From positions 6,572,001 to 6,636,000 of the forward strand of contig NZ_FMIB01000002.1 of NCBI RefSeq assembly GCF_900091475.1: a stretch of DNA of 64,000 bases, written 5' to 3'. The notes beneath the pieces are model-generated. The model was not told the origin of the DNA. It made no database searches and saw nothing but the letters and a program-made list of their open reading frames with translations. Every line of letters starts with the position of its first letter. Position 1 is the first letter of the stretch. Made by a program: the position numbers and the translations under genes. Origin of the DNA: Micromonospora chersina (GTDB lineage Bacteria; Actinomycetota; Actinomycetes; Mycobacteriales; Micromonosporaceae). Of this stretch, positions 1-64,000 are shown piece after piece.

Positions 1-558
1 TCCACCGTGGAGTTCACGAACTCGGCGTTGACGAAGGTGACGTCGTCGACCTGGAAGTGGCCGTGGAAGAAGTCGCGCAGGTACCGCTCGTGGTGGTCGA
101 AGGGCTCCCGGGGGGTGCCGGGGGCGTAGGAGCCACCACGCGCGCCGGCGACGGACGACCTTCAGGTCCAGTCCGGCGCGCGGGAAGGTGACCTGGTCGA
201 TCCACAGCTTCAGGCTCGCGGGGACGGAGAAGTTGTACATCGGAGCACCGATGAGCAGGACATCCGCGGAGATCAGTTCCGCGAGCAGGGGTTCCACCAC
301 GGCCCACGCCGCCCGCTGCGCCGGTGTCCGCACCCCCTCCGCGAGGCTGCCGGGGTCGGTGATGCCGTGCGTCAGCGCGTGGTCGCAGATCTCGGTCCAC
401 GCCTCGCCGATGACCGGGACGGGGGAGGCGGCGAGATCGCGGTAGGTGTACGTCGCGTCCGGGCGGGCGGCCCGCCACGCGTCGGCGAACGCCGCGCTGA
501 GGGCGCGGGAGTGCGATGTCCGGCGGGCGCTGGTGTCGAGGTGCAGCAGGTGGGGCAT
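1..558 (-). pseudogene. azoR: FMN-dependent NADH-azoreductase, frameshifted and cut by window edge
   Basis: This is a flavodoxin-fold FMN:NADH azoreductase/quinone reductase, a cytoplasmic enzyme that reduces azo compounds and quinones. The ATG at 556-558 (complement) gives MPHLLHLDTSARRTSHSRAL, the FMN phosphate-binding N-terminus. The frame continues through LLIGAPMYNFSVPASLKLW and IDQVTFPRAGLDLK. Near 145-165 the frame breaks: the conserved GARGGSYAPGT, REPFDHHERYL and FVNAEFVNS segments lie in another frame of the same strand down to base 1. The C-terminus lies outside the window. The gene is divergent from the TetR gene, with three operator-like repeats between them, so induction by an electrophile or quinone sensed by TetR is likely. 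Either a true pseudogene or a one-base sequencing error is possible. Confidence 0.8.
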
Positions 559-582
559 GGCTTTCGGTCCCTACGCGAGAGG

Positions 583-687
583 AAGTGGACGCAGTGTCCG
601 GTTGGCTCCGACGCTAGCAGTTAAGTGGACGTCGCGTCCACTTAACCGCGGCGGGGCTCACCGGTAAGTGGATGCCATGTCCGGTTA
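583..687. promoter_or_regulatory. Three TetR-type operators between azoR and tetR
   Basis: A perfect inverted repeat lies at 621-645, with arms TTAAGTGGACG and CGTCCACTTAA around TCG. Two imperfect versions flank it: AGTGGACGCAGTGTCCGGTT at 584-603 and AAGTGGATGCCATGTCCGGT at 666-685. All three share AGTGGA-N5/6-TGTCC or a close form. They cover the divergent promoter region, so binding would control both azoR and tetR. The assignment to the adjacent TetR protein is an inference from position and symmetry. Confidence 0.75.
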
Positions 688-697
688 GGCTGTCGTG

Positions 698-1273
698 ATG
701 GCGGAGAACCTCCTGGCCCCGGCCCCGGCGGAACGGGCCGACGCGGCGGCCAACCGGCGACGCATCCTCGCCGCGGCGGAACGCCTGTTCGCCGAGCGCG
801 GGCCGCAGATCTCTATGACCGAACTGGCCGGCGCCGCCGGGGTCGGCCGGGCGACGCTCTACCGCCGCTACCCGGACGTCACCTCCGTCGCTGTCGCCCT
901 CCTCGACGTGCACGAACAGGACCTCCAGCAGCGGATGATCTCCGGGCCGCCACCGCTCGGACCGGGCGCCTCGCCGCGCCGGCGCCTCCAGGCGTTCTAC
1001 GCCTCCATGGTCGATCTGCTCGAACAGCACCTGCCGTTGGCGCTCGGTGCCGAACAGGGCGCCACCCGCTTCGCCACCGGGGCGTACGGATTCTGGCGGA
1101 CCTTCGTCAGCTCCCTGATCCGGGCCGCCGGCCGGGAGGACGACGCCCTCGCCGACGCCCTGCTCGCGCCGCTCGCTCCCGAGCTCTACCGGTACCAGCG
1201 CCACGAGCGCGGGCAGACCGTCGACCAGGTCAAGAGCGCGCTCGCCCACCTGGCACAGGTCCTGCCCGACTGA
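698..1273 (+). CDS. TetR/AcrR family transcriptional repressor
   Basis: This is a 191-residue DNA-binding repressor. Its N-terminal helix-turn-helix reads MTELAGAAGVGRATLYRRY at about residues 42-60, followed by an all-helical ligand-binding domain. The start could be GTG 695 or ATG 698; the ATG is preferred. It lies divergent to the azoreductase with three operators in the gap, the standard layout for autoregulation plus control of a detoxification enzyme. The following flavoprotein gene starts 72 bases downstream in the same direction and may be co-transcribed. The ligand cannot be read from the sequence. Confidence 0.9.
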   Translation: MAENLLAPAPAERADAAANRRRILAAAERLFAERGPQISMTELAGAAGVGRATLYRRYPDVTSVAVALLDVHEQDLQQRMISGPPPLGPGASPRRRLQAFYASMVDLLEQHLPLALGAEQGATRFATGAYGFWRTFVSSLIRAAGREDDALADALLAPLAPELYRYQRHERGQTVDQVKSALAHLAQVLPD

Positions 1274-1345
1274 GTTCGGTCGGGCCGGCCTCCGGGCGGT
1301 GTGAGATCCCTCCCCGGTGGGAAGGCCCGCACACCCGGAGGCGTT

Positions 1346-2422
1346 GTGCGGCACGTGCCGAAGACGGATGTGGTGGTGATCGGGGCCGGTCAGGCGGGCC
1401 TGTCCAGCGCGTACCACCTGCGCTCCTCCGGTCTCGACTTCGCCGTCCTGGACGCCGACCGCGCGCCCGGCGGAGCCTGGCGGCACCGCTGGCCGACACT
1501 GCGCATGGCGACCGTGCACGGGATCTTCGACCTGCCCGGGATGCGCTTCACGCCACCCCCGCCGGACGAGCCGGCCGCCGAGGCGGTGCCGGCGTACTTC
1601 GCCGACTTCGAGCGGGAATTCGGCCTCGACGTGCGGCGGCCGGTCGCCGTCACGGCCGTCCGGGACGCCGGCGACGGACGGCTCCTCGTCGAGACCGACA
1701 AGGGCACCTGGACGACCCGCGCCCTGATCAACGCCACCGGAACGTGGACCCGGCCGTTCGTGCCGTACTACCCCGGACAGGAGACGTTCCGCGGGCGGCA
1801 GTTGCACACCGCCCACTACCGGGGCCCCGCCGAGTTCGCCGGGAAACGCGTGGTCGTCGTCGGGGGCGGAACGTCGGCCGTGCAGCTCCTGGTCGAGATC
1901 GCCGACGTCGCGGCGACGACGACCTGGGTCACCCGCCGCCCGCCGGTGTTCCGGGACGGGCCGTTCACGCCGGAGCACGGTCGCGAGGTGGTCGCCAGAG
2001 TCGACGCACGCGTCCGCGCCGGCCTGCCCCCGGGAAGCATCATCAGCGCCGGCGAGCTGGCGTGGACACCGCAGCTCCGCGACGCCCGGGAACGCGGCCT
2101 CCTCGTACGCCGGCCCATGTTCGACCGGATCGTCCCCGACGGCGTCCGGTGGCCCGACGGTGCGGCACAGGACGCGGACGTCATCCTCTGGTGCACCGGC
2201 TTCCGGCCGGCGCTCGACCACCTGGCCCCGCTGCGGCTGCGCGGGCCCCGCGGCGGCATCGTCATGGACGGCACCCGGGTGGTCGCCGATCCCCGGATCC
2301 ACCTGGTCGGCTACGGGCCGTCCGCGAGTACCGTCGGCGCGAACCGCGCCGGTCGGGCGGCCGTCCGCGAGCTGCGTGCGCTCCTGGCGGCGCCGGCGGA
2401 CCCGCACGGCGTCGCCGCGTAG
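1346..2422 (+). CDS. FAD-dependent NAD(P)H monooxygenase-like oxidoreductase
   Basis: This is a 358-residue flavoprotein of the CzcO/flavin-containing monooxygenase type. The N-terminal FAD-binding GAGQAG follows VVVIG, and a second Rossmann motif GGGTSA (about residue 172) would bind NAD(P)H. WRHRWPTLRM and a FxGxxxHTAHY-like stretch (FRGRQLHTAHY) are typical of this family. GTG 1346 is chosen because GGAGG lies at 1337-1341; GTG 1355 is possible, and the frame is open back to 1301. It probably oxidises a small hydrophobic or heteroatom-containing substrate, or serves an efflux/redox system, under the TetR regulator upstream. The substrate is unknown. Confidence 0.85.
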   Translation: MRHVPKTDVVVIGAGQAGLSSAYHLRSSGLDFAVLDADRAPGGAWRHRWPTLRMATVHGIFDLPGMRFTPPPPDEPAAEAVPAYFADFEREFGLDVRRPVAVTAVRDAGDGRLLVETDKGTWTTRALINATGTWTRPFVPYYPGQETFRGRQLHTAHYRGPAEFAGKRVVVVGGGTSAVQLLVEIADVAATTTWVTRRPPVFRDGPFTPEHGREVVARVDARVRAGLPPGSIISAGELAWTPQLRDARERGLLVRRPMFDRIVPDGVRWPDGAAQDADVILWCTGFRPALDHLAPLRLRGPRGGIVMDGTRVVADPRIHLVGYGPSASTVGANRAGRAAVRELRALLAAPADPHGVAA

Positions 2423-2504
2423 CTTTCCGGAGAGGGCCGGCGGCGGGCGTGGCTACGATCAGGCCGGTCGAGGCCGGGGCGTCACCGGCACGAGGGAGGC
2501 CACG

Positions 2505-5500
2505 TTGACCCCGAGCACCGCGTCGCGGACGGTGGCGGACGCCCGGCGCGCCGACCCGGACTGGCGACGCCAGGTGCCGCGGGCCTTCGCCACGCTGCTC
2601 TGGGTGATCGCGGTGGTCTGCGCGCTGGCCGCGCTGAGCAGCGCCGTCCGCTCCGACATCCAGCCGGTGCGCACCGCCATCGACGCCCTGCTGCTGCCCG
2701 CCCCGGCGAACCTGGCGTACGCGGTCTTCCTCGGCACGCTCGCCTCGGCGGTGCTGCGCCGCAAGCGGCTGGCGTACTGGGTGCTGGTCGTCTACTTCAC
2801 CCTCAGCCTGGCCGTCGGCGTGCTGGCCGGCGTGCTGCTCCTGGTGATCGGCAGCAACGACCTCACCGACGACGCCGGGGAGCGGCTGTTCACCTCGCTG
2901 GAGACGGTCGGGGTGTGGGTGGGCATCGCCTTCGCCGCCGGGGCGCTGGCCCTGCTGCTGGCCGCCCGTCGGGAGTTCTACGCCCGGGTCCGCAGCGGCA
3001 GCCTGTGGCGGGCCCTCGGGGTCTTCCTCGGGCTGGCGGCGGTCGCGGTCGGGCTCGGCTACCTGCTGCTCCTCGTCGAGCCGGGCAGCCTGCGCACCTG
3101 GGTGGACCGGCTCGGCTACGCCGTCGAGAAGGTGTTCGGCGGCGCCGTCACCCTGGACGTCACCCGGCAGGGGCAGGCGCCCGGCTGGGTCAACCTGGTG
3201 CTCGGCGCGTTCGGTGGAATCGCCTTCGTCGCCGGCCTGTTCACCCTGCTCCGGTCGCAGCGGGCCGCCGCCGTGCTGCACCCCGACGAGGAGGAGCGGA
3301 TCCGGGAACTGCTCGCCCGGCACGGCGGGCGCGACTCCCTCGGCTACTTCGCCACCCGCCGGGACAAGGCGGCGATCTTCTCGGCCAGCGGCAAGGCGGC
3401 GATCACCTACCGGGTGGTCAACGGCGTCAGCCTGGCCAGCGGCGACCCGGTGGGCGACCCGGAGGCGTGGGGGCCGGCCATCGAGGCCTGGCTCGAACAG
3501 GCCGGCGCGTACGCCTGGACCCCGGCGGTGATGGGCGCCAGCGAGGCGGGCGCCCGGGCGTACCACCGGCACGGGCTCAAGGTGCTGCACCTGGGCGACG
3601 AGGCGATCCTGCTGGCCCGCGAGTTCGACCTGGACGGGCGGGACATGCGCCCGGTCCGCCAGGCCGTGCACCGGGTGGAGCGGGCCTGCTACACGGCCCG
3701 GGTGCGCCGGCACGCGGAGATCCCGGCGGGGGAGCTGTCCGAGCTGGCGAGGCTGGCCACGGCCTGGCGGGACACCGAACACGAGCGGGGCTTCTCGATG
3801 GCGCTGGGCCGGCTCGGCGACCCGGCCGACGGTGACTGCGTGCTGGTCGAGGCGCGGGACGCGGACGGCCGGGTGCGGGCGTTGCTGTCGCTGAGCCCGT
3901 GGGGCGCCGACGGGCTGTCGCTGGACCTGATGCGCCGGGACCGGTCGGCCGAGAACGGCATCACGGAGTTCCTGGTCGCGGCGCTGATGGGGGAGGCGCC
4001 CCGGCTCGGCGTCGAACGGGTGTCGCTGAACTTCGCGGTGTTCCGGTCGGTCTTCGAGCAGGGGGCGAGGATCGGCGCCGGCCCGGTCATCCGGCTGTGG
4101 CGGCACACCCTGCTCTTCTTCTCCCGCTGGTGGCAGCTGGAGTCGCTGTACCTCTCCAACGCCAAGTACCAGCCGCACTGGACGCCGCGCTACCTGTGCT
4201 TCGGGGAGCGCCGGGAGCTGGCCCGGGTGGGCCTCGCCGCGGCGGTCGCCGAGGGCTTCCTCGCCCTGCCGGGCGGCCGGCCCACCCCGCTGCACGGCGT
4301 ACCGCCGGCCGGCGGCGGAGTGGGCTACGTGCCGCCGGCCGCCGCGACGGTCCGGGCCGTGCCGCCGGAGCCGGCCGCGGTGCACCTGCCCGAGCAGATC
4401 CGGGTACGCCTCGCGAAGCTCGACCGGCTGCGCGCCGAGGGCGTCGACCCGTACCCGGTGGGCTTCGCGCGCACCGACGACTGCGCGGCGGTGCGGGCGC
4501 GGCACACCGGGCTGGCGCCGGACACCGGCACCGGGGAGACCGTGTCGGTGGCCGGCCGGGTGCTGCTGGTCCGCGACCACGGCCACGTCTGCTTCGCGAC
4601 GATCCGGGACGGCAGCGGCGACCTCCAGTTGATGCTGGAGCACGACCTGGACCGGTGGCGCGCCACCGTCGACATCGGCGACCACGTGGGCGCCACCGGC
4701 GAGGTGTACGCGACCCGGCGCGGCGAGGTGTCGGTGCGGGTGGCCGACTGGCGGCTGACCGCCAAGTGCCTGCGCCCGCTGCCGGACAAGCACCACGGGC
4801 TCGCCGACCCGGAGGCCCGGGTCCGGCAGCGCTACCTCGACCTCGCCATCGACCCGGCGGCGCGGGACCTGCTGCGGGCCCGCGGCGCCGCCCTGCACAG
4901 CCTGCGGGCCTCGCTGGCGGACCGGGACTTCCTGGAGGTGGAGACGCCGATCCTCCAGCGGGTGCACGGCGGCGCGAACGCCCGCCCGTTCGTCACCCAC
5001 AGCAACGCGTACGACCTGCGGCTGAGCCTGCGGATCGCCCCCGAGCTGTACCTGAAGCGGCTCGCCGTCGGCGGGATGGAGCGGGTGTACGAGCTGGGCC
5101 GGGCGTTCCGCAACGAGGGCGTCGACCACAGCCACAACCCGGAGTTCACGGTGCTGGAGGTCTACCAGGCGTACGCGGACTACCACGTGATGCGCGAGCT
5201 GGCCCGGGAGCTGATCGTCGCGGCGGCGGTCGCGGTGCACGGGTCACCGGTGGTGCGCCGCCCCGGGACGGGCGACACCGTGGACATCGGGGGCGGGTGG
5301 CCGGTCCGTACGGTGAACGAGGCGGTCTCCGCGGCGCTCGGCGAGGAGGTCTCCGCCGACACCGACCTGGCCGCCCTGCGCAAGCTCTGCGATGCCGCCG
5401 GTGTGGCGTACGACCCGCGCTGGGAGCGTGGCGCGGTGCTGCTGGAGCTGTACGAGCGGCTGGTCGAGGCGCGCACCGACGCGCCGACGTTCTACCTGGA

Positions 5501-5840
5501 CTTCCCGACCGACGTCTCGCCGCTGACCCGGCAGCACCGGGACGACCCGCGCCTGGCGGAGCGGTGGGACCTGGTGGCGTTCGGGATGGAGTTGGGAACC
5601 GCGTACTCGGAGCTGGTCGACCCGACGGAACAGCGGCGCCGGCTCACCGCGCAGTCGCTGCACGCGGCCGGCGGCGACCCCGAGGCGATGGAGCTGGACG
5701 AGGACTTCCTCACCGCGCTGGAGTACGCCATGCCGCCCACCGGCGGCCTGGGCCTGGGCGTGGACCGGCTGCTCATGCTGCTGACCGGCCGGTCGATCCG
5801 GGAGACGCTGCCCTTCCCGCTGGTCCGGGACTCCTCGTGA
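2505..5840 (+). CDS. lysX: Bifunctional lysylphosphatidylglycerol synthase/lysyl-tRNA synthetase
   Basis: A 1111-residue membrane protein that charges tRNA-Lys and transfers lysine to phosphatidylglycerol. This lowers negative surface charge and gives resistance to cationic peptides. Residues about 25-250 contain several membrane helices, followed by a DUF2156 (MprF-type) transferase domain to about 590. An OB-fold starts near 680 (VAGRVLLVRDHGHVC). A class II LysRS domain follows with motif 2 (GRAFRNEGVDHSHNPEF, about 863) and motif 3 (GGLGLGVDRLLMLL, about 1080). TTG 2505 is chosen because GGGAGG lies at 2494-2499; no ATG or GTG fits nearby. The domain order and length match mycobacterial LysX (about 1170 residues). 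The next gene overlaps by GTGA. Confidence 0.95.
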   Translation: MTPSTASRTVADARRADPDWRRQVPRAFATLLWVIAVVCALAALSSAVRSDIQPVRTAIDALLLPAPANLAYAVFLGTLASAVLRRKRLAYWVLVVYFTLSLAVGVLAGVLLLVIGSNDLTDDAGERLFTSLETVGVWVGIAFAAGALALLLAARREFYARVRSGSLWRALGVFLGLAAVAVGLGYLLLLVEPGSLRTWVDRLGYAVEKVFGGAVTLDVTRQGQAPGWVNLVLGAFGGIAFVAGLFTLLRSQRAAAVLHPDEEERIRELLARHGGRDSLGYFATRRDKAAIFSASGKAAITYRVVNGVSLASGDPVGDPEAWGPAIEAWLEQAGAYAWTPAVMGASEAGARAYHRHGLKVLHLGDEAILLAREFDLDGRDMRPVRQAVHRVERACYTARVRRHAEIPAGELSELARLATAWRDTEHERGFSMALGRLGDPADGDCVLVEARDADGRVRALLSLSPWGADGLSLDLMRRDRSAENGITEFLVAALMGEAPRLGVERVSLNFAVFRSVFEQGARIGAGPVIRLWRHTLLFFSRWWQLESLYLSNAKYQPHWTPRYLCFGERRELARVGLAAAVAEGFLALPGGRPTPLHGVPPAGGGVGYVPPAAATVRAVPPEPAAVHLPEQIRVRLAKLDRLRAEGVDPYPVGFARTDDCAAVRARHTGLAPDTGTGETVSVAGRVLLVRDHGHVCFATIRDGSGDLQLMLEHDLDRWRATVDIGDHVGATGEVYATRRGEVSVRVADWRLTAKCLRPLPDKHHGLADPEARVRQRYLDLAIDPAARDLLRARGAALHSLRASLADRDFLEVETPILQRVHGGANARPFVTHSNAYDLRLSLRIAPELYLKRLAVGGMERVYELGRAFRNEGVDHSHNPEFTVLEVYQAYADYHVMRELARELIVAAAVAVHGSPVVRRPGTGDTVDIGGGWPVRTVNEAVSAALGEEVSADTDLAALRKLCDAAGVAYDPRWERGAVLLELYERLVEARTDAPTFYLDFPTDVSPLTRQHRDDPRLAERWDLVAFGMELGTAYSELVDPTEQRRRLTAQSLHAAGGDPEAMELDEDFLTALEYAMPPTGGLGLGVDRLLMLLTGRSIRETLPFPLVRDSS

Positions 5841-6499
5841 ACCGGGCCCGGGCGCTGCCGGGGCTGGCGCTCGCACTGGCCGGGGTCCTCTACTCGTCGT
5901 GGCTGATCGGGCCACTGCTGAACCCGGCGTTCGGCCTCCTCGACGGGTACGCCAGCGAGCTGGCCGCCCGCGACCAGCCGTACCACCTGGTGTTCGGCCT
6001 GGGTGACCTGGTCGTCGGCGCGCTCGCGGCCGCGACCGGGGTGGCGCTGGCCCGGCGCGCCCGGGGCTGGCCGCGGTGGGCCTGGTGGGGGCTTGTCGCC
6101 TTCGGCGTGGCCACCGCCCTGGACGGCACGGTCAGCTCGATGGACTGCGCCCCCTCGGCCGACGCGCGCTGCGCCCGGCTCGCGGAGCTGGGCGAGCTGT
6201 CCTGGCGGGACCACTGGCACTCGGCCAGCTCGGCGGTGGCGATCGCCGCCGCCCTGGCCTCACTGTTCGCGCTGCTGATGAGCCGGCGCGGTCGCCGCGG
6301 GTCGTTCCGCTGGGGGCTGGCGGTGGCCGCGGTGCTGCTGGTGGGCACGGCCGGCACGCTGGTCGAGCTGATCCGGCCGGACGCCGCGCTGGGCGCCTGG
6401 CAGCGGGTCCAGCTGCTCGGCCTCTCCGGCTGGCTGCTCTACGCCGGCGGCGTCGCCGCCGCCCGGGGCGACGGGTCCCGGCACTCCACCGTCACCTGA
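5837..6499 (+). CDS. DUF998 family membrane protein
   Basis: A 220-residue integral membrane protein with about six hydrophobic segments and short charged loops, typical of the DUF998 family. It has no known enzymatic motif. A conserved-looking extracytoplasmic stretch holds two cysteines (SSMDCAPSADARCARL, about residues 101-116). The GTG start overlaps the lysX stop (GTGA), so it is translationally coupled to lysX and may assist lipid modification or its export. That role is inferred from position only. Confidence 0.75.
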   Translation: MNRARALPGLALALAGVLYSSWLIGPLLNPAFGLLDGYASELAARDQPYHLVFGLGDLVVGALAAATGVALARRARGWPRWAWWGLVAFGVATALDGTVSSMDCAPSADARCARLAELGELSWRDHWHSASSAVAIAAALASLFALLMSRRGRRGSFRWGLAVAAVLLVGTAGTLVELIRPDAALGAWQRVQLLGLSGWLLYAGGVAAARGDGSRHSTVT

Positions 6500-6509
6500 G
6501 CGTCGTGGG

Positions 6510-6541
6510 GGCCGGCGCCCGGCGGGTGCCGGGCGCCGGCC
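6510..6541. terminator. Bidirectional hairpin between lysX operon and fasciclin gene
   Basis: An inverted repeat has arms GCCGGCGCCCGGC (6511-6523) and GCCGGGCGCCGGC (6528-6540) and a GGGT loop. It lies between two convergent genes. There is no T-tract, as is usual in high-GC actinobacteria. Confidence 0.7.
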
Positions 6542-6548
6542 GCGCGCG

Positions 6549-7199
6549 TCAGGGCAGGTCGATCGGGCGGAGCACCCGGTCGACCGCGTGGGCGATCTGC
6601 TTGTTGCCCTTGTTGATGTCGTAGCGCACGACCCGGGCGTCGCGGTCGCTGTTGTCGGCGTCGACCAGCCGCACCTGCCGGCCGTACCAGCAGCGCGTGA
6701 CGTCGACCTCGACGGTGACGCCGAGCGCGGTGGTCAGCTCCGCCCCGTCGGCCTTGAGGGCGGCCCTGCGGTCGATCGTGGCGCCGGGCACCACGTGGTA
6801 GAGCAGCACGTCCTCCACGGTGTCCGTGCCGAGGCCGGCGACCGCGTCGAACGCCGCCCGCTCACCGGGCAGCGTGCGGGCGTGCGTGATGTCGCGGACC
6901 AGTTCCCGGAACGCGCGGTCGTCGGGCACGAACGCGGTCAGCGGGACCGAGCCGTCGGTGAGCACCTTCACCGGCGAGTCCGGCTTCGCCTGCAGCACCG
7001 CGAGCACCGCCGCGGTGAGCACGTCGAAGTCCCGGGGGTTGCGGTCGAAGCCGCTGGTGTCGGCCGTGAGCACGGCGGCCAGCGAGCGAGTCCCGGACGG
7101 CGCGGTGGCCGCCTGCGCGGGCGCGGCGACGGCGGTGGCGGCCATGGCCGCGGCCGTGGCGCCCACCGCGACGCGGGCGGCGACGCGAGACATCTTCAT
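6549..7199 (-). CDS. Secreted fasciclin (FAS1) domain protein
   Basis: A 216-residue exported protein. A Sec signal (positively charged MKMSRVAARVAVG, then an Ala-rich core ending AAPAQA) precedes one FAS1 domain. FAS1 landmarks are visible: LTAFVPDDRAFRELV, VLLYHVVPG and a final DINKGNKQIAHAVDRVL. FAS1 domains mediate adhesion or protein-protein contact at the cell surface. The ATG at 7197-7199 is preceded by GAAAGG on the coding strand. The gene faces lysX/DUF998 across a terminator and is divergent from the histidine kinase gene. Specific function unknown. Confidence 0.85.
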   Translation of the reverse strand: MKMSRVAARVAVGATAAAMAATAVAAPAQAATAPSGTRSLAAVLTADTSGFDRNPRDFDVLTAAVLAVLQAKPDSPVKVLTDGSVPLTAFVPDDRAFRELVRDITHARTLPGERAAFDAVAGLGTDTVEDVLLYHVVPGATIDRRAALKADGAELTTALGVTVEVDVTRCWYGRQVRLVDADNSDRDARVVRYDINKGNKQIAHAVDRVLRPIDLP

Positions 7200-7364
7200 G
7201 GGTGAGCCTTTCGTCGATGGACCCCAGCGGTGACTGTCGTCACGACCCTTGTTCGGCGGGGTGGGCCCCGCCGGATGCACCCGAAGCAGGCGCCTTTCCG
7301 GGAGCGCTGCCGCCGCTCGCACCATCGCCGGGGCTGCCGCGGGCCACTGCCGTACCTTGACGGC

Positions 7365-8543
7365 ATGGGACGACTCGAGCGGTGGCGCCGGGCCGCCGCC
7401 GCACGTCCGACGGTCGTCGACGCGCTGCCGGCCGCCGTGCTCTTCGCGGCGAGCCTCCTGCCGGTGAACCCGCCCGGCGGTCCTCCGCGCGCCCCGCTGA
7501 CGGCCGGTGCGGTGCTCCTCGCCCTGGTCGGCTCCGCGGCCCTGGTCGTCCGGCGTCGGCACCCGCTGCCGGTCCTCGGCGTGGTCACCGTCGTCGCGGC
7601 CGCGGCGCTGCTCGCGCAGCAGGCCCGGGGGCCGTTGGTGCTCACCGTGGCCCTGGCGGCATACACGGTGGCCACCCGGACCGACCGGCGGACGGCCGTG
7701 GCGGCCGGCGCGGCCAGCGCCCTCCTGCTCGGCGCCTGCGCCGTCGTCGCGCTCGGCGTCGGCTGGCTCGACCCCGCCGTGGTGGTGCTGGTGCTCTGGT
7801 TCGGCGTGGCCGTCGCCGCCGGCGACGCGGTACGCAGCCGGCGCGCGTACGTGGCGGTGCTGGAGGAACGGGCACGGCGGGCGGAGCAGACCCGCGAGGC
7901 GGAGGCCCGCCGCCGGGTCACCGAGGAGCGGCTGCGCATCGCCCGGGAGTTGCACGACGTGGTGGCCCACCACATCGCGCTGATCAACGTGCAGGCCGGA
8001 GTGGCGGGGCACGTGCTGCGGCAGCAGCCGGACGCGGCCGAGGAGGCCCTCGGGCACGTACGCTCCGCCGCGCGGACCGTCCTCGACGAGATGGCCACCC
8101 TGCTCGGCGTCCTGCGCCGCCAGGAGGAGCCCGAACCCCCGACCGAACCCGCCCCCAGCCTGACCCGGCTCGACACCCTCGTCGACGGCTTCGCGGCCGG
8201 CCAGCCGGTGCGGTGGACGCTGGCCGGGCAGCCCCGCCCGTTGCCCAGCGCGGTCGACGTGGCCGCGTACCGGATCATCCAGGAGTCGCTGACCAACGCC
8301 CACCGGCACGCCCCGGGCGCCCCCGTCATGGTCCGCCTGCGCTACACCCCGGACGGGCTCACCGTCGAGGTGCGCGACCAGGGCGCCGGGGCGGGGTCCG
8401 AGCCGGGCACCGGTCTCGGCCTGCTGGGCATGCGCGAACGGGCCGAGGCGGTGGGCGGCGCCTTCCACGCCGGCCCGCACCCGGACGGCGGCTTCGTGGT
8501 CCGCGCCGACCTGCCCGCCCCGCAGGACGAGGAGAACGCATGA
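7365..8543 (+). CDS. Two-component sensor histidine kinase, NarL/DesK type
   Basis: A 392-residue membrane kinase. The first ~150 residues form four or five hydrophobic helices with almost no extracytoplasmic loop, so it probably senses something within the membrane. A short coiled stretch leads to the HisKA_3 box ARELHDVVAHHIALINVQAG (His near residue 196). The HATPase_c domain has DQGAGAG and GLGLLGMRERAEAVGG. ATG 7365 fits the start of the hydrophobic region; the frame is open further upstream without a ribosome site. The stop overlaps the ATG of the response regulator. The ABC exporter downstream is the likely target, as in cell-envelope-stress modules. Confidence 0.92.
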   Translation: MGRLERWRRAAAARPTVVDALPAAVLFAASLLPVNPPGGPPRAPLTAGAVLLALVGSAALVVRRRHPLPVLGVVTVVAAAALLAQQARGPLVLTVALAAYTVATRTDRRTAVAAGAASALLLGACAVVALGVGWLDPAVVVLVLWFGVAVAAGDAVRSRRAYVAVLEERARRAEQTREAEARRRVTEERLRIARELHDVVAHHIALINVQAGVAGHVLRQQPDAAEEALGHVRSAARTVLDEMATLLGVLRRQEEPEPPTEPAPSLTRLDTLVDGFAAGQPVRWTLAGQPRPLPSAVDVAAYRIIQESLTNAHRHAPGAPVMVRLRYTPDGLTVEVRDQGAGAGSEPGTGLGLLGMRERAEAVGGAFHAGPHPDGGFVVRADLPAPQDEENA

Positions 8544-9217
8544 CGGTCCGGGTTCTGCTCGCCGACGACCAGACCCTCATCCGCGCCGGGTTCCGGGTGC
8601 TGATCGACTCCGCGCCCGACCTGACGGTGGTGGGGGAGGCCGCCACCGGCCGGGAGGCGGTCGCGCGGGCCCGCACCACGCGCGCCGACGTCGTGCTCAT
8701 GGACATCCGCATGCCCGACCTGGACGGGCTGGCCGCCACCCGCGAGATCACCGCCGACGAGGACCTGGCGGGCGTACGCGTGCTCATCCTGACCACCTTC
8801 GAGGTCGACGAGTACGTCTTCCAGGCGCTCCGCGCCGGCGCCAGCGGATTCCTCGGCAAGGGTGTGGAGCCGGCCGAACTGCTCGACGCGATCCGCACCG
8901 TGGCGGCCGGCGACGCCCTGCTGTCCCCGAAGGCCACCCGCGGGTTGATCGCCCGGTTCCTCGCCCAGCCCGAGCCGGAGCCGCCGGCCACCCCGGACCG
9001 GCTGCGGGCGCTCACCGAGCGGGAACGGGAGGTGCTGACGCTTGTCGCCACGGGCTTGAGCAACGAGCAGATCGCCCAGCGGCTGGTGGTGTCCCCGCTC
9101 ACCGCCAAGACCCATGTGAACCGGGCCATGGCGAAGCTCGGCGCGCGGGACCGGGCACAGCTCGTGGTGTTCGCGTACCAGACCGGGCTCGTCCGGGCGG
9201 ACCCGCCGACGGAGTAG
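8540..9217 (+). CDS. LuxR/NarL-family response regulator
   Basis: A 225-residue partner of the kinase just upstream (ATGA overlap). The receiver domain shows LLADDQTLIRAGF at the N-terminus, the phospho-acceptor Asp in VVLMDIRMPD (about residue 54) and the conserved Lys in GFLGKG (about 107). A LuxR-type helix-turn-helix occupies the C-terminus (LTEREREVLTLVATGLSNEQ, then SPLTAKTHVNRAMAKLG). It probably activates the ABC exporter that begins 91 bases downstream. Confidence 0.95.
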   Translation: MTVRVLLADDQTLIRAGFRVLIDSAPDLTVVGEAATGREAVARARTTRADVVLMDIRMPDLDGLAATREITADEDLAGVRVLILTTFEVDEYVFQALRAGASGFLGKGVEPAELLDAIRTVAAGDALLSPKATRGLIARFLAQPEPEPPATPDRLRALTEREREVLTLVATGLSNEQIAQRLVVSPLTAKTHVNRAMAKLGARDRAQLVVFAYQTGLVRADPPTE

Positions 9218-9308
9218 GCCGGCCGCCGGCGTACCGCGCCCGCGGTACGCGCAGGTGTCCGCGGGTGGCCGACGCGGCGGCCGGCGTACGCGGGCGACGG
9301 TTGGTCAC

Positions 9309-10229
9309 ATGATCGACGTGACCGGACTCAGCAAGCGCTACGGCGACAAGCTCGCCGTGGACTCCCTGACCTTCCAGGTCAGGCCAGGCACCGTCACCGG
9401 CTTCCTGGGCCCCAACGGGGCCGGGAAGTCCACCACCATGCGGATGATCCTCGGCCTGGACGCCCCGACCGCCGGCACCGCGACGGTCAACGGCCGCCGC
9501 TACGCCGACCACCCCGCTCCGCTCCGGGAGATCGGCGCCCTGCTGGAGGCGAAGGCGGTGCACACCGGCCGTTCCGCCCGCAACCACCTGCTCGCCCTGG
9601 CCGCCACGCACGGCATCGGCCGCCGCCGGGTCGACGAGGTGATCGACCTTGTCGGCCTGCACGAGGTGGCCGGCAAGCGGGCCGGCGGCTTCTCGCTCGG
9701 GATGGGCCAGCGGCTTGGCATCGCCGCAGCGCTGCTGGGCGACCCGCGGGTGGTGATGCTCGACGAGCCGGTCAACGGCCTCGACCCGGACGGCATCCGC
9801 TGGATCCGTGGCCTGCTCAAGGGCCTCGCCGCCGAGGGACGAACCGTCTTCGTGTCCTCCCACCTGATGAGTGAGATGGCGCAGACCGCCGAGCACCTGA
9901 TCGTGGTGGGCCGCGGCCGGCTGATCGCCGACGTCTCCCTGGCCGAGTTCACCCGCCGGGCGTCCCGCGCCACCGTCCGGGTGCGCTCCCCGCAGGCCAC
10001 CGCGCTGCGCGACGTGCTGGCCGGGCCGGCGGTGACGATCACCGGCGGCGAGCCGGGCCTGCTGGAGGTCACCGGCCTGACCCGGGAGGAGATCGGCGAC
10101 CGGGCGGCGGCGGCCGGACTCACCCTGCACGAGCTCTCCGCCACCGAGGCCTCCCTGGAGGAGGCGTTCATGACCATGACCCGCGACGCCGTCGAGTACG
10201 CCGGCGCCTCCGAGGGGAACCCGCGATGA
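9309..10229 (+). CDS. ABC exporter ATP-binding protein
   Basis: A 306-residue ATPase of the drug/bacitracin-export (DRA) class. Walker A is GPNGAGKST (about residue 34), the signature region is FSLGMGQRLGIAAAL, and Walker B is VVMLDEPVNGLD with a switch His in VFVSSHLMSEM. The C-terminal ~80 residues are the variable accessory domain of this class. ATG 9309 begins MIDVTGLSKRYG. It overlaps the permease by ATGA. Together with the upstream two-component system it forms a typical self-contained envelope-stress or antibiotic-response module. Substrate unknown. Confidence 0.93.
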   Translation: MIDVTGLSKRYGDKLAVDSLTFQVRPGTVTGFLGPNGAGKSTTMRMILGLDAPTAGTATVNGRRYADHPAPLREIGALLEAKAVHTGRSARNHLLALAATHGIGRRRVDEVIDLVGLHEVAGKRAGGFSLGMGQRLGIAAALLGDPRVVMLDEPVNGLDPDGIRWIRGLLKGLAAEGRTVFVSSHLMSEMAQTAEHLIVVGRGRLIADVSLAEFTRRASRATVRVRSPQATALRDVLAGPAVTITGGEPGLLEVTGLTREEIGDRAAAAGLTLHELSATEASLEEAFMTMTRDAVEYAGASEGNPR

Positions 10230-11053
10230 CCACGACCGCCGACCTGCCCGCCACCATCCCCACCGACGCCCGGGTCACCGGCGCCCGGGTGGTACGCGCC
10301 GAATGGATCAAGTTCCGCTCACTGCGGTCCTCCCTGATCATGCTGGCCGCCACGGTGGTCGTCTTCGCCGCGCTCGGCCTCGGCTTCTCGGCCTTCCTGG
10401 CCGACGCCACCATCGAGCCCGGCACGCCCGCGCCGCCCGGGGGCCCGTCCTCGCTCGACCCGCTCGGCGCGAGCCTCGGCGGGGTCAACCTCGCCCAACT
10501 GCTCATCGGCACCCTGGGCGTGCTGCTGGCGGCGGGGGAATACTCCACCGGCATGATCCGGTCCTCGCTCGCCGCGGTGCCCCGGCGGTGGCCGGTGCTC
10601 GCCGGGAAGGTCACGGTCCTGGCCGGCGTGTCCCTCGCCGTGCTCGTGCCGACCGTGCTGCTCACCTTCCTCGGCGGGCAGGCCGTGCTGGGCGACAAGG
10701 GCATCTCCCTCGGCGACGACGGCGTGCTGCGCGCCGTCCTCGGCACGGCCGGCTACCTGACCGCTGTCGGCGTGCTCGGCCTGGCGCTGGGCTTCCTGCT
10801 GCGGAACATCGCCGGCGCGCTGACCAGCGTGGTGGCCCTGCTGCTGGTCGTGCCGGGGGTGGTGTCCCTGCTCCCGGAGAGCTGGTCCGACGCGATCTCG
10901 CCCTACCTGCCGTCCAACGCCGGCCAGGCCGTGATGACCGTCGGGGCCTACCCGGACCTGCTGTCGCCGGGAGCCGGGGCGGCCGTCCTCCTGGCGTGGC
11001 TGGTGGCCCTCGTCGGCGCCGCAGTCGTCCTGCTGCGCCGCCGCGACGCCTGA
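10226..11053 (+). CDS. ABC-2 type permease
   Basis: A 275-residue membrane partner of the preceding ATPase. After a polar N-terminus ending VVRAEWIKFRSLRSS (the usual ABC-2 amphipathic lead-in), six hydrophobic segments can be counted, the last ending in VVLLRRRDA. The ATG overlaps the ATPase stop. It likely exports a peptide or drug, or flips a lipid. A short gap to the S51 peptidase gene follows. Confidence 0.9.
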   Translation: MTTTADLPATIPTDARVTGARVVRAEWIKFRSLRSSLIMLAATVVVFAALGLGFSAFLADATIEPGTPAPPGGPSSLDPLGASLGGVNLAQLLIGTLGVLLAAGEYSTGMIRSSLAAVPRRWPVLAGKVTVLAGVSLAVLVPTVLLTFLGGQAVLGDKGISLGDDGVLRAVLGTAGYLTAVGVLGLALGFLLRNIAGALTSVVALLLVVPGVVSLLPESWSDAISPYLPSNAGQAVMTVGAYPDLLSPGAGAAVLLAWLVALVGAAVVLLRRRDA

Positions 11054-11167
11054 GCGGTGGGAAGGCGGCGGGTCGCGTACGCCATCGGTCGTTCGATCGT
11101 TGTCGACGCCGGCCCGCTGCCGTACGCTCGTGCTCGGCCCGCCCTCACGGTCCTGTGAGGAGCAGTC

Positions 11168-12424
11168 ATGCCCTTGAACCGCCTGCTGACCCTGGGGGTC
11201 GGCGTCTGCGCGGTCGCCACGCTCACCCTGCCGGCCGCCTCGGCGACGGCCGCCCCGTCCACCCATCGCGACGGCGGCAGCCTGGTGCTCGTCGGCGGCG
11301 CGCTCGCCGACGACAACAGCGAGATCTACGGCGACATCGTCCGGCTGGCCGGTGGCCCCGGAAAGGCCCGGATCGGCATCTTCACCGCCGCCGCACCGGT
11401 GCCCTCCGAGGACCCGGACGCCGGCACACCCGACTGCAACAACAGCGTCTGCAACGGCGACTACTACGCGGACCTGTTCCGCGGGTACGGCGTGGCCGAC
11501 GCGCAGTGGATCCCCATCGACCTGGACCAGCCGACAGCCGCCGACGACCCGGCCGTGGTCCGGCAGATCGAGTCGATGAGCGGGTTCTTCTTCGGCGGTG
11601 GCGACCAGTACCGCTACGTCACCACCATGACCCGGGGCGCGGCGCAGCGCGACAGCGCGGCGCTCGCGGCCGTGCGGCGCAAGCTGCGGCAGGGGGCGGT
11701 GGTCGCCGGCACCAGCGCCGGCGCCCAGATCATGGCCGGCCGGGACATGATCACCGGCGGGTCCACCGAGCCGGGGCTGCGGGACGGCGCGAAGCCCGGC
11801 TACTTCGACGACCCGGGCGTGCTCGGCTACCTGCCGCACGGCGGGTTCGGGTTCTTCACCGCCGGCCTTGTCGACACCCACTTCTCCCGGCGGGGTCGCG
11901 AGGCGCGCTCCATCCGGCTCGCCTCGGACACCCACCACCACCGGGTCTTCGGGCTGGACGAGAACACCGCACTGGAGGTGACCGGCGTCGGAGGGCGCGG
12001 CCCGTCGCTGCGGGTGCTCGGGCAGCGCGGTGTCAGCGTGCTCGACCTGCGCCGTGCCCGGGTGACGGACCACGGTGGAATCTGGGGCATCGAGGGCGTG
12101 CGGTGGAGCCGGCTCACGGCGGGGGACGCGTACCGGGCCGCCGGGTGGCGGACCGTGGTGGCCGCGGGCAAGCCGCCGGTCGTCCCGGCGGACGGCCCGT
12201 GCGCTGTCGCGCCCTCGACGGACGTCTTCTACGACTACGCCATGGTGGGGCTGGTGGAGGGGCTGGCCGCCCAGGCCGGTTGCGCGTCCGTGGGCGGCAC
12301 GTCGTACGAGAAGGACCCGCAGTGGGAGGCGCACCTGACCCGTGGCCGCGGCTTCGCCGCGTACCGGGGCGCCACGGCTGTCACGTTCACCGACGCCGTG
12401 ATCGGCATCGCTCCGGCGGCCTGA
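11168..12424 (+). CDS. Secreted S51 peptidase, cyanophycinase-like
   Basis: A 418-residue exported serine peptidase. A Sec signal (residues 1 to about 34, ending AAPS) precedes the class-I-glutaminase-like S51 fold: LVLVGGALADDNSEIY, then GFFFGGGDQYRYV, then the nucleophile elbow VVAGTSAGAQIMAGRD with Ser near residue 182, then a DTHFSRRGR region. Cyanophycinases cut the beta-Asp-Arg polymer to dipeptides; alternatively it may act on other acidic or isopeptide-rich substrates. The C-terminal ~100 residues, including FYDYAMVGLVEGLAA and paired cysteines, lie beyond the peptidase core. A second S51-like gene follows. Family assignment is firm, substrate is inferred. Confidence 0.85.
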   Translation: MPLNRLLTLGVGVCAVATLTLPAASATAAPSTHRDGGSLVLVGGALADDNSEIYGDIVRLAGGPGKARIGIFTAAAPVPSEDPDAGTPDCNNSVCNGDYYADLFRGYGVADAQWIPIDLDQPTAADDPAVVRQIESMSGFFFGGGDQYRYVTTMTRGAAQRDSAALAAVRRKLRQGAVVAGTSAGAQIMAGRDMITGGSTEPGLRDGAKPGYFDDPGVLGYLPHGGFGFFTAGLVDTHFSRRGREARSIRLASDTHHHRVFGLDENTALEVTGVGGRGPSLRVLGQRGVSVLDLRRARVTDHGGIWGIEGVRWSRLTAGDAYRAAGWRTVVAAGKPPVVPADGPCAVAPSTDVFYDYAMVGLVEGLAAQAGCASVGGTSYEKDPQWEAHLTRGRGFAAYRGATAVTFTDAVIGIAPAA

Positions 12425-12445
12425 CCCGGTAGGCGCCGCCGTCCT

Positions 12446-12494
12446 GACCCGGCGGTGCGCTCCCGCCCCCGTGGCGGCAGCGCGCCGCCGGGTC
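12446..12494 (+). terminator. Hairpin after first S51 gene
   Basis: Sixteen-base arms at 12446-12461 and 12479-12494 (GACCCGGCGGTGCGCT paired with AGCGCGCCGCCGGGTC) contain one G-T pair and enclose a C-rich loop. It lies 22 bases after the stop codon. Confidence 0.65.
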
Positions 12495-12536
12495 GGTGTC
12501 GTTCCGGCCCGACCATCGGCAGCCGTTCGCGGGGCT

Positions 12537-12589
12537 GTAACAGAAGTTACGTATTGAGTGTGGCGATAGATGGTTGTAACTTCTGTTTC
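12537..12589. promoter_or_regulatory. Pair of putative RpiR/MurR operators before second S51 gene
   Basis: GTAACAGAAGTTAC at 12537-12550 is an inverted repeat GTAAC-N4-GTTAC. A second site, GTAACTTCTGTTTC at 12576-12589, has one mismatch, and its core is the reverse complement of the first (AACAGAAGTTAC / GTAACTTCTGTT). The AT-rich stretch stands out from the surrounding DNA. The same GTAAC-N4-GTTAC pattern occurs before the amino-acid transporter gene at 15114, next to the RpiR-type regulator gene. Binding by that regulator is an inference. Confidence 0.65.
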
Positions 12590-12617
12590 ACAGATTCGTG
12601 GCCCCTTGGAGGTGCCC

Positions 12618-14042
12618 ATGTTCCCTACCCGCAACCCCCGCCGAGTCGCCCTGGTGGCGGCCGCCGCCGCACTCCTCACCATCGCCCCGATCGGGGCCAC
12701 CGCCGCGCACGCACAGGTGACCCGGGTCCGCCAGGGAAGCGCCGCCGACGTGAGCCGGGCGGCCTGGTCCGGCCCGGCGTACACGATGAACGGCTCCGGC
12801 GGCATCGTCACCGCCACCATGACCAGGGCGGTCGACGCCATCCGCGGCGGCACCGGCACGATCGACGTGGTCGTCGTCGCGGGTTCCGGGTCGGGGACCC
12901 CGGAGTGCGACGTCATCACCAAGCTGGCCGGGATCAACTCCTGCACCACGCTCACCCTGACCGCCGCCCGCGACGGCAACGACAGCCAGGCCAACACCGA
13001 CATCCGCAACGCCGAGTTCGTCTACTTCGCCGGCGGCGACCAGTGCAACTATGTGGCCTGGAAGGGCACCGCCCTGGAGGCGTCGGTGGAGTCGGTGGTC
13101 GCCAAGGGCGGCGGGGTCGGCGGCGGCAGCGCGGGCCACCACGTCAACAGCGACATCGTCTACGACGCCTGCGCCGCGAGCGCCACCTCGTCGACCGCGC
13201 TGGCCAACCCGTACGACCGGTCACTGACCTTCACCACCGGCATGTTCCGCTGGCCGAACTACGCCAACACCGTCAACGACTCCCACTTCGTCACCCGCGA
13301 CCGGATGGGTCGGACCATGGCGTTCGTCGCCCGGGCCGTCAAGGACGGGTTGGCGAGCGGTGGCAAGGCCTGGGGCGTCGGCGTCGAGGAGGGCGCCTCG
13401 CTCTACATCGACCGCAACGGCCTGGCGACGTTGAGCGGTCCCAGCGCGTACGTCGTCCTGGGCGACCACCAGCCCGAGGTGGCCGTCTCCGGCCAGCCGC
13501 TGACCTACACCAACTTCAAGATCTGGAAGCTGACCAGCGGCCAGACGTACGACTTCGCCAACCGGCCCACCTGCGGCTACTACCTGAAGAGCGTGCGGGC
13601 CGGGGTGCCCGACGGCAGCCTCTACAGCGGCACACCGGTGACCGACTGCTCCACCCCGCCGCCCTCCGGCGGGTCCAGCTACGCCGAGGCGGAGCCGAAC
13701 GACTCGCGCACCGCCGCCAACGACATCACCGCACTGACCTACCCGGCCACCGTCACCGGCGACATGAAGAGCGCCACCGACCGGGACTACTTCGCCCTGA
13801 CCCTCGCCGGCGGGCAGACGCTCACCGCGAACTGCGCGATCCCCACCGCCTACGACGCGGACCTCTACCTGCTGAGCTCGACCGGAAGCACGCTGACCCG
13901 GTCGGTGAACGACGGCGCCGGCGCGGACGAGTCGGTCACCCTGACCCGGACCGCGTCCGGCTCGGCGACCTACTACCTCGACCTGGAGGCGTACGCCGGC
14001 TCCGGCACGGCGGACTACTCCTGCACGCTCACCCGATCCTGA
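12618..14042 (+). CDS. Secreted S51-like peptidase with C-terminal PPC domain
   Basis: A 474-residue exported protein. After a signal ending AAHAQ it has an S51-like core: FVYFAGGDQCNYVAW, then GGGVGGGSAGHHVNSD with the probable nucleophile Ser near residue 171, then WGVGVEEGASLYID. From about residue 355, a bacterial pre-peptidase C-terminal (PPC) domain follows after EAEPNDSRTAAND, ending in YSCTLTRS. The ribosome site TTGGAGGTG lies at 12606-12614. It is preceded by two inverted repeats shared with the transporter operon. Being paralogous to the S51 gene upstream but with GGSAGHH replacing GTSAGAQ, it may cut a different polymer or peptide. Confidence 0.8.
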   Translation: MFPTRNPRRVALVAAAAALLTIAPIGATAAHAQVTRVRQGSAADVSRAAWSGPAYTMNGSGGIVTATMTRAVDAIRGGTGTIDVVVVAGSGSGTPECDVITKLAGINSCTTLTLTAARDGNDSQANTDIRNAEFVYFAGGDQCNYVAWKGTALEASVESVVAKGGGVGGGSAGHHVNSDIVYDACAASATSSTALANPYDRSLTFTTGMFRWPNYANTVNDSHFVTRDRMGRTMAFVARAVKDGLASGGKAWGVGVEEGASLYIDRNGLATLSGPSAYVVLGDHQPEVAVSGQPLTYTNFKIWKLTSGQTYDFANRPTCGYYLKSVRAGVPDGSLYSGTPVTDCSTPPPSGGSSYAEAEPNDSRTAANDITALTYPATVTGDMKSATDRDYFALTLAGGQTLTANCAIPTAYDADLYLLSSTGSTLTRSVNDGAGADESVTLTRTASGSATYYLDLEAYAGSGTADYSCTLTRS

Positions 14043-14057
14043 CCCGGCGCCCCCCAC

Positions 14058-14094
14058 GGACCGCGGGGCGAGGCACCGCCCCGCCCCGCGGTCC
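14058..14094 (+). terminator. Hairpin after S51-PPC gene
   Basis: Arms GGACCGCGGGGCG (14058-14070) and CGCCCCGCGGTCC (14082-14094) form a perfect 13-base stem. It lies just after the stop at 14042 and before the regulator gene. Confidence 0.6.
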
Positions 14095-14137
14095 TGCCGT
14101 CCCGGGCTCGCCGGACGACGGCCGTTAGGCTCGGCGC

Positions 14138-15019
14138 GTGTCGAACCCCCATCCTGACGAACCCCACGGCGTGGGCGTGGCCGCGCTGGTCCGCCAGCGG
14201 CTGGGCGAGTGCAGCCCGGCCGAGCGCCGGGTCGCCCGCGCGCTGCTCGCCTCCTATCCGGCCGCCGGGCTGGGCACGGTAGCCGCGCTGGCCGAGCGGG
14301 CCGAGGTGAGCGCACCGACGGTGCTGCGCTTCCTGTCCCGCCTCGGATTCGGCGGCTACCCGGAGTTCCAGCGGGCGCTGCGCGAGGAACTGGCCGAGCG
14401 GGAGACCTCGCCGCTGACGGCGTACCGGGCCACCGAGCGCACCGGCGCGCCGCCGGAAGGTGCGCTGCCCCGGGCCGCGGCGACCCTGCCCGAGGCGGTC
14501 GCCGGGACCCTCGCCGAGCTGCCGCAGGGCGAACTGGACGCCGCCGTGCGCCTTTTCGCCGACCAGCAGCTACGCGTCACCGCGGCCGGCGGCCGCTTCT
14601 CCACGCTGCTCGCCCACTACCTGGTGCTGCACCTCATGCAGGTGCGCGGCAACAGCCGCCTGCTGCCGGCCGGCCCGGTCGAGCGCACCGACATGCTCGT
14701 CGACGTGGGCCGCCGCGACCTGGTCGTGCTGTTCGACTTCCGCCGTTACGAGGAGGCCACCCTCGCGCTGGCGCGCAACGTCACCGCGCGGGGGGCCAAG
14801 GTGGTGCTCTTCACCGACCGCTGGCTGTCCCCGGTGGCCGGCCTCGCCGAGGTGGTGCTGCCGAGCCGGGTCGAGTCGCCCTCGCCGTACGACAGCTTCA
14901 CGCCCACGTTGGCGCTGGTGGAGACCCTCGTCGCGGCGCTGATCGACCGGCTCGGCCCGGTGGCCGGCGCCCGGCTCAAGGCCATGGAGGCGGCCCAGCA
15001 GGCGTTCGGGGAGGGCTGA
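14138..15019 (+). CDS. RpiR/MurR family transcriptional regulator
   Basis: A 293-residue regulator. The N-terminal HTH_6 domain (about residues 8-85) shows VAALAERAEVSAPTVLRFLS and RLGFGGYPEFQ, diagnostic of RpiR. A SIS (sugar-isomerase) domain follows from about 125 to 265, with RRDLVVLFDFRRYEEATLAL where a sugar-phosphate is bound in classic members. The GTG start is at 14138. It lies between the S51 gene and the amino-acid transporter operon, both preceded by GTAAC-N4-GTTAC repeats. RpiR proteins near amino-acid transporters often control nitrogen or amino-sugar use; the effector here is unknown. Confidence 0.9.
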   Translation: MSNPHPDEPHGVGVAALVRQRLGECSPAERRVARALLASYPAAGLGTVAALAERAEVSAPTVLRFLSRLGFGGYPEFQRALREELAERETSPLTAYRATERTGAPPEGALPRAAATLPEAVAGTLAELPQGELDAAVRLFADQQLRVTAAGGRFSTLLAHYLVLHLMQVRGNSRLLPAGPVERTDMLVDVGRRDLVVLFDFRRYEEATLALARNVTARGAKVVLFTDRWLSPVAGLAEVVLPSRVESPSPYDSFTPTLALVETLVAALIDRLGPVAGARLKAMEAAQQAFGEG

Positions 15020-15027
15020 CGGCGGCG

Positions 15028-15070
15028 TTACAAGAAATTGTAATCTCGCCGAGACCGTAACGTCAGTTAC
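15028..15070. promoter_or_regulatory. Two inverted-repeat operators before the transporter operon
   Basis: TTACAAGAAATTGTAA (15028-15043) and GTAACGTCAGTTAC (15057-15070) lie in the 94-base gap between the regulator gene and the binding-protein gene. The second has the same GTAAC-N4-GTTAC form as the site at 12537. The spacing of two sites by about one and a half to three helical turns matches the double site before the S51-PPC gene. They are probably bound by the adjacent RpiR-type protein. Confidence 0.65.
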
Positions 15071-15113
15071 AGTCCGGGGGCTGGTTGACACCTGGCCCCC
15101 GGAAGGACACCCC

Positions 15114-16061
15114 ATGCGCATCCGCCAGTTCGCCCTGGTCGGCGCGACCACGGCCCTGCTCGCCGCCACCGCCGCCTGCGGCGGCTCCACCTCCTCCGCC
15201 GGCACCTCCGGCGACCAGATCAAGCCCGTCTCCGTCACCATCGAGGGCGTCGGCGCGGTCGACACCGACACCACGCTCGCGAAGAAGGTCCCCGCCGAGG
15301 TGCGCGACCGGGGCAGCCTCACCGTCGCCACCAACGCCCCCTACCAGCCGTTCATCGACTTCAAGGTCGAGGGCAAGACCGACGAGTTCAAGGGACTGGA
15401 CTACGACCTGTTCCAGGCCGCCTCGGCCCGGCTCGGGCTGAAGGCGACCTTCTCCCAGCAGCCCTTCGACGGCCTGGTCCCCGGCCTCCAGGCCGGCAAG
15501 TACGACGCGATCGCCGGCGGCATCACCGACAAGAAGGAGCGCCAGCTGGTCGCCACCTTCGTCGACTACTCCGCCTCCGGCACCGGGTTCCTGGTCGCCA
15601 CCGGCAACCCCCTCGCGGTCAGGAGCGTCGCCGACCTGTGCGGCCGCAAGGTCGCCGTGCAGAAGGCCAGCAACCAGGCGAAGAACCTCACCGCGTACGC
15701 CAAGGAGAGCTGCGCCGGCAAGCCCGTCCAGGTCAAGGAGTACCCGGAGAACCCGCAGGCCGTGCAGGCGCTGATCGCCGGCAACGTCGACGCGGTCGCC
15801 GCCACCAAGGTCAACCTGGTCGACACCGCCGCCTCGCTCAGCGGCAAGGCCGAACTGGTCGAGGACGCGTCGGCGCCCAACGGCTGGCTGGCCAGCCCGA
15901 ACGGGTTCGGCTTCCTCAAGGCCGACAAGGACCTGGCCGAGGCCTACCGGGCCGCCGTGCAGTCGCTCATCGACGACGGCACCTACGACAAGATCCTCGC
16001 CTGGTGGAAGCAGACCCCGATCGCGGTCAAGCAGGCCACCATCGACCAGGCCATCGACTGA
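15114..16061 (+). CDS. Polar amino-acid ABC transporter substrate-binding lipoprotein
   Basis: A 315-residue solute-binding protein of the SBP_bac_3 family. The lipobox LAATAAC puts the lipidated Cys at residue 22. The two-lobed fold shows [55 protein letters not shown] and a C-terminal lobe ending [13 protein letters not shown]. These match glutamate/glutamine/arginine/opine binders. The operon continues with permease, ATPase and M20 peptidase, so the ligand may be an amino acid, a dipeptide or an acylated amino acid that the peptidase then cleaves. Confidence 0.92.
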
Positions 16062-16087
16062 CCCCGGCGGACCACCACCCCTGATCC

Positions 16088-16146
16088 GCGGTCGCCGGGC
16101 GCCCTCCACTTCCGTGAGGGCGGGCCCGGAGGCGCCCGGCGACCGC
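16088..16146 (+). other. Large intercistronic hairpin between binding protein and permease
   Basis: Perfect 16-base arms GCGGTCGCCGGGCGCC (16088-16103) and GGCGCCCGGCGACCGC (16131-16146) enclose a GC-rich loop. This placement is common in binding-protein operons. It protects the upstream message from 3' decay and lets only part of transcription continue, so the binding protein is made in excess. Confidence 0.65.
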
Positions 16147-16177
16147 CGCCATCTTCCTCCGCAGGAGGCACCGCAGA

Positions 16178-17032
16178 ATGACCACCGACACCACCGCGGT
16201 ACGTGTCGTTCCCGTCCGCCACTACGGGCGCTGGCTGACCGCGCTGATCGTGTTCGCGCTGGCCGCCCTGTTCCTCCGGGCGCTGTTCACGAGCCCCAAC
16301 CTCGAACCCGGCACCATCGCCCACTACCTGTTCAAGGACTACGTCCTCGACGGCGTGGTCACCACCCTCTGGCTGACCCTGCTGGCCATGCTGCTCGGCA
16401 CGGCCGGAGGCATCGCCCTCGCCGTCATGCGGCTCTCGGAGAACCCGGTCCTGCGCGGCGTCTCGTGGACCTTCATCTGGGTCTTCCGGGGCACCCCGCT
16501 GCTGGTCCAGATCATCTTCTTCGGCTTCCTGGGCGCGCTCTTCCCCCGCATCACCCTGACCGTGCCGTTCACCGGCACCGTCCTGTTCGACCGGCCCACC
16601 AGCGTGGTGGTGACCGGAACCGTCGCCGCCGTGCTCGCCCTGTCGCTCAACGAGATGGCCTACGCCGCCGAGGTGATCCGTGGCGGGATCCTCGCCGTGG
16701 ACGGCGGGCAGACCGAGGCCGCCGCCGCGCTCGGCATGAGCCCCACGCTCACCCTGCGCCGGGTGGTGCTGCCCCAGGCCATGCGGGTCATCATCCCGCC
16801 GATGGGCAACGAGACCATCACCATGCTCAAGTCGACAGCCCTGGTGTCCATCATCGCCGGACGGGACCTCATGACGGCCGTGCAGACCGTCTACCAGAAC
16901 AACTACAAGGTGATCCCGCTGCTCGTGGTGGCGGCGATCTGGTACCTCGCCCTGGTCAGCCTCCTGTCGGCCGGCCAGTGGCTGATCGAGCGGCGGTTCG
17001 GCCGCGGCTTCACCCGGGGAGGCGTCCGATGA
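16178..17032 (+). CDS. Amino-acid ABC transporter permease (HisM/GlnP type)
   Basis: A 284-residue inner-membrane permease. After one N-terminal helix, the BPD_transp_1 core has [20 protein letters not shown], the family motif [12 protein letters not shown], the EAA loop [20 protein letters not shown] that docks the ATPase, and [19 protein letters not shown]. It overlaps the ATPase gene by ATGA. A ribosome site GCAGGAGGCACCGCAGA precedes ATG 16178. Confidence 0.93.
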
Positions 17033-17790
17033 CTCCGATGGTGCGCGCCGAGAGCGTCACCAAGCGGTTCGGCCCGGTCGAGGTGCTCAAGGGCATCGAC
17101 CTGACCGTCCGGCCCGGTGAGGTGGCCTGCCTGCTCGGCCCCTCCGGCTCCGGCAAGTCCACGTTCCTGCGCTGCATCAACCACCTGGAGCGCATCGACG
17201 GCGGCCAGCTCTGGGTCGACGGCGAACTCGTCGGCTACCGCCGTCACGGCGACAAGCTGCACGAGCTCAAGGCCCGCGAGGTCGCCGTGCGCCGCCGCGA
17301 CATCGGCATGGTGTTCCAGCGGTTCAACCTCTTCCCGCACCTCACCGCGCTCGGCAACGTCGTCGAGGCGCCGGTCCGCGTCCTCGGCACTCCACGTGAG
17401 CAGGCACGGGAGCAGGCCATGCGGCTGCTCGACCGGGTCGGGCTGACCGAGCGCGCCGGCAACTACCCGAGCCAGCTCTCCGGGGGCCAGCAGCAGCGCG
17501 TCGCCATCGCCCGGGCCCTGGCCATGCGGCCCAAGCTGATGCTGTTCGACGAACCCACCTCCGCGCTCGACCCCGAACTTGTCGGCGAGGTGCTCGACGT
17601 GATGAAGGGGCTCGCCGCCGACGGCATGACCATGGTGGTGGTGACCCACGAGATGGGCTTCGCCCGCGAGGTCGCCGACCAGGTCGCGTTCCTCGACGGG
17701 GGAGTGGTGGTCGAGGCCGGCACGCCGACCGACGTGCTCGGCAGCCCCCGCCACGACCGCACCCGCGCCTTCCTCGACAAGGTGCTCTGA
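17029..17790 (+). CDS. Amino-acid ABC transporter ATP-binding protein (GlnQ/HisP type)
   Basis: A 253-residue ATPase. Walker A is GPSGSGKST (about residue 39), the Q-loop lies in [20 protein letters not shown], the signature is [15 protein letters not shown], Walker B is [16 protein letters not shown], and the switch His is in [15 protein letters not shown]. This sequence set is typical of polar amino-acid importers. Its stop codon overlaps the start of the M20 peptidase gene (TGATG), which indicates coupled translation. Confidence 0.95.
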
Positions 17791-18995
17791 TGGATCCGCT
17801 GCTCACGGCGGCCGGCGACCGGCTGGCCGCGTACCACGACCGCCTCGCCCAACTGGTCGCCGTCGACTCCGGCTCCCGGCAGGTCGACGGGCTGCGCGCC
17901 GCCGCCGACCTCGTCCAGACCTGGTGCCTCGCCGCCGGGATGGCGGTCGAGCGGGAACCGGTCACCGACCCGGCCGGCACACCGCTCGGAGACGTGCTCA
18001 TCGCCCGCCGCCGGGGCGCCGGCAGTCGCCGCATCCTGCTCGCCGGACACCTCGACACCGTCTTCCCGCCCGGCACGGCCGCCGCCCGGCCGTTCCGGAT
18101 CCACGACGGCCGGGCGTACGGGCCGGGAGTCAGCGACGACAAGGGTGGCCTGCTCGCCGGCCTCGCCGCCGTCGAGGTGCTGGCCGCGCTGAACCTCGAC
18201 GGGTACGGGGAACTGGTGCTGGTCTGCACGCCGGACGAGGAGATCGGCTCGCCCGGCAGCCGGCCGCTGCTGCGTACCCTCGGGGCCGAGGCCGACGTGG
18301 CGCTCTGCCTGGAATGCGCCCGCGACAACGGCGACCTGGTCTCGGCGCGCAAGGGCGTGGCCGACCTGGAGGTGACCCTGCGCGGCCGGGCCGCGCACGC
18401 CGGCATCGAGCCGGAACGCGGCGCCAACGCGCTGCTCGCCGCAGCCCGGCTGACGGTGGCACTGGACCAGCTCAACGGCCGCTGGCCCGGCGTCACCGTG
18501 AACGTCGGGCTGCTGGAGGCCGGCGGCCGGCCCAACGTGGTCGCCGACCACGCCCGGATGCTTGTCGACCTGCGCGCCTGGCACACCGGCGAGTACGAGG
18601 CCGCGCTCGCCGAGATCCGCCGGCTGGTCGCCGCCCCGTCCGTCTCGGGAGTACGCGGCGAACTGGCCGTGCACGCGCCCACGCCGCCGTGGGAGCCGGG
18701 CGAGGGCGGCCACCGGCTGACCGAGCTGGCGGCCAAGGTCGGCGCCGGGATCGGTGTGCCCGTGTCGCACACCGCCACGGGCGGCTGCGCCGACGCGAAC
18801 CTCCTCGCCGAGGCGGGCGCGGCAGTGCTGGACGGGCTCGGCCCGATCGGCGGCGCCGACCACAGCCCGCACGAGTGGCTCGACCTCGACTCGGTCGTCC
18901 CACGGGTGGCGCTGCTGGCCGGCCTCGTCGACCTGGTCGCCGCGGTCGGGGTGGAGTGCCACGTGCCGCCGCACGAACGGATGACCACCGCGTGA
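17790..18995 (+). CDS. M20 family metallopeptidase (carboxypeptidase G2-like)
   Basis: A 401-residue cytoplasmic zinc amidohydrolase. Metal-binding and catalytic landmarks are [30 protein letters not shown], the general base in [12 protein letters not shown], a Cys/Glu metal site in LCLECARDN, and the C-terminal His in [10 protein letters not shown]. The dimerisation domain lies at about residues 185-290. Co-translation with an amino-acid importer implies that the imported substrate is an N-acyl amino acid or a dipeptide, hydrolysed inside. No signal peptide is present. Confidence 0.9.
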
Positions 18996-19074
18996 TCCGG
19001 GGGCCGGCCGCCGCGCCGCCTGCCATCCTCGGTGGACCGCCGGCGAGCCACGGGACAGGACAGGAGAGACGGAC

Positions 19075-19428
19075 ATGTCGCACCCTCCCGGTGTCGCGGA
19101 ACCGCCGGCCGTCCGGCGTACCGAGCTGCAGCGGCACCCGGCCTCGGTGCCGGGCCGGTTGATCGTCCAGACGCTGTTCGAGATCCCGGTGGGGTCGGCG
19201 TCGGGCCGACACAAACACCCCGGTGAGGAGGTGGGCTTCCTCATCCACGGCACGGTCGCCATGGAGTTCGACGACCGGCCCACGCTGACCGTCCACGCCG
19301 GGCAGCCCTTCCTGATCCCACCCGGGGTCGTGCACAACGCGCGGAACGTCACCGCCGACGTCACCACCATGATGCTGTCGACGTACCTCGTCGACGAGAA
19401 CGAGCCGCTGGTGACGCAGTGCCACTGA
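19075..19428 (+). CDS. Small cupin-domain protein
   Basis: A 117-residue single-domain cupin. Motif 1 is [17 protein letters not shown] (two His and Glu as metal ligands) and motif 2 is [14 protein letters not shown] (third His). A ribosome site AGGAGA precedes ATG 19075. It is small enough to be an isomerase, a dioxygenase-like enzyme or a ligand sensor. It follows the transporter-peptidase operon in the same direction after 79 bases and may belong to it. Substrate unknown. Confidence 0.8.
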
Positions 19429-19579
19429 CCCAGCGGGGCGTGTCCACGGCCTCCTCGCCGGCCTTCTCGACACCCACGACGGACCCGGCCTGAGCCGTTC
19501 CTCGGTAGCATCCTGGGGCAGGGGCGGGACGCCGGCGCCGCGGGCCCTCCGGCGCGAGACCCCGGACGGGTGGCTGAGG

Positions 19580-20353
19580 ATGCGGATCGCACTGTTCGTG
19601 ACCTGCCTCGCCGACACGCTGTTCCCCGAGGCGGCCAAGGCGACGGTGCGGCTGCTGGAGCGCCTGGGCCACGAGGTGGTCTTCCCCGAGGGGCAGACGT
19701 GCTGCGGCCAGATGCACGTCAACACCGGTTACCCGGACGAGGCGTTGCGCCTGGTACGCCGGCACGTGCGGGTGTTCGCCCCGTACGACGTGGTGGTGGC
19801 GCCGTCCGGCTCGTGCGTGGGGTCCGTGCGGCACCAGCACGCGACGGTGGCGCGCCGGGCCGGCGACGAGCGGCTGGCGAGTCGGGCGGAGGAGGTGGCC
19901 GCGCGGACGCACGAGCTGTCCGAACTGCTGGTCGACGTGCTGGGGGTGACCGATGTCGGGGCCTACTTCCCGCACCGGGTGACGTACCACCCGACGTGCC
20001 ACTCACTGCGGATGATCCGGGTCGGTGACCGGCCGCTGCGGCTGCTGCGCGCGGTGCGCGGCCTGGAACTGGTGGAGCTGCCGCAGGCGGAGCAGTGCTG
20101 CGGTTTCGGGGGGACGTTCGCGGTGAAGAACGCGGACACCTCGACGGCCATGCTGGCGGACAAGATGCGCAACGTGCTGACCACGAGGGCGGACGTGTGC
20201 ACGGCCGGGGACGCCTCCTGCCTCCTGCACATCGGCGGCGGGCTGTCCCGGCTCCGGGCGGGGGTGCGGACGGTGCACCTCGCGGAGATCCTGGCCAGCA
20301 CCGAGGTGGACTCCCGCGGCGCCGGCCGGGACGTCGCGGGGGTGGCCCGGTGA
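19580..20353 (+). CDS. lutA: L-lactate oxidation iron-sulfur protein LutA
   Basis: A 257-residue cysteine-rich (CCG-domain) protein. Two CCG repeats are present: [15 protein letters not shown] and [13 protein letters not shown], plus CHSL between them. LutA, LutB and LutC form a cytoplasmic complex oxidising L-lactate to pyruvate. The stop overlaps the GTG of lutB. No FadR/GntR-type regulator is adjacent, unlike in many lut operons. Confidence 0.93.
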
Positions 20354-21816
20354 CCGCCCCGGGCGGGCCGGCCGGGGCCGCCGGACGCGGGACCACGTTC
20401 CTGGGCATGCCGGCGACCGCCCCGCCCGGAGTGGGGCACCTGCGTGGCGACGAGCCGTTCCCCGCCGCGGCCCGGCGGGCGCTGGCTGACGCCCAGCTTC
20501 GCCGGAACCTGCGGCACGCCACCACCACCATCCGCGGCAAGTCGGGGGCGGTGATCGGCGAGGTGCCGGACTGGCAGGAGCTGCGCGAGGCCGGCCGGGC
20601 GGTCAAGACCGACACCATGGCCCGCCTGCCGGAGCTGCTCGAACAGTTGGAGGCGGCGGTCACCACGGCCGGCGGCACGGTGCACTGGGCGGCCGACGCC
20701 GTCGAGGCCAACCGGATCGTCACCGACCTGGTCCGGGCCACGGGCGCCGACCGGGTCATGAAGGTCAAGTCGATGGCCACCCAGGAGATCGGCCTCAACG
20801 AGGCCCTGGAGGCCGCCGGCATCGAGCCGGTCGAGACCGACCTGGCCGAGCTGATCGTCCAGCTCGGACGGGACCGGCCCAGCCACATCCTGGTGCCGGC
20901 CATCCACCGCAACCGGGCCGAGATCCGGGAGATCTTCCTGCGCGAGATGCCCGGCGTCGACCCGGGGCTCACGGACGAGCCGGCGGCCCTGGCCGCCGCC
21001 GCGCGCCGGCACCTCCGGGAGACGTTCCTCAGCACGCGGGTGGCCGTCTCCGGGGCCAACTTCGCCGTGGCCGAGACCGGCACCCTCGCGGTCGTCGAGT
21101 CCGAGGGCAACGGGCGGATGTGCCTCACCCTCCCGCAGACCCTGATCACCGTGATGGGCATCGAGAAGGTCATCCCCGCCTGGCGGGACCTGGAGGTCTT
21201 CCTCCAGCTTCTGCCGCGGGCGTCGACGGGGGAGCGGATGAACCCCTACACCTCGATGTGGACGGGCGTCACCCCCGGCGACGGCCCGCAGGAGGTGCAC
21301 CTGGTGCTGCTCGACAACGGGCGCAGCGCGGTGCTCGCCGACGAGACGGGCCGGCAGGCCCTGCACTGCATCCGCTGCTCGGCCTGCCTCAACGTCTGCC
21401 CGGTCTACGAACGCACCGGCGGGCACGCGTACGGGTCGGTCTACCCCGGACCCATCGGGGCGGTGCTGTCCCCGCAACTGACCGGTGTCGCCGACAACGC
21501 CTCCCTGCCGTACGCCTCGTCGCTCTGCGGCGCCTGCTACGACGCCTGCCCGGTGCTTATCGACATCCCGTCGATCCTGGTGCACCTGCGCGGGCAGGCC
21601 CCGCACCCGCGCGCCGAGGCGGCGGCGATGGCCGCCGCCGCGTACACCATGGACCACCCCGCGCTGTACGCGGCCGCGCAGCGCGGCGCGCGGCTGACCC
21701 GGCTCGCCGGCCCGCGCGGGCGGGGTCTGCCGCCTCCCCTGTCCGGCTGGACGGCCAGCCGCGACCTGCCGGACCCGCCGCCGCAGACCTTCCGCGACTG
21801 GTGGGCCGAACGGTGA
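20350..21816 (+). CDS. lutB: L-lactate oxidation iron-sulfur protein LutB
   Basis: A 488-residue protein with an N-terminal LUD domain and a C-terminal ferredoxin-type domain. Signs are VAVSGANFAVAETGTLAVVE, HCIRCSACLNVCPVYERTG (first 4Fe-4S set) and SSLCGACYDACPVLIDIP (second set). GTG 20350 overlaps the lutA stop (GTGA). It passes electrons from lactate within the LutABC complex. The first ~15 residues before GTTFLGMP are Ala/Gly-rich, so a later start cannot be excluded. Confidence 0.93.
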   Translation: MTAPGGPAGAAGRGTTFLGMPATAPPGVGHLRGDEPFPAAARRALADAQLRRNLRHATTTIRGKSGAVIGEVPDWQELREAGRAVKTDTMARLPELLEQLEAAVTTAGGTVHWAADAVEANRIVTDLVRATGADRVMKVKSMATQEIGLNEALEAAGIEPVETDLAELIVQLGRDRPSHILVPAIHRNRAEIREIFLREMPGVDPGLTDEPAALAAAARRHLRETFLSTRVAVSGANFAVAETGTLAVVESEGNGRMCLTLPQTLITVMGIEKVIPAWRDLEVFLQLLPRASTGERMNPYTSMWTGVTPGDGPQEVHLVLLDNGRSAVLADETGRQALHCIRCSACLNVCPVYERTGGHAYGSVYPGPIGAVLSPQLTGVADNASLPYASSLCGACYDACPVLIDIPSILVHLRGQAPHPRAEAAAMAAAAYTMDHPALYAAAQRGARLTRLAGPRGRGLPPPLSGWTASRDLPDPPPQTFRDWWAER

Positions 21817-22430
21817 ACTCCCGTGACGTCGTCCTCGGTCGGCTCCGGTCCGCCCTCGGCGCGCCACCGCCGGCGCCGGCCGAGGTGACCCGGGGCTACC
21901 GGCCCGCCGGCGCGGTCGCCACCGACCTGGACCTGTTCGTGGACCGTCTCACCGACTACCGGGCCACCGTGCACCGGTGCGCCGCCGCCGACGTCGCCCG
22001 CGTGGTCGACGCGGTGCTCGGCGGCCGGCGGGTCGTCGTGCCGGCCGGGCTGCCCCGGCACTGGCTGCCCGACGGCGTCGAGGTGCTGCCGGACGACGAC
22101 CTCCCGACGGAGCGGGTCGCCGCCGTGGACGGGGTGGTCACCGCGGCGGCGGTCGCCGTGGCCGAGACCGGCACCATCGTGCTCGACGGTGGCCCGGACC
22201 AGGGCCGCAGGATCATCACGCTGCTGCCCGACGTGCACGTGTGCGTGCTGCGGGCCGACCAGGTCGTCGCCACCGTGCCGGACGCCCTGGCCCGGCTCGA
22301 TCCCCGCCGCCCACTGACCTGGATCAGCGGGCCGTCGGCAACGAGCGACATCGAACTGAGCCGGGTCGAGGGCGTCCACGGGCCCCGCAACCTGCACGTG
22401 GTCGTCACCTCGCCCGCGGTGTCGTCATGA
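21813..22430 (+). CDS. lutC: LUD-domain protein LutC
   Basis: A 205-residue LUD-domain protein completing the lactate-utilisation operon. The conserved AVAETGTIVLDGGPDQGRR and the C-terminal SATSDIELSRVEGVHGPRNL are diagnostic of LutC. GTG 21813 overlaps the lutB stop. Its last 6 bases overlap the 3' end of the convergent ABC permease gene. Confidence 0.93.
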   Translation: MNSRDVVLGRLRSALGAPPPAPAEVTRGYRPAGAVATDLDLFVDRLTDYRATVHRCAAADVARVVDAVLGGRRVVVPAGLPRHWLPDGVEVLPDDDLPTERVAAVDGVVTAAAVAVAETGTIVLDGGPDQGRRIITLLPDVHVCVLRADQVVATVPDALARLDPRRPLTWISGPSATSDIELSRVEGVHGPRNLHVVVTSPAVSS

Positions 22431-24023
22431 CCGCAGGTCGCGCCGCTGGAATGCCCACAGGCCCGCTCCCGTCACCGCGACCGCCGCGGCGAGCATGACG
22501 CCGGTCGCCGTCCAGTTCGGCGCGTGTGCGGGCACGGGTGCGAGGTGCGCGAACGGGGACAGGCCGCCGACCCAGGCGGGCGCGTGGACACTGTCGGCGG
22601 TCACCTGGAGCAGGAACCCGCCGGCGGTGGGCAGCATGCCGATGGTGCCGACCGCGCGGGGCGCCAGGCCGAGCGCCAGCGTGGCGGCCGCGGCGCCGAG
22701 CAGCGCCACCGGCAGCACGTTGGCGGCGCCGGCCAGCGCGGCGAGGAGCGGCAGGCCGCCGCCGGTCACCGCCGCGCCGATCCAGGTGGCGACGGCGGCC
22801 ACGGCGGCGAGCGCGGCGGCGCCGGCCACGGTGGTGGCCACCTCGGCGGCCAGCAGTCGGGCACGGGTGACCGGTCCGGCGTGCAGGAGGGTCAGCCGTC
22901 CGGTGTTCTCCGCGGTGGCGAACGCGGCCAGCCGGGCGGTCGCGAAGGCGCCGACCGGGATGGCGAGCAGGGCGAACAGGGTGGCGGCGTACCCCCGGAC
23001 CGTGCCGAGACCGGAGAAGCCGGCCTGGGCGGCGAGGTCGGCGAAGCGGGGATTCTCGGTCAGGAAGCCGGTGAGGGAGTCGGCGAGCAGGCCGATCAGC
23101 AGGAAGTACGCGCCGACACCCGCCGACCAGCCGGCGAAGGGCCGCACCACGCGCCGGACCGCGAAGGCGCCGACCGAGCCGAGCAGCCACCTGCGGGCCG
23201 GCCGGCCGGCCGGCGGGCGCAGCAGCCCGGCCCGGATGTCCCGCCGCCCGGCCAGGGCCAGCGCGGCGCACGCAAGCGCGGCAGCGGTGACGGCGAGCGC
23301 GAGCAGGGGAGCCCAGCGGTCGTCGCGGTAGGGGCGGGTCAGGGCGAGCGGCCCGTACGGGGGCAGCCACCGCAGCCAGGCCAGCGCGGGCACGCCGTCC
23401 CCGACCATGCGGGCCAGCAGCCCGACGCCGAGGAACGCCAGGCTGGCGCCGGTGGCCCCGGCGCGGGTGGGGAAGACCTGCGCGGCGCAGGCCGCCGCCG
23501 CCACGGCGAGCGTCCCCGCCAGGGCCAGGCCGGTGGCGTGCGGCAGCGCTCCCCGCGCGGGTGTGCCGGCGCCCACCAGGGCCCCGGCGAGCAGGATCCC
23601 GGTCAGGGCCATCGCCGCGGTCAGCAGGGCGAGGTGCCGGCCCAGGACGCCGGCCGGGGTGAGCCGGCCGGCGAGCAGCAGGTCCCACCGGCCGGCTTCC
23701 TCCTCTCCCCGGGTCACCCGGGTGGTCGCCAGCGCACCCCACGTGGTGAGGAGGACGGCCAGAACGGTGCCGGTGCGCCAGACGGTGAACCCGCCGGCGG
23801 TGTCCAGGGCGACGGGCTCGCCGAACAGCGTGCGGATCGCCGGGTTGCCGGCGAGCAGGGACAGCGCCTGGGTGGCGTCCGTGTCTCCCATGGTGCGGGC
23901 GTAGGTGGCGACCACGAGGGCGGACATGCCCGCGGTCACCGCGGCGACGATCAGCGCCGGGCGGCGCAGCTGGCGCGCCGCGAGGCGGGTCACCGCCCGG
24001 CCGGCTTGCCGGTCGGTGCTCAC
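22425..24023 (-). CDS. Large ABC-2 type exporter permease
   Basis: A 532-residue membrane protein with about twelve hydrophobic segments arranged as two similar halves, as in the bacterial polyketide/tetronasin-type exporters. Each half has a short cytoplasmic lead-in (RQLRRPALIVAAV near residue 18 and VRRVVRPFAGWSAG near the middle). ATG 24021-24023 overlaps the stop of the ATPase upstream. Because both halves are fused, one polypeptide probably provides the whole membrane channel. Substrate unknown, perhaps a hydrophobic antibiotic. Confidence 0.88.
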   Translation of the reverse strand: MSTDRQAGRAVTRLAARQLRRPALIVAAVTAGMSALVVATYARTMGDTDATQALSLLAGNPAIRTLFGEPVALDTAGGFTVWRTGTVLAVLLTTWGALATTRVTRGEEEAGRWDLLLAGRLTPAGVLGRHLALLTAAMALTGILLAGALVGAGTPARGALPHATGLALAGTLAVAAAACAAQVFPTRAGATGASLAFLGVGLLARMVGDGVPALAWLRWLPPYGPLALTRPYRDDRWAPLLALAVTAAALACAALALAGRRDIRAGLLRPPAGRPARRWLLGSVGAFAVRRVVRPFAGWSAGVGAYFLLIGLLADSLTGFLTENPRFADLAAQAGFSGLGTVRGYAATLFALLAIPVGAFATARLAAFATAENTGRLTLLHAGPVTRARLLAAEVATTVAGAAALAAVAAVATWIGAAVTGGGLPLLAALAGAANVLPVALLGAAAATLALGLAPRAVGTIGMLPTAGGFLLQVTADSVHAPAWVGGLSPFAHLAPVPAHAPNWTATGVMLAAAVAVTGAGLWAFQRRDLRS

Positions 24024-24907
24024 CGTTCGGCCTGGCCGTAGTAGTCGAGGAAGATCTCCTCAAGGCTGGGTTCGCGCACGGTGAGGGCGGTGACGTCGGC
24101 GGCGGCGAGGGCGCGCAGCGCCGCCGCGGGCGGGCCGGCCAGCGAGAAGCGCAGCATCCCGTCCGTCTGGTCGAGCAGGTCGATGCCGGGTACGTCGCTC
24201 AGATCGGGGGCGGCACCGGTGAACTGTGCGGTGATCTGGCCGCGGTGCAGCCGCCGCAGGTCGGGCACTGTCGCGACGTCGACGAGCCGGCCGGCGCGCA
24301 GGATCGCCACCCGGTCGCAGACGGCCTCCACCTCGGCCAGTTGGTGGGAGCAGAGGAACACCGCCTGCCCGTTGTCGCGCGCCTCGGCGACAGCCCGCCG
24401 GAACTGCAACTCCATCAGCGGGTCCAGGCCGCTGGTCGGTTCGTCCAGCACCAGGAGCGGAGCGCGGGTGGCGAACGCGGCGACGAGCGCGACCTTCTGC
24501 CGGTTGCCGGTGGAGTAGGCGCGGGCCGGTCGGGACAGGTCGAGGTCGAACCGGTCGACGAGGTCGGCGCGATAGTCGGCGTCGACGCCCGGGCCGGTGG
24601 CGGCCAGCAGGTCCAGCAGTTCCGCGCCGGTCAGCTGCGGCCACAGCGCCACGTCGGCCGGCACGTACGCCAGCAGGCGGTGCGCGGCGGCGACGTCGCG
24701 GGCGTCGACACCGAAGATCCATGCCCGGCCCGCGGTGGGACGCGCGAGGCCCAGCAGCAGGCGGATGGTGGTGGACTTGCCGGCGCCGTTCGGGCCGAGA
24801 AACCCGAACACCTCGCCGGCGTTCACGGTCAGGTCCAGACCTTCGAGTGCGCGGACCGCTCCGTAGCGCTTGCTCAGCCGGTCGGTGCGAATGGCGGGTG
24901 CGGGCAC
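24020..24907 (-). CDS. ABC exporter ATP-binding protein
   Basis: A 295-residue DRA-class ATPase. Walker A is GPNGAGKSTTIRLLL, the signature region is YSTGNRQKVALVAAF, Walker B is LLVLDEPTSGLDPLM, and the switch His is in VFLCSHQLAEVEA. The C-terminus (REPSLEEIFLDYYGQAER) is typical of this class. GTG 24907 is chosen because GGAAGG lies eight bases upstream on the coding strand. A conserved hairpin element lies 33 bases further upstream, the same one found before the two antiporter units. Confidence 0.92.
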   Translation of the reverse strand: MPAPAIRTDRLSKRYGAVRALEGLDLTVNAGEVFGFLGPNGAGKSTTIRLLLGLARPTAGRAWIFGVDARDVAAAHRLLAYVPADVALWPQLTGAELLDLLAATGPGVDADYRADLVDRFDLDLSRPARAYSTGNRQKVALVAAFATRAPLLVLDEPTSGLDPLMELQFRRAVAEARDNGQAVFLCSHQLAEVEAVCDRVAILRAGRLVDVATVPDLRRLHRGQITAQFTGAAPDLSDVPGIDLLDQTDGMLRFSLAGPPAAALRALAAADVTALTVREPSLEEIFLDYYGQAER

Positions 24908-24939
24908 GGCGGGCCTTCCGACGTGTGCGGACAGGGACT

Positions 24940-24963
24940 GCCGACCAGGCTTCCCGGCGCACC
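24940..24963 (-). promoter_or_regulatory. Conserved leader element, copy A
   Basis: On the coding (minus) strand it reads GGTGCGCCGGGAAGC followed by CTGGTCGGC. It differs in one base (C for T) from copies B and C over GCCGGGAAGTCTGGTCGGC. The core can fold as GCCG-loop-CGGC. It lies between the presumed promoter and the ABC exporter start at 24907. Confidence 0.6.
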
Positions 24964-25040
24964 ACAGGTCACCGTACCCACCGTTCGCCACCAGCGGAAG
25001 GCACCCACGGGCCGGGGCCGATATGATCGGCGGGATCCGT

Positions 25041-25086
25041 GGAGCGCCGGGAAGTCTGGTCGGCACCATGCTCACCCGTGCGCTCC
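25041..25086 (+). promoter_or_regulatory. Conserved leader element, copy B (riboswitch-like)
   Basis: The element GCCGGGAAGTCTGGTCGGC (25046-25064) sits inside an outer stem GGAGCGC (25041-25047) / GCGCTCC (25080-25086). The right arm directly abuts the Shine-Dalgarno GGAGGG (25087-25092) of the antiporter gene. Inner GCCG/CGGC pairing would compete with part of the outer left arm. This is the geometry expected of a translational riboswitch. The class is not recognised. Confidence 0.6.
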
Positions 25087-25099
25087 GGAGGGTTCCCCC

Positions 25100-26395
25100 G
25101 TGCTGCTGCTCTGCTTCGCCGCCGTCCTGCTCGCCGCCGTGCTGGTCTCGGCGCTGGCCAACCGGACGATCCTGTCGACCGCGGCGCTGTTCCTGGTCGC
25201 GGGGTTCGTCCTCGGCGAGGGCACGACCGGCGTGCTGCACCTGAGCGCCGACTCGCCGATCGTCGCGCAGCTGGCCGAGCTGGCCCTGTTCGCGGTGCTG
25301 TTCACCGACGGGATGCGGGTGGGCTGGGCGGACCTGCGGAGTGCCTGGCGGCTGCCCGGCCGGGCACTGGGGTGGGGACTTCCGCTGACGCTGCTGGTCA
25401 CCGCGGTGCTGGCACACTACGTGGCCGGGCTCGGGTGGGCGGAGGCGCTGCTGATCGGGGCGATCCTCGCCCCCACCGATCCGGTGTTCGCGGCCGCGCT
25501 GGTGGGCAACGACAAGGTGCCGGCCCGGCTGCGGCACCTGCTCAACGTCGAGTCCGGCGTCAACGACGGCCTGGCGCTGCCGTTCGTGGTGGTGCTGCTG
25601 GCCGTCGCGGCCGGCTCCGACGACCTGCACCTGGGGGAGCTGGCGACCGAGCTGGCCGTCGGACTGGCGATCGGGGTGCTGGTGCCGCTGGCCGCGATCG
25701 CCCTGGAGCGGACCCGGTTCTTCGCCGCGTCGGCCGCGTACGCGCCGCTGAACGGGGTGGCCATCGGCCTGCTGGTGCTGGCCCTGGGCAAGGCCACCCA
25801 CGGCAACCTGTTCCTGGCCGCGTTCGCCGCGGGCATCACCGTGGCCACCTTCGGGCCCCGGGAGCGGGCGGCGTTCGAGCACTTCGGGGAGAACGTCGCC
25901 GAGCTGCTGAAGCTCGCCGCGCTGCTGGTCTTCGGGGCGCTGATCTCACCCGGTTTCCTCGGCGAGATCCCCTGGACCGGCTGGCTGTTCGCGGTGCTGG
26001 CCATCGTCGTGGCCCGGCCGGTCGCGCTCTGGCTGTCGTTCCTGCGTTCCGGGCTGAGCCTGCGCGAGCAGGCCGCGGCCATGTGGTTCGGCCCCAAGGG
26101 CTTCGCCTCGGTCGTCTACGGGCTGCTGGTGCTCGAGGCCGGCATCGGGGCGGCGGACGAGGTGTTCCACCTGGTCGCGTTGACAATCGTCATCTCGATC
26201 CTGGCGCACTCCTCGACCGACGTGGTCATCGCCCGGGCGTTCGACGAGTCCGCGGAGACCCCGAACTGGCACGGCGTGCTGCGCCGCGCACGCCGGAGGG
26301 CGACGCTGCCCGGGCCGCGCGCCGGCCGCCGTGTCGCAGCGGCCGAGCCCGCCGCCGACGGCGGCGCCGCGGACGATCAGGCGAGAACGAAGTAG
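25100..26395 (+). CDS. Na+/H+ or K+/H+ antiporter, NhaP (CPA1) type
   Basis: A 431-residue protein with about twelve membrane helices. CPA1 landmarks are GAILAPTDPVFAAALVGND and NVESGVNDGLALPFVV, which carry the ion-binding acidic residues, and MWFGPKGFASVVYGLLVL near the C-terminus. The soluble tail is short and polar. GTG 25100 follows GGAGGG by seven bases. It exchanges cytoplasmic Na+ or K+ for protons. A conserved structured leader precedes it, and a second antiporter-type gene converges on it, overlapping by 19 bases. Confidence 0.92.
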   Translation: MLLLCFAAVLLAAVLVSALANRTILSTAALFLVAGFVLGEGTTGVLHLSADSPIVAQLAELALFAVLFTDGMRVGWADLRSAWRLPGRALGWGLPLTLLVTAVLAHYVAGLGWAEALLIGAILAPTDPVFAAALVGNDKVPARLRHLLNVESGVNDGLALPFVVVLLAVAAGSDDLHLGELATELAVGLAIGVLVPLAAIALERTRFFAASAAYAPLNGVAIGLLVLALGKATHGNLFLAAFAAGITVATFGPRERAAFEHFGENVAELLKLAALLVFGALISPGFLGEIPWTGWLFAVLAIVVARPVALWLSFLRSGLSLREQAAAMWFGPKGFASVVYGLLVLEAGIGAADEVFHLVALTIVISILAHSSTDVVIARAFDESAETPNWHGVLRRARRRATLPGPRAGRRVAAAEPAADGGAADDQARTK

Positions 26396-27675
26396 CGCAG
26401 CCACAGGTACGGCACGGCGAGCCCGACGGTGACCAGGGTGACCAGGAGGCCGTACCGGGTGAACTGCCAGAACGTGATCCGCTGGCCGGCACGTTCGGCC
26501 AGACCCAGCACGACGACGTTGGCCGAGGCGCCGACGGCGGTGGCGTTGCCGCCGAGGTCGGCGCCGAGCGCCAGGGCCCACCAGAGCACCCGGGACTGCC
26601 CGGCGCCGCCCTGCGCGTGGACGAGGTCGGCGACGACCGGGCTCATGGTGGCCACGTAGGGGATGTTGTCCACGATGGCGGACAGCGCCGCGGAACCCCA
26701 CAGCAGCACCATCGTCGCCGGCAGCAACCGGCCCTCGGTGGCGCCGATCGCGGCGCGGGAGATCTGCTCGACCACGCCCGTGTTGACAAGTGCGCCGACC
26801 ATGATGAACAGCCCGGCGAAGAACACCAGGGTGGGCCACTCCACGTCCCTGCTGATCTCCCCGGCGTCGAGCCGCGACAACGCCAGCAGCAGCAGGCCGC
26901 CGAGCAGCGCGACCACGGCCGGTTCCAGGTGCAGCGTGGTGTGCAGGACGAACGCGGCGGTCACGGCGCCCAGCACGGCCAGCCCGAGGACCAGCAGACG
27001 GCGGTCGCGGATCGCGTCACGCTCGTGCAGCGCGGCGATCTGTGCGGCCCGGTCCGGGTCGTAGCGGAACGCCGAGCGGAACAGCACCCGGCACAGGCCC
27101 AGGAACACCACCAGCAGCAGCACCACGAACGGCGCGAGGTGGATCAGGAAGTCGTTGTACGACAGCCCGCCCCGGCTGCCGATGATGATGTTCGGCGGGT
27201 CGCCCACCAGGGTGGAGGTGCCGCCGATGTTCGAGGCCATCGCCTCGGCGATGAGGAACGGCGCGGCCGGCACGCCGAGCCGCTCGCAGACCAGGAAGGT
27301 CACCGGGGCGATCAGCAGCACCGTGGTGACGTTGTCCAGCGCCGCCGACGCGACCGCCGTGATCACGACGAGGATCACCATCACCCGGTACGGCCGGCCC
27401 CGCGCCCGCTTCGACGCCCACACGGCGACGTACTCGAAACCCCCGGTGCGTCTGAGGACGGCGACGATGAGCATCATGCCGACCAGGAGGAAGATCACGT
27501 TCCAGTCGATGCCGGCTTCCTCGGAGAAGAACGCGTGCGCGGTGTCGGTCGCCCCGATCAGGAACATCACCGCGGCGCCGCCCAGCGCGGCAGCCACCCG
27601 GTGGATCTTCTCGGTGGCGATGAGCACGTACGCGACGGTGAAGACGGCCACCGCCGCCCAGGCCACCGCCGTCAC
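26377..27675 (-). CDS. ArsB/NhaD family (ion transporter superfamily) antiporter
   Basis: A 432-residue protein with eleven or twelve membrane helices. Family landmarks are FLLVGMMLIVAVLRRTGGFE, LDNVTTVLLIAPVTFLVCE, IGGTSTLVGDPPNIIIGS and SAIVDNIPYVATMSPVV, plus the repeat-2 GGNATAVGASANVVVLGLAE. These fit NhaD-type Na+/H+ antiporters and P-type (SLC13-related) ion transporters better than true arsenite pumps, although databases often call them ArsB. It is coupled by ATGA overlap to the CBS-domain gene upstream, which probably gates or regulates it. Confidence 0.88.
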   Translation of the reverse strand: MTAVAWAAVAVFTVAYVLIATEKIHRVAAALGGAAVMFLIGATDTAHAFFSEEAGIDWNVIFLLVGMMLIVAVLRRTGGFEYVAVWASKRARGRPYRVMVILVVITAVASAALDNVTTVLLIAPVTFLVCERLGVPAAPFLIAEAMASNIGGTSTLVGDPPNIIIGSRGGLSYNDFLIHLAPFVVLLLVVFLGLCRVLFRSAFRYDPDRAAQIAALHERDAIRDRRLLVLGLAVLGAVTAAFVLHTTLHLEPAVVALLGGLLLLALSRLDAGEISRDVEWPTLVFFAGLFIMVGALVNTGVVEQISRAAIGATEGRLLPATMVLLWGSAALSAIVDNIPYVATMSPVVADLVHAQGGAGQSRVLWWALALGADLGGNATAVGASANVVVLGLAERAGQRITFWQFTRYGLLVTLVTVGLAVPYLWLRYFVLA

Positions 27676-28118
27676 GCGTCGAGCATCCGGTCGAGCAGGG
27701 CGTCGAGGGTGATGCCGCCGATCATCGGCTCACGGGGCGCGGCCACCGCGACCAGCGGGCTGCGCTTCTGCGCCATCACCGCGGCGACCTCGAGCACCGT
27801 CGCCTGGGGTTCCACCACCGGCGGCTCGGGGCGCTCGGTCGGCAGCAGGTCGGCCACCGTACGCCCTTCGGCGCCGCGCAGGAACACGTCCGCCGACGGC
27901 TCGTCGATCATCCGGGCCAGGGTCGGGTCCTCCCGGCAGTAACCGGGGATCACCAGGCGCAGCACCTGCGTGCCGGGGAGCACGGTGACCGGGCGGCCAC
28001 GATCGTCGACCACGATCAGCCCGGGCAGGTTGTAGCCGGCCAGCAGGCGGGCCGCCTCCAGGACCGGCGCGGCGACGGTGATGGTGGGAAAGGGTACGGC
28101 CAGGTCTCGGGCTCGCAC
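27672..28118 (-). CDS. CBS-domain pair protein
   Basis: A 148-residue cytoplasmic protein made of two CBS motifs: residues about 1-55 (MRARDLAVPFPTITVAAPVL, GLIVVDDRGRPVTVLPG) and about 88-145 (VADLLP, ATVLEVAAVMAQKRSPLVAV, GGITLDALLDRML). CBS pairs bind adenosine nucleotides and regulate partner transporters. GTG 28118 follows GGCAGGAGTC. The stop overlaps the antiporter start, so the two are made together. Confidence 0.88.
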   Translation of the reverse strand: MRARDLAVPFPTITVAAPVLEAARLLAGYNLPGLIVVDDRGRPVTVLPGTQVLRLVIPGYCREDPTLARMIDEPSADVFLRGAEGRTVADLLPTERPEPPVVEPQATVLEVAAVMAQKRSPLVAVAAPREPMIGGITLDALLDRMLDA

Positions 28119-28157
28119 GACGACTCCTGCCGGATCGGTGGACGCGACGGATCACAC

Positions 28158-28181
28158 GCCGACCAGACTTCCCGGCACACC
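28158..28181 (-). promoter_or_regulatory. Conserved leader element, copy C
   Basis: On the minus strand it reads GGTGTGCCGGGAAGTC then TGGTCGGC, identical to copy B over the 19-base core GCCGGGAAGTCTGGTCGGC. It lies 40 bases upstream of the CBS-antiporter unit. As in the other copies, the core can form a GCCG/CGGC hairpin. Confidence 0.6.
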
Positions 28182-28350
28182 GACGATCACCCTAGTCCCC
28201 GACACCCCCGAACTCATCGGTACACCGGACATCGGTGACCGGTCATGCGGTCACCCCGTGCCGATTGCCGGATCCCGGAAGGACCCGCCGCCCGATCTCG
28301 GCCGGGTCCCGCCCTGGATGGTGGCGGGGCGCAGCGCCACGATGTGAGGC

Positions 28351-29277
28351 ATGACAAGCGACATCGCCGTGCTCGTCGAGGACCTGACGAAGTTCTACGG
28401 CCAGCGCCGCGGCATCGAGGGCCTCACCCTGGAGGTCCGTACCGGGGAGGTGATGGGCTTCCTCGGGCCGAACGGCGCCGGGAAGACCACCACCATCCGA
28501 CTGCTGCTGGATTTCCTGCGCCCGACCTCCGGCCGCGCGACCGTGCTCGGGCTCGACCCGCGGCGGGACAAGGCCGCCCTGCACCGGCAGATCGGCTACC
28601 TGCCCGGCGAGCTGGCGTTTCCCGGCCGCGAGAAGGCCGAGGACCTGCTGCGGTTCTTCGGCGCCGCCCGGGGTGGCGTGGCGTGGTCGCAGGTGACCGA
28701 CCTGGCCGAGCGGCTCGACCTGGACCTCTCCCGTCCGGTACGCGCCATGAGCAAGGGCAACAAGCAGAAGGTCGGCCTGGTGCAGGCGTTCATGCACCAG
28801 CCGGCCCTGCTGATCCTGGACGAGCCCACCAGCGGCCTGGACCCGCTCATGCAGCAGGAGTTCCTGGCCATGGTCCGCGAGGCCCGGGACGGCGGCCAGA
28901 CGGTGTTCATGTCCAGCCACGTCCTCGCCGAGGTGCAGCACACCGCCGACCGGGTCGCGATCGTCCGCGACGGCAGGCTGGCCGCGGTCGAGCGGGTCGA
29001 GTCGCTCGGCAAACGGGCGATCCGGTCGGTGGAGATCCACTTCGACGATCCCGTCGACCCGGCGGAGTTCGCCGTGCTGCCGGGGGTCAGTGACGTGGTG
29101 GTGTCCGGGCCGGTGCTCAGGTGCACGGTGGACGGCCGCCTCGACCCGCTCGTCAAGGCCGCGGCCCGACACGACGTCGTGGACATGCTGTCGGCCGAGC
29201 CGGACCTCGAAGAGACCTTCCTGTCGTTCTACTACCACTCCGAAGGGGCTGGCGATGTTTCCCGCGCTGGTGCGTAA
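28351..29277 (+). CDS. ABC exporter ATP-binding protein
   Basis: A 308-residue DRA-class ATPase. Walker A is GPNGAGKTTTIRLLL (about residue 40), the signature region is MSKGNKQKVGLVQAFM, Walker B is LLILDEPTSGLDPLM, and the switch His is in VFMSSHVLAEVQ. It is a paralogue of the ATPase at 24020-24907. The 3' end overlaps the permease gene by 23 bases. No copy of the conserved leader element is seen upstream. Confidence 0.92.
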   Translation: MTSDIAVLVEDLTKFYGQRRGIEGLTLEVRTGEVMGFLGPNGAGKTTTIRLLLDFLRPTSGRATVLGLDPRRDKAALHRQIGYLPGELAFPGREKAEDLLRFFGAARGGVAWSQVTDLAERLDLDLSRPVRAMSKGNKQKVGLVQAFMHQPALLILDEPTSGLDPLMQQEFLAMVREARDGGQTVFMSSHVLAEVQHTADRVAIVRDGRLAAVERVESLGKRAIRSVEIHFDDPVDPAEFAVLPGVSDVVVSGPVLRCTVDGRLDPLVKAAARHDVVDMLSAEPDLEETFLSFYYHSEGAGDVSRAGA

Positions 29278-30043
29278 GACGTGGCGCGACGACCGCCGAG
29301 CCGTGATCGGTTGGGCCGTCGGCGTCGCAGTGTTCACCGTCATCTACACCTCCTTCTACAGCCAGTTCCAGGGAGCGGCGGAGCTGAAGCAGGACGCCCT
29401 GCCCCAGGGAATGCTGGACTTCCTCGGCATCGCCGACATGATCTCGCCGGCCGGCTACCTCCAGGCGACGATCTTCAGCCTGATCGGGCCGCTGCTCGTC
29501 CTCATGTGCGCGGTCACCCTGACCGCCCGCACGATCGCCCGGCCCGAGGAGGACGGGGGCATGGAACTGCTGCTGGCCAACCCGCTGTCGCGTACCGCCT
29601 TCGCCGGGCAGCGCCTCGCCGCCACGGGCAGCGCCGTCACGGTGGTTGCGGCCATCCCGACGCTCCTTCTGTTGATCATCGTGCCCAGGGTGGGCATGGA
29701 CATCGCCCTCTCCAACGTCGCGGCCGCCGGCGTCGGCCTGGTCGCCCTGGCCTGGTGCTTCACCGGCATCGCCTTCGTCGCCGGCGCGGCCACCGGCAGA
29801 CGCGGGACGGTTCTGGCCGTCACCGGTGTCCTCGCCGTCACCACCTACATGGCAAACGCCATCGGCGCCATGTCCGACGGCTGGCACTGGATGCGCTGGC
29901 TCTCGCCGTTCCACTACTTCATCGGCACCGATCCGCTGCACACCGGCTGGCACCCGGCACACCTGCTCACCCTCGCGGCTGTCGGCGCGGTGACCACGGT
30001 CGTCGGGGTGTTCGTGTTCGATCGCCGCGACGTCGGTGTCTGA
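29255..30043 (+). CDS. ABC-2 type exporter permease
   Basis: A 262-residue membrane partner of the ATPase it overlaps. It starts MFPALVRKTWRDDRRAVIGW, the family lead-in, has six hydrophobic segments, and carries ARTIARPEEDGGMELLLANP, a motif seen in ABC-2 permeases of this type. It ends in VFVFDRRDVGV. ATG 29255 follows GAAGGGG. It is half the size of the permease at 22425, so it probably dimerises. Confidence 0.88.
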   Translation: MFPALVRKTWRDDRRAVIGWAVGVAVFTVIYTSFYSQFQGAAELKQDALPQGMLDFLGIADMISPAGYLQATIFSLIGPLLVLMCAVTLTARTIARPEEDGGMELLLANPLSRTAFAGQRLAATGSAVTVVAAIPTLLLLIIVPRVGMDIALSNVAAAGVGLVALAWCFTGIAFVAGAATGRRGTVLAVTGVLAVTTYMANAIGAMSDGWHWMRWLSPFHYFIGTDPLHTGWHPAHLLTLAAVGAVTTVVGVFVFDRRDVGV

Positions 30044-31175
30044 GGCGGACCGTCGCGGCCACCGGCGGCGGTGGGACGGCCGCGGCCACGTCCGGGAGGA
30101 CCGGCCCGGGAGCGGGCACACCTGGCTGGCCCGGACCTGCGACGACCTCGTGCGTGCCCCGGCCGGCGACCAGCGGAACGCCGCGGCCGCCCGGCTGGGC
30201 GCCCACGCCGCCGACCAGGACCTGCCACCACACGACCTGGTCAGCGGCGTCTTCGCCGCCGCCCGCGCCTGCTGGAGCGGGTCACCCCCCGGATCCGCCG
30301 ACACCCCGGCCGCCGTCCACGACCGGGCCGCGGCGCTCCTGGACACCGCGCACTCGGTGGTGGTGGCCGCCCTCGACGGCTACCACCAGCAGACCCGCGC
30401 CGAACTGGCTCGTCACGACACCGAACGCACCGCGTTCGTCAACGACCTGCTCACCGGCCGGGCCGAGCCGGGCAGCCTGGCCGAACGCGCCCACCGATAC
30501 GGCATCCGCCTGTCGGCCACCCACACCGTCCTGGTCGCCCGCGCGCCCCGCCTCACCGCCGACCTCATCCACCGCGTCGACGCGGCGCTCGCCGCCCGGT
30601 TCGGTGAGGGGAACACCCTCACCACCCTGCGCGAGGGTGACCTGGTGTGCATCAGCGCCGGCGGCCTCCGCGGCATCGGGGCGGAACTGGCCCACCTGCT
30701 CCTCGCCGAACTCGGCGCCGACGGCTGGCAGGTGGCCGTCGGCCGCCCGCACCCCGGCGTACACGGACTGGCCACCTCGCTCGACGAGGCCCGTAACGCC
30801 CTCGACCACGCCGCCAAGCTCGGCTTCAGCGCGCCCGTCCTCAACGCCGCGGACCTGCTGGTCTTCCCCGTCCTGCTGCGCGACCGCGACGCCATCACCG
30901 ACCTGGTCACCACCGTCCTCGGCCCGCTCACCACCGCCCGCGGCGGCGCCCAGCCCTACCTGGACACCCTCACCGTGCTCTTCGACAACCAGGGCAACCA
31001 CACGGCCACCGCCCGCCAGATGCACCTCTCCGTACGGGCCGTCACCTACCGCCTCGACCGCATCCACCACCTGACCGGCTACCACCCCAACGAAGCCACC
31101 CAACGTTTCACCCTCCACGCCGCCGTGCTCGGCGCGCGGCTGCTCGGCTGGCCAGGAGCGGCCGGCGCGTCGTGA
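30036..31175 (+). CDS. PucR/CdaR-type helix-turn-helix regulator
   Basis: A 379-residue cytoplasmic regulator. The N-terminal part is helical (RsbRD-like). A CdaR GGDEF-like domain lies at about residues 180-290 (VAVGRPHPGVHGLATSLDEA). The C-terminal PucR HTH_30 domain reads FDNQGNHTATARQMHLSVRA and VTYRLDRIHHLTG. GTG 30036 overlaps the permease stop by eight bases, but the Arg-rich first ~25 residues make a later start possible. It likely regulates the preceding ABC genes or a catabolic operon elsewhere. A second member of the family is at 40658-41885. Confidence 0.85.
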   Translation: MSEADRRGHRRRWDGRGHVREDRPGSGHTWLARTCDDLVRAPAGDQRNAAAARLGAHAADQDLPPHDLVSGVFAAARACWSGSPPGSADTPAAVHDRAAALLDTAHSVVVAALDGYHQQTRAELARHDTERTAFVNDLLTGRAEPGSLAERAHRYGIRLSATHTVLVARAPRLTADLIHRVDAALAARFGEGNTLTTLREGDLVCISAGGLRGIGAELAHLLLAELGADGWQVAVGRPHPGVHGLATSLDEARNALDHAAKLGFSAPVLNAADLLVFPVLLRDRDAITDLVTTVLGPLTTARGGAQPYLDTLTVLFDNQGNHTATARQMHLSVRAVTYRLDRIHHLTGYHPNEATQRFTLHAAVLGARLLGWPGAAGAS

Positions 31176-31294
31176 ATGCCGTGCCGGCCCTTTCGGTGGT
31201 GCTGTACGTCGTGGTGCTGGTCCTGCCGATGCTCTGGCTGTCACCGTCCACATCACGCGGGGGAGCCCCCTGGAGGTGCCTTCCCCGTTCCTGA
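31172..31294 (+). CDS. Possible 40-residue single-helix membrane peptide
   Basis: GTG 31172 overlaps the preceding stop (GTGA) and opens a 40-codon frame with one hydrophobic stretch (VVLYVVVLVLPMLWL) and a basic tail. Nothing comparable is recognised, and it could be chance. The remaining DNA to 31552 shows no supportable gene; a short minus-strand frame beginning MKRPRLALLAATALFADVVG resembles a gene start but soon loses protein-like composition. Confidence 0.2.
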   Translation: MNAVPALSVVLYVVVLVLPMLWLSPSTSRGGAPWRCLPRS

Positions 31295-31552
31295 GGCGCC
31301 CGACCCGGTAGCGGATGTCGCCGTGCGGTCGGATCACGGTTCCGGGCGGGGCTCGCGGGCTGCCCGCGCCGGCCGGCGCCGCGGGTCTCGCCCGCCGGCA
31401 TCTCGGCCGACACCGGGGAACCGGTGGGGCAGTGCGATGGAGACGCCGACCGGCCCGGCCACGGGGGGAACGCGACGGGGCGTGAACCCGTCGACGGCCG
31501 ACGACGTCGGCGAACAGCGCGGTGGCGGCGAGCAGCGCCAGTCGGGGTCGCT

Positions 31553-32365
31553 TCACGACGGGGCGCCGTCCCACAGTTCGTAGACGGACGTTCGCCGGAG
31601 CGGACGGAAGCCGAGGTGCCGGAGTGTGGCGAGCAGGTGCCGATCGTCGGCGGCGCCGGCGGTTTCGATCTCGGTGACCTGTGGGTGGACCTCGCGCAGC
31701 CGCTGGATCAGGGCGGCGTTGACCCAGCGGCTCAGCCGACGTCCGCGATGGCCGGGGAGCACCACCGGTCCGTACTGGTGGGCGCGGCCCCCGGAGGGCG
31801 TGCCGACGACCGCCACGACGTAGGCCCCCACGTCGCCGTCCGCGTCCGCGGCGGTCCACACGGCGTCACCGGGCCGGCTCGGGCTTCGGAGCAGGTCCTC
31901 AACCCGAGGCGCGCCGAACAGGTCGCCGGTCCAGTGGCTCAGGCGGTAGCCGGGGTGCTCGGCGTCGACAAGTTCACCCAGCCACGCCTGGTGGACGTCG
32001 CCGTAGGTGAGCAGCTCGTGGCGCCAGGACCGGGTGTGCGAGAAGCCGTGCCGTGCGTAGAACCGCTCCTCCGGCGAACCCACGGCCACGTAGGAGACCA
32101 GGCACGGCACGGCGGTCTGTTCCCGGACCGCGGTCAGGAGCCGTGAGCCGACGCCGCGACGGCGCCACCGCGGCGCCACGTACACCCGCAGCTCGGCGGC
32201 GCCCGGCCTCGTGACCGGGGCGGTCGGCAGCAGGAAGTCGAGCCCGAAGGGGGTGACCGGCCACAGGCCGGCCACCCCGGCCACGGACCCGTGCGGCGCC
32301 AGGGCCTGCCACCGTGGGGCGCCGGACCGATCCGGCGCCGGCACGATGTCGAGCGGAGGTTCCAT
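31553..32365 (-). CDS. Double GNAT-domain N-acetyltransferase
   Basis: About 270 residues with two GNAT folds in tandem. The first carries the acetyl-CoA loop APRWRRRGVGSRLLTAV at about residues 60-76, and the second has the matching VVLPGHRGRRLSRWVNAALI. Double GNATs include mycothiol synthase-like and antibiotic-modifying enzymes; this one is not recognised as MshD. The ATG at 32365 (MEPPLDIVPAPDR) is preferred, but the frame is open to 32431 and neither start has a clear ribosome site. It is divergent from a LysR regulator, a common regulator-target arrangement. Confidence 0.8.
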   Translation of the reverse strand: MEPPLDIVPAPDRSGAPRWQALAPHGSVAGVAGLWPVTPFGLDFLLPTAPVTRPGAAELRVYVAPRWRRRGVGSRLLTAVREQTAVPCLVSYVAVGSPEERFYARHGFSHTRSWRHELLTYGDVHQAWLGELVDAEHPGYRLSHWTGDLFGAPRVEDLLRSPSRPGDAVWTAADADGDVGAYVVAVVGTPSGGRAHQYGPVVLPGHRGRRLSRWVNAALIQRLREVHPQVTEIETAGAADDRHLLATLRHLGFRPLRRTSVYELWDGAPS

Positions 32366-32552
32366 GGCGACCACGATCGCCGCGCCGGCGGTGCCGAACA
32401 ACGCCGAAGATCGCACCGCCGCATAAGCCACGGGTTATCGCTCACCGCCACCCGCGGCTCCACGGTCGCGTCCCCGCCACCGCCGTAGACTTCTGGGCCG
32501 CGTACGTCAGGACGGGTCGCGGACGCGCCGAGGACGGGGGAGAGACGGCCGA

Positions 32553-33479
32553 GTGGAGCTGCGGGACATCGAAATCTTCCTCACGCTCGCCGAAGAGCTG
32601 CACTTCGGGCGTACGGCCGAACGTCTCCGGGTGTCCCAGGCGCGCGTCAGCCAGTCGATCAAGCAGCAGGAGCGCCGGATCGGCGGCGCCCTGTTCGAGC
32701 GGACGAGCCGGAGCGTGCGGCTCACCCCGCTCGGCGAGCGGCTCCGTACCCGGCTCGACGTGGGTTACGGCGAGATCATGGCCGGCCTCGACGAGGCTTC
32801 CGCCACCGCTCGTGGGCAGGTCGGCACCCTGACCGTCGGCACGTTCGACGCGCAGGCCCAGGAGATCGCTTCCGTTCTCGACCTGTTCCGGCAGCGGCAT
32901 CCGCAGTGTGAGCTGCGCATGCGCGAGATCCTTCCCAGCGACCCGTTCGGCGGGTTGCGCTCCGGCCGGCTGGACGTCGGGGTGATCTGGCTGCCGGTCC
33001 GCGAGCCCGACCTCGCCGTGGGACCCGAGCTGTTCACCGAGCCGCTGGTGCTCGCCGTCGCGCCCGATCACCCACTCGCCGGGCGGGGCCAGGTCGAGAT
33101 GGAGGATCTCGGCGACTACCCGGTGGTGTATCCGGACGGGCCCGTCCCGGACTACGTCTGGGAGGCGCACACTCCGTCCGTGACACCGGCCGGGCGACCG
33201 GTCCGCCTCGGAGCCGCCGTGGCCACCCTCGCCGAGGCGTTCACGGCGATCAGCGCCGGCGGTGTCATCTCGCCCGTCGGGTCGTACTCGGCCGTCTCCC
33301 GGGTGCGCCGGGACATCACCTTCCTGCCCATCGTCGACGGACCGGTCCTGCGCTATGCGCCGGTGTGGCGCCGCACCGGTGTGACGCCGCTGGTCCGTGC
33401 CTTCGTCCGAGCCGCCGCCGACGCGCCGGCCCGCACGGATGACGCAGACCGGCCGCGGAACTCAGATCATGCGTCGTAG
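32553..33479 (+). CDS. LysR family transcriptional regulator
   Basis: A 308-residue LTTR. The N-terminal winged helix-turn-helix (ELRDIEIFLTLAEELHFGRT, RVSQARVSQSIKQQERRIGG) is followed by a type 2 periplasmic-binding-like effector domain from about residue 90. GTG 32553 gives VELRDIEIF, the canonical family start. It is divergent from the GNAT gene, its likely target. Its 3' end overlaps by 18 bases a second, convergent LysR gene. Confidence 0.92.
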   Translation: MELRDIEIFLTLAEELHFGRTAERLRVSQARVSQSIKQQERRIGGALFERTSRSVRLTPLGERLRTRLDVGYGEIMAGLDEASATARGQVGTLTVGTFDAQAQEIASVLDLFRQRHPQCELRMREILPSDPFGGLRSGRLDVGVIWLPVREPDLAVGPELFTEPLVLAVAPDHPLAGRGQVEMEDLGDYPVVYPDGPVPDYVWEAHTPSVTPAGRPVRLGAAVATLAEAFTAISAGGVISPVGSYSAVSRVRRDITFLPIVDGPVLRYAPVWRRTGVTPLVRAFVRAAADAPARTDDADRPRNSDHAS

Positions 33480-34304
33480 CGCGGTCTCCACGGCGTCGAT
33501 CAGCGGATCACCGTCGCTGCGGGGGTGCCGCGCGAGACCCAGTTCGACGTCCGGCAGGGTGGGCAGGCCCCCCGCGTCGTGGCAGGCCATGGCCGGTTCG
33601 AGGTTCGCGGGCATGAGCGCCGCGACGCCGAGTCCGGCCCGTAGCGCGGCGAGCACCCCGACCAGGCTGTTGCTCTCGAACGCCACCCGCCAGGGCCGGT
33701 CGGCGCGTTCCAGCGTCTCCAGCACCGACGTACGCCAGGAGCAGGTGCCCGAGAACAGCACCACCGGCAGCGGATCGGCCGTCACGTCCACCCCCTGACC
33801 GACGGCCCAGACCAGCGGGCGGCGTACCGTCCAGCGCGCCGGCCCGGGGAGGTCCGGCGCCTCGTCGAGCACGAGTTGGACCCGGCCCCCGTCGTACGCC
33901 TCCCGCATCGCGCTGTCGGAGAGGCTGAGCACCTCCAGCCTCGCGCCGGGGTGCAGCCGGGCGAGGTCGGCGAGGGCCTGCGGAAGCCGCGACGCGGCGA
34001 GGTCTTCGAGCAGCCCGATGCCGCAGCGGCCGGTGAGCGCGCGCCCGGTCTCGGTGAGCGCCTGCGCGGACAGCGAGAGGATGCGTTCGGCGTACGGCAG
34101 GAGTTCCGCGCCCGCCCGGGTCGGCGAGACACCGGACGGCGACCGGTGGAGCAGCGGACGGCCGACGACGCTCTCCAGCTTGCGCAACTGCTGGCTGAGG
34201 GCGGGCTGGGTCTGCCCGAGCGCGGTCGCGGCGCGGCTGATGCTCCCCGCCCGCACGGCGGTGACGAAGGTGCGCAGCAACGCGGTTTCCAGATCCCTTG
34301 CCAT
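33462..34304 (-). CDS. LysR family transcriptional regulator
   Basis: A 280-residue LTTR. The HTH shows LRTFVTAVRAGSISRAATAL then GQTQPALSQQLRKLESVVG, and the effector domain follows from about residue 88. It is divergent from the MFS exporter gene and separated from it by 68 AT-richer bases with an inverted repeat. It is therefore the probable regulator of that exporter. Confidence 0.92.
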   Translation of the reverse strand: MARDLETALLRTFVTAVRAGSISRAATALGQTQPALSQQLRKLESVVGRPLLHRSPSGVSPTRAGAELLPYAERILSLSAQALTETGRALTGRCGIGLLEDLAASRLPQALADLARLHPGARLEVLSLSDSAMREAYDGGRVQLVLDEAPDLPGPARWTVRRPLVWAVGQGVDVTADPLPVVLFSGTCSWRTSVLETLERADRPWRVAFESNSLVGVLAALRAGLGVAALMPANLEPAMACHDAGGLPTLPDVELGLARHPRSDGDPLIDAVETALRRMI

Positions 34305-34349
34305 AAGAACCCATTATGCAAGCCCCAACAAAATAAGCGGTTCCTATGG
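34301..34349. promoter_or_regulatory. Inverted repeat in LysR/MFS divergent promoter
   Basis: CCATAAGAACC (34301-34311, overlapping the lysR start) and GGTTCCTATGG (34339-34349) form an inverted repeat with one mismatch and a 27-base spacer. The intervening DNA is AT-rich for this genome. This size fits a LysR recognition/activation site pair. Confidence 0.45.
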
Positions 34350-34372
34350 CGCGATGGACGATCTAGCGTCGG

Positions 34373-35617
34373 GTGGTGACGAGATACCGGGACGTGCTCG
34401 CCCTGCCCGGGATGGCGGCGCTGCTGGGCGTGTCGCTGCTGGCCCGCGCCGCGATCACGGCTGACGTGCTCGCGCTGACGATGTACGTGGTGCTCGGCCT
34501 CGGCCTGAGTTACGCCGCGGCGGGCGGTGTGGCGGGGGCGCTGACCGCCGGGGTGGCACTGGGCGGGCCGCTGCTCGGCCGCATGATCGACCGGCGGGGC
34601 CTGCGTACCGTCCTGCTGGCCACGGTCGCGGTGCAGGTCGTGTTCTGGCTGAGCGTGCCGCACCTGCCGTACGGGATCCTGCTCGGCGCCGCCTTCGTGG
34701 CGGGTCTGCTGATGGTGCCGGCCCAGGCGGTGACCAGGCAGGCGATCGCCGCGATGACGACGGCGGAACACCGCCGGACCGCGTTCGCGCTGGAATCGGT
34801 GCAGGGCGAGTTGTCGTACCTCGTGGGCCCCGCGGTGGTGATCGTGGGTGCGGCCGAAGCGTCCCCCTCGGCGGTGGCCTGGGGGGTCGGCGCCGCCGTC
34901 GCGGCCGGCGGAGTCGGGATCGCCGTGCTCGACCCGCCGCTGCGCGCCGAGGGCGAGGCGGCTGCCGGGGCGGGCCGGCGGCCCCCGCGCCGGGAGTGGC
35001 TCGGCACCGGCATGGTCGCCGTGCTGACGATGGCGTTCGGCGCCACGACGCTGCTCAGTGGCGTGGACCTCGCCATCGTCGCCACGCTCCAGGAGGCGGG
35101 CCAGGTCTCGTGGGCCGCCGTGGTCGTGGCCGTCTTCGGCGTCTCCTCCGTCGCCGGCGGGCTTGTCTACGGCGCGCTGCCCCGGCCGCTGCCCACCTGG
35201 TTGCTGCTCGGCCTGCTGGGGCTCGTGACGATTCCCGCCGGTCTCGCCCACGACTGGCCCTGGTTGTGCGCGGCCGTGGTGGGCGCCGGGATTCTCACCG
35301 CGCCGACCCTGTCCACGGTGGCCGACGCGGTGAGCCGGCTGGCGCCGGCCGGCGCGCGGGGCGAGGCCACCGGTCTCCAGTCCTCGGCGCAGAGCGCGGG
35401 ATTCGCGCTCGGCTCCCCCCTCGTCGGGGTGGCGATCGACGCCTCCGTGCCGGCGGGCGGCTTCGCGGCGGCCGGGCTGGCCGCCCTCGCCGCCGCACTG
35501 ACCGGAGGCCTGCTGTCCCGCCGCGCGTCCCGAACGCGGCACCCGCTCACCGAACCGCGCCGCGTGGAGGTGCCGGACCGCGAGCCGTGCCGGGTCGACG
35601 CCGGTGCTCCGCGCTGA
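34373..35617 (+). CDS. MFS exporter
   Basis: A 414-residue major facilitator with about twelve membrane helices in two halves. The loop between helices 2 and 3 reads GPLLGRMIDRRGLRTVLL, the MFS A-motif-like sequence. A charged linker ERxxPPRREW separates the halves. The tail is polar. GTG 34373 or GTG 34376 could start; neither has a clear ribosome site, so a leaderless message is possible. The divergent LysR gene is the likely regulator. The substrate may be a drug or a metabolite. Confidence 0.88.
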   Translation: MVTRYRDVLALPGMAALLGVSLLARAAITADVLALTMYVVLGLGLSYAAAGGVAGALTAGVALGGPLLGRMIDRRGLRTVLLATVAVQVVFWLSVPHLPYGILLGAAFVAGLLMVPAQAVTRQAIAAMTTAEHRRTAFALESVQGELSYLVGPAVVIVGAAEASPSAVAWGVGAAVAAGGVGIAVLDPPLRAEGEAAAGAGRRPPRREWLGTGMVAVLTMAFGATTLLSGVDLAIVATLQEAGQVSWAAVVVAVFGVSSVAGGLVYGALPRPLPTWLLLGLLGLVTIPAGLAHDWPWLCAAVVGAGILTAPTLSTVADAVSRLAPAGARGEATGLQSSAQSAGFALGSPLVGVAIDASVPAGGFAAAGLAALAAALTGGLLSRRASRTRHPLTEPRRVEVPDREPCRVDAGAPR

Positions 35618-35635
35618 ACGGATCGCGGCGGGCGG

Positions 35636-36023
35636 TCACGGTGCGGCCGCCGCCGGTTGGAACAGTTCGATCAGGTTGCCCGCGGGGTCGGCCAGCAGGA
35701 TCTGCCGCCCACCCGGGCCGGCGACGACGTCGCTGCGGAACGGCAGCCCGGCCGCCCGGTGCCGCTCGATCTGGGCGGCCAGGTCGTCGACGACGAGGTG
35801 GACGGTTGCGGCCGGGCTCGGCGGCGTCCTCCGGCGTGGCCCGGGCGCCCGAGCTGGCGGGCCCGGACAGCAGCAGCCGCAGGGGGCCGCGGAGCACCTC
35901 GGCGAAGGCGGGTGCGGCGTCGGCGCCCAACCGGAAGTCGAGGTGGGTGGTGTAGAAGTCGACGGCTGCGGCGACGTCGTCGACCAGGTAGCGGACGCTG
36001 GCGTACTCGTGGCTTCCGGTCAT
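35636..36023 (-). pseudogene. VOC-family (glyoxalase fold) protein, frameshifted
   Basis: The gene starts MTGSHEYASVRYLVDDVAAA and runs to RATPEDAAEPG. Near 35803-35825 the frame breaks, and the rest (VHLVVDDLAAQIERHRAAGL, then GGRQILLADPAGNLIELFQP) lies one frame away, ending at 35636. The two parts together make a normal ~128-residue VOC protein with its metal-ligand strand endings. The ATG overlaps the stop of the ArsR-arsenate reductase fusion, so it is the second gene of an arsenic-type operon. It is either inactivated or a sequencing error in a GC run. Confidence 0.8.
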
Positions 36024-36796
36024 GGCGGACCCCCTTGCTCGAGGACGGGTAGCAGATGGCGGATGCGGGTGTCGATGTCGGCCGCGGTGCGGGTGAAGGC
36101 CGGGTGGCCGGCCTGCTCGCCGTCGCCCGCCGACGCGGGGTCGGGGATGCTCCAGTGGATGCGGCGTGGGTGCCGCGGGAACTCGGGGCAGACCTCGCGG
36201 GCGCGGTCGCACAGCGTGATCACGTAGTCGAACCGGCGGCCGGCCAGGGTGTCCAGGTGGCGCGGGCGTTGGTCGGCCACGTCGATGCCGTACTGGTCGC
36301 GCAGTACCCGCACGCCGCCGGGGTGCAGTCGCGGGCCCGGTCGGCTCCCGGCGCTGACCGCCTCGACGCGTCCCGCCGTGTGCCGGCGGAGCAGGGCCTC
36401 CGCGATCGGTGAGCGGCCGCTGTTGCCCGTGCAGACGAACAGCACGGCGAGGCGGCGCGACCGCCGGGGGCGGACAGGCGGCGGTGGTGGGCCGATGACC
36501 GGACGCAGGGCCGGGTGCAGGGCGGCACCCGCACCGGCGAGCCCTTCGGCGCAGCGGTCCAGATCGAGGTGGTAGTAGCTGTCGCGGCCGTCGAAGCTGC
36601 TCCGGGTGGCGGCGACCAGACCGCCGTCGCGCAGCAGCCGCAGGTGGTAGGACACCAGGTTCTGCGCCTCGCCGGTGAGCGTGGCCAGCTCCCGGACCCG
36701 CAGGTCGCTGCCGGCCAGCTCGGTCAGCAGCCGCCAGCGCAACGGATGGGCGGCCAACCGCAGGAAGGCGGGAGGGGCCGGCCCGGACGCATCCAT
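36020..36796 (-). CDS. ArsR repressor fused to LMW-phosphatase arsenate reductase
   Basis: A 258-residue fusion. Residues about 8-85 form an ArsR winged HTH (HPLRWRLLTELAGSDLRVRE, AQNLVSYHLRLLRDGGLV). After a Pro-rich linker, a low-molecular-weight tyrosine-phosphatase/ArsC domain starts with VLFVCTGNSGRSPIAEALL (P-loop C-x5-R-S) and has VITLCDRAREVCPEFP and the acid loop IPDPAS. It would repress its own promoter and reduce arsenate. A perfect ArsR-type operator lies just upstream. ATG 36796 is clear. The VOC gene follows with ATGA overlap. Confidence 0.9.
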   Translation of the reverse strand: MDASGPAPPAFLRLAAHPLRWRLLTELAGSDLRVRELATLTGEAQNLVSYHLRLLRDGGLVAATRSSFDGRDSYYHLDLDRCAEGLAGAGAALHPALRPVIGPPPPPVRPRRSRRLAVLFVCTGNSGRSPIAEALLRRHTAGRVEAVSAGSRPGPRLHPGGVRVLRDQYGIDVADQRPRHLDTLAGRRFDYVITLCDRAREVCPEFPRHPRRIHWSIPDPASAGDGEQAGHPAFTRTAADIDTRIRHLLPVLEQGGPP

Positions 36797-36805
36797 GCCT
36801 CAGAA

Positions 36806-36831
36806 GATACATCAAATCGGTTTGATGTATC
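36806..36831. promoter_or_regulatory. ArsR operator
   Basis: A perfect inverted repeat has 11-base arms GATACATCAAA (36806-36816) and TTTGATGTATC (36821-36831) around TCGG. It contains ATCAA-N6-TTGAT, the classic ArsR/SmtB half-site spacing, and begins 10 bases upstream of the fusion gene's start codon. Confidence 0.85.
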
Positions 36832-36929
36832 GCGGCGACGTCGGACCTGGTGCAACCTTCCTCCCGGCGGCCGCCGACATAGAGACGACCGGAGCGCCAC
36901 GGCCCACGCCGGCAGGACAGGGGAGCAGC

Positions 36930-37454
36930 ATGCGGCCCGACCTCGAACGGGAGTACGTCGAGTACGTGACAGCGCGGTTACCGCGGCTGCACCGCACCGC
37001 GTACCTCCTCTGCGCCGACGCCTTCCAGGCGGACGACATCGTCCAGGCGACGCTCACCGCCCTCTACCTCAACTGGCAGCGGGCCGCCGGCGCCGACAAC
37101 CTCGACGGCTACGTGCACCGGATCCTCGTGCGCCGGTACCTCGACGAGCGGCGGCGCGGGTGGACGAGAGTGCTGCTCGGAGACCGGCTGCCGGATCTCC
37201 CCGTCCCCGCGGAACAGGGCATCGAGGAGCGGGACGTGCTGCTGGCGGCGTTGCGCTCGCTGCCGCCGGGGCAGCGCGCGGTCGTGGTGCTGCGCTACTT
37301 CGGCGACCTCTCCGTCGAGGCGACCGCGGAGGCTCTCGGCTGCTCGGCGGGCAACGTCAAGAGCCAGTGCGCGCGGGGGCTCGCCGCGCTGCGCGAGGTG
37401 CTGGGCACCGGGCGTCCGGTCGTGATCGCACAGGGGGAAGGGGCTCGGCCATGA
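36930..37454 (+). CDS. ECF sigma factor, SigE70-like
   Basis: A 174-residue extracytoplasmic-function sigma factor. Region 2 reads RTAYLLCADAFQADDIVQ and region 4 reads LRSLPPGQRAVVVLRYFGD and AEALGCSAGNVKSQCARGL. ATG 36930 follows GGGGAGCA. The stop overlaps the start of the next gene (ATGA), which is the usual place for a cognate membrane regulator. The signal is unknown. Confidence 0.93.
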   Translation: MRPDLEREYVEYVTARLPRLHRTAYLLCADAFQADDIVQATLTALYLNWQRAAGADNLDGYVHRILVRRYLDERRRGWTRVLLGDRLPDLPVPAEQGIEERDVLLAALRSLPPGQRAVVVLRYFGDLSVEATAEALGCSAGNVKSQCARGLAALREVLGTGRPVVIAQGEGARP

Positions 37455-38620
37455 ACGACGAACAGGAACTGCGGGAACGGCTGCGCGCGATCGAGGTGCC
37501 GGCCAGCCGGATCGAGATCGACGGGCTGGTGCGCGCCGGCCGCCGGCGCGCCTTTCGCCGCCGCTCGGTGGCGGGGGCCGGAGGCGTGGCGCTGGCGACA
37601 GCCCTGCTGCTCACGGCGCCGTCGGTCCTGACGACGGCGGGCACGCGGCCCGACGCCGCGCCGGCGGGCGCCTCGCCGGGCGCCACCGGTCCGACCGGCG
37701 CGGGCACCACCGCGGCGGCCGCGCCCGCCCCGTGCCAGCCGAGCGAACTGCCCCTTCCGGCCGGGATGAGGAACGTCACGGCCGCCGGCGTCGACCCCAC
37801 CGGACGGTACGTGGTCGGCAACGACGTCGTCGGACAGGACTTCCGGCCGGTCCTGTGGACCGACGGGAAGCCGCAGGCGCTCCCGGTGCCCGGCAGGTCC
37901 GTCGAGGTGACCGCCGTCAACGCCGCCGGCGTCGCGGTCGGCCTGGTCCAGGACGGGCGACAGGAGTACGTCTTCCGCTACCAGCACGGTGCTTCCACGC
38001 GGCTGCGCACCCCGCCGGGGAACTGGCACGTGTACCCGAGGCCGGCGATCAACGCGGCCGGCGACGTCGTCATCAACGCCGAGCCGAGCGGCAACTCCGG
38101 TGGCGAGGACAGCGTCGTGCTGCTCTGGCGGGCGGGCGCGACGCAGGCGGTGAAGCTGCCGCTCCCGGCCGGCGCCAACGCCTTCGACATCACCGACGAC
38201 GGGACCGTCGTCGGCGCGCTGTACCGGGACGGCGTCGCGAGCGCGGCGTACGCCTGGGATCAGCAGGGCAAGGGCCGGAAGCTGGCGGCGCCGGCCGGCG
38301 AGACGGCGGCCGGCTACGCGGCACAGGGCGACTGGGCGACGGGCGGCCTGTGGCCGTCCCGGTCCGCGGCCCTGTGGAACCTGCGGACCGGCGCGCTCAC
38401 CCGGCTGACGGCCGACGGTCCCGGCGACGCGGTCAACACCTCCGGCTGGGTGGTGGCCGCCGGCGTCCTCCTGCGCGACGGGGCGGCGGTCGAGCTGCGG
38501 GTGCCCGGCGGGCGGACCGGCCTGGCCGTGGCCGTGTCCGACACCGGGCTGGTCGTGGGCCTGGCGCGGCCCGGCGGCGACGGCGCGGAGAACGCCGGCC
38601 CGCGCGTGTGGCGGTGCTGA
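37451..38620 (+). CDS. Membrane-anchored beta-propeller-like protein, probable sigma partner
   Basis: A 389-residue protein. A short N-terminal cytoplasmic stretch (residues 1-40, Arg-rich near the membrane) is followed by one transmembrane helix (about 41-62), an Ala/Gly/Pro linker, and an extracytoplasmic domain of six or more repeats of the form ITDDGTVVGAL or VNAAGVAVGLV, like HAF-type or propeller blades. There is no zinc-binding anti-sigma motif, so a role as anti-sigma factor is inferred only from coupling with the ECF gene and topology. Confidence 0.7.
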   Translation: MNDEQELRERLRAIEVPASRIEIDGLVRAGRRRAFRRRSVAGAGGVALATALLLTAPSVLTTAGTRPDAAPAGASPGATGPTGAGTTAAAAPAPCQPSELPLPAGMRNVTAAGVDPTGRYVVGNDVVGQDFRPVLWTDGKPQALPVPGRSVEVTAVNAAGVAVGLVQDGRQEYVFRYQHGASTRLRTPPGNWHVYPRPAINAAGDVVINAEPSGNSGGEDSVVLLWRAGATQAVKLPLPAGANAFDITDDGTVVGALYRDGVASAAYAWDQQGKGRKLAAPAGETAAGYAAQGDWATGGLWPSRSAALWNLRTGALTRLTADGPGDAVNTSGWVVAAGVLLRDGAAVELRVPGGRTGLAVAVSDTGLVVGLARPGGDGAENAGPRVWRC

Positions 38621-38653
38621 CAGCCTGACGCGCCGGCGCCGCCGGCCGGCCGG

Positions 38654-38968
38654 TCAGCCACGCTGCTGGCACGGTACGCAGAACCGGGCCGAGGGCCGGA
38701 TCTCCAGCCGAGCCGTCGGGATGTCCCGGCCGCAGCCCTCGCAGACGCCGTAGGTGCCCTCGGACATGCGCTTCAGCGCCTGGGCGGTGTCGGCGACGCC
38801 CTGCTGGGCCGCCTCGATGAGCCGGCGCAGGGTGTCCGGGTCGTGGCCGCCGTGGCCACGCTGCCGCGAGAGCAGCGTCAGCTCCGTCAGCTGGTCGGTG
38901 TGCTCGACGAACTGGCGTTCCAGCACGTCCCGCAGCGTCTCGGTGCGGTCGTCGAGGGTGTCTGTCAT
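38654..38968 (-). CDS. TraR/DksA-type zinc-finger protein
   Basis: A 104-residue protein. A helical coiled-coil N-terminus (ETLRDVLERQFVEHTDQLTE and onward) precedes a C4 zinc finger CEGCGRDIP...FCVPCQ (C-x2-C-x17-C-x2-C). DksA-like proteins bind the secondary channel of RNA polymerase; the DxxDxA-type tip residues are not obvious here. ATG 38968 follows a purine-rich GGAGAGGACC on the coding strand. It is transcribed after the MreB-like gene, 31 bases downstream. Confidence 0.88.
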   Translation of the reverse strand: MTDTLDDRTETLRDVLERQFVEHTDQLTELTLLSRQRGHGGHDPDTLRRLIEAAQQGVADTAQALKRMSEGTYGVCEGCGRDIPTARLEIRPSARFCVPCQQRG

Positions 38969-38999
38969 GGTCGTGGTCCTCTCCGGTGGAAGGTCTGGT

Positions 39000-39815
39000 T
39001 CAGTCGCTCGCGGGGTGTCGGATCGCCGCGACGGCGGCCATACCGGCGCCGGTCAGCGCGGCGGTACGCGGTGACGCGGCACGGTGCACCGTCGCGCCCA
39101 GCGTGGCGACCAGCCGGGCCGTGAGGTCGGGTCGGGTGGCTCCGTCCCCGACCACGATCACGCCCCGGCCCAGGGAGGCGCGGACCAGCGGCCGCAACGC
39201 GGGCTCCTGTCGCAACTCGCGGATCAGCCGGGTCGTGGTCTCGGCGAGCATGGCGGCGGTCACCGCGTGGTTCAGGTCGCGGGTGCCGACCTCGGCGCGC
39301 CGGGCGGCGACCACCCGCCCGTCCTCCAGCAGGGCCACCTCCGTGAGCTGGGCGCCGATGTCGGCGAGCAGGAGGGTGCCGGCGGCGGCGCCGGCGCCGA
39401 TGGCGCCCGCGCGCACGCTGTCGACGAAGAGCAGCCGGGACGGCGCGAGTACGGCGTTGAGCACGCGGCGCGTCGCCTCCTGGTCGGCCGGGGTGGCGAG
39501 TACCGGACGGCACGCCACGACGAGCGCCCCCACCGGCACCGGGGTGCGCTGGTCGCGCAGCAGCCGCCGCAGCTCGGTGGCGCAGGCCGGGCCGTCGACG
39601 ACCCGGCCACGCCGCACGACAGGTGTCCGCAGGCCCTGGCCGACCGGCACGCTCAGCACCCCGCCGGGTCCCAGCCAGATCCGCAGCTGGGCGCTGCCGA
39701 GGTCCACGGCGATCGGCTCGGGGCGGACGGCCACGACCGGGCGGGTGGTGTGGGACCGGCCGACGAGCATGCCGGTGCGGGCGGGAACGTGAACGGAAGT
39801 GGCGTTGCCGGACAT
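39000..39815 (-). CDS. MreB/Hsp70-like actin-fold ATPase
   Basis: A 271-residue protein, shorter than MreB (about 340). The actin-fold nucleotide motifs are visible: phosphate-1 IAVDLGSAQLRIWLG (about residue 36), phosphate-2 LLLADIGAQLTEVALL (about 150) and adenosine VIVVGDGATRPDL (about 227). ATG 39815 is chosen because GAGG precedes it by five bases. It lacks genetic links to mreCD or cell-wall genes here. It could be a divergent MreB-like polymerising or regulatory ATPase. Confidence 0.78.
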   Translation of the reverse strand: MSGNATSVHVPARTGMLVGRSHTTRPVVAVRPEPIAVDLGSAQLRIWLGPGGVLSVPVGQGLRTPVVRRGRVVDGPACATELRRLLRDQRTPVPVGALVVACRPVLATPADQEATRRVLNAVLAPSRLLFVDSVRAGAIGAGAAAGTLLLADIGAQLTEVALLEDGRVVAARRAEVGTRDLNHAVTAAMLAETTTRLIRELRQEPALRPLVRASLGRGVIVVGDGATRPDLTARLVATLGATVHRAASPRTAALTGAGMAAVAAIRHPASD

Positions 39816-40422
39816 ACCGACCTCATTTACGTAGCGGTGCACAGCCGTCCGGTGGACGGCGCGGGATGCGGGGGGACGGGGTGGCCGGGCCCGTCCGCGG
39901 GCGACCGTCAGGCCGCCGCGCTCGACGGCGTCAGCCTTCCGGCGTCACGGGCGTCGGCGGTCCGCCGGCGGCGGGGGAACGTGGCGGTCCGGGACGGGGC
40001 CGCCGCCGGCCGGACCGGGAATCCGGGCCGGTCCGAGCCGGGACAGCGGCGGACGACAGGCGGACACGGGCGGCGTGGCCACCGGCGTGCGGGTCGTCAT
40101 CACCGCCTCCTCGCTGTTGGTTCGGGTACCGCGTCGGACCTCCAGCGTCGCCCGCAAGCAGAGGGTTGGCATTGCGCGTGGCCGGCAAATAACAGCGCGC
40201 CCGATTGCCGGCCGCCGGAGGGCGTCATCGCTTCCCGTCCGGCCACCGTCACCGGTCGTGGTCGTCTCGCTTCCGGGGGTCGGCTCCGGGAGGCGTCCCT
40301 GTCTCGGGGCTCCGGCGCGGTGTCCGGCGGTTCGGGACAGCCGCTCGACAGTCCACCGCGTTGCCGTAGCGCCGACCCGCTCCCGGCCGGCCCTGGCAGC
40401 CGTCCCGCAAGGAGCGCTCCCT
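39816..40422. other. 607-base gap between divergent genes
   Basis: It holds one possible small gene (39945-40100, minus). Otherwise no hairpin, operator or convincing coding frame was found. A plus-strand frame open from 40075 into the next gene has Arg/Ser-rich, shadow-like composition and is not taken as its N-terminus. Confidence 0.4.
39945..40100 (-). CDS. Possible 51-residue proline-rich peptide
   Basis: An ATG at 40098-40100 (complement) follows an excellent ribosome site GAGGAGG with six bases spacing and opens a 51-codon frame starting MTTRTPVATPPVSACRPPLS and ending PPPPADRRRP. There is no recognisable domain. The strong ribosome site is the only support. Confidence 0.3.
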   Translation of the reverse strand: MTTRTPVATPPVSACRPPLSRLGPARIPGPAGGGPVPDRHVPPPPADRRRP

Positions 40423-40653
40423 GTGAACATCGAACGCACGACGCTGCCCGGCATCGGGGTACGACACACCTTCACCACCGGACAGGGCCGCCGGATCGGC
40501 ATCGTGGAGTACCAGGTGGGCGACCGCCGGGACATCGTCCACGACGACCCCGACGATCCCGACCGCATGGTCAGCCTCACCCTCACCCGGAGCGAGGCCA
40601 GCGCGTTGGCCGCCCTGCTCGGCTTCCCGGAACTGGTCGCCGTCGCGGCCTGA
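40423..40653 (+). CDS. Short antiporter-regulatory-subunit-like protein
   Basis: 76 residues. VNIERTTLPGIGVRHTFTT, then GRRIGIVEYQVGDRRDIVHD and SEASALAALLGFPELV, match the N-terminal domain of the cation:proton antiporter regulatory subunit (KhtT-like). The full protein is about 160 residues with a C-terminal TrkA_C (RCK_C) domain that is missing here. AAGGAG at 40409-40414 supports GTG 40423. The reading frame ends cleanly, so it may be a stand-alone domain or a truncated relic. No antiporter gene is adjacent. Confidence 0.7.
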   Translation: MNIERTTLPGIGVRHTFTTGQGRRIGIVEYQVGDRRDIVHDDPDDPDRMVSLTLTRSEASALAALLGFPELVAVAA

Positions 40654-40657
40654 GCCG

Positions 40658-41885
40658 CTAGGCCGCCAGCGGCCGGCGCGGCCAGTCCAGGGCCCGCGCG
40701 CCGAGCACGGCGGCGTGCAGGGTGAACCGGTCCCGGGGATCGGCCGGGTCGTAGCCGCTCAGCGCCCGGATCCGGTCCAGCCGATAGGTGACGGTGCGGA
40801 CGGACACGTGCAGGCGGCGGGCCGCCTCGGTGGCGACCTCGCCGCAGGCGAAGTACTCGTTCAGCGTGTCCAGCAGCGGCTCGACACCGCCCCGCCTGAC
40901 CCAGCGGTGCCAACACCGCCTGCACGAGGTCCACCATGGCCGCCTGGTCCCGCAGCAGGACGCGGTAGATCAGCAGGTCGTGGGCGTCGATCACCGGTGT
41001 GTCGGCGTGCAGTCGGCGCGCCGTGGTCAGCGCCTCGCGGGCCTCCTCGTAGGAGCGGGCGATGCCGTAGACACCCGGGTGCGGGCGGCCCACCGCCACC
41101 TGCCACGGCCGGCCCCGCACCAGGCGGTCCAACTCGCCGTGCATCAGCCGGCCCAGATCCGCCACCGACCCACCGTCGCCCCCGCCCCGGCCGGGCGCCA
41201 CCGTGTCCGCCGGGGCGATCACCACGAGCAGCCCCTCCTTCGTGGCCACCAGCACGTCCCGGTCACCCAGCCGGTCGAAGATGACCCTCTCCAGCGCGCT
41301 GATCGCCGTCTCGGTGTCCGGCAGCCGATGACCCGGCGAGGCGAGCGCGACCTGGTGCACCCGGGCCAGATCCAGCCCGAACGGCTCGGCACGCTCCACC
41401 AACCCACCGAGGTCGGAGTCCCCACGCAGCAGGTCGTCGACGAGTTCCCGGCGCAGCGTCTCCTCGCGGCGGACCAGTTCCCGTCGGGCCGCCGCGTAGC
41501 CCTCGGCGAGAGTGGCCACCGCGGTGTCGACCACGTGGAGCACGGCGTCCGCCGCCGCGCGTACCGTCTCGCTGTCGGTGGACCGGGCCAGGTGCGGCAG
41601 GTGCCGCCACAGCCGCCGTGCCGCGGACAGGTAGAGACGGACCGCCCGGCCCGCGGACACGCCCTGCTCGGCGGCGCGCCGGCCGAGCGCGCCCACCGCG
41701 TCGAGTTCGCCGCGGCGCGGGCGGCGGCCGGTCATCGCCGCCTCGGTCAACAGCCGCAGGTAGTCGCCGAGCAGTTCCACCGGCACGCCGCCGGCGTCGG
41801 CGCTGGCCCCACGGGCCACCTCGGTCAGCCACCCGTCGTCGCCGTGGGCCCCGGCCGGAGCCGGTCGCCGGGCGCTCTCGCTCAT
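40658..41885 (-). pseudogene. PucR-type regulator, frameshifted
   Basis: A ~400-residue PucR/CdaR family regulator starting MSESARRPAPAGAHGDDGWL. An intact N-terminal helical domain and CdaR domain (WQVAVGRPHPGVYGIARSYE) are followed by LVQAVLAPLGQA. At about 40888-40900 (a GCCCCGCC run) the frame breaks; GGVEPLLDTLNEYF, the HTH segment RLHVSVRTVTYRLDRI and the end LGARALDWPRRPLAA lie in another frame, stopping at 40658. Without the HTH the product would not bind DNA. It is either a pseudogene or a sequence error. Confidence 0.8.
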
Positions 41886-41964
41886 CGCGGTCTCCCCGAG
41901 CGGGGCCGGCACCGGACACCGACCCGATCCGTCCAGCCTATGGGCGCGGCCCCGACGCGTCGGG

Positions 41965-42384
41965 TCAGCCGATCTGGTTGTTGTCCTTGAGCGCACCCCA
42001 CCCGTGCCAGCGGTCGATCTCGATCAGCGCGCTGACCCGACGGCGGTCCCGCCGCGGATACGCCCTCCCCGTGTAGTGCTCGGCGAGCCGGTCGATGTCG
42101 GCCAGGTCCTCGTCGTCGTGGAGTTCGACGACCCGCCCGACGATCGTGACATGCGTGTACCAGGCCTGCTCGTCCAGCACCGTCAGGGTGACCCGGGGGT
42201 CGTTGCGGATGTGGTCCAGCCGGCGGCGGCCCTCGTCCATGTTCACCAGGATCCGGCCGTCCTTCCACAGGTACCAGGTGGCCGCGGAGACCGGCTGGCC
42301 GTCGGGTCGGACCGTGGCGATGACGGCGGGGTTCGCCTTCCGGAGCATGGTGATCGCGGGTTCGGGCAGCGGCGGCTTCGACAT
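41965..42384 (-). CDS. PPOX-class F420-dependent oxidoreductase
   Basis: A 139-residue split-barrel flavin/F420 enzyme of the pyridoxamine-phosphate-oxidase-like group: PAVIATVRPDGQPVSAATWY, then GRILVNMDEGRRRLDHIRND and VTIVGRVVELHDDEDLADI. These use F420H2 to reduce quinones, biliverdin or xenobiotics; F420 use is typical of actinomycetes. It is single-domain and cytoplasmic. Confidence 0.88.
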   Translation of the reverse strand: MSKPPLPEPAITMLRKANPAVIATVRPDGQPVSAATWYLWKDGRILVNMDEGRRRLDHIRNDPRVTLTVLDEQAWYTHVTIVGRVVELHDDEDLADIDRLAEHYTGRAYPRRDRRRVSALIEIDRWHGWGALKDNNQIG

Positions 42385-42435
42385 GGCTCTCCTCTTCGCG
42401 GCGGCGTGACCTCCGCAATGTACGCAACCGCCCGG

Positions 42436-43638
42436 CTACGGTCTGGCCGCCGCGCGCGCCGCCCTCCGTCGCCAGGGGACCGCCAGGAGCAGGACGGCCA
42501 GGGCGCCGGCCGCGCCGGGGCCGAGGATGATCAGCCACGGCATCGACCGCCCGGTCCGAGCCTGCCCGTGCTGCTCGGCTCTGACCTGCTGGGCGACGGG
42601 GCGGTCGGGCTTCTTCTCGTCCGGTGTCACCAGGCGACCGACCGACGCGCCGGAGGGAAGCGCGAATCCCCAGTTCAGCAGCGCCGCGGCCTCGCCGAGG
42701 CTGCCCAGCGGCGCGGTCTCCGCGCCGAGCAGGGTGACGGCGAGCCGCCGGCCGTCGCGTTCGGCCACCCCCACGTACGTCTGCCGTGCCAGGTCGGTGA
42801 AGCCCGTCTTCCCGCCGAGCGTTCCCGGGTAGTGGTCCAGCAGCGTGTTGTCGTGGGTGATGGCGAACCCGGGCCGGCCCGGCTCGGCCGGTATCTCCGC
42901 CACCCGGGTGGCGACGTACCGCCGGAAGTCCGCGCGGGCGTAGGTGGCGCGCGCGATCAGCGCCAGGTCGTACGCGCTGGTGTACTGACCGGGACCGTCC
43001 AGGCCGGACGGTGTCGCCGCGTGGGTCTGGTTGGCGCCCAGGCGGTGCGCCTCCTCGTTCATCGCCTGCACCCCGCCCTGCCGGCCGGCGGCGCCGCCCC
43101 CGACGCGGGCCAGCACGTTGGCGGCGTCGTTCCCCGATCGGAGGAGGAGCCCCAGCCACAGGCTCTCGACCGAGTAGCGGCCGCCCGGCACCAGCCCCAT
43201 CACCGAACTTGCCGGATCGAGGTCCTGGAGGTCCGCCCGCGTCACCTCGACCACCTGTTTCGGGTCGAGGTGGGGCATCAGGGCCGCGGCGAGCAGCATC
43301 TTCTGCACGCTGGCCGGCGTCCGGTGTTCGTGCGGGCCGCACCCGCCCAGCACCGTGCCGCTGTCGAGGTCGGCCACGACCCACGAGGTGGCGGTCACCG
43401 CCGGGGCCGCCGGCGCGCCGGCCGGAATGGACAGTCCGGCCGTCGCCAGCGACTGCCCGCCGACGGCCAGGTCCGCGGGTGCGACTGGTGGCGGCGACGG
43501 TGCGGCGGGCGGGGGCACCGGCGGCTTCACGGCCGGGCAGGGCACGTACGGCGCGGCCGCCTGCGCCGGTGCCGCGGGCGCGACGGGTGTGGTCACCAGG
43601 GCGCTGAGCGCCACCGCGACGATCCTGATGATGGTCAC
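42436..43638 (-). CDS. D-alanyl-D-alanine carboxypeptidase (S11, DacA type)
   Basis: A 400-residue exported penicillin-binding protein that trims the terminal D-Ala of peptidoglycan. A signal peptide (ending APAQA) and a Pro-rich linker lead to the catalytic domain. The motifs are SVQK (Ser nucleophile, in TPASVQKMLLAAAL), SGN (LLRSGNDAANVLA) and KTG (LGGKTGFTDLA). A C-terminal transmembrane helix (WLIILGPGAAGALAVLLL) and Arg-rich tail anchor it. GTG 43638 is the best start for the signal peptide, with no clear ribosome site. Confidence 0.92.
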   Translation of the reverse strand: MTIIRIVAVALSALVTTPVAPAAPAQAAAPYVPCPAVKPPVPPPAAPSPPPVAPADLAVGGQSLATAGLSIPAGAPAAPAVTATSWVVADLDSGTVLGGCGPHEHRTPASVQKMLLAAALMPHLDPKQVVEVTRADLQDLDPASSVMGLVPGGRYSVESLWLGLLLRSGNDAANVLARVGGGAAGRQGGVQAMNEEAHRLGANQTHAATPSGLDGPGQYTSAYDLALIARATYARADFRRYVATRVAEIPAEPGRPGFAITHDNTLLDHYPGTLGGKTGFTDLARQTYVGVAERDGRRLAVTLLGAETAPLGSLGEAAALLNWGFALPSGASVGRLVTPDEKKPDRPVAQQVRAEQHGQARTGRSMPWLIILGPGAAGALAVLLLAVPWRRRAARAAARP

Positions 43639-44071
43639 GTCAATGCACCGTAATCGCCATGCGTGCGGCGCCGGCCCGGTTGCCGAAAGTGGTCCGCGGA
43701 GGGGCGGGAATTCCGGCCTGGGCCCGGCCGGCACTCCTTCGGCCGCCTTGTGCCCGTCCGCGAGGCTTCCGCGCCCGTGACGATCGGCGCTCCAACGGTG
43801 AACCGGCACAGTCGGGACATCCTCCGGCCTGCCCGAACTACGCGGTCGGGCCAGGAGGGGATGAGCGGGCGGTCCGGCGCTCATCCGTGGCGCGGGACGA
43901 CAGACGAGGTCAGGTGCGGCGCGACGCCCCGAACAGGAACCACCCGCGCACCGCGCAAAGCTGGCGCGGCGTACACCCGTCGCGCTCGGCCTTTGATCTT
44001 GCCGACCGTCCACTGTGGGATCATGGTGGCTCGTGCGCGCGGTCTCCGCGCCGGAGCATCTGGAGGAATGT
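43639..44071. other. 433-base gap between divergent genes
   Basis: This is the upstream region of both the carboxypeptidase and the small secreted protein. No gene, operator repeat or strong hairpin was recognised. Promoters must lie here but none could be assigned. Confidence 0.3.
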
Positions 44072-44530
44072 GTGCGTGCATCAGCGCGACGACTGGCCAT
44101 TGCGAGTGTCACCGCGACCGTTGCCGCGGTGACACTCGCCTCGCCAGCGCGGGCGGCGACGAATCCGTTCACGGCGGCCCAGGCGTGCAACAACGACTTC
44201 GGTGGCTCGTGGGCCTACGCCAGTGACGGGCACCGGTCGATCTACGCCTCGGACGGCACCAAGGTGGGCGACGTCTACCTCATGTACAACGGCGCGAGCG
44301 GCTACAACTGCGTCGCCACCCTCAAGCGGGTCGCCGTCGGCTCGACGACCGGCGTCTCCGCGGGGATCCGGGTGGAGGGCAGCTCCTGGGTCGACGACTC
44401 CGGGAGCTACAAGTACTACGCCGCGATCCAGCGTTCCGCCGTCGACAAGTGTGTGATGTACCGCGGTGAGGTCCTGTACGGCACGAGCTGGCAGGGCGCC
44501 GGCCGGTCCAGCTGGGGCAACTGCGGCTGA
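44072..44530 (+). CDS. Small secreted protein of unknown function
   Basis: A 152-residue precursor. A Sec signal ends LASPARAAT (cleavage near residue 28), giving a ~120-residue mature protein rich in Tyr, Ser and Gly with four cysteines (two disulfides likely): ACNNDFGGSWAYASD, GASGYNCVATLKR and DKCVMYRGEVLYG. No family is recognised. The ribosome site TGGAGGA precedes GTG 44072. The signal-peptide coding sequence contains a perfect 15-base inverted repeat. Confidence 0.75.
   Translation: MRASARRLAIASVTATVAAVTLASPARAATNPFTAAQACNNDFGGSWAYASDGHRSIYASDGTKVGDVYLMYNGASGYNCVATLKRVAVGSTTGVSAGIRVEGSSWVDDSGSYKYYAAIQRSAVDKCVMYRGEVLYGTSWQGAGRSSWGNCG
44102..44139 (+). other. Perfect inverted repeat inside the signal-peptide coding region
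   Basis: Arms GCGAGTGTCACCGCG (44102-44116) and CGCGGTGACACTCGC (44125-44139) enclose an 8-base loop. In the mRNA this stable hairpin begins 30 bases after the start codon, where it could slow or gate translation. Confidence 0.6.
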
Positions 44531-44627
44531 GCCGCCACCGCCGTCGGCCCTCCGGCCGGTCCGAGGACGAGCCCGTGGGTCACGCCTCGGACCGGTCGCG
44601 GGCCGGCGGAACCGCCGCGGTGCCGGG

Positions 44628-45110
44628 TCAGCCGGGCCGGCGCTCGACCCGGAACACGGGGTAGCGCGCAGCCACGGCCTCGAACTCGCTCACGGGCGCG
44701 GCCGGGTCCACGGGGATGTGCGGGCGAGCGCCCGGCGCCTTCCGCACGTAGCGCCGCAGGATCGGCGCGCGGTCGCCGGCCGGCACCTCGACCAACCGGC
44801 AGGGCGTTCGACGACGCCGGTGGATGATCGCCCGGCCACCGTTCGCCCGCACGTTGCGGACCCAGTTGCACTGCTCGCCGAGCATCGACACCAGGAACCA
44901 GTGGCCGTCGTGGTCGGCCATGCCCAGTGGGAAACCGGTGACCCGGCCGGTGCGACGCCCGGGAACCTCCAAGGTCACCCACCGCTTCGGTGCCAGGCCC
45001 AGGCGGAACACCGCCGCCCAGAACCGCGCGAACCGCCGGGCCGTGGCGTCGCCCCGGCCGCCGGCGTACATCCGCCGGGCCGCGCTGTCCGACACCAGCC
45101 ATCCGGCCAT
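44628..45110 (-). CDS. Deazaflavin (F420)-dependent nitroreductase-family protein
   Basis: A 160-residue split-barrel protein of the DUF385/Ddn type: KRWVTLEVPGRRTGRVTGFP, then WFLVSMLGEQCNWVRNVRAN and GGRAIIHRRRRTPCRLVEVP. Family members use F420H2 to reduce quinones or nitro compounds at the membrane. ATG 45110 follows GAGGAGGCGGA on the coding strand. Confidence 0.88.
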   Translation of the reverse strand: MAGWLVSDSAARRMYAGGRGDATARRFARFWAAVFRLGLAPKRWVTLEVPGRRTGRVTGFPLGMADHDGHWFLVSMLGEQCNWVRNVRANGGRAIIHRRRRTPCRLVEVPAGDRAPILRRYVRKAPGARPHIPVDPAAPVSEFEAVAARYPVFRVERRPG

Positions 45111-45233
45111 TCCGCCTCCTCAGAGAACGCCCGGCCGCCCGATCGTACCGTGACGGCCCTGCGTGATGCGGGCATGGCCGGCCGTCGGGATGCGGCGTCG
45201 TCGAAGCCCATGTGATTTAATCAGCAAGCATCG

Positions 45234-45249
45234 ATGTTATCGATAACAT
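45234..45249. promoter_or_regulatory. LacI-type operator before the SGNH esterase gene
   Basis: ATGTTATCGATAACAT is a perfect 16-base palindrome 134 bases upstream of the esterase start. It belongs to the operator family repeated through the arabinoxylan island and fits the LacI-family consensus with a central CG. Confidence 0.8.
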
Positions 45250-45383
45250 TTGGTCGGGGTCCCCGCCTCCGGGGCTGTGGCGCCAGCCGAGTCAGCGCTT
45301 GCTGGCCGCCTGCAGCGGCGGCAACGACCAGAAGTGGAGCCGGGGCTGACGCCCCGACCAGCGGCTACCGGGAAGGAACGATC

Positions 45384-46499
45384 ATGCGCACAACGGCACG
45401 ATGGCTCGCGGGGTGCGCCGCAACGGCCGTCCTGGTCACCGGCGCGGTGGCCCAGGCCGGCCCGGCCGGCGCGGAATCCAACGGTGGGGTACGGGTGATG
45501 CCGCTCGGTGACTCGATCACCGAGGGCACCCAGGTGCCCGGCGGCTACCGCATCGGCCTGTGGCAGCGCCTCGCCAACGGCCGGTACACCACCGACTTCG
45601 TCGGGTCCCAGTACAACGGGCCCGCCGCTCTCGGGGACCACGACCACGAGGGCCACCCCGGCTGGCGCATCGACCAGATCGACGCCAACATCGTCGGCTG
45701 GCTGAACACCTACCAGCCGCACACCGTTCTGCTGCACATCGGCACCAACGACATCCTGCAGAACTACAACGTCGCCGGCGCGCCGAACCGGCTCTCCGCG
45801 CTTATCGACCACATCACGAGCACCGCCCCCGGGGCCGAGGTGTTCGTCGCGCAGCTGACCCCGTTGGCCAACAGCGGCCAGGAATCAGCCGTGCGCGGCT
45901 TCAACGCGGCCATCCCGGGCATCGTGCAGAGCAAGGTGAACGCCGGCAGGCACGTCCACCTCGTCGACATGCACACCGCCGTGACGACGGCCGACCTGAT
46001 CGACGGCATCCATCCCACCGCCAACGGCTACGACAGGATGGCCGCGGTCTGGTACAGCGCCCTGCAGGCGGCGCCCGGCAGCATCGGCACCCCGGGTGGC
46101 GCCGGTGGCTCGGCCACCCAGGTCGTGGGCGCGCAGTCCGGGCGGTGCCTGGACGTCCCGAACGGCAGCACCACCAACGGCACCCAGGTGCAGTTGTACG
46201 ACTGCTGGGGCGGCACCATGCAGCGCTGGACATACACCTCGGCCAGGCAGTTGCAGGTGTACGGCACCAAGTGCCTGGACGCCGAGGGCGGTGCCGGCGC
46301 GAACGGCACCCGCGTGATCATCTGGGACTGCAACGGCGGCGCCAACCAGCAGTGGAACATCAACGCCGGCGGTACCATCAGCGGAGTCCAGTCGGGACGC
46401 TGCCTCGATGCGTACAACTTGGGCACCGCCAACGGGACGAGGATCGTTCTCTGGGACTGCCACGGCGGCGCCAACCAGCAGTGGAGCCTGCGCGGCTGA
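45384..46499 (+). CDS. Secreted SGNH esterase (CE3-like acetyl-xylan esterase) with RICIN domain
   Basis: A 371-residue exported protein. The signal ends PAGAESN; the SGNH hydrolase domain shows block I MPLGDSITEGTQ (Ser nucleophile), block III LLHIGTNDILQN and the catalytic DGIHPTANGYDRM. From about residue 245, a ricin-type beta-trefoil (CBM13) has three QxW repeats: MQRWTYT, NQQWNIN, NQQWSLRG. It probably removes acetyl groups from xylan. The lectin module is closely related to that of the GH54 enzyme at 59103. GGAAGGAAC precedes ATG 45384. Confidence 0.9.
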   Translation: MRTTARWLAGCAATAVLVTGAVAQAGPAGAESNGGVRVMPLGDSITEGTQVPGGYRIGLWQRLANGRYTTDFVGSQYNGPAALGDHDHEGHPGWRIDQIDANIVGWLNTYQPHTVLLHIGTNDILQNYNVAGAPNRLSALIDHITSTAPGAEVFVAQLTPLANSGQESAVRGFNAAIPGIVQSKVNAGRHVHLVDMHTAVTTADLIDGIHPTANGYDRMAAVWYSALQAAPGSIGTPGGAGGSATQVVGAQSGRCLDVPNGSTTNGTQVQLYDCWGGTMQRWTYTSARQLQVYGTKCLDAEGGAGANGTRVIIWDCNGGANQQWNINAGGTISGVQSGRCLDAYNLGTANGTRIVLWDCHGGANQQWSLRG

Positions 46500-46527
46500 C
46501 AGCTTCGCAGCGTGGCCGTACGAATGC

Positions 46528-46568
46528 GGATGTCCCGGTGCTCCCTGGGCGGGAGCACCGGGACATCC
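46528..46568. terminator. Strong bidirectional hairpin
   Basis: Perfect 18-base arms at 46528-46545 and 46551-46568 (beginning GGATGTCCCGGTG, loop TGGGC) lie between the convergent esterase and xylanase genes. Confidence 0.8.
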
Positions 46569-46630
46569 GGTTCAGCGGGCCGATCCTCAGGCGCCCGGGG
46601 CAGCGGCGTCGGCTGCGGGGAGCGCGCCCG

Positions 46631-48118
<1,488 letters not shown>

Positions 48119-48155
48119 TCACACCTTTCGGGTCATGGCTGGTGGCGGTGCGCGG

Positions 48156-50264
48156 TCAGGGGGTGGTCATGTCGAATGTGCGGACGGTGACGGCGCCACC
48201 GAGGGCCCGGGTGGCGTAGTTGAAGATCGCGTAGCGGTAGCCCATGAAGAACTGCCAGGCGTTGTTGAGGGTGAAGGCCGGGCCCAGGGCAGTGAAGGTG
48301 ACGCCGTCGGTGCTGTAGGAGAACCGGGCCTGCCGGCCGGTGCCCGGGCGGATGTCCGCGGTGGCCCGCAGCCAGATCCGGCCGCCGGAGACCGCGGCGG
48401 AGGCCGCCTCGGTGCCGATTCCGGTGGTGTTCCAGTTGCCGTCCATGGTCAGGCCGTTGACGAGCGTGACCCGGGTGGCGCCGCCGTCGCGTCGGACGCC
48501 GATCCACGCCGAGGAGTCACGCAGCATCGCCAGGCCGGACCGGTCGCCGTCGGCCATGGCCGAGTAGTCCAGCTCCACCGTCGCCGTGGACGTCGGTCCC
48601 TGGATGCGGTGCGTGAGCGTGTTGCGGGCCGCGTACAGGTCGTTGGTGACGGTCGCGGTCTGCAGGCGCAGCCCGCTGCCGGTCGACCACTTCGTGTTGT
48701 CCGGGTTGTGGTTCCACTCCCACTGCGGCCCGAGGCCGCTGCCGGTGAAGGTGTCCGCCCCGGTCATCGGGCGCACGGTCTTCGACGAGGCGGGGATGTT
48801 CGGCGCGGGGTAGGTGGCGCCCCAGGCCCCGTTGACGGTCTGCACGGTGGGCCACCCGTCGGCGGTCCACGTGATGGGCGCCAGGACCGGGACCCGGCCG
48901 CCCGGGTACGCGTCCTGGAAGGCCATGTAGTACCAGTCGCCGTTCTGGGTCTGCACGAGGCCGCCCTGGTGCGGCACGCCCCCACCGGCGATCGGGCCGG
49001 GCATGTTGAGCAGCACCTGGTGCATCTCGTACGGGCCGAACGGGCTGCTGGACCGCAGGACGTACTGGCCGTTGGCGGGGCGGGTCAGGAAGATGTAGTA
49101 GTAGCCGTTGCGCTTGTAGAACCGGGAGCCCTCGAGCGTCCCGACGCTGGACGGGGTGGTGAACACCTGCTGGGCGCGGACCTGGCTCAACCCGTCGGCG
49201 GACAGCTGGGCGACGCTGATGGTGCCGTTGCCGTAGGCGACGTACATCGTGTCGTTGTCGTCGACGAGCAGCCCGGTGTCGTAGTAGCAGTTGTTGATCT
49301 GCGAGCGTTTCTGCCAGGCGCCGTCGACGGCCGTCGAGGTGTACACGTACGTGCGGTTGAACTCGACGCAGCCGATCCAGTAGTAGGTGCTGTTGCTCCT
49401 GCGGTAGTTGAAGGCCGAGGCCCAGATGCCCTTGACGTACGCGCGACCGCCGGTGAGGTTGTACGCGCTGGAGCCGAAGTCGAGGCTCGGCACCGAGTGT
49501 CCGGCGTACTCCCAGTGCACCAGGTCGTACGAGCGCAGGATCGGTGCGCCGGGGGAGTAGTGCATGGTCGAGGCCGAGTAGTAGTAGGCGTCACCGACCC
49601 GGATGATGTCGCCGTCGGCGAAGTCCTGCCACACCACGGGGTTGGCGTAGGACGTCGCGGGCGGTGTCGACGTGGTGGGTGTCGGGTCGGTCGTGTCGAC
49701 CCGGACGAGTTGCCATTGCTGGTTGGCGCCGTTCCAGTCGGTGTACTGGACGATGTTGGCGCCGTCGGTGGTGGCGGCTCCCTGTACTTCGACGGCTTTG
49801 CCGCTGTTGCGGTTGAGGAGTCGGAGGTAGCCGCCGGAGTCGGCGAGTTGGAATTGTTGGTTGGTGGCGTTGGCGTCGGTCCATTGGATGAGGGGTGCGC
49901 CGTCGGTGGTGGCGCGGTTGGAGACGTCGAGGACCTTGCCGGAGTTGCGGGACTTGAGGCGGTAGTAGCCGCCGCCGGAGTCGACGAACTGCCATTGCTG
50001 GTTGGTGCCGTTGTTGCGGGTCCACTGGGTGATGCGGGCGCCGTCGGTGGTGGAGGCGCCGTAGACGTCGAGGGCCTTGCCGCTGTTGCGGTTGAGCAGC
50101 ACGTACCAGGCACTCGTGTCGACAGTCGCCGCGGCCGCCTCGGTGGCGGTCACCGCGGCGGCGGCGACGCTCGCCAGCAGCGTCACGGCGGCGGCGACGG
50201 CCAACCCCGGACGTCGGCCGCGTCGGTGTCCTGCGGTCGGTGGGGCCGTGCCGTTGATGGTCAT
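48156..50264 (-). CDS. Secreted GH43 beta-xylosidase/arabinofuranosidase with N-terminal RICIN domain
   Basis: A 702-residue exported enzyme. The signal ends ATEAAAAT; a RICIN domain (about residues 48-192) is followed by a TTDPTPTTSTPP linker. The GH43 five-bladed propeller has base Asp in DFADGDIIRVGDAYYYSAST, the modulating Asp in NCYYDTGLLVDDND and acid Glu in SVGTLEGSRFYK. A C-terminal concanavalin-like domain (about 500-700) matches the beta-xylosidase C2 type. It likely trims arabinose or xylose from arabinoxylan. An operator 36 bases upstream of its start controls this two-gene operon with the xylanase. Confidence 0.92.
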   Translation of the reverse strand: MTINGTAPPTAGHRRGRRPGLAVAAAVTLLASVAAAAVTATEAAAATVDTSAWYVLLNRNSGKALDVYGASTTDGARITQWTRNNGTNQQWQFVDSGGGYYRLKSRNSGKVLDVSNRATTDGAPLIQWTDANATNQQFQLADSGGYLRLLNRNSGKAVEVQGAATTDGANIVQYTDWNGANQQWQLVRVDTTDPTPTTSTPPATSYANPVVWQDFADGDIIRVGDAYYYSASTMHYSPGAPILRSYDLVHWEYAGHSVPSLDFGSSAYNLTGGRAYVKGIWASAFNYRRSNSTYYWIGCVEFNRTYVYTSTAVDGAWQKRSQINNCYYDTGLLVDDNDTMYVAYGNGTISVAQLSADGLSQVRAQQVFTTPSSVGTLEGSRFYKRNGYYYIFLTRPANGQYVLRSSSPFGPYEMHQVLLNMPGPIAGGGVPHQGGLVQTQNGDWYYMAFQDAYPGGRVPVLAPITWTADGWPTVQTVNGAWGATYPAPNIPASSKTVRPMTGADTFTGSGLGPQWEWNHNPDNTKWSTGSGLRLQTATVTNDLYAARNTLTHRIQGPTSTATVELDYSAMADGDRSGLAMLRDSSAWIGVRRDGGATRVTLVNGLTMDGNWNTTGIGTEAASAAVSGGRIWLRATADIRPGTGRQARFSYSTDGVTFTALGPAFTLNNAWQFFMGYRYAIFNYATRALGGAVTVRTFDMTTP
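49699..50123 (-). repeat. 425-bp identical repeat, copy 2 (RICIN module of GH43)
   Basis: This is the identical partner of 46638-47062, 3061 bases away in direct orientation. The ends of identity coincide with the module boundaries, which suggests recent module duplication or gene conversion. Confidence 0.95.
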
Positions 50265-50299
50265 GGGCGTGTTCCCTCCGGTGGGGAGTCGCTACCGGC

Positions 50300-50313
50300 T
50301 GTTAGCGCTAACA
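50300..50313. promoter_or_regulatory. LacI-type operator between GH43 operon and sigma-AbfB gene
   Basis: TGTTAGCGCTAACA is a perfect palindrome in a 373-base divergent gap. It lies close to the GH43 start. The rest of the gap (about 50390-50560) is AT-richer and presumably holds the sigma-gene promoter; no gene is supported there. Confidence 0.85.
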
Positions 50314-50637
50314 ACAGGCGGTCGACATGCGGTGTGGGTGGTGGTGGTCGGGGGATCCCGAGGCGTGCCGGGCGGCGCCGAATGCACGGACAACGGGGCC
50401 GTCAACGTTGCCAGAATGTTTCTCCGCATTCAAGAGCTAAGGCGTTTGTCGATGCGTTGCGTCCCGTGCGGAGATCCACCACCACGCTGTTCCGGCGGGT
50501 CGACTTGTCGCCGTCATGCCGCATAACGTTTTTCGGCCGCCAATTCTCGTCGCGCATGAGGCCGCGGATCAGCGGGGCTCGCACCCCGGCCGCCCCTTCT
50601 TGACGCGGCCGCCCGGATCGAGTTGTGTGACTGCGAC

Positions 50638-52236
50638 GTGAAGATGCGAGCTACCGGCGCCAACGAGGCGGACCTCGTGGTCGCGGCGCAGGCGGGTGAC
50701 CGGCGGGCCATGGACGAGTTGATCGCGGCCGGCCTGCCGCTGGTCTACGCCCTCGCGCACCGCGCGCTCGGCGGGCACCCGGACACCGACGACGTCGTCC
50801 AGGACACCATGCTGCGTGCCGTCCGCCGGCTCCCGGAGCTGCACGCGCCGGAGAGCTTCCGGCCCTGGTTGGCGGCGATCGCCCTGCGCCAGCTCAGCAC
50901 TCTCCTGCACCGCCGGCAGGTCGCCGCCCGACGGGCCGCCCCCCTGGACGAGGCCGCCGGGCTGCCGGATGCCGGCGCCGCCTTCGAGGACCTGGCGACG
51001 CTGCGCCTGGAGCTGTCCGGGCAGCGCCGACAGCTCGTCCGGGCGAGTCGATGGCTCGACCCGGACGACCGGGCGTTGCTGTCCCTGTGGTGGCTGGAGA
51101 CGGCCGGCGAACTGACCCGGACCGACGTGGCGGCGGCCCTGGCCGTCAGCGTCGCGCACGCGGCGGTGCGGGTGCAGCGGATGCGCCATCAACTCGACGT
51201 GAGCCGCGGCCTGGTCGCCGCGCTGGAGTCCGGACCGAGGTGCGCCGGGCTGGAAGCCGCGGCGGCGGGGTGGGACGGCGTCCCGAGTCCGTTGTGGCGC
51301 AAGCGGTTGGCCCGGCACACCCGGTCCTGCGGCCGCTGCGCACGCGCCGACAGTGGCATGATCGCCCCGGAACGGCTGCTGCTGGGCGTCGGCCTGCTCC
51401 CCGTTCCGGTCGGGCTCGCCGCCGTGCTGCTCGGCCGGGGCGCGCTCGGCGCGGCCGCCCCTTCCACGGCCGCCCTGTCGGGTGCGATCGGCGGCGGATC
51501 CGGCGGTGGTGTCGGCGCGGGCGCCAAGGCCGGACTGCTCGCCCAACTGCTCCAGGCGGTGGTGGCGCACCCCGTCGCCGCGACAGTGGTCGCCGGTGCG
51601 GTCGCCACCGGCGCCGCGGCCACCGTGACGGTCCTGCCCACGCACCCGCCACCCCCGGCGTCCGCGCCGGTCGCGGCACCGACCTCGCCGTCCGGGCCGC
51701 GTGCCGTCCCGTCCTCGCCGCCGGCGGCCGCGGTGCCCGAGCCGGCACCCCGGACGACTCCGGCCGCCGGACCCTCGGCCGGCCGTACCGCGTCCCTGAC
51801 CGCGGGACGGCCCCTGTCGCTGGAGTCGGCAAACGGAAACGGACGGTACGTCGCCACCGTCGACGGTCTCGGCGTCCTGATGCCGGTCGGTCCGGACAGC
51901 ACCGACGCGGCGCGCCGCCAGGCGACCTTCACGGTGCTCGCGGGCCTGGCCGACCCCCGCTGCTTCTCCTTCCGTGCCGGGGACGGGCGGTACCTGCGGC
52001 ACTCGTCCTGGCGGCTGCGGCTCAGCCCCGCCGACGGGACCGAGCTGTTCCGTGGTGACGCCACCTTCTGCGCGCGCGACGGCGCGACCGCCTCCTCCAC
52101 GGCGCTGGAAGCGTCGAACTACCCCGGCTGGTTCCTGCGGCACCGCGATGGGCAGTTGTGGGTGGACCAGGCGGACGGCACCCCCGCCTTCCGCGCCGAC
52201 AGCTCATTCCGAATCCGGCCCGCCCTGGCGGGCTGA
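50638..52236 (+). CDS. Sigma-70-family factor fused to membrane segments and an AbfB domain
   Basis: About 532 residues with an unusual architecture. Residues ~10-110 form sigma region 2 (YALAHRALGGHPDTDDVVQD), and ~115-190 a region-4-like domain (AALAVSVAHAAVRVQRMRHQ). An H-x3-C-x2-C motif (HTRSCGRCA, about 227) resembles zinc anti-sigma sites. Hydrophobic helices follow at about 246-266 (LLPVPVGLAAVLLG) and 307-334, then a Pro/Ala-rich linker, then an AbfB/CBM42-type domain from about 386 (RYVATVDGLGVLMPVG, GRYLRHSSWRLRL, EASNYPGWFLRHRDGQLWVD). AbfB modules bind arabinofuranose side chains. Placed amid arabinoxylan enzymes, it could sense arabinan and drive transcription. Starts at TTG 50623 or ATG 50644 are also possible. 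Confidence 0.85.
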   Translation: MKMRATGANEADLVVAAQAGDRRAMDELIAAGLPLVYALAHRALGGHPDTDDVVQDTMLRAVRRLPELHAPESFRPWLAAIALRQLSTLLHRRQVAARRAAPLDEAAGLPDAGAAFEDLATLRLELSGQRRQLVRASRWLDPDDRALLSLWWLETAGELTRTDVAAALAVSVAHAAVRVQRMRHQLDVSRGLVAALESGPRCAGLEAAAAGWDGVPSPLWRKRLARHTRSCGRCARADSGMIAPERLLLGVGLLPVPVGLAAVLLGRGALGAAAPSTAALSGAIGGGSGGGVGAGAKAGLLAQLLQAVVAHPVAATVVAGAVATGAAATVTVLPTHPPPPASAPVAAPTSPSGPRAVPSSPPAAAVPEPAPRTTPAAGPSAGRTASLTAGRPLSLESANGNGRYVATVDGLGVLMPVGPDSTDAARRQATFTVLAGLADPRCFSFRAGDGRYLRHSSWRLRLSPADGTELFRGDATFCARDGATASSTALEASNYPGWFLRHRDGQLWVDQADGTPAFRADSSFRIRPALAG

Positions 52237-52356
52237 CCGGCTCCGCCTGACCCCACCCAGGCGCCGGTGATAACAGTTTTCGGCATTACGGTTCCGGTCC
52301 TGGTGAGTGACACACCCGAACAATTTACATAGACGCAATTCATTGAGGATGGCGTC

Positions 52357-52370
52357 TGTTATCGCTAACA
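52357..52370. promoter_or_regulatory. LacI-type operator before the feruloyl-esterase-like gene
   Basis: TGTTATCGCTAACA matches the island consensus. It lies in a 352-base gap in which the stretch 52261-52375 is AT-rich and likely holds the promoter. A half-site-like GATAACAG at about 52268 is also present. The remainder to 52588 shows nothing else. Confidence 0.8.
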
Positions 52371-52588
52371 TGCGTGCTGCGGGACTGAGCGGGACGCTGG
52401 GAGCCGGGCGATGCGGCGCCCGCTCAGCCCGGGGGCGGCCCGGCTCGGCCTGCCCGCTGCAGCCGCGAGCCCCCGCACCTGCCTGCCCGCAGGTCACCTC
52501 GACGTGCTGACGCCACCACCGGCACCGGCACACACACGCGGCGCGCGTCCACCCTGCCGGCGCGTGACCCGCAGCGAAGGAGTGGTTC

Positions 52589-53959
52589 ATGAATGTCAAC
52601 GGTCCGGCCCGTTCCACCGCTCCACACGGGCATCGCCGGCGGTCGCCACTGGCCGCGGCAACGGCGGCGCTCGTCGCGGCCGGCGCACTCGTCACGGTGA
52701 ACGCGGCGCCCGCCTCGGCGGCGACGGTGGACACAAACGCCTCGTACGTCCTGGTCAACCGCAACAGCGGCAAGGCGCTGGACGTGTACGGCGCGTCGAC
52801 GGCCGACGGCGCGCGGGTCACCCAGTGGACCCGCAACAACGGCGCCAACCAGCAGTGGCAGTTCGTGGACTCCGGTGGCGGCTACTACCGACTGAGGTCC
52901 CGCGGGTCCGGCAAGGTCCTGGACGTCTCGGGCGGCTCCACCGCCGACGGCGCACCCGTCGTGCAGTGGAGCGACCACAACGGCGCCAACCAGCAGTTCC
53001 GGTTGGCCGACTCGTCCGGCGGCTACGTACGCCTCATCAACCGCAACAGCGGCAAGGCCGTCGAGGTCCAGAACGCCGCGACCACCGACGGCGCCAACGT
53101 CGTGCAGTACACGGACTGGAGCGGCGCCAACCAACAGTGGGAACTGGTCATGCTGACCGGCGGCGGCACCGGTGGGGGCTGTGGCAGGCCCCCGGGTCTG
53201 TCCAACGGCAGCCACACGATCCTGAGCGGCGGCAAGAGCCGGAGCTACATCCTGCGCCTCCCCGGCAACTACGACAGCAACCGCCAGTACCGGTTGATCT
53301 TCGCGTTCCACTGGCGCGGTGGCACGGCCAACGAGGTCGACTCGGGGGGCACGAGCGGCGCCGCCTGGTCCTACTACGGCCAGCTGGAGCAGTCGAACAA
53401 CAGCGCCATCCTCGTCGCCCCGCAGGGCCTCGGCAACGGCTGGGCCAACTCCGGCGGCGAGGACGTCACCTTCGTCGATGACATGATCAGGCAGATCGAG
53501 GGTGCCCTCTGCGTCAACACCGGGCAGCTCTTCGCCCTCGGATTCAGCTGGGGCGGCGGCATGAGCTACGCGCTGGCGTGCGCCCGGGCGAACGTCTTCC
53601 GGGCCGTCGCGGTCTTCAGCGGCGCGCAGATCAGCGGGTGCAGCGGCGGCACCCAGCCCGTCGCGTACTTCGGGCTGCACGGCATCGGCGACACGGTGCT
53701 CAACATCGCGCAGGGCCGGGCGCTCCGTGACACCTTCGTCCGGAACAACGGCTGCACGCCGCAGAGCCCACCGGAGCCCTCGGCCGGCAGTCGCACCCAC
53801 GTCACCACCGCCTACTCCGGCTGCCGTGCCGGCTACCCCGTGCAGTGGGCCGCGTTCGACAACGGCCACATGCCGGGCCCGGTGGACGGGACCTACGCCG
53901 AAAGCGGCGTCACGACGTGGACCAAGGGCGAGGTGTGGAGATTCTTCGCCCAGTTCTGA
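52589..53959 (+). CDS. Secreted CE1-type (feruloyl/acetyl-xylan) esterase with RICIN domain
   Basis: A 456-residue exported enzyme. The signal ends APASAAT; an N-terminal RICIN/CBM13 domain (about residues 46-190) is related to, but diverged from, the xylanase module. A GGGTGGGC linker leads to an alpha/beta hydrolase of the polyhydroxybutyrate-depolymerase/FaeC group: LRLPGNYDSNRQYRLIFAFH, nucleophile elbow LGFSWGGGMSYALAC, and a likely catalytic His in DNGHMPGPVDG. It would release ferulic or acetyl groups from arabinoxylan. The GH43 gene follows after 50 bases, probably in one operon. Confidence 0.88.
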   Translation: MNVNGPARSTAPHGHRRRSPLAAATAALVAAGALVTVNAAPASAATVDTNASYVLVNRNSGKALDVYGASTADGARVTQWTRNNGANQQWQFVDSGGGYYRLRSRGSGKVLDVSGGSTADGAPVVQWSDHNGANQQFRLADSSGGYVRLINRNSGKAVEVQNAATTDGANVVQYTDWSGANQQWELVMLTGGGTGGGCGRPPGLSNGSHTILSGGKSRSYILRLPGNYDSNRQYRLIFAFHWRGGTANEVDSGGTSGAAWSYYGQLEQSNNSAILVAPQGLGNGWANSGGEDVTFVDDMIRQIEGALCVNTGQLFALGFSWGGGMSYALACARANVFRAVAVFSGAQISGCSGGTQPVAYFGLHGIGDTVLNIAQGRALRDTFVRNNGCTPQSPPEPSAGSRTHVTTAYSGCRAGYPVQWAAFDNGHMPGPVDGTYAESGVTTWTKGEVWRFFAQF

Positions 53960-54009
53960 CGCCCTGCCGCCCCACATCAGACAGCAACCCGCAGCCACTG
54001 GAGGCAGAC

Positions 54010-55845
54010 ATGAGGGTGTTCCCTCCACTTCCCGGGAGAGCCCGCATCCGGCGGGTCGTCGCCTGGGTCGCGGCGGTGCTCTGCGCCGCCGCTCTCGTCC
54101 CCGGCGTGGCCAGGGCGGACAACCCCATCGTCCAGCACATCTACACCGCCGACCCGGCTCCGCTCGTGCACAACGGCCGGGTGTACCTCTACACGGGCCA
54201 CGACGAGGACGGCTCGACCTGGTTCACCATGAAGGAGTGGCGGGTCTGGTCGTCGGCCGACATGGTGAACTGGACCGACCACGGTTCCCCGCTCAACCTC
54301 GCCAGCTTCAGCTGGGCCAGCGCCGACGCCTGGGCCGGCCAGGTCGTCGCCCGCAACGGCAGGTTCTACTGGTACGTACCCATGACCGTCCGGGCGACCG
54401 GCGCGAAGGGCATCGGGGTGGCGGTGGCCGACAGCCCGACCGGTCCCTTCCGGGACGCCATCGGCCGGCCGCTGGTCTCCAACGGTGAGATCGACCCGAC
54501 CGTCTTCGTCGACAGCGACGGACAGGCCTACCTGTACTGGGGCAACCCCAACCTCTGGTACGTGAAGCTGAACGCCGACATGATCTCCTACTCGGGCAGT
54601 CCGACGAAGATCCCGCTCACCACCGCCGGATTCGGCACCCGCACCGGCGACGCGAACCGACCGACGCTGTTCGAGGAAGGCCCCTGGGTCTACAAGCGGA
54701 ACGGCCTCTACTACAACGTCTTCGCGGCGAAGTGCTGCTCGGAGTTCATCGCCTACTCGACGGCGCCCGGCCCCACCGGACCGTGGACCTACCGCGGGAC
54801 GGTCATGCCGACCCAGGGCAGCAGCTTCACCAACCACCCCGGCATCGTCGACTTCAACGGCGGGTCGTACTTCTTCTACCACAACGGCGCGTTGCCGGGC
54901 GGCGGCGGCTTCACGCGGTCGGTCGCCGTCGAGAAGTTCTCCTACAACGCCGACGGCTCGATCCCGACCATCTCCATGACCAGCGCCGGGGCGCCCCAGA
55001 TCGCTGCCCTCAACCCGTACAACCGGCAGGAGGCCGAGACGATCGCCTGGGAGTCGGGTATCGAGACCGAGGTCGCCAGCGAGGGCGGGATGGACGTCGG
55101 CTGGATCGAGAACGGCGACTACATCAAGGTCAAGGGTGTCGACTTCGGTGCGGGGGCGAACTCGTTCACCGCGCGGGTGGCCTCGGCGACCAGCGGCGGC
55201 ACCATCGAACTGCGCCTCGACGGCACCACCGGCCCGGTGGTGGGACGGTGCGCCGTCCCGGGCACGGGCGGCTGGCAGACGTGGGCGAACACCTCCTGCG
55301 CCGTGACCGGCGCCGCCGGCACCCACGACCTCTACCTGCGGTTCACCGGCGGCAGCGGCAACCTCTTCAACGTCAACTGGTGGCAGTTCGGCGGGAGCGG
55401 CGGGGGCAACCTCATCGCCAACGGTGACGCGGAGAGCGGCACGTCGGGCTGGGGGGTCATGGGTGCCGGAACCCTGTCGTCGAACGCCGCGGTCGCCCAC
55501 GGCGGCGCGGCGTCGTTGTCGGTCAGCGGGCGTACGGCGTCGTGGAACGGTCCCAGTCAGGACGTGACCTCGAAGCTCACCAACGGCCGGAGCTACACCA
55601 CCACCCTCTGGGTGCGGAGCCAGAGCGGGACGCCGACCGTGAAGGCGACCCTGGCCCTGACGGCCAACGGCACGACGAACTACGTCTCCCTGACGCCGGG
55701 AACCGCGGTGAACCCCGACGGCTGGACGAGGCTCACCGGCACGGCGACGGTGTCCTGGAGCGGAACGCTCTCCGGAGCCACCTTCTACGTGGAGACGGCG
55801 TCGGGCACCGACGGCTTCTCCGTCGACGACCTCTCGCTGCAGTAG
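54010..55845 (+). CDS. Secreted GH43 arabinoxylan hydrolase with CBM6 and CBM4/9-like domains
   Basis: A 611-residue exported enzyme. The signal ends GVARAD. The GH43 propeller (to about 330) has base Asp in YTADPAPLVHNGRVYLYTGH, Asp in EIDPTVFVDSDGQAYLYWG and acid Glu in LFEEGPWVYKRNGLYY. A CBM6 (about 335-465: NRQEAETIAWESGIETE, GWIENGDYIKVKGVDFG) and a C-terminal CBM4/9-like sandwich (about 472-611, NLIANGDAESGTSGW) follow. It is the only glycosidase of the island without a RICIN module. It probably removes arabinose from doubly substituted xylose or acts as a xylosidase. Confidence 0.9.
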   Translation: MRVFPPLPGRARIRRVVAWVAAVLCAAALVPGVARADNPIVQHIYTADPAPLVHNGRVYLYTGHDEDGSTWFTMKEWRVWSSADMVNWTDHGSPLNLASFSWASADAWAGQVVARNGRFYWYVPMTVRATGAKGIGVAVADSPTGPFRDAIGRPLVSNGEIDPTVFVDSDGQAYLYWGNPNLWYVKLNADMISYSGSPTKIPLTTAGFGTRTGDANRPTLFEEGPWVYKRNGLYYNVFAAKCCSEFIAYSTAPGPTGPWTYRGTVMPTQGSSFTNHPGIVDFNGGSYFFYHNGALPGGGGFTRSVAVEKFSYNADGSIPTISMTSAGAPQIAALNPYNRQEAETIAWESGIETEVASEGGMDVGWIENGDYIKVKGVDFGAGANSFTARVASATSGGTIELRLDGTTGPVVGRCAVPGTGGWQTWANTSCAVTGAAGTHDLYLRFTGGSGNLFNVNWWQFGGSGGGNLIANGDAESGTSGWGVMGAGTLSSNAAVAHGGAASLSVSGRTASWNGPSQDVTSKLTNGRSYTTTLWVRSQSGTPTVKATLALTANGTTNYVSLTPGTAVNPDGWTRLTGTATVSWSGTLSGATFYVETASGTDGFSVDDLSLQ

Positions 55846-55868
55846 CGCGCACCGTGCGGAGAGCATCG

Positions 55869-56080
55869 ATGTTAGCGACAACATCGACGCCAACCGGCTG
55901 CACCACCGGCTGCCACATGGCGTGCTGTTTCCAGAAAGTTGCGGGTTGACTATCGGAATGTTATCGCTCACAGTCGATGGACAGGGACGGCGACGCCAGG
56001 GGCTTACCGGGCAGGCCCGCTTCGTCCGACCTCGGATCAGGCGCGGGCCGGCACACGCGGGCCAGCTGTCAGCGCTGACA
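55869..56080. promoter_or_regulatory. Three LacI-type operators before the GH62 gene
   Basis: ATGTTAGCGACAACAT (55869-55884), TGTTATCGCTCACA (55959-55972) and TGTCAGCGCTGACA (56067-56080) lie in the 311-base gap. The middle one directly follows TTGACT (55946-55951), a good -35 box, so the operator would sit between -35 and -10 and block RNA polymerase. Confidence 0.7.
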
Positions 56081-56156
56081 ACCCAGCCTGTACGTCCGCG
56101 CCGCGGTGCGCCCATCGTCGGCGGACCGTTCGGCTCTTGGTCACAGAAGGAGGATC

Positions 56157-57680
56157 ATGTCTGCCTTTGGTACGGCTCCCTCGGTCGCGCCGCCGTCACG
56201 GCGGCGTGGATGGCTGCCGCGGCTGGTCGCCGCCGGCGTGGCAGCGGTGGTGGTCGGCGGCGCCGCCGCGGTGGCGGTCTCGACGCCCGCCGCCGCGGCG
56301 ACGGTCGACACGAGCGCGTGGTACGTGCTGGTCAACCGCAACAGCGGCAAGGCCCTGGACGTGTACAACCTGGCCACGAATGACGGCGCCCGGATCGTGC
56401 AGTGGACGCGGAACAACGGCAACCAGCAGCAGTGGCAGTTCGTCGACTCGGGCGGCGGCTACTACCGGCTGCGGTCGCGGCTGTCCGGCAAGGTGCTCGA
56501 CGTCTACAACTGGTCGACCGCCAACGGCGCCAACATCGTGCAGTGGACCGACGGCAACCAGGCCAACCAGCAGTTCCGGCTCGCCGACTCCGACAGCGGC
56601 TACGTCCGGTTGATCAACCGGAACAGCAACAAGGTGGTGGAGGTGCAGGGCGCCTCGACCGCCGACGGCGGCAGCATCGTGCAGTACGACGACTGGAACG
56701 GCGCCAACCAGCAGTGGCAGCTCGTCCGCGTCGACGGCGGGAGCAACCCCACCACGCCGCCGCCGGGCGGCTCGTGCACCCTCCCGTCGACGTACCGCTG
56801 GTCGTCGACGGGCTCGCTGGCGAACCCGAGGTCGGGGTGGGTCTCGCTCAAGGACTTCACAAACGTCGTGCACAACGGCCGGCACCTGGTCTACGCCACG
56901 ACGCACGACACCGGGTCGTCGTGGGGCTCGATGAACTTCAGCCCGTTCACGAACTGGTCCGACATGGCCTCGGCCAGCCAGAACGCGATGCCGTTCTCCG
57001 CTGTCGCGCCCACGCTCTTCTACTTCGCCCCGAAGAACATCTGGGTGCTCGCCTACCAGTGGGGCGGGACCGCCTTCTCCTACCGGACGTCGAGCGACCC
57101 CACCAACGTGAACGGGTGGTCGTCGCAGCAGACGCTCTTCACCGGCAGCATCTCCGGCTCCGGCACGGGACCGATCGACCAGACGCTCATCGGTGACAGC
57201 CAGAACATGTACCTGTTCTTCGCCGGGGACAACGGCAAGATCTACCGGGCCAGCATGCCGATCGGGAACTTCCCGGGCAACTTCGGTTCGAGCTACACCA
57301 CGATCATGAGCGACTCGACGAACAACCTGTTCGAAGGCGTCCAGGTCTACAAGATCCAGGGCCAGAACCAGTACCTCATGCTCGTCGAGGCGATCGGCTC
57401 GCAGGGGCGCTACTTCCGCTCGTTCACGGCCACCAGCCTGGGCGGTTCGTGGACGCCGCAGGCCGCCACCGAGAGCAATCCCTTCGCCGGCAAGGCGAAC
57501 AGCGGCGCCACCTGGACCAACGACATCAGCCACGGCGACCTGGTGCGCAGCAACCCCGATCAGACCATGACCGTCGATCCCTGCAACCTGCAGTTGCTCT
57601 ACCAGGGTCGGGCCACCAACTCCGGCGGGGACTACGGCCTCCTGCCGTACCGGCCGGGTGTGCTGACGTTGCAGCGCTAG
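56157..57680 (+). CDS. Secreted GH62 alpha-L-arabinofuranosidase with RICIN domain
   Basis: A 507-residue exported enzyme that removes single arabinofuranose side chains from arabinoxylan. The signal ends TPAAAAT; the N-terminal RICIN domain (about residues 50-195) has three QQW/QQF repeats. The GH62 propeller has base Asp in [20 protein letters not shown], Asp in [20 protein letters not shown] and acid Glu in [14 protein letters not shown]. The ribosome site GAAGGAGG precedes ATG 56157. Confidence 0.93.
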
Positions 57681-57746
57681 TGGCGTGACGCGGGTCCGAC
57701 CCGGATCGGCCCTCGGAAGGCTCGCGGGCGGGACCGGGTGGAACCG

Positions 57747-57785
57747 GAGCGGGCGGGCTCGGTGCGAGGCCGAGCCCGCCCGCTC
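57747..57785 (+). terminator. Strong hairpin after GH62 gene
   Basis: A perfect 16-base stem (GAGCGGGCGGGCTCGG, 57747-57762, paired with 57770-57785) has a 7-base loop. It lies in the 305-base gap before the LacI gene; a -10-like TACACT at 57850-57855 is the only promoter hint there. Confidence 0.75.
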
Positions 57786-57985
57786 GCGCCTGAGGCACAT
57801 CGACCACCGGGGCGGGCCGTGCCTCGGCGGGCGGGACGCGGTCTGGGCGTACACTGGCGCTGGTCCTGTGCCGGGCTGCCCTGAGGGTTCAGCCGGGGTG
57901 GGTGCAGGGCCGCGGATGGCGCGTCCCGCGGCTCCGGCGTCGACCGCCGGGCGTGGTCGAGGGCTTGGCGGGGAGGGTGGGTGCC

Positions 57986-58987
57986 GTGCGGGGTCCCGCG
58001 ATGACGGATGTGGCCCGCCTTGCCGGGGTCTCCCATCAGACCGTGTCGCGGGTGCTCAACGGGCACCCGAACGTCCGGGAGCAGACCCGGCTGCGGGTGC
58101 AGGCGGCGATCGCCGAGTTGGGCTACCGGCCCAACCGGGCCGCTCGCGCGCTGGTGACGGGCCGGTCGCAGGTCATCGGCGTGGTCGCGCAGAACACCAC
58201 CCTGTACGGCCCGGCCTCGCTGCTGGCGGCACTGGAGCAGACCGCCGCCGAGGAGGGCTTCGCGGTCAGCGTGGGCAGTGTCCGGGACCTGGACCAGGTC
58301 TCCATCTCCGACGCGGTCGAGCGGCACCTGGCGCACCGGGTCGCGGGGATCGTCGTCATCGCGCCCGTCGAGTCGGCCGGTGAGGCGCTGGAGCACCTGC
58401 CGAAGGACGTCCCCCTGGTGACCGTCGACGGCGACCCCCGGCGCCCGGTGCCGCTGGTGACTGTCGACCAGGTGGCGGGCGCGCGGGAGGCCACACGGCA
58501 CCTGCTGGAGGCCGGTCACCGCACGGTGTGGCACGTGTCGGGGCCCGCCGACTGGTTCGACAGCGCCGGGCGGATCGAGGGCTGGCGGGAGGCGTTGGAG
58601 GCGGCGGGCGCCGAGGTGCCGCCGCTCGTGCCGGCGGACTGGTCGGCGGCGTCAGGCTACCGGTGCGGGCAGATGCTGGCGCGGATGCCCGAGGTGACGG
58701 CGGTCTTCACGGCCAACGACCACCTGGCACTGGGCGTGTTGCGGGCCCTGCACGAGTTCGGCCGCCGGGTGCCGGACGAGATCAGTGTGGTGGGCTTCGA
58801 CGACGTGCCGGAGGCGGCGTACTTCATTCCGCCGCTGACCACCGTCCGGCCGGACTTCGCCGCCGTGGCCCGGGCCAGCCTGGACCTGCTGCTCGCGCAG
58901 TTCGAGACCGATGCGGTCGGCGAGCTGCGGCAGACCATCGCACCGACACTGATCACCCGGCAGAGCGTCGCCGCCCCACCCCGGTGA
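57986..58987 (+). CDS. LacI family transcriptional regulator of the arabinoxylan island
   Basis: A 333-residue repressor. The N-terminal LacI HTH and hinge read MTDVARLAGVSHQTVSRVLN and PNRAARALVTGRSQVIGVV. The sugar-binding domain covers about residues 65-330 with the DNA/effector landmarks VTAVFTANDHLALGVLRALH and EISVVGFDDVPEAAYF. GTG 57986 is chosen because GGGAGGG lies eight bases upstream; ATG 58001 is the alternative. It sits centrally among genes that carry the TGTTAKCGMTAACA operator and is the only LacI protein in view, so it is the likely repressor, relieved by arabinose or an arabino-oligosaccharide. Confidence 0.92.
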   Translation: MRGPAMTDVARLAGVSHQTVSRVLNGHPNVREQTRLRVQAAIAELGYRPNRAARALVTGRSQVIGVVAQNTTLYGPASLLAALEQTAAEEGFAVSVGSVRDLDQVSISDAVERHLAHRVAGIVVIAPVESAGEALEHLPKDVPLVTVDGDPRRPVPLVTVDQVAGAREATRHLLEAGHRTVWHVSGPADWFDSAGRIEGWREALEAAGAEVPPLVPADWSAASGYRCGQMLARMPEVTAVFTANDHLALGVLRALHEFGRRVPDEISVVGFDDVPEAAYFIPPLTTVRPDFAAVARASLDLLLAQFETDAVGELRQTIAPTLITRQSVAAPPR

Positions 58988-59102
58988 CCGCCGGCCGGGC
59001 TGGTCCACCGCCGGACCGGCGCGGCGGTGCCGCCTGGCTGCCCCACCCCGCCGATCCGCGGTCTGATCCGGTGCGCCGACGCCGGCCCGGCCGGCGGCAC
59101 CG

Positions 59103-60741
<1,639 letters not shown>

Positions 60742-60882
60742 GCAGCTCGCACCATTCCGGCTCGCCGCGGCCCCACCCCGATGCCGGGGTCGCGCACGCC
60801 GGCCGCCCCGTCCGGGTCCGCGCCCTCCGCTGCCACCGTCACCGGGCGACGGCGATCCCTCGCTGACCCCGAAAGGACTCAG

Positions 60883-63213
60883 ATGGGAACCCAGGACCTG
60901 CCCATCCACCGTCGGACCCTGCTGCGCGCGGCCGGCGTCGTGCCCGCAGCCGTGGCTGTCGGCGCCACGACGCTTCCCGTGTCCCGGGCCGAGGCGGCCG
61001 TCGCTCCCGCCCGCCCGGACATCGGTGTCTCGGCGTACCCGTTCCCGCCGGGCCAGGTGCAGCTCACCGCCAGCAGGTGGATGGACAACCAGAATCGAAC
61101 GCTGAACTACCTGCGCTTCGTCGACGCCGACCGGATGCTGTACAACTTCCGCGCCAACCACCGGCTCTCCACCAACGGCGCCGCGGCGACCGGCGGCTGG
61201 GACGCGCCGAACTTCCCCTTCCGCACCCACATGCAGGGACACCTGCTAACGGCCTGGGCCCAGGCCGCGGCCGTGCTTGGCGACACCACGTGCCGGGACA
61301 AGGCCACCTACTTCGTCGGCGAGCTGGCCAGATGCCAGGCGAACAACGGCGCGGCCGGCTTCACCGCCGGCTACCTCTCCGGCTTTCCCGAGTCGGATTT
61401 CACCAGCCTGGAATCGGGCTCGTTGTCCAACGGCAACGTGCCCTACTACGTCATCCACAAGATCATGGCCGGCCTTCTCGACGTCTGGCGGTACCTCGGC
61501 AGCACGCAGGCCCGGGACGTGCTGCTCAAGCTCGCCGGTTGGGTGGACTGGCGCACCGGGCGGCTGAGCTACAGCCAGATGCAGTCGGTGTTGAACGTCG
61601 AGTTCGGTGGGATGAACGCGGTGCTGACCGACCTCTACCAGCAGACCGGCGACGGCCGCTGGCTGACCACCGCGCAGCGCTTCGACCACGCTGCGGTCTT
61701 CAACCCCCTGGCGGGGAACCAGGACCAGCTCAACGGGCTGCACGCGAACACGCAGGTGCCGAAGTGGGTCGGCGCGGCCCGGGAGTACAAGGCCACCGGG
61801 ACCACCCGGTACCGCGACATCGCCGTCAACGCCTGGGCCATCACCGTCGGGGCGCACACCTACGCCATCGGCGGGAACAGCCAGGCCGAGCACTTCCGCG
61901 CGCCGAACGCGATCGCCGGGTACCTCAACCGCGACACCTGCGAGCACTGCAACAGCTACAACATGCTCAAGCTCACCCGGGAGCTGTTCACCCTCAATCC
62001 CGACCGGGTCGACCTGGTCGACTTCTACGAGCGGACGCTGCTCAACCACGTCATCGGGGCGCAGAACCCGGCCGACAGCCACGGCCACATCACCTACTTC
62101 ACCCCCCTCAACCCGGGTGGCCGCCGAGGTGTCGGGCCGGCGTGGGGTGGCGGCACCTGGAGCACCGACTACACCTCGTTCTGGTGCTGCCAGGGGACGG
62201 GGGTCGAGGCCAACACCGCGCTCACGGACTCGATCTACTTCTGTTCCGGCACGACCCTGTTCGTGAACCTGTTCATGCCGTCGGTGCTGACCTGGACCGA
62301 GCGGGGCATCACCGTCACGCAGACCACGAGCTACCCGGCGAGTGACACGACCACCCTGACGGTCACCGGCGCCGTCTCCGGGACGTGGGCGATGCGCCTG
62401 CGCATCCCGGCCTGGGCCAGTGGGGCCACGATCAGTGTCAACGGCGTGGCACAGAACCTCGCACCCGCACCCGGCACCTACGCCACCCTCAGCCGGTCCT
62501 GGACCTCCGGCGACACGGTCACCCTCCGGCTGCCCATGCGGGTGGTCCTGCGCGCCGCCAACGACAACGCCAGCGTCGCCGCTGTCACCTACGGCCCGGT
62601 CGTGCTGGCCGGCAACTACGGCAACACGAGCCTGTCGTCGCTGCCGTCGCTGACCGCCTCCTCGGTCACCCGGTCCGGCGGCTCGTCGCTCGCCTTCACC
62701 GCCACCGCCAACGGTGCCGCGGTCAACCTGGCCCCCTTCTACGACGCGCAGGGATACAACTACACCGTCTACTGGAGTCTCGCCGGGGGTTCCCCTCCGA
62801 CCGGCTACGTGAAGATCGCGAATGTGACGACGGGTCTTGTGGTGGACAGTGGCGGGAGTGTCGGCTCGGGGTCGGTGGTCAAGCAGTGGAGCGATGTCAC
62901 AAGCGTGAATCTGCAGTGGCAGATGGTCGACGTGGGGGGCGGCTTCCACCGGATCGTGAATCGGGCCAACGGCATGGTGGTCGACAGTTGGGGCAACGCG
63001 GCCAACGGGGCGGCCGTGCTCCAGGCGCCGTGGAACGGCGGTGACAACCAGCAGTGGCGGTTGACCAGCGTGGGCGGCGGTCGCTACCAGATCGTCAACC
63101 GGGGCACCGGCACGGCCCTCGACGGGATGGGCAACGCCACCGTCGGGTCGACGGTCTGCATGTGGGCGCCCAACGGGAACACCAACAACCACTGGACCAT
63201 CACCGCCGTCTGA
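60883..63213 (+). CDS. Secreted GH127 beta-L-arabinofuranosidase with RICIN-like domain
   Basis: A 776-residue enzyme with a Tat-type signal (HRRTLLRAAGVVPAAVAVGA). The GH127 (alpha/alpha)6 barrel carries the zinc-thiolate site: Glu and Cys in DTCEHCNSYNMLKLTREL and the Cys pair with nucleophile in SFWCCQGTGVEANT. A beta-sandwich follows to about residue 640. The C-terminus (about 645-776) has ricin-like repeats (LQWQMVDVGGG, NQQWRLTSVGGG, NHWTITAV). It releases beta-linked arabinofuranose, as in extensin-type glycans, complementing the alpha-arabinofuranosidases. GAAAGGA precedes ATG 60883. Confidence 0.92.
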   Translation: MGTQDLPIHRRTLLRAAGVVPAAVAVGATTLPVSRAEAAVAPARPDIGVSAYPFPPGQVQLTASRWMDNQNRTLNYLRFVDADRMLYNFRANHRLSTNGAAATGGWDAPNFPFRTHMQGHLLTAWAQAAAVLGDTTCRDKATYFVGELARCQANNGAAGFTAGYLSGFPESDFTSLESGSLSNGNVPYYVIHKIMAGLLDVWRYLGSTQARDVLLKLAGWVDWRTGRLSYSQMQSVLNVEFGGMNAVLTDLYQQTGDGRWLTTAQRFDHAAVFNPLAGNQDQLNGLHANTQVPKWVGAAREYKATGTTRYRDIAVNAWAITVGAHTYAIGGNSQAEHFRAPNAIAGYLNRDTCEHCNSYNMLKLTRELFTLNPDRVDLVDFYERTLLNHVIGAQNPADSHGHITYFTPLNPGGRRGVGPAWGGGTWSTDYTSFWCCQGTGVEANTALTDSIYFCSGTTLFVNLFMPSVLTWTERGITVTQTTSYPASDTTTLTVTGAVSGTWAMRLRIPAWASGATISVNGVAQNLAPAPGTYATLSRSWTSGDTVTLRLPMRVVLRAANDNASVAAVTYGPVVLAGNYGNTSLSSLPSLTASSVTRSGGSSLAFTATANGAAVNLAPFYDAQGYNYTVYWSLAGGSPPTGYVKIANVTTGLVVDSGGSVGSGSVVKQWSDVTSVNLQWQMVDVGGGFHRIVNRANGMVVDSWGNAANGAAVLQAPWNGGDNQQWRLTSVGGGRYQIVNRGTGTALDGMGNATVGSTVCMWAPNGNTNNHWTITAV

Positions 63214-63221
63214 GCGAGCCC

Positions 63222-63258
63222 CGATCGCGCGGCCCGACCACGTCGGGCCGCGCGATCG
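63222..63258 (+). terminator. Hairpin after GH127 gene
   Basis: A perfect 16-base stem CGATCGCGCGGCCCGA (63222-63237) pairs with 63243-63258, with a 5-base loop, nine bases after the stop codon. Confidence 0.75.
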
Positions 63259-63406
63259 CGTCGGGCCGCGGCCTCGCCATCCGCTCGACCTCGACCTCCG
63301 GCGAGTCGCGGCCGGCCCTGGGTCCGCATCTGGTTGTGACCGTTCACAGCGGCGTGGCCGCCTGCGCCCGGCATCCCCTCCACCAGGGCTCCGGTGAGGC
63401 AGGAAG

Positions 63407-63609
63407 GGTTAGCGCTAACAGCTCACCGTCGCGCCGTCATGAGGTCGACGGTCTCATGAGGGGCGCAGCCTTCCATCGATGTCTGTGTACGTTAACACCT
63501 GTGCGTCCGCGTGGGCCGTGCGGCGCGGGCAGCCCGCCGAGGTCGGTGGCGTACCCGTTACGGGACTGTTGCGATCGCGTCTTGACCGACGCCGATGTGA
63601 GCGCTAACA
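63407..63609. promoter_or_regulatory. Three LacI-type operators before araB
   Basis: GGTTAGCGCTAACA (63407-63420), TGTGTACGTTAACA (63484-63497) and TGTGAGCGCTAACA (63596-63609) lie in the 424-base gap upstream of araB. The last ends 28 bases before the start codon. The gap otherwise contains only the terminator of the preceding gene. Confidence 0.75.
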
Positions 63610-63637
63610 ATGTGAGCCACGGCACGCGGAGGTGGAG

Positions 63638-64000
63638 ATGACGGGTGTGGACGGACCGGGGGACCGGTACGTCGTCGGGGTCGACTACGGGACGTTGTCG
63701 GGCCGGGCGTTGGTGGTCCGTGTCGGTGACGGCGCCGAGCTGGGCACCGCGGTCCACGAGTACCGGCACGGGGTGATCGAGTCCTCGCTCCCAGGCACGG
63801 CGGCGCCGCTCCCACCGGACTGGGCGCTCCAGGACCCCGAGGACTACCGGGACGTGCTGCGCCACGCGGTGCCCGCCGCCGTGGCCGCCGCGGGCATCGA
63901 CCCGGCGCGGGTGATCGGCATCGCCACCGACTTCACGGCCTGCACCGTGCTGCCCACCCTGGCCGACGGCACGCCGCTCTGCGAGGTGCCGGAGCTGCGC
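63638..64000 (+). CDS. araB: L-ribulokinase, N-terminal part (window edge)
   Basis: An FGGY-family kinase. 121 residues are visible, starting MTGVDGPGDRYVVGVDYGTL with the phosphate-1 motif VGVDYGTLSGRALVVRV, then WALQDPEDYRDVLRHAV and VIGIATDFTACTVLP, which are characteristic of AraB (ribulokinase, phosphorylating L-ribulose to L-ribulose-5-phosphate). GGAGGTGGAG precedes ATG 63638. It links the extracellular release of arabinose by the preceding enzymes to intracellular catabolism; araD and araA may follow outside the window. Confidence 0.92.
   Translation, partial: MTGVDGPGDRYVVGVDYGTLSGRALVVRVGDGAELGTAVHEYRHGVIESSLPGTAAPLPPDWALQDPEDYRDVLRHAVPAAVAAAGIDPARVIGIATDFTACTVLPTLADGTPLCEVPELR

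What the first reader, a model, noticed from the sequence alone, without database searches (positions are those of the whole stretch)
50638..52236. Transmembrane sigma factor carrying an arabinofuranose-binding (AbfB) module inside an arabinoxylan locus
One polypeptide combines sigma regions 2 and 4, an H-x3-C-x2-C site, hydrophobic helices and a C-terminal AbfB domain. AbfB otherwise occurs on arabinofuranosidases, yet here no enzyme of the locus carries it, only the sigma factor does. It suggests a one-protein sensor in which polysaccharide binding frees or activates a sigma factor without a separate anti-sigma protein. Whether AbfB is outside depends on whether one or two helices cross the membrane; with two it would be cytoplasmic and might sense imported arabino-oligosaccharides.
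Basis: partly seen in the sequence, partly recalled or inferred. Interest (0 to 1): 0.85.

Follow-up and report, generated by a model that had tools for sequence, protein, structure and literature searches.

The report
Membrane sigma factor with arabinose-binding module
One bacterial protein joins a gene switch, its own built-in brake, a membrane anchor and a module that should grip arabinose on plant fibre; relatives in many genomes suggest it turns on the plant-fibre-digesting genes beside it, a new version of a sensor type already proposed but hardly tested.

Summary
The gene at about 50638-52236 encodes an ECF sigma factor, a fused zinc-type anti-sigma segment (C207, H232, C236, C239), one likely membrane helix, a proline-rich linker and an AbfB/CBM42 domain (E 2e-42). 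It lies among GH10, GH43, GH62, GH54 and GH127 genes. AbfB was found once in the genome, on this protein; even the GH54 enzyme carries CBM13. Relatives show one common chassis with exchangeable outer modules: of 130 distinct proteins collected, 58 carry AbfB, 46 a glycosidase-like core, 15 CAP. Arabinoxylan-enzyme genes lie within 10 kb of 43 of 58 AbfB versions against 5 of 67 others, though shared ancestry is not excluded. The arabinose-contacting His and Asp of the CBM42 beta pocket are kept in 58 of 58. Sister subfamilies favour one membrane crossing, so AbfB outside; AbfB types alone do not decide. The idea is not new in kind: ECF52 (SCO4117) and ECF53 are membrane-anchored sigma factors with carbohydrate-binding or hydrolase modules, and the anti-sigma RsgI5 carries CBM42. 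Kinship with ECF52 is distant (20-30% identity); ECF53 membership could not be tested. Not shown: sugar binding, proteolytic release, target promoters. A LacI-type regulator with nine operator-like sites is a competing or second controller.

The parts
50638..52236 (+). Sigma-AbfB sensor gene (start TTG 50623, GTG 50638 or ATG 50644)
50719..50916 (+). Sigma region 2 (residues 33-98)
   Evidence: Pfam PF04542 7.1e-11
50971..51228 (+). Linker end and sigma region 4 (about residues 117-202)
   Evidence: TIGR02937 covers 29-191; helices in AF2 model
51241..51339 (+). Fused zinc-type anti-sigma segment: C207, H232, C236, C239
   Evidence: these four columns invariant in 23 of 23 rows; aligned to the ECF52 segment by hhalign
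51376..51432 (+). Hydrophobic segment A (252-270), broken by PVP; probably not a membrane crossing
51547..51636 (+). Likely single membrane helix (within residues 309-338)
   Evidence: AF2 has low confidence here
51637..51789 (+). Proline-rich linker (339-389)
   Evidence: sequence
51817..52215 (+). AbfB/CBM42 beta-trefoil (399-531); beta pocket H460/D479, gamma H507/D526, Cys447/Cys483
45234..46499 (+). GDSL esterase with CBM13
46631..48115 (-). GH10 xylanase with CBM13
48156..50264 (-). GH43 with CBM13, divergent from the sigma gene
52589..53959 (+). Esterase (PHB-depolymerase-like) with CBM13
53845..55845 (+). GH43-CBM6-CBM4_9 (true start probably after 53959)
56106..57680 (+). GH62 arabinofuranosidase with CBM13
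57902..58987 (+). LacI-family regulator
59103..60584 (-). GH54 catalytic domain with CBM13 instead of AbfB
60727..63213 (+). GH127 beta-L-arabinofuranosidase-like with CBM13
63632..64000 (+). L-ribulokinase (cut by window end)
   Evidence: TIGR01234 2.9e-40, under the cut-off for a whole protein because it is cut
50300..50313 (.). LacI-type operator-like palindrome TGTTAGCGCTAACA between GH43 and the sigma gene (one of nine sites, 45235-63609)

Best explanation
A membrane-anchored one-protein sensor. Shown by sequence: an ECF sigma factor, a fused segment with the four usual zinc ligands of anti-sigma factors, a hydrophobic stretch fit for a membrane helix, a proline-rich spacer and a CBM42 domain. 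Inferred: the fused segment holds sigma silent at the membrane; CBM42 lies outside and binds arabinofuranosyl side chains of arabinoxylan or arabinan, mainly in its beta pocket; binding exposes the protein to cutting, most likely regulated intramembrane proteolysis as proposed for ECF52 and reported for RsgI; the freed sigma directs RNA polymerase to the neighbouring GH43/GH10/GH62/GH54/GH127 and esterase genes. A LacI-type repressor answering to imported sugar probably adds a second layer.
For: Domains. Zinc ligands invariant in 23 of 23; profile match to ECF52 across sigma and the cysteine segment. Beta-pocket His and Asp in 58 of 58, +3 aromatic (W, F or Y) in 54 of 58, gamma His 39 and Asp 46 of 58, alpha pocket without the His in 58 of 58; AtAbf43C contacts arabinose through His, +3 Tyr and +19 Asp of its beta pocket (passages of PMC12493170). 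Linkage: enzyme genes within 10 kb of 43 of 58 AbfB types against 5 of 67 other types, Fisher p 4.9e-15; in an unguided neighbour count over 56 AbfB loci the most recurrent families are glycan genes and LacI, while glycosidase-core loci share a non-glycan neighbourhood. Topology: basic residues before the last helix exceed those after it in 15 of 15 CAP and 38 of 46 glycosidase-core relatives. Precedent: SCO4117, IutY, RsgI.
Against: No experiment. AbfB types themselves show no charge bias across the helix (17 more before, 15 equal, 26 fewer, of 58), and the AF2 model is unsure there. The cysteine segment matches no Pfam zinc-finger model and no solved anti-sigma by sequence. The linkage cannot be separated from shared ancestry: only 1-3 independent pairs, and a single origin of the AbfB types is not rejected (p-AU 0.101). 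15 of 58 AbfB types have none of the tested enzyme genes within 10 kb. No promoter motif shared by the sigma gene and the enzymes was found. Nine LacI-type sites could account for local control alone. SCO4117 controls development and secondary metabolism rather than a glycan locus.
Confidence: 0.6

Rival explanations
1. The sensor is real but its targets lie elsewhere; the local enzymes are controlled by the LacI-type repressor, and AbfB serves to sense or hold plant material for some other programme, as SCO4117 governs development.
For: Nine operator-like palindromes, 0 expected, all within 45235-63609; a LacI gene in the locus and LacI-cluster genes in 11 of 56 AbfB loci; no shared sigma promoter found; SCO4117 has a broad developmental role.
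Against: Enzyme linkage in 43 of 58 AbfB types against 5 of 67 others, although the arrangement of genes differs between loci.
Confidence: 0.22
2. Two membrane crossings: AbfB is cytoplasmic and senses imported arabino-oligosaccharides.
For: Segment A is hydrophobic (mean Kyte-Doolittle of 1.6 or more in 54 of 58 AbfB types) and AbfB types have no clear charge bias.
Against: Segment A holds charged residues in 11 of 58 AbfB, 25 of 46 glycosidase-core and 11 of 15 CAP types and is followed by a basic linker in most of the latter two; two distant relatives have, by eye, a charged segment A and an arginine run before the one clear helix; AF2 breaks segment A into helices of 5 and 9 residues, at low confidence; Cys447/Cys483 in 57 of 58; the modules swapped onto the chassis are usually secreted ones (modules; that they are usually secreted is recalled).
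Confidence: 0.12
3. Signalling without proteolysis: sugar binding changes the fold or oligomer of the fused anti-sigma segment and frees sigma while it stays at the membrane.
For: Conformational control is described for ECF41 and CorE-type sigma factors; no cleavage site was identified here.
Against: IutY, named in the review as the only sigma fusion of this kind characterised by experiment, is cut by Prc and RseP, and RsgI is cut too.
Confidence: 0.06

Closest known systems
ECF52 sigma factors (SCO4117 of Streptomyces coelicolor)
   Same: Sigma, zinc-finger anti-sigma segment, membrane helix, proline-rich spacer, outer carbohydrate-binding domain in one protein; profile alignment runs through sigma and the H-x3-C-x2-C segment.
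   Different: Outer module is NPCBM, not AbfB. Sigma plus anti-sigma of three SCO4117-like proteins is 20-30% identical to chassis members in pairings of 200 columns or more, and the window protein reaches 26% with one of the three (E 0.04), whereas the 127 chassis rows are 48% or more identical to the window protein, 123 of them 51% or more. SCO4117 affects development and antibiotics.
ECF53 sigma factors
   Same: Described in reviews as actinobacterial fusions with a zinc finger and 1-2 helices, some with glycosyl hydrolase or carbohydrate-binding domains.
   Different: No ECF53 sequence was available, so identity is untested; no AbfB member was found in the papers searched.
SigI/RsgI system of Clostridium thermocellum (RsgI5)
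   Same: Outer CBM42 as polysaccharide sensor of a sigma pathway; the CBM42 fold matches the RsgI5 domain at TM 0.88, rmsd 1.6.
   Different: There sigma and anti-sigma are two proteins, sigma is of the SigI type, and RsgI has an autocleaving outer domain.
IutY (ECF243)
   Same: Sigma fused to its membrane anti-sigma, freed by proteolysis (passage in PMC8999054).
   Different: Gram-negative iron signalling by a siderophore; no sugar module.

Membership tests
ECF sigma factor | Regions 2 and 4 only, TIGR02937 | tested here: met
   (1.2e-15 over 29-191)
ECF52 | Zinc finger + helix + proline-rich stretch + carbohydrate-binding module | tested here: met
   by motif and sequence
ECF52 | Close sigma-domain kinship with SCO4117-like proteins | tested here: not met
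   20-30% to three SCO4117-like proteins against 48% or more within the chassis; the three form their own branch
ECF53 | Group sigma-domain kinship | not testable with these tools
   no reference sequence held; the papers by Huang 2015, Pinto 2019 and Casas-Pastor 2021 are not held
ECF53 | Fused zinc finger, 1-2 helices, hydrolase or carbohydrate-binding module | tested here: met
   definition; features
Zinc anti-sigma (ZAS) domain | H-x3-C-x2-C plus an upstream fourth ligand (definition recalled) | tested here: met
   C207, H232, C236, C239 invariant in 23 of 23
Zinc anti-sigma (ZAS) domain | Match to Pfam zf-HC2 or to a solved anti-sigma | tested here: not met
   no Pfam hit at E 1; no PDB sequence hit at E 10 with the 21-row profile
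CBM42 (AbfB) | Beta-trefoil with arabinose-contacting His/aromatic/Asp | tested here: met
CBM42 (AbfB) | Binding of arabinofuranose | not testable with these tools
   needs binding assay
SigI/RsgI | Separate RsgI with autocleaving outer domain | tested here: not met
   sigma and sensor are one chain; no RsgI domain

The most novel reading that the evidence does not exclude
The window protein is one member of a plug-in sensor family of Micromonosporaceae and Streptomycetaceae: a constant sigma/anti-sigma/membrane chassis onto which evolution has set different outer modules (CBM42, a glycosidase-like core, CAP, a beta-helix, others), each reporting a different outside material. The CBM42 version is a self-contained arabinoxylan switch that travels with its target enzymes, and a LacI repressor adds a check on imported sugar.
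Probability: 0.45. Interest if true: 0.75.

Novelty: new variant of a known kind. Interest (0 to 1): 0.6.

Why it matters
A review states that experimental validation of the hydrolase and carbohydrate-binding domains of ECF52/ECF53 proteins has yet to be performed (section 6 of PMC10766802). Here the predicted ligand (arabinofuranose), the binding residues and the predicted targets (the adjacent genes) are all named, and the same chassis with other modules gives ready controls. That makes the question directly testable, and would add a one-gene arabinoxylan sensor for use in strain building.

Tried and rejected
ECF52 membership: rejected on sigma kinship, though distant homology is clear.

Common promoter motif: the conserved block CTTGACNCGGC upstream of close relatives occurs exactly only at 50599 in the window, and 8 sites with up to one mismatch are no more than the 9.7 expected by chance; TGACNGYGAYG is too loose (62 matches, 33 expected); the palindrome GAATG-N8-CATTC occurs once; TTGCCAGAATGTTTC has one exact site and one with three mismatches. 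No sigma promoter is claimed.

First neighbour count (40 of 58 against 5 of 68) used stop-to-stop frames and dropped touching genes (GH54 of L014, GH62 of L189); corrected. Five of 130 proteins were left out there because only about 3.4 kb was held. The 100 regions were taken from the capped list of best matches, and the seed alignment is rich in AbfB types, so the sensor proportions are not population frequencies. Of the 5 non-AbfB proteins with enzymes nearby, L135 has an AbfB stretch in another frame and L011 ends at a contig edge while another contig of the same strain (L020) carries the AbfB end; L016, L155 and L161 remain.

An operator search by general palindrome found 6 of 59 upstream regions against 1.3 expected; GTGAGCGTTCAC, chosen after seeing the sequences, was found in 11 of 59 against 0.05.

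Independent-pairs test: too few pairs. The 50 listed of 529 Foldseek matches in the PDB are CBM42 and other beta-trefoil proteins (as far as their titles tell), none sigma or anti-sigma. A zinc-segment profile found nothing in the PDB.

Papers: passages only of PMC5826349, PMC8999054, PMC6116742, PMC12203970, PMC4711584 and PMC12493170; passages and section 6 of PMC10766802; other papers were seen in search listings only.

Full report
What is there. Pfam finds sigma region 2 (7.1e-11) and AbfB (2.2e-42); NCBIfam finds sigma70-ECF over 29-191. From the GTG start the protein has five cysteines: C207, C236 and C239, which with H232 look like a zinc-type anti-sigma segment, and C447 and C483 in AbfB. 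C207, H232, C236 and C239 are invariant in 23 of 23 aligned relatives, but neither Pfam nor a PDB sequence search with a 21-row profile names the segment. Two hydrophobic stretches follow (252-270 and about 309-338), then a proline-rich linker (339-389) and AbfB (399-531). An AF2 model (mean pLDDT 74.2, pTM 0.38, 25 sequences) gives confident sigma, cysteine-segment and AbfB parts; 269-382 in its own numbering is almost wholly under pLDDT 50. The AbfB part matches CBM42 structures, among them that of RsgI5 (9fnk, TM 0.88, rmsd 1.6).

Surroundings. On both sides lie GDSL esterase, GH10, GH43, an esterase, GH43-CBM6-CBM4_9, GH62, a LacI-family regulator, GH54, GH127 and L-ribulokinase. The search of the 6.68-Mb genome found a single AbfB, the one on the sigma factor; the GH54 enzyme, a family whose solved member carries AbfB (1wd3), has CBM13 here. 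The two flanking genes, GH43 and the esterase, are not anti-sigma genes. The palindrome TGTTANCGNTAACA occurs nine times in the 64-kb window with up to one mismatch (four exact), all between 45235 and 63609, with none expected from shuffles; that it is the operator of the local LacI protein is inference.

Relatives. A scan of named genomes returned 33 loci. Pfam was run on 20 of their proteins: 10 have AbfB (Micromonospora, Asanoa, Paractinoplanes, Actinoplanes and Streptomyces prunicolor), 6 CAP (Streptomyces, Kitasatospora), 1 a glycosidase core (PF11790, L018) and 3 no outer-module hit (L016, L028, L030). A profile of region 4 plus the cysteine segment (A2) matched 206 of 300 genomes of the window's family at E 1e-15, some only at 1e-16 to 1e-19 and so perhaps more distant groups, but only 6 of 149 drawn from the phylum at E 1e-20, the window's own genome included. 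From 100 regions of 9-20 kb (99 distinct) and the earlier loci I collected 162 chassis hits, 130 distinct: 58 AbfB, 46 glycosidase core, 15 CAP, 3 of an unnamed type, 8 others. Types were assigned by BLAST clustering, AbfB also by phmmer; Pfam confirms the glycosidase core in the 7 of 46 scanned and a beta-helix in L172.

Linkage test. A GH10-, GH43-, GH54-, GH62- or GH127-like gene lies within 10 kb of 43 of 58 AbfB types, 1 of 41 glycosidase-core types, 0 of 15 CAP types, 0 of 3 and 4 of 8 others: 43 of 58 against 5 of 67, Fisher p 4.9e-15; in the regions fetched by coordinates alone 35 of 48 against 3 of 46. Two of the five exceptions are themselves broken or cut AbfB types. Without choosing families beforehand, the families recurring around 56 AbfB loci are a CBM13-bearing group that includes GH62, GH10 and GDSL (39), GH43 (20), the second GH43 (13), LacI (11), GH27-like (11; one such protein, of L019, named by Pfam), esterase (8), then an ABC protein (7) and GH127 (6); around 41 glycosidase-core loci they are non-glycan genes at a common address, e.g. 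22 of 41 share one flavin-type protein (name by eye). Against this: 15 of 58 AbfB types have no listed enzyme. Of the ones examined by Pfam, L015 has GH95 and GH2, L121 a rhamnogalacturonan-lyase-like protein, L174 a BNR_4 protein, L120 two CBM13 proteins of which one has a 3-keto-disaccharide hydrolase domain, and L013 nothing clear; several others show no glycan gene next door by eye. AbfB types are clustered on the sigma tree (5 changes for 58 rows), so only 1-3 independent comparisons exist and ancestry cannot be excluded; a single origin is not rejected (p-AU 0.101).

Ligand site. In AtAbf43C, H70, Y73 and D89 of the beta pocket contact arabinose, and the alpha pocket is taken to be non-functional (passages of PMC12493170). 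The spacing His, +3 aromatic, +19 Asp recurs here: His and Asp are present in 58 of 58 AbfB types, the aromatic in 54 of 58; the gamma pocket keeps His in 39 and Asp in 46 of 58; the alpha pocket has the His in none and the Asp in 2. So the module is very probably a working arabinofuranose binder, though no assay exists.

Topology. In AbfB types the charges do not decide (17 of 58 have more basic residues before than after the last helix, 15 equal, 26 fewer). In sister types they do: 15 of 15 CAP and 38 of 46 glycosidase-core proteins have more before it, and segment A carries charged residues in 11 of 15 and 25 of 46 (126 of 130 proteins measured). Two distant relatives have, by eye, a charged segment A and an arginine run before the one clear helix. 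The model breaks segment A around the conserved PVP, at low confidence. With the AbfB cysteine pair in 57 of 58, one crossing with AbfB outside is the better reading, at about 0.8.

Mechanism. Best reading: AbfB holds arabinosylated polysaccharide outside; this leads, probably by site-1 then site-2 proteolysis, to release of the sigma factor, which transcribes the local genes. Shown are the parts and the linkage; binding, release and targets are inferred. No promoter motif common to the sigma gene and the enzymes could be found. LacI-like sites also lie upstream of other AbfB sigma genes: 10 of 59 have the window's palindrome and 11 of 59 GTGAGCGTTCAC with up to one mismatch, the latter motif picked after inspection. 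A double control by LacI and sigma is plausible.

What is known. SCO4117 (ECF52) joins sigma, zinc finger, helix, proline-rich region and a carbohydrate-binding module, and a protease-release model was proposed for it (passages). Reviews describe ECF48/52/53 as such fusions and say some ECF52 and ECF53 members have predicted hydrolase and carbohydrate-binding domains, not yet validated (passages of PMC8999054; section 6 of PMC10766802). RsgI5 has CBM42 and other RsgI proteins other sensors (passages). Three SCO4117-like proteins with NPCBM fetched here (L203, L206, L207) share 20-30% with chassis members where 200 columns or more align, and the window protein aligns over length with one of them only (26%, E 0.04); the 127 chassis rows share 48% or more with the window protein. 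Yet a profile comparison aligns sigma, the cysteine segment and segment A throughout (96.5% probability). So this is a distant sister group built the same way. Whether it is ECF53 could not be tested, as the defining papers are not held. Searches of the held library for a sigma factor with AbfB or arabinofuranosidase B found one unrelated paper; subscription papers are not covered.

Verdict. A real feature, correctly seen; a new variant of a known kind, valuable because ligand and targets are both predicted.

Noticed in passing
window 45235-63609: Nine palindromes TGTTANCGNTAACA (up to 1 mismatch, 0 expected) among the arabinoxylan genes, with a LacI-family gene at 57902-58987 as likely owner.
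   Followed up: partly
window 59103-60584: GH54 arabinofuranosidase catalytic domain fused to CBM13 instead of AbfB, while the only AbfB found in the genome sits on the sigma factor.
   Followed up: yes
window 50397-50450 and 50599-50660: Blocks conserved in close relatives between GH43 and the start of the sigma gene (one holds the inverted repeat GAATG-N8-CATTC); function unknown.
   Followed up: partly
L106, L107, L109, L112 and other glycosidase-core loci: Chassis with a PF11790-type glycosidase core, many at a common chromosomal address in Micromonosporaceae, not beside the glycan genes tested.
   Followed up: partly
L172 9473-11569; L161 9414-11123; L030 3883-5074: Rare chassis members: a right-handed beta-helix module (Pfam), a lysozyme-like one (by eye, no Pfam hit) and an FYYPWY, GH99-like one (by eye).
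   Followed up: partly
L152 and L169: Two AbfB-type sigma genes near each other in one locus, possible duplications.
   Followed up: no
L016 9989-10708: Chassis copy that ends soon after the cysteine motif, without helix or outer module, beside a GH10 gene.
   Followed up: no
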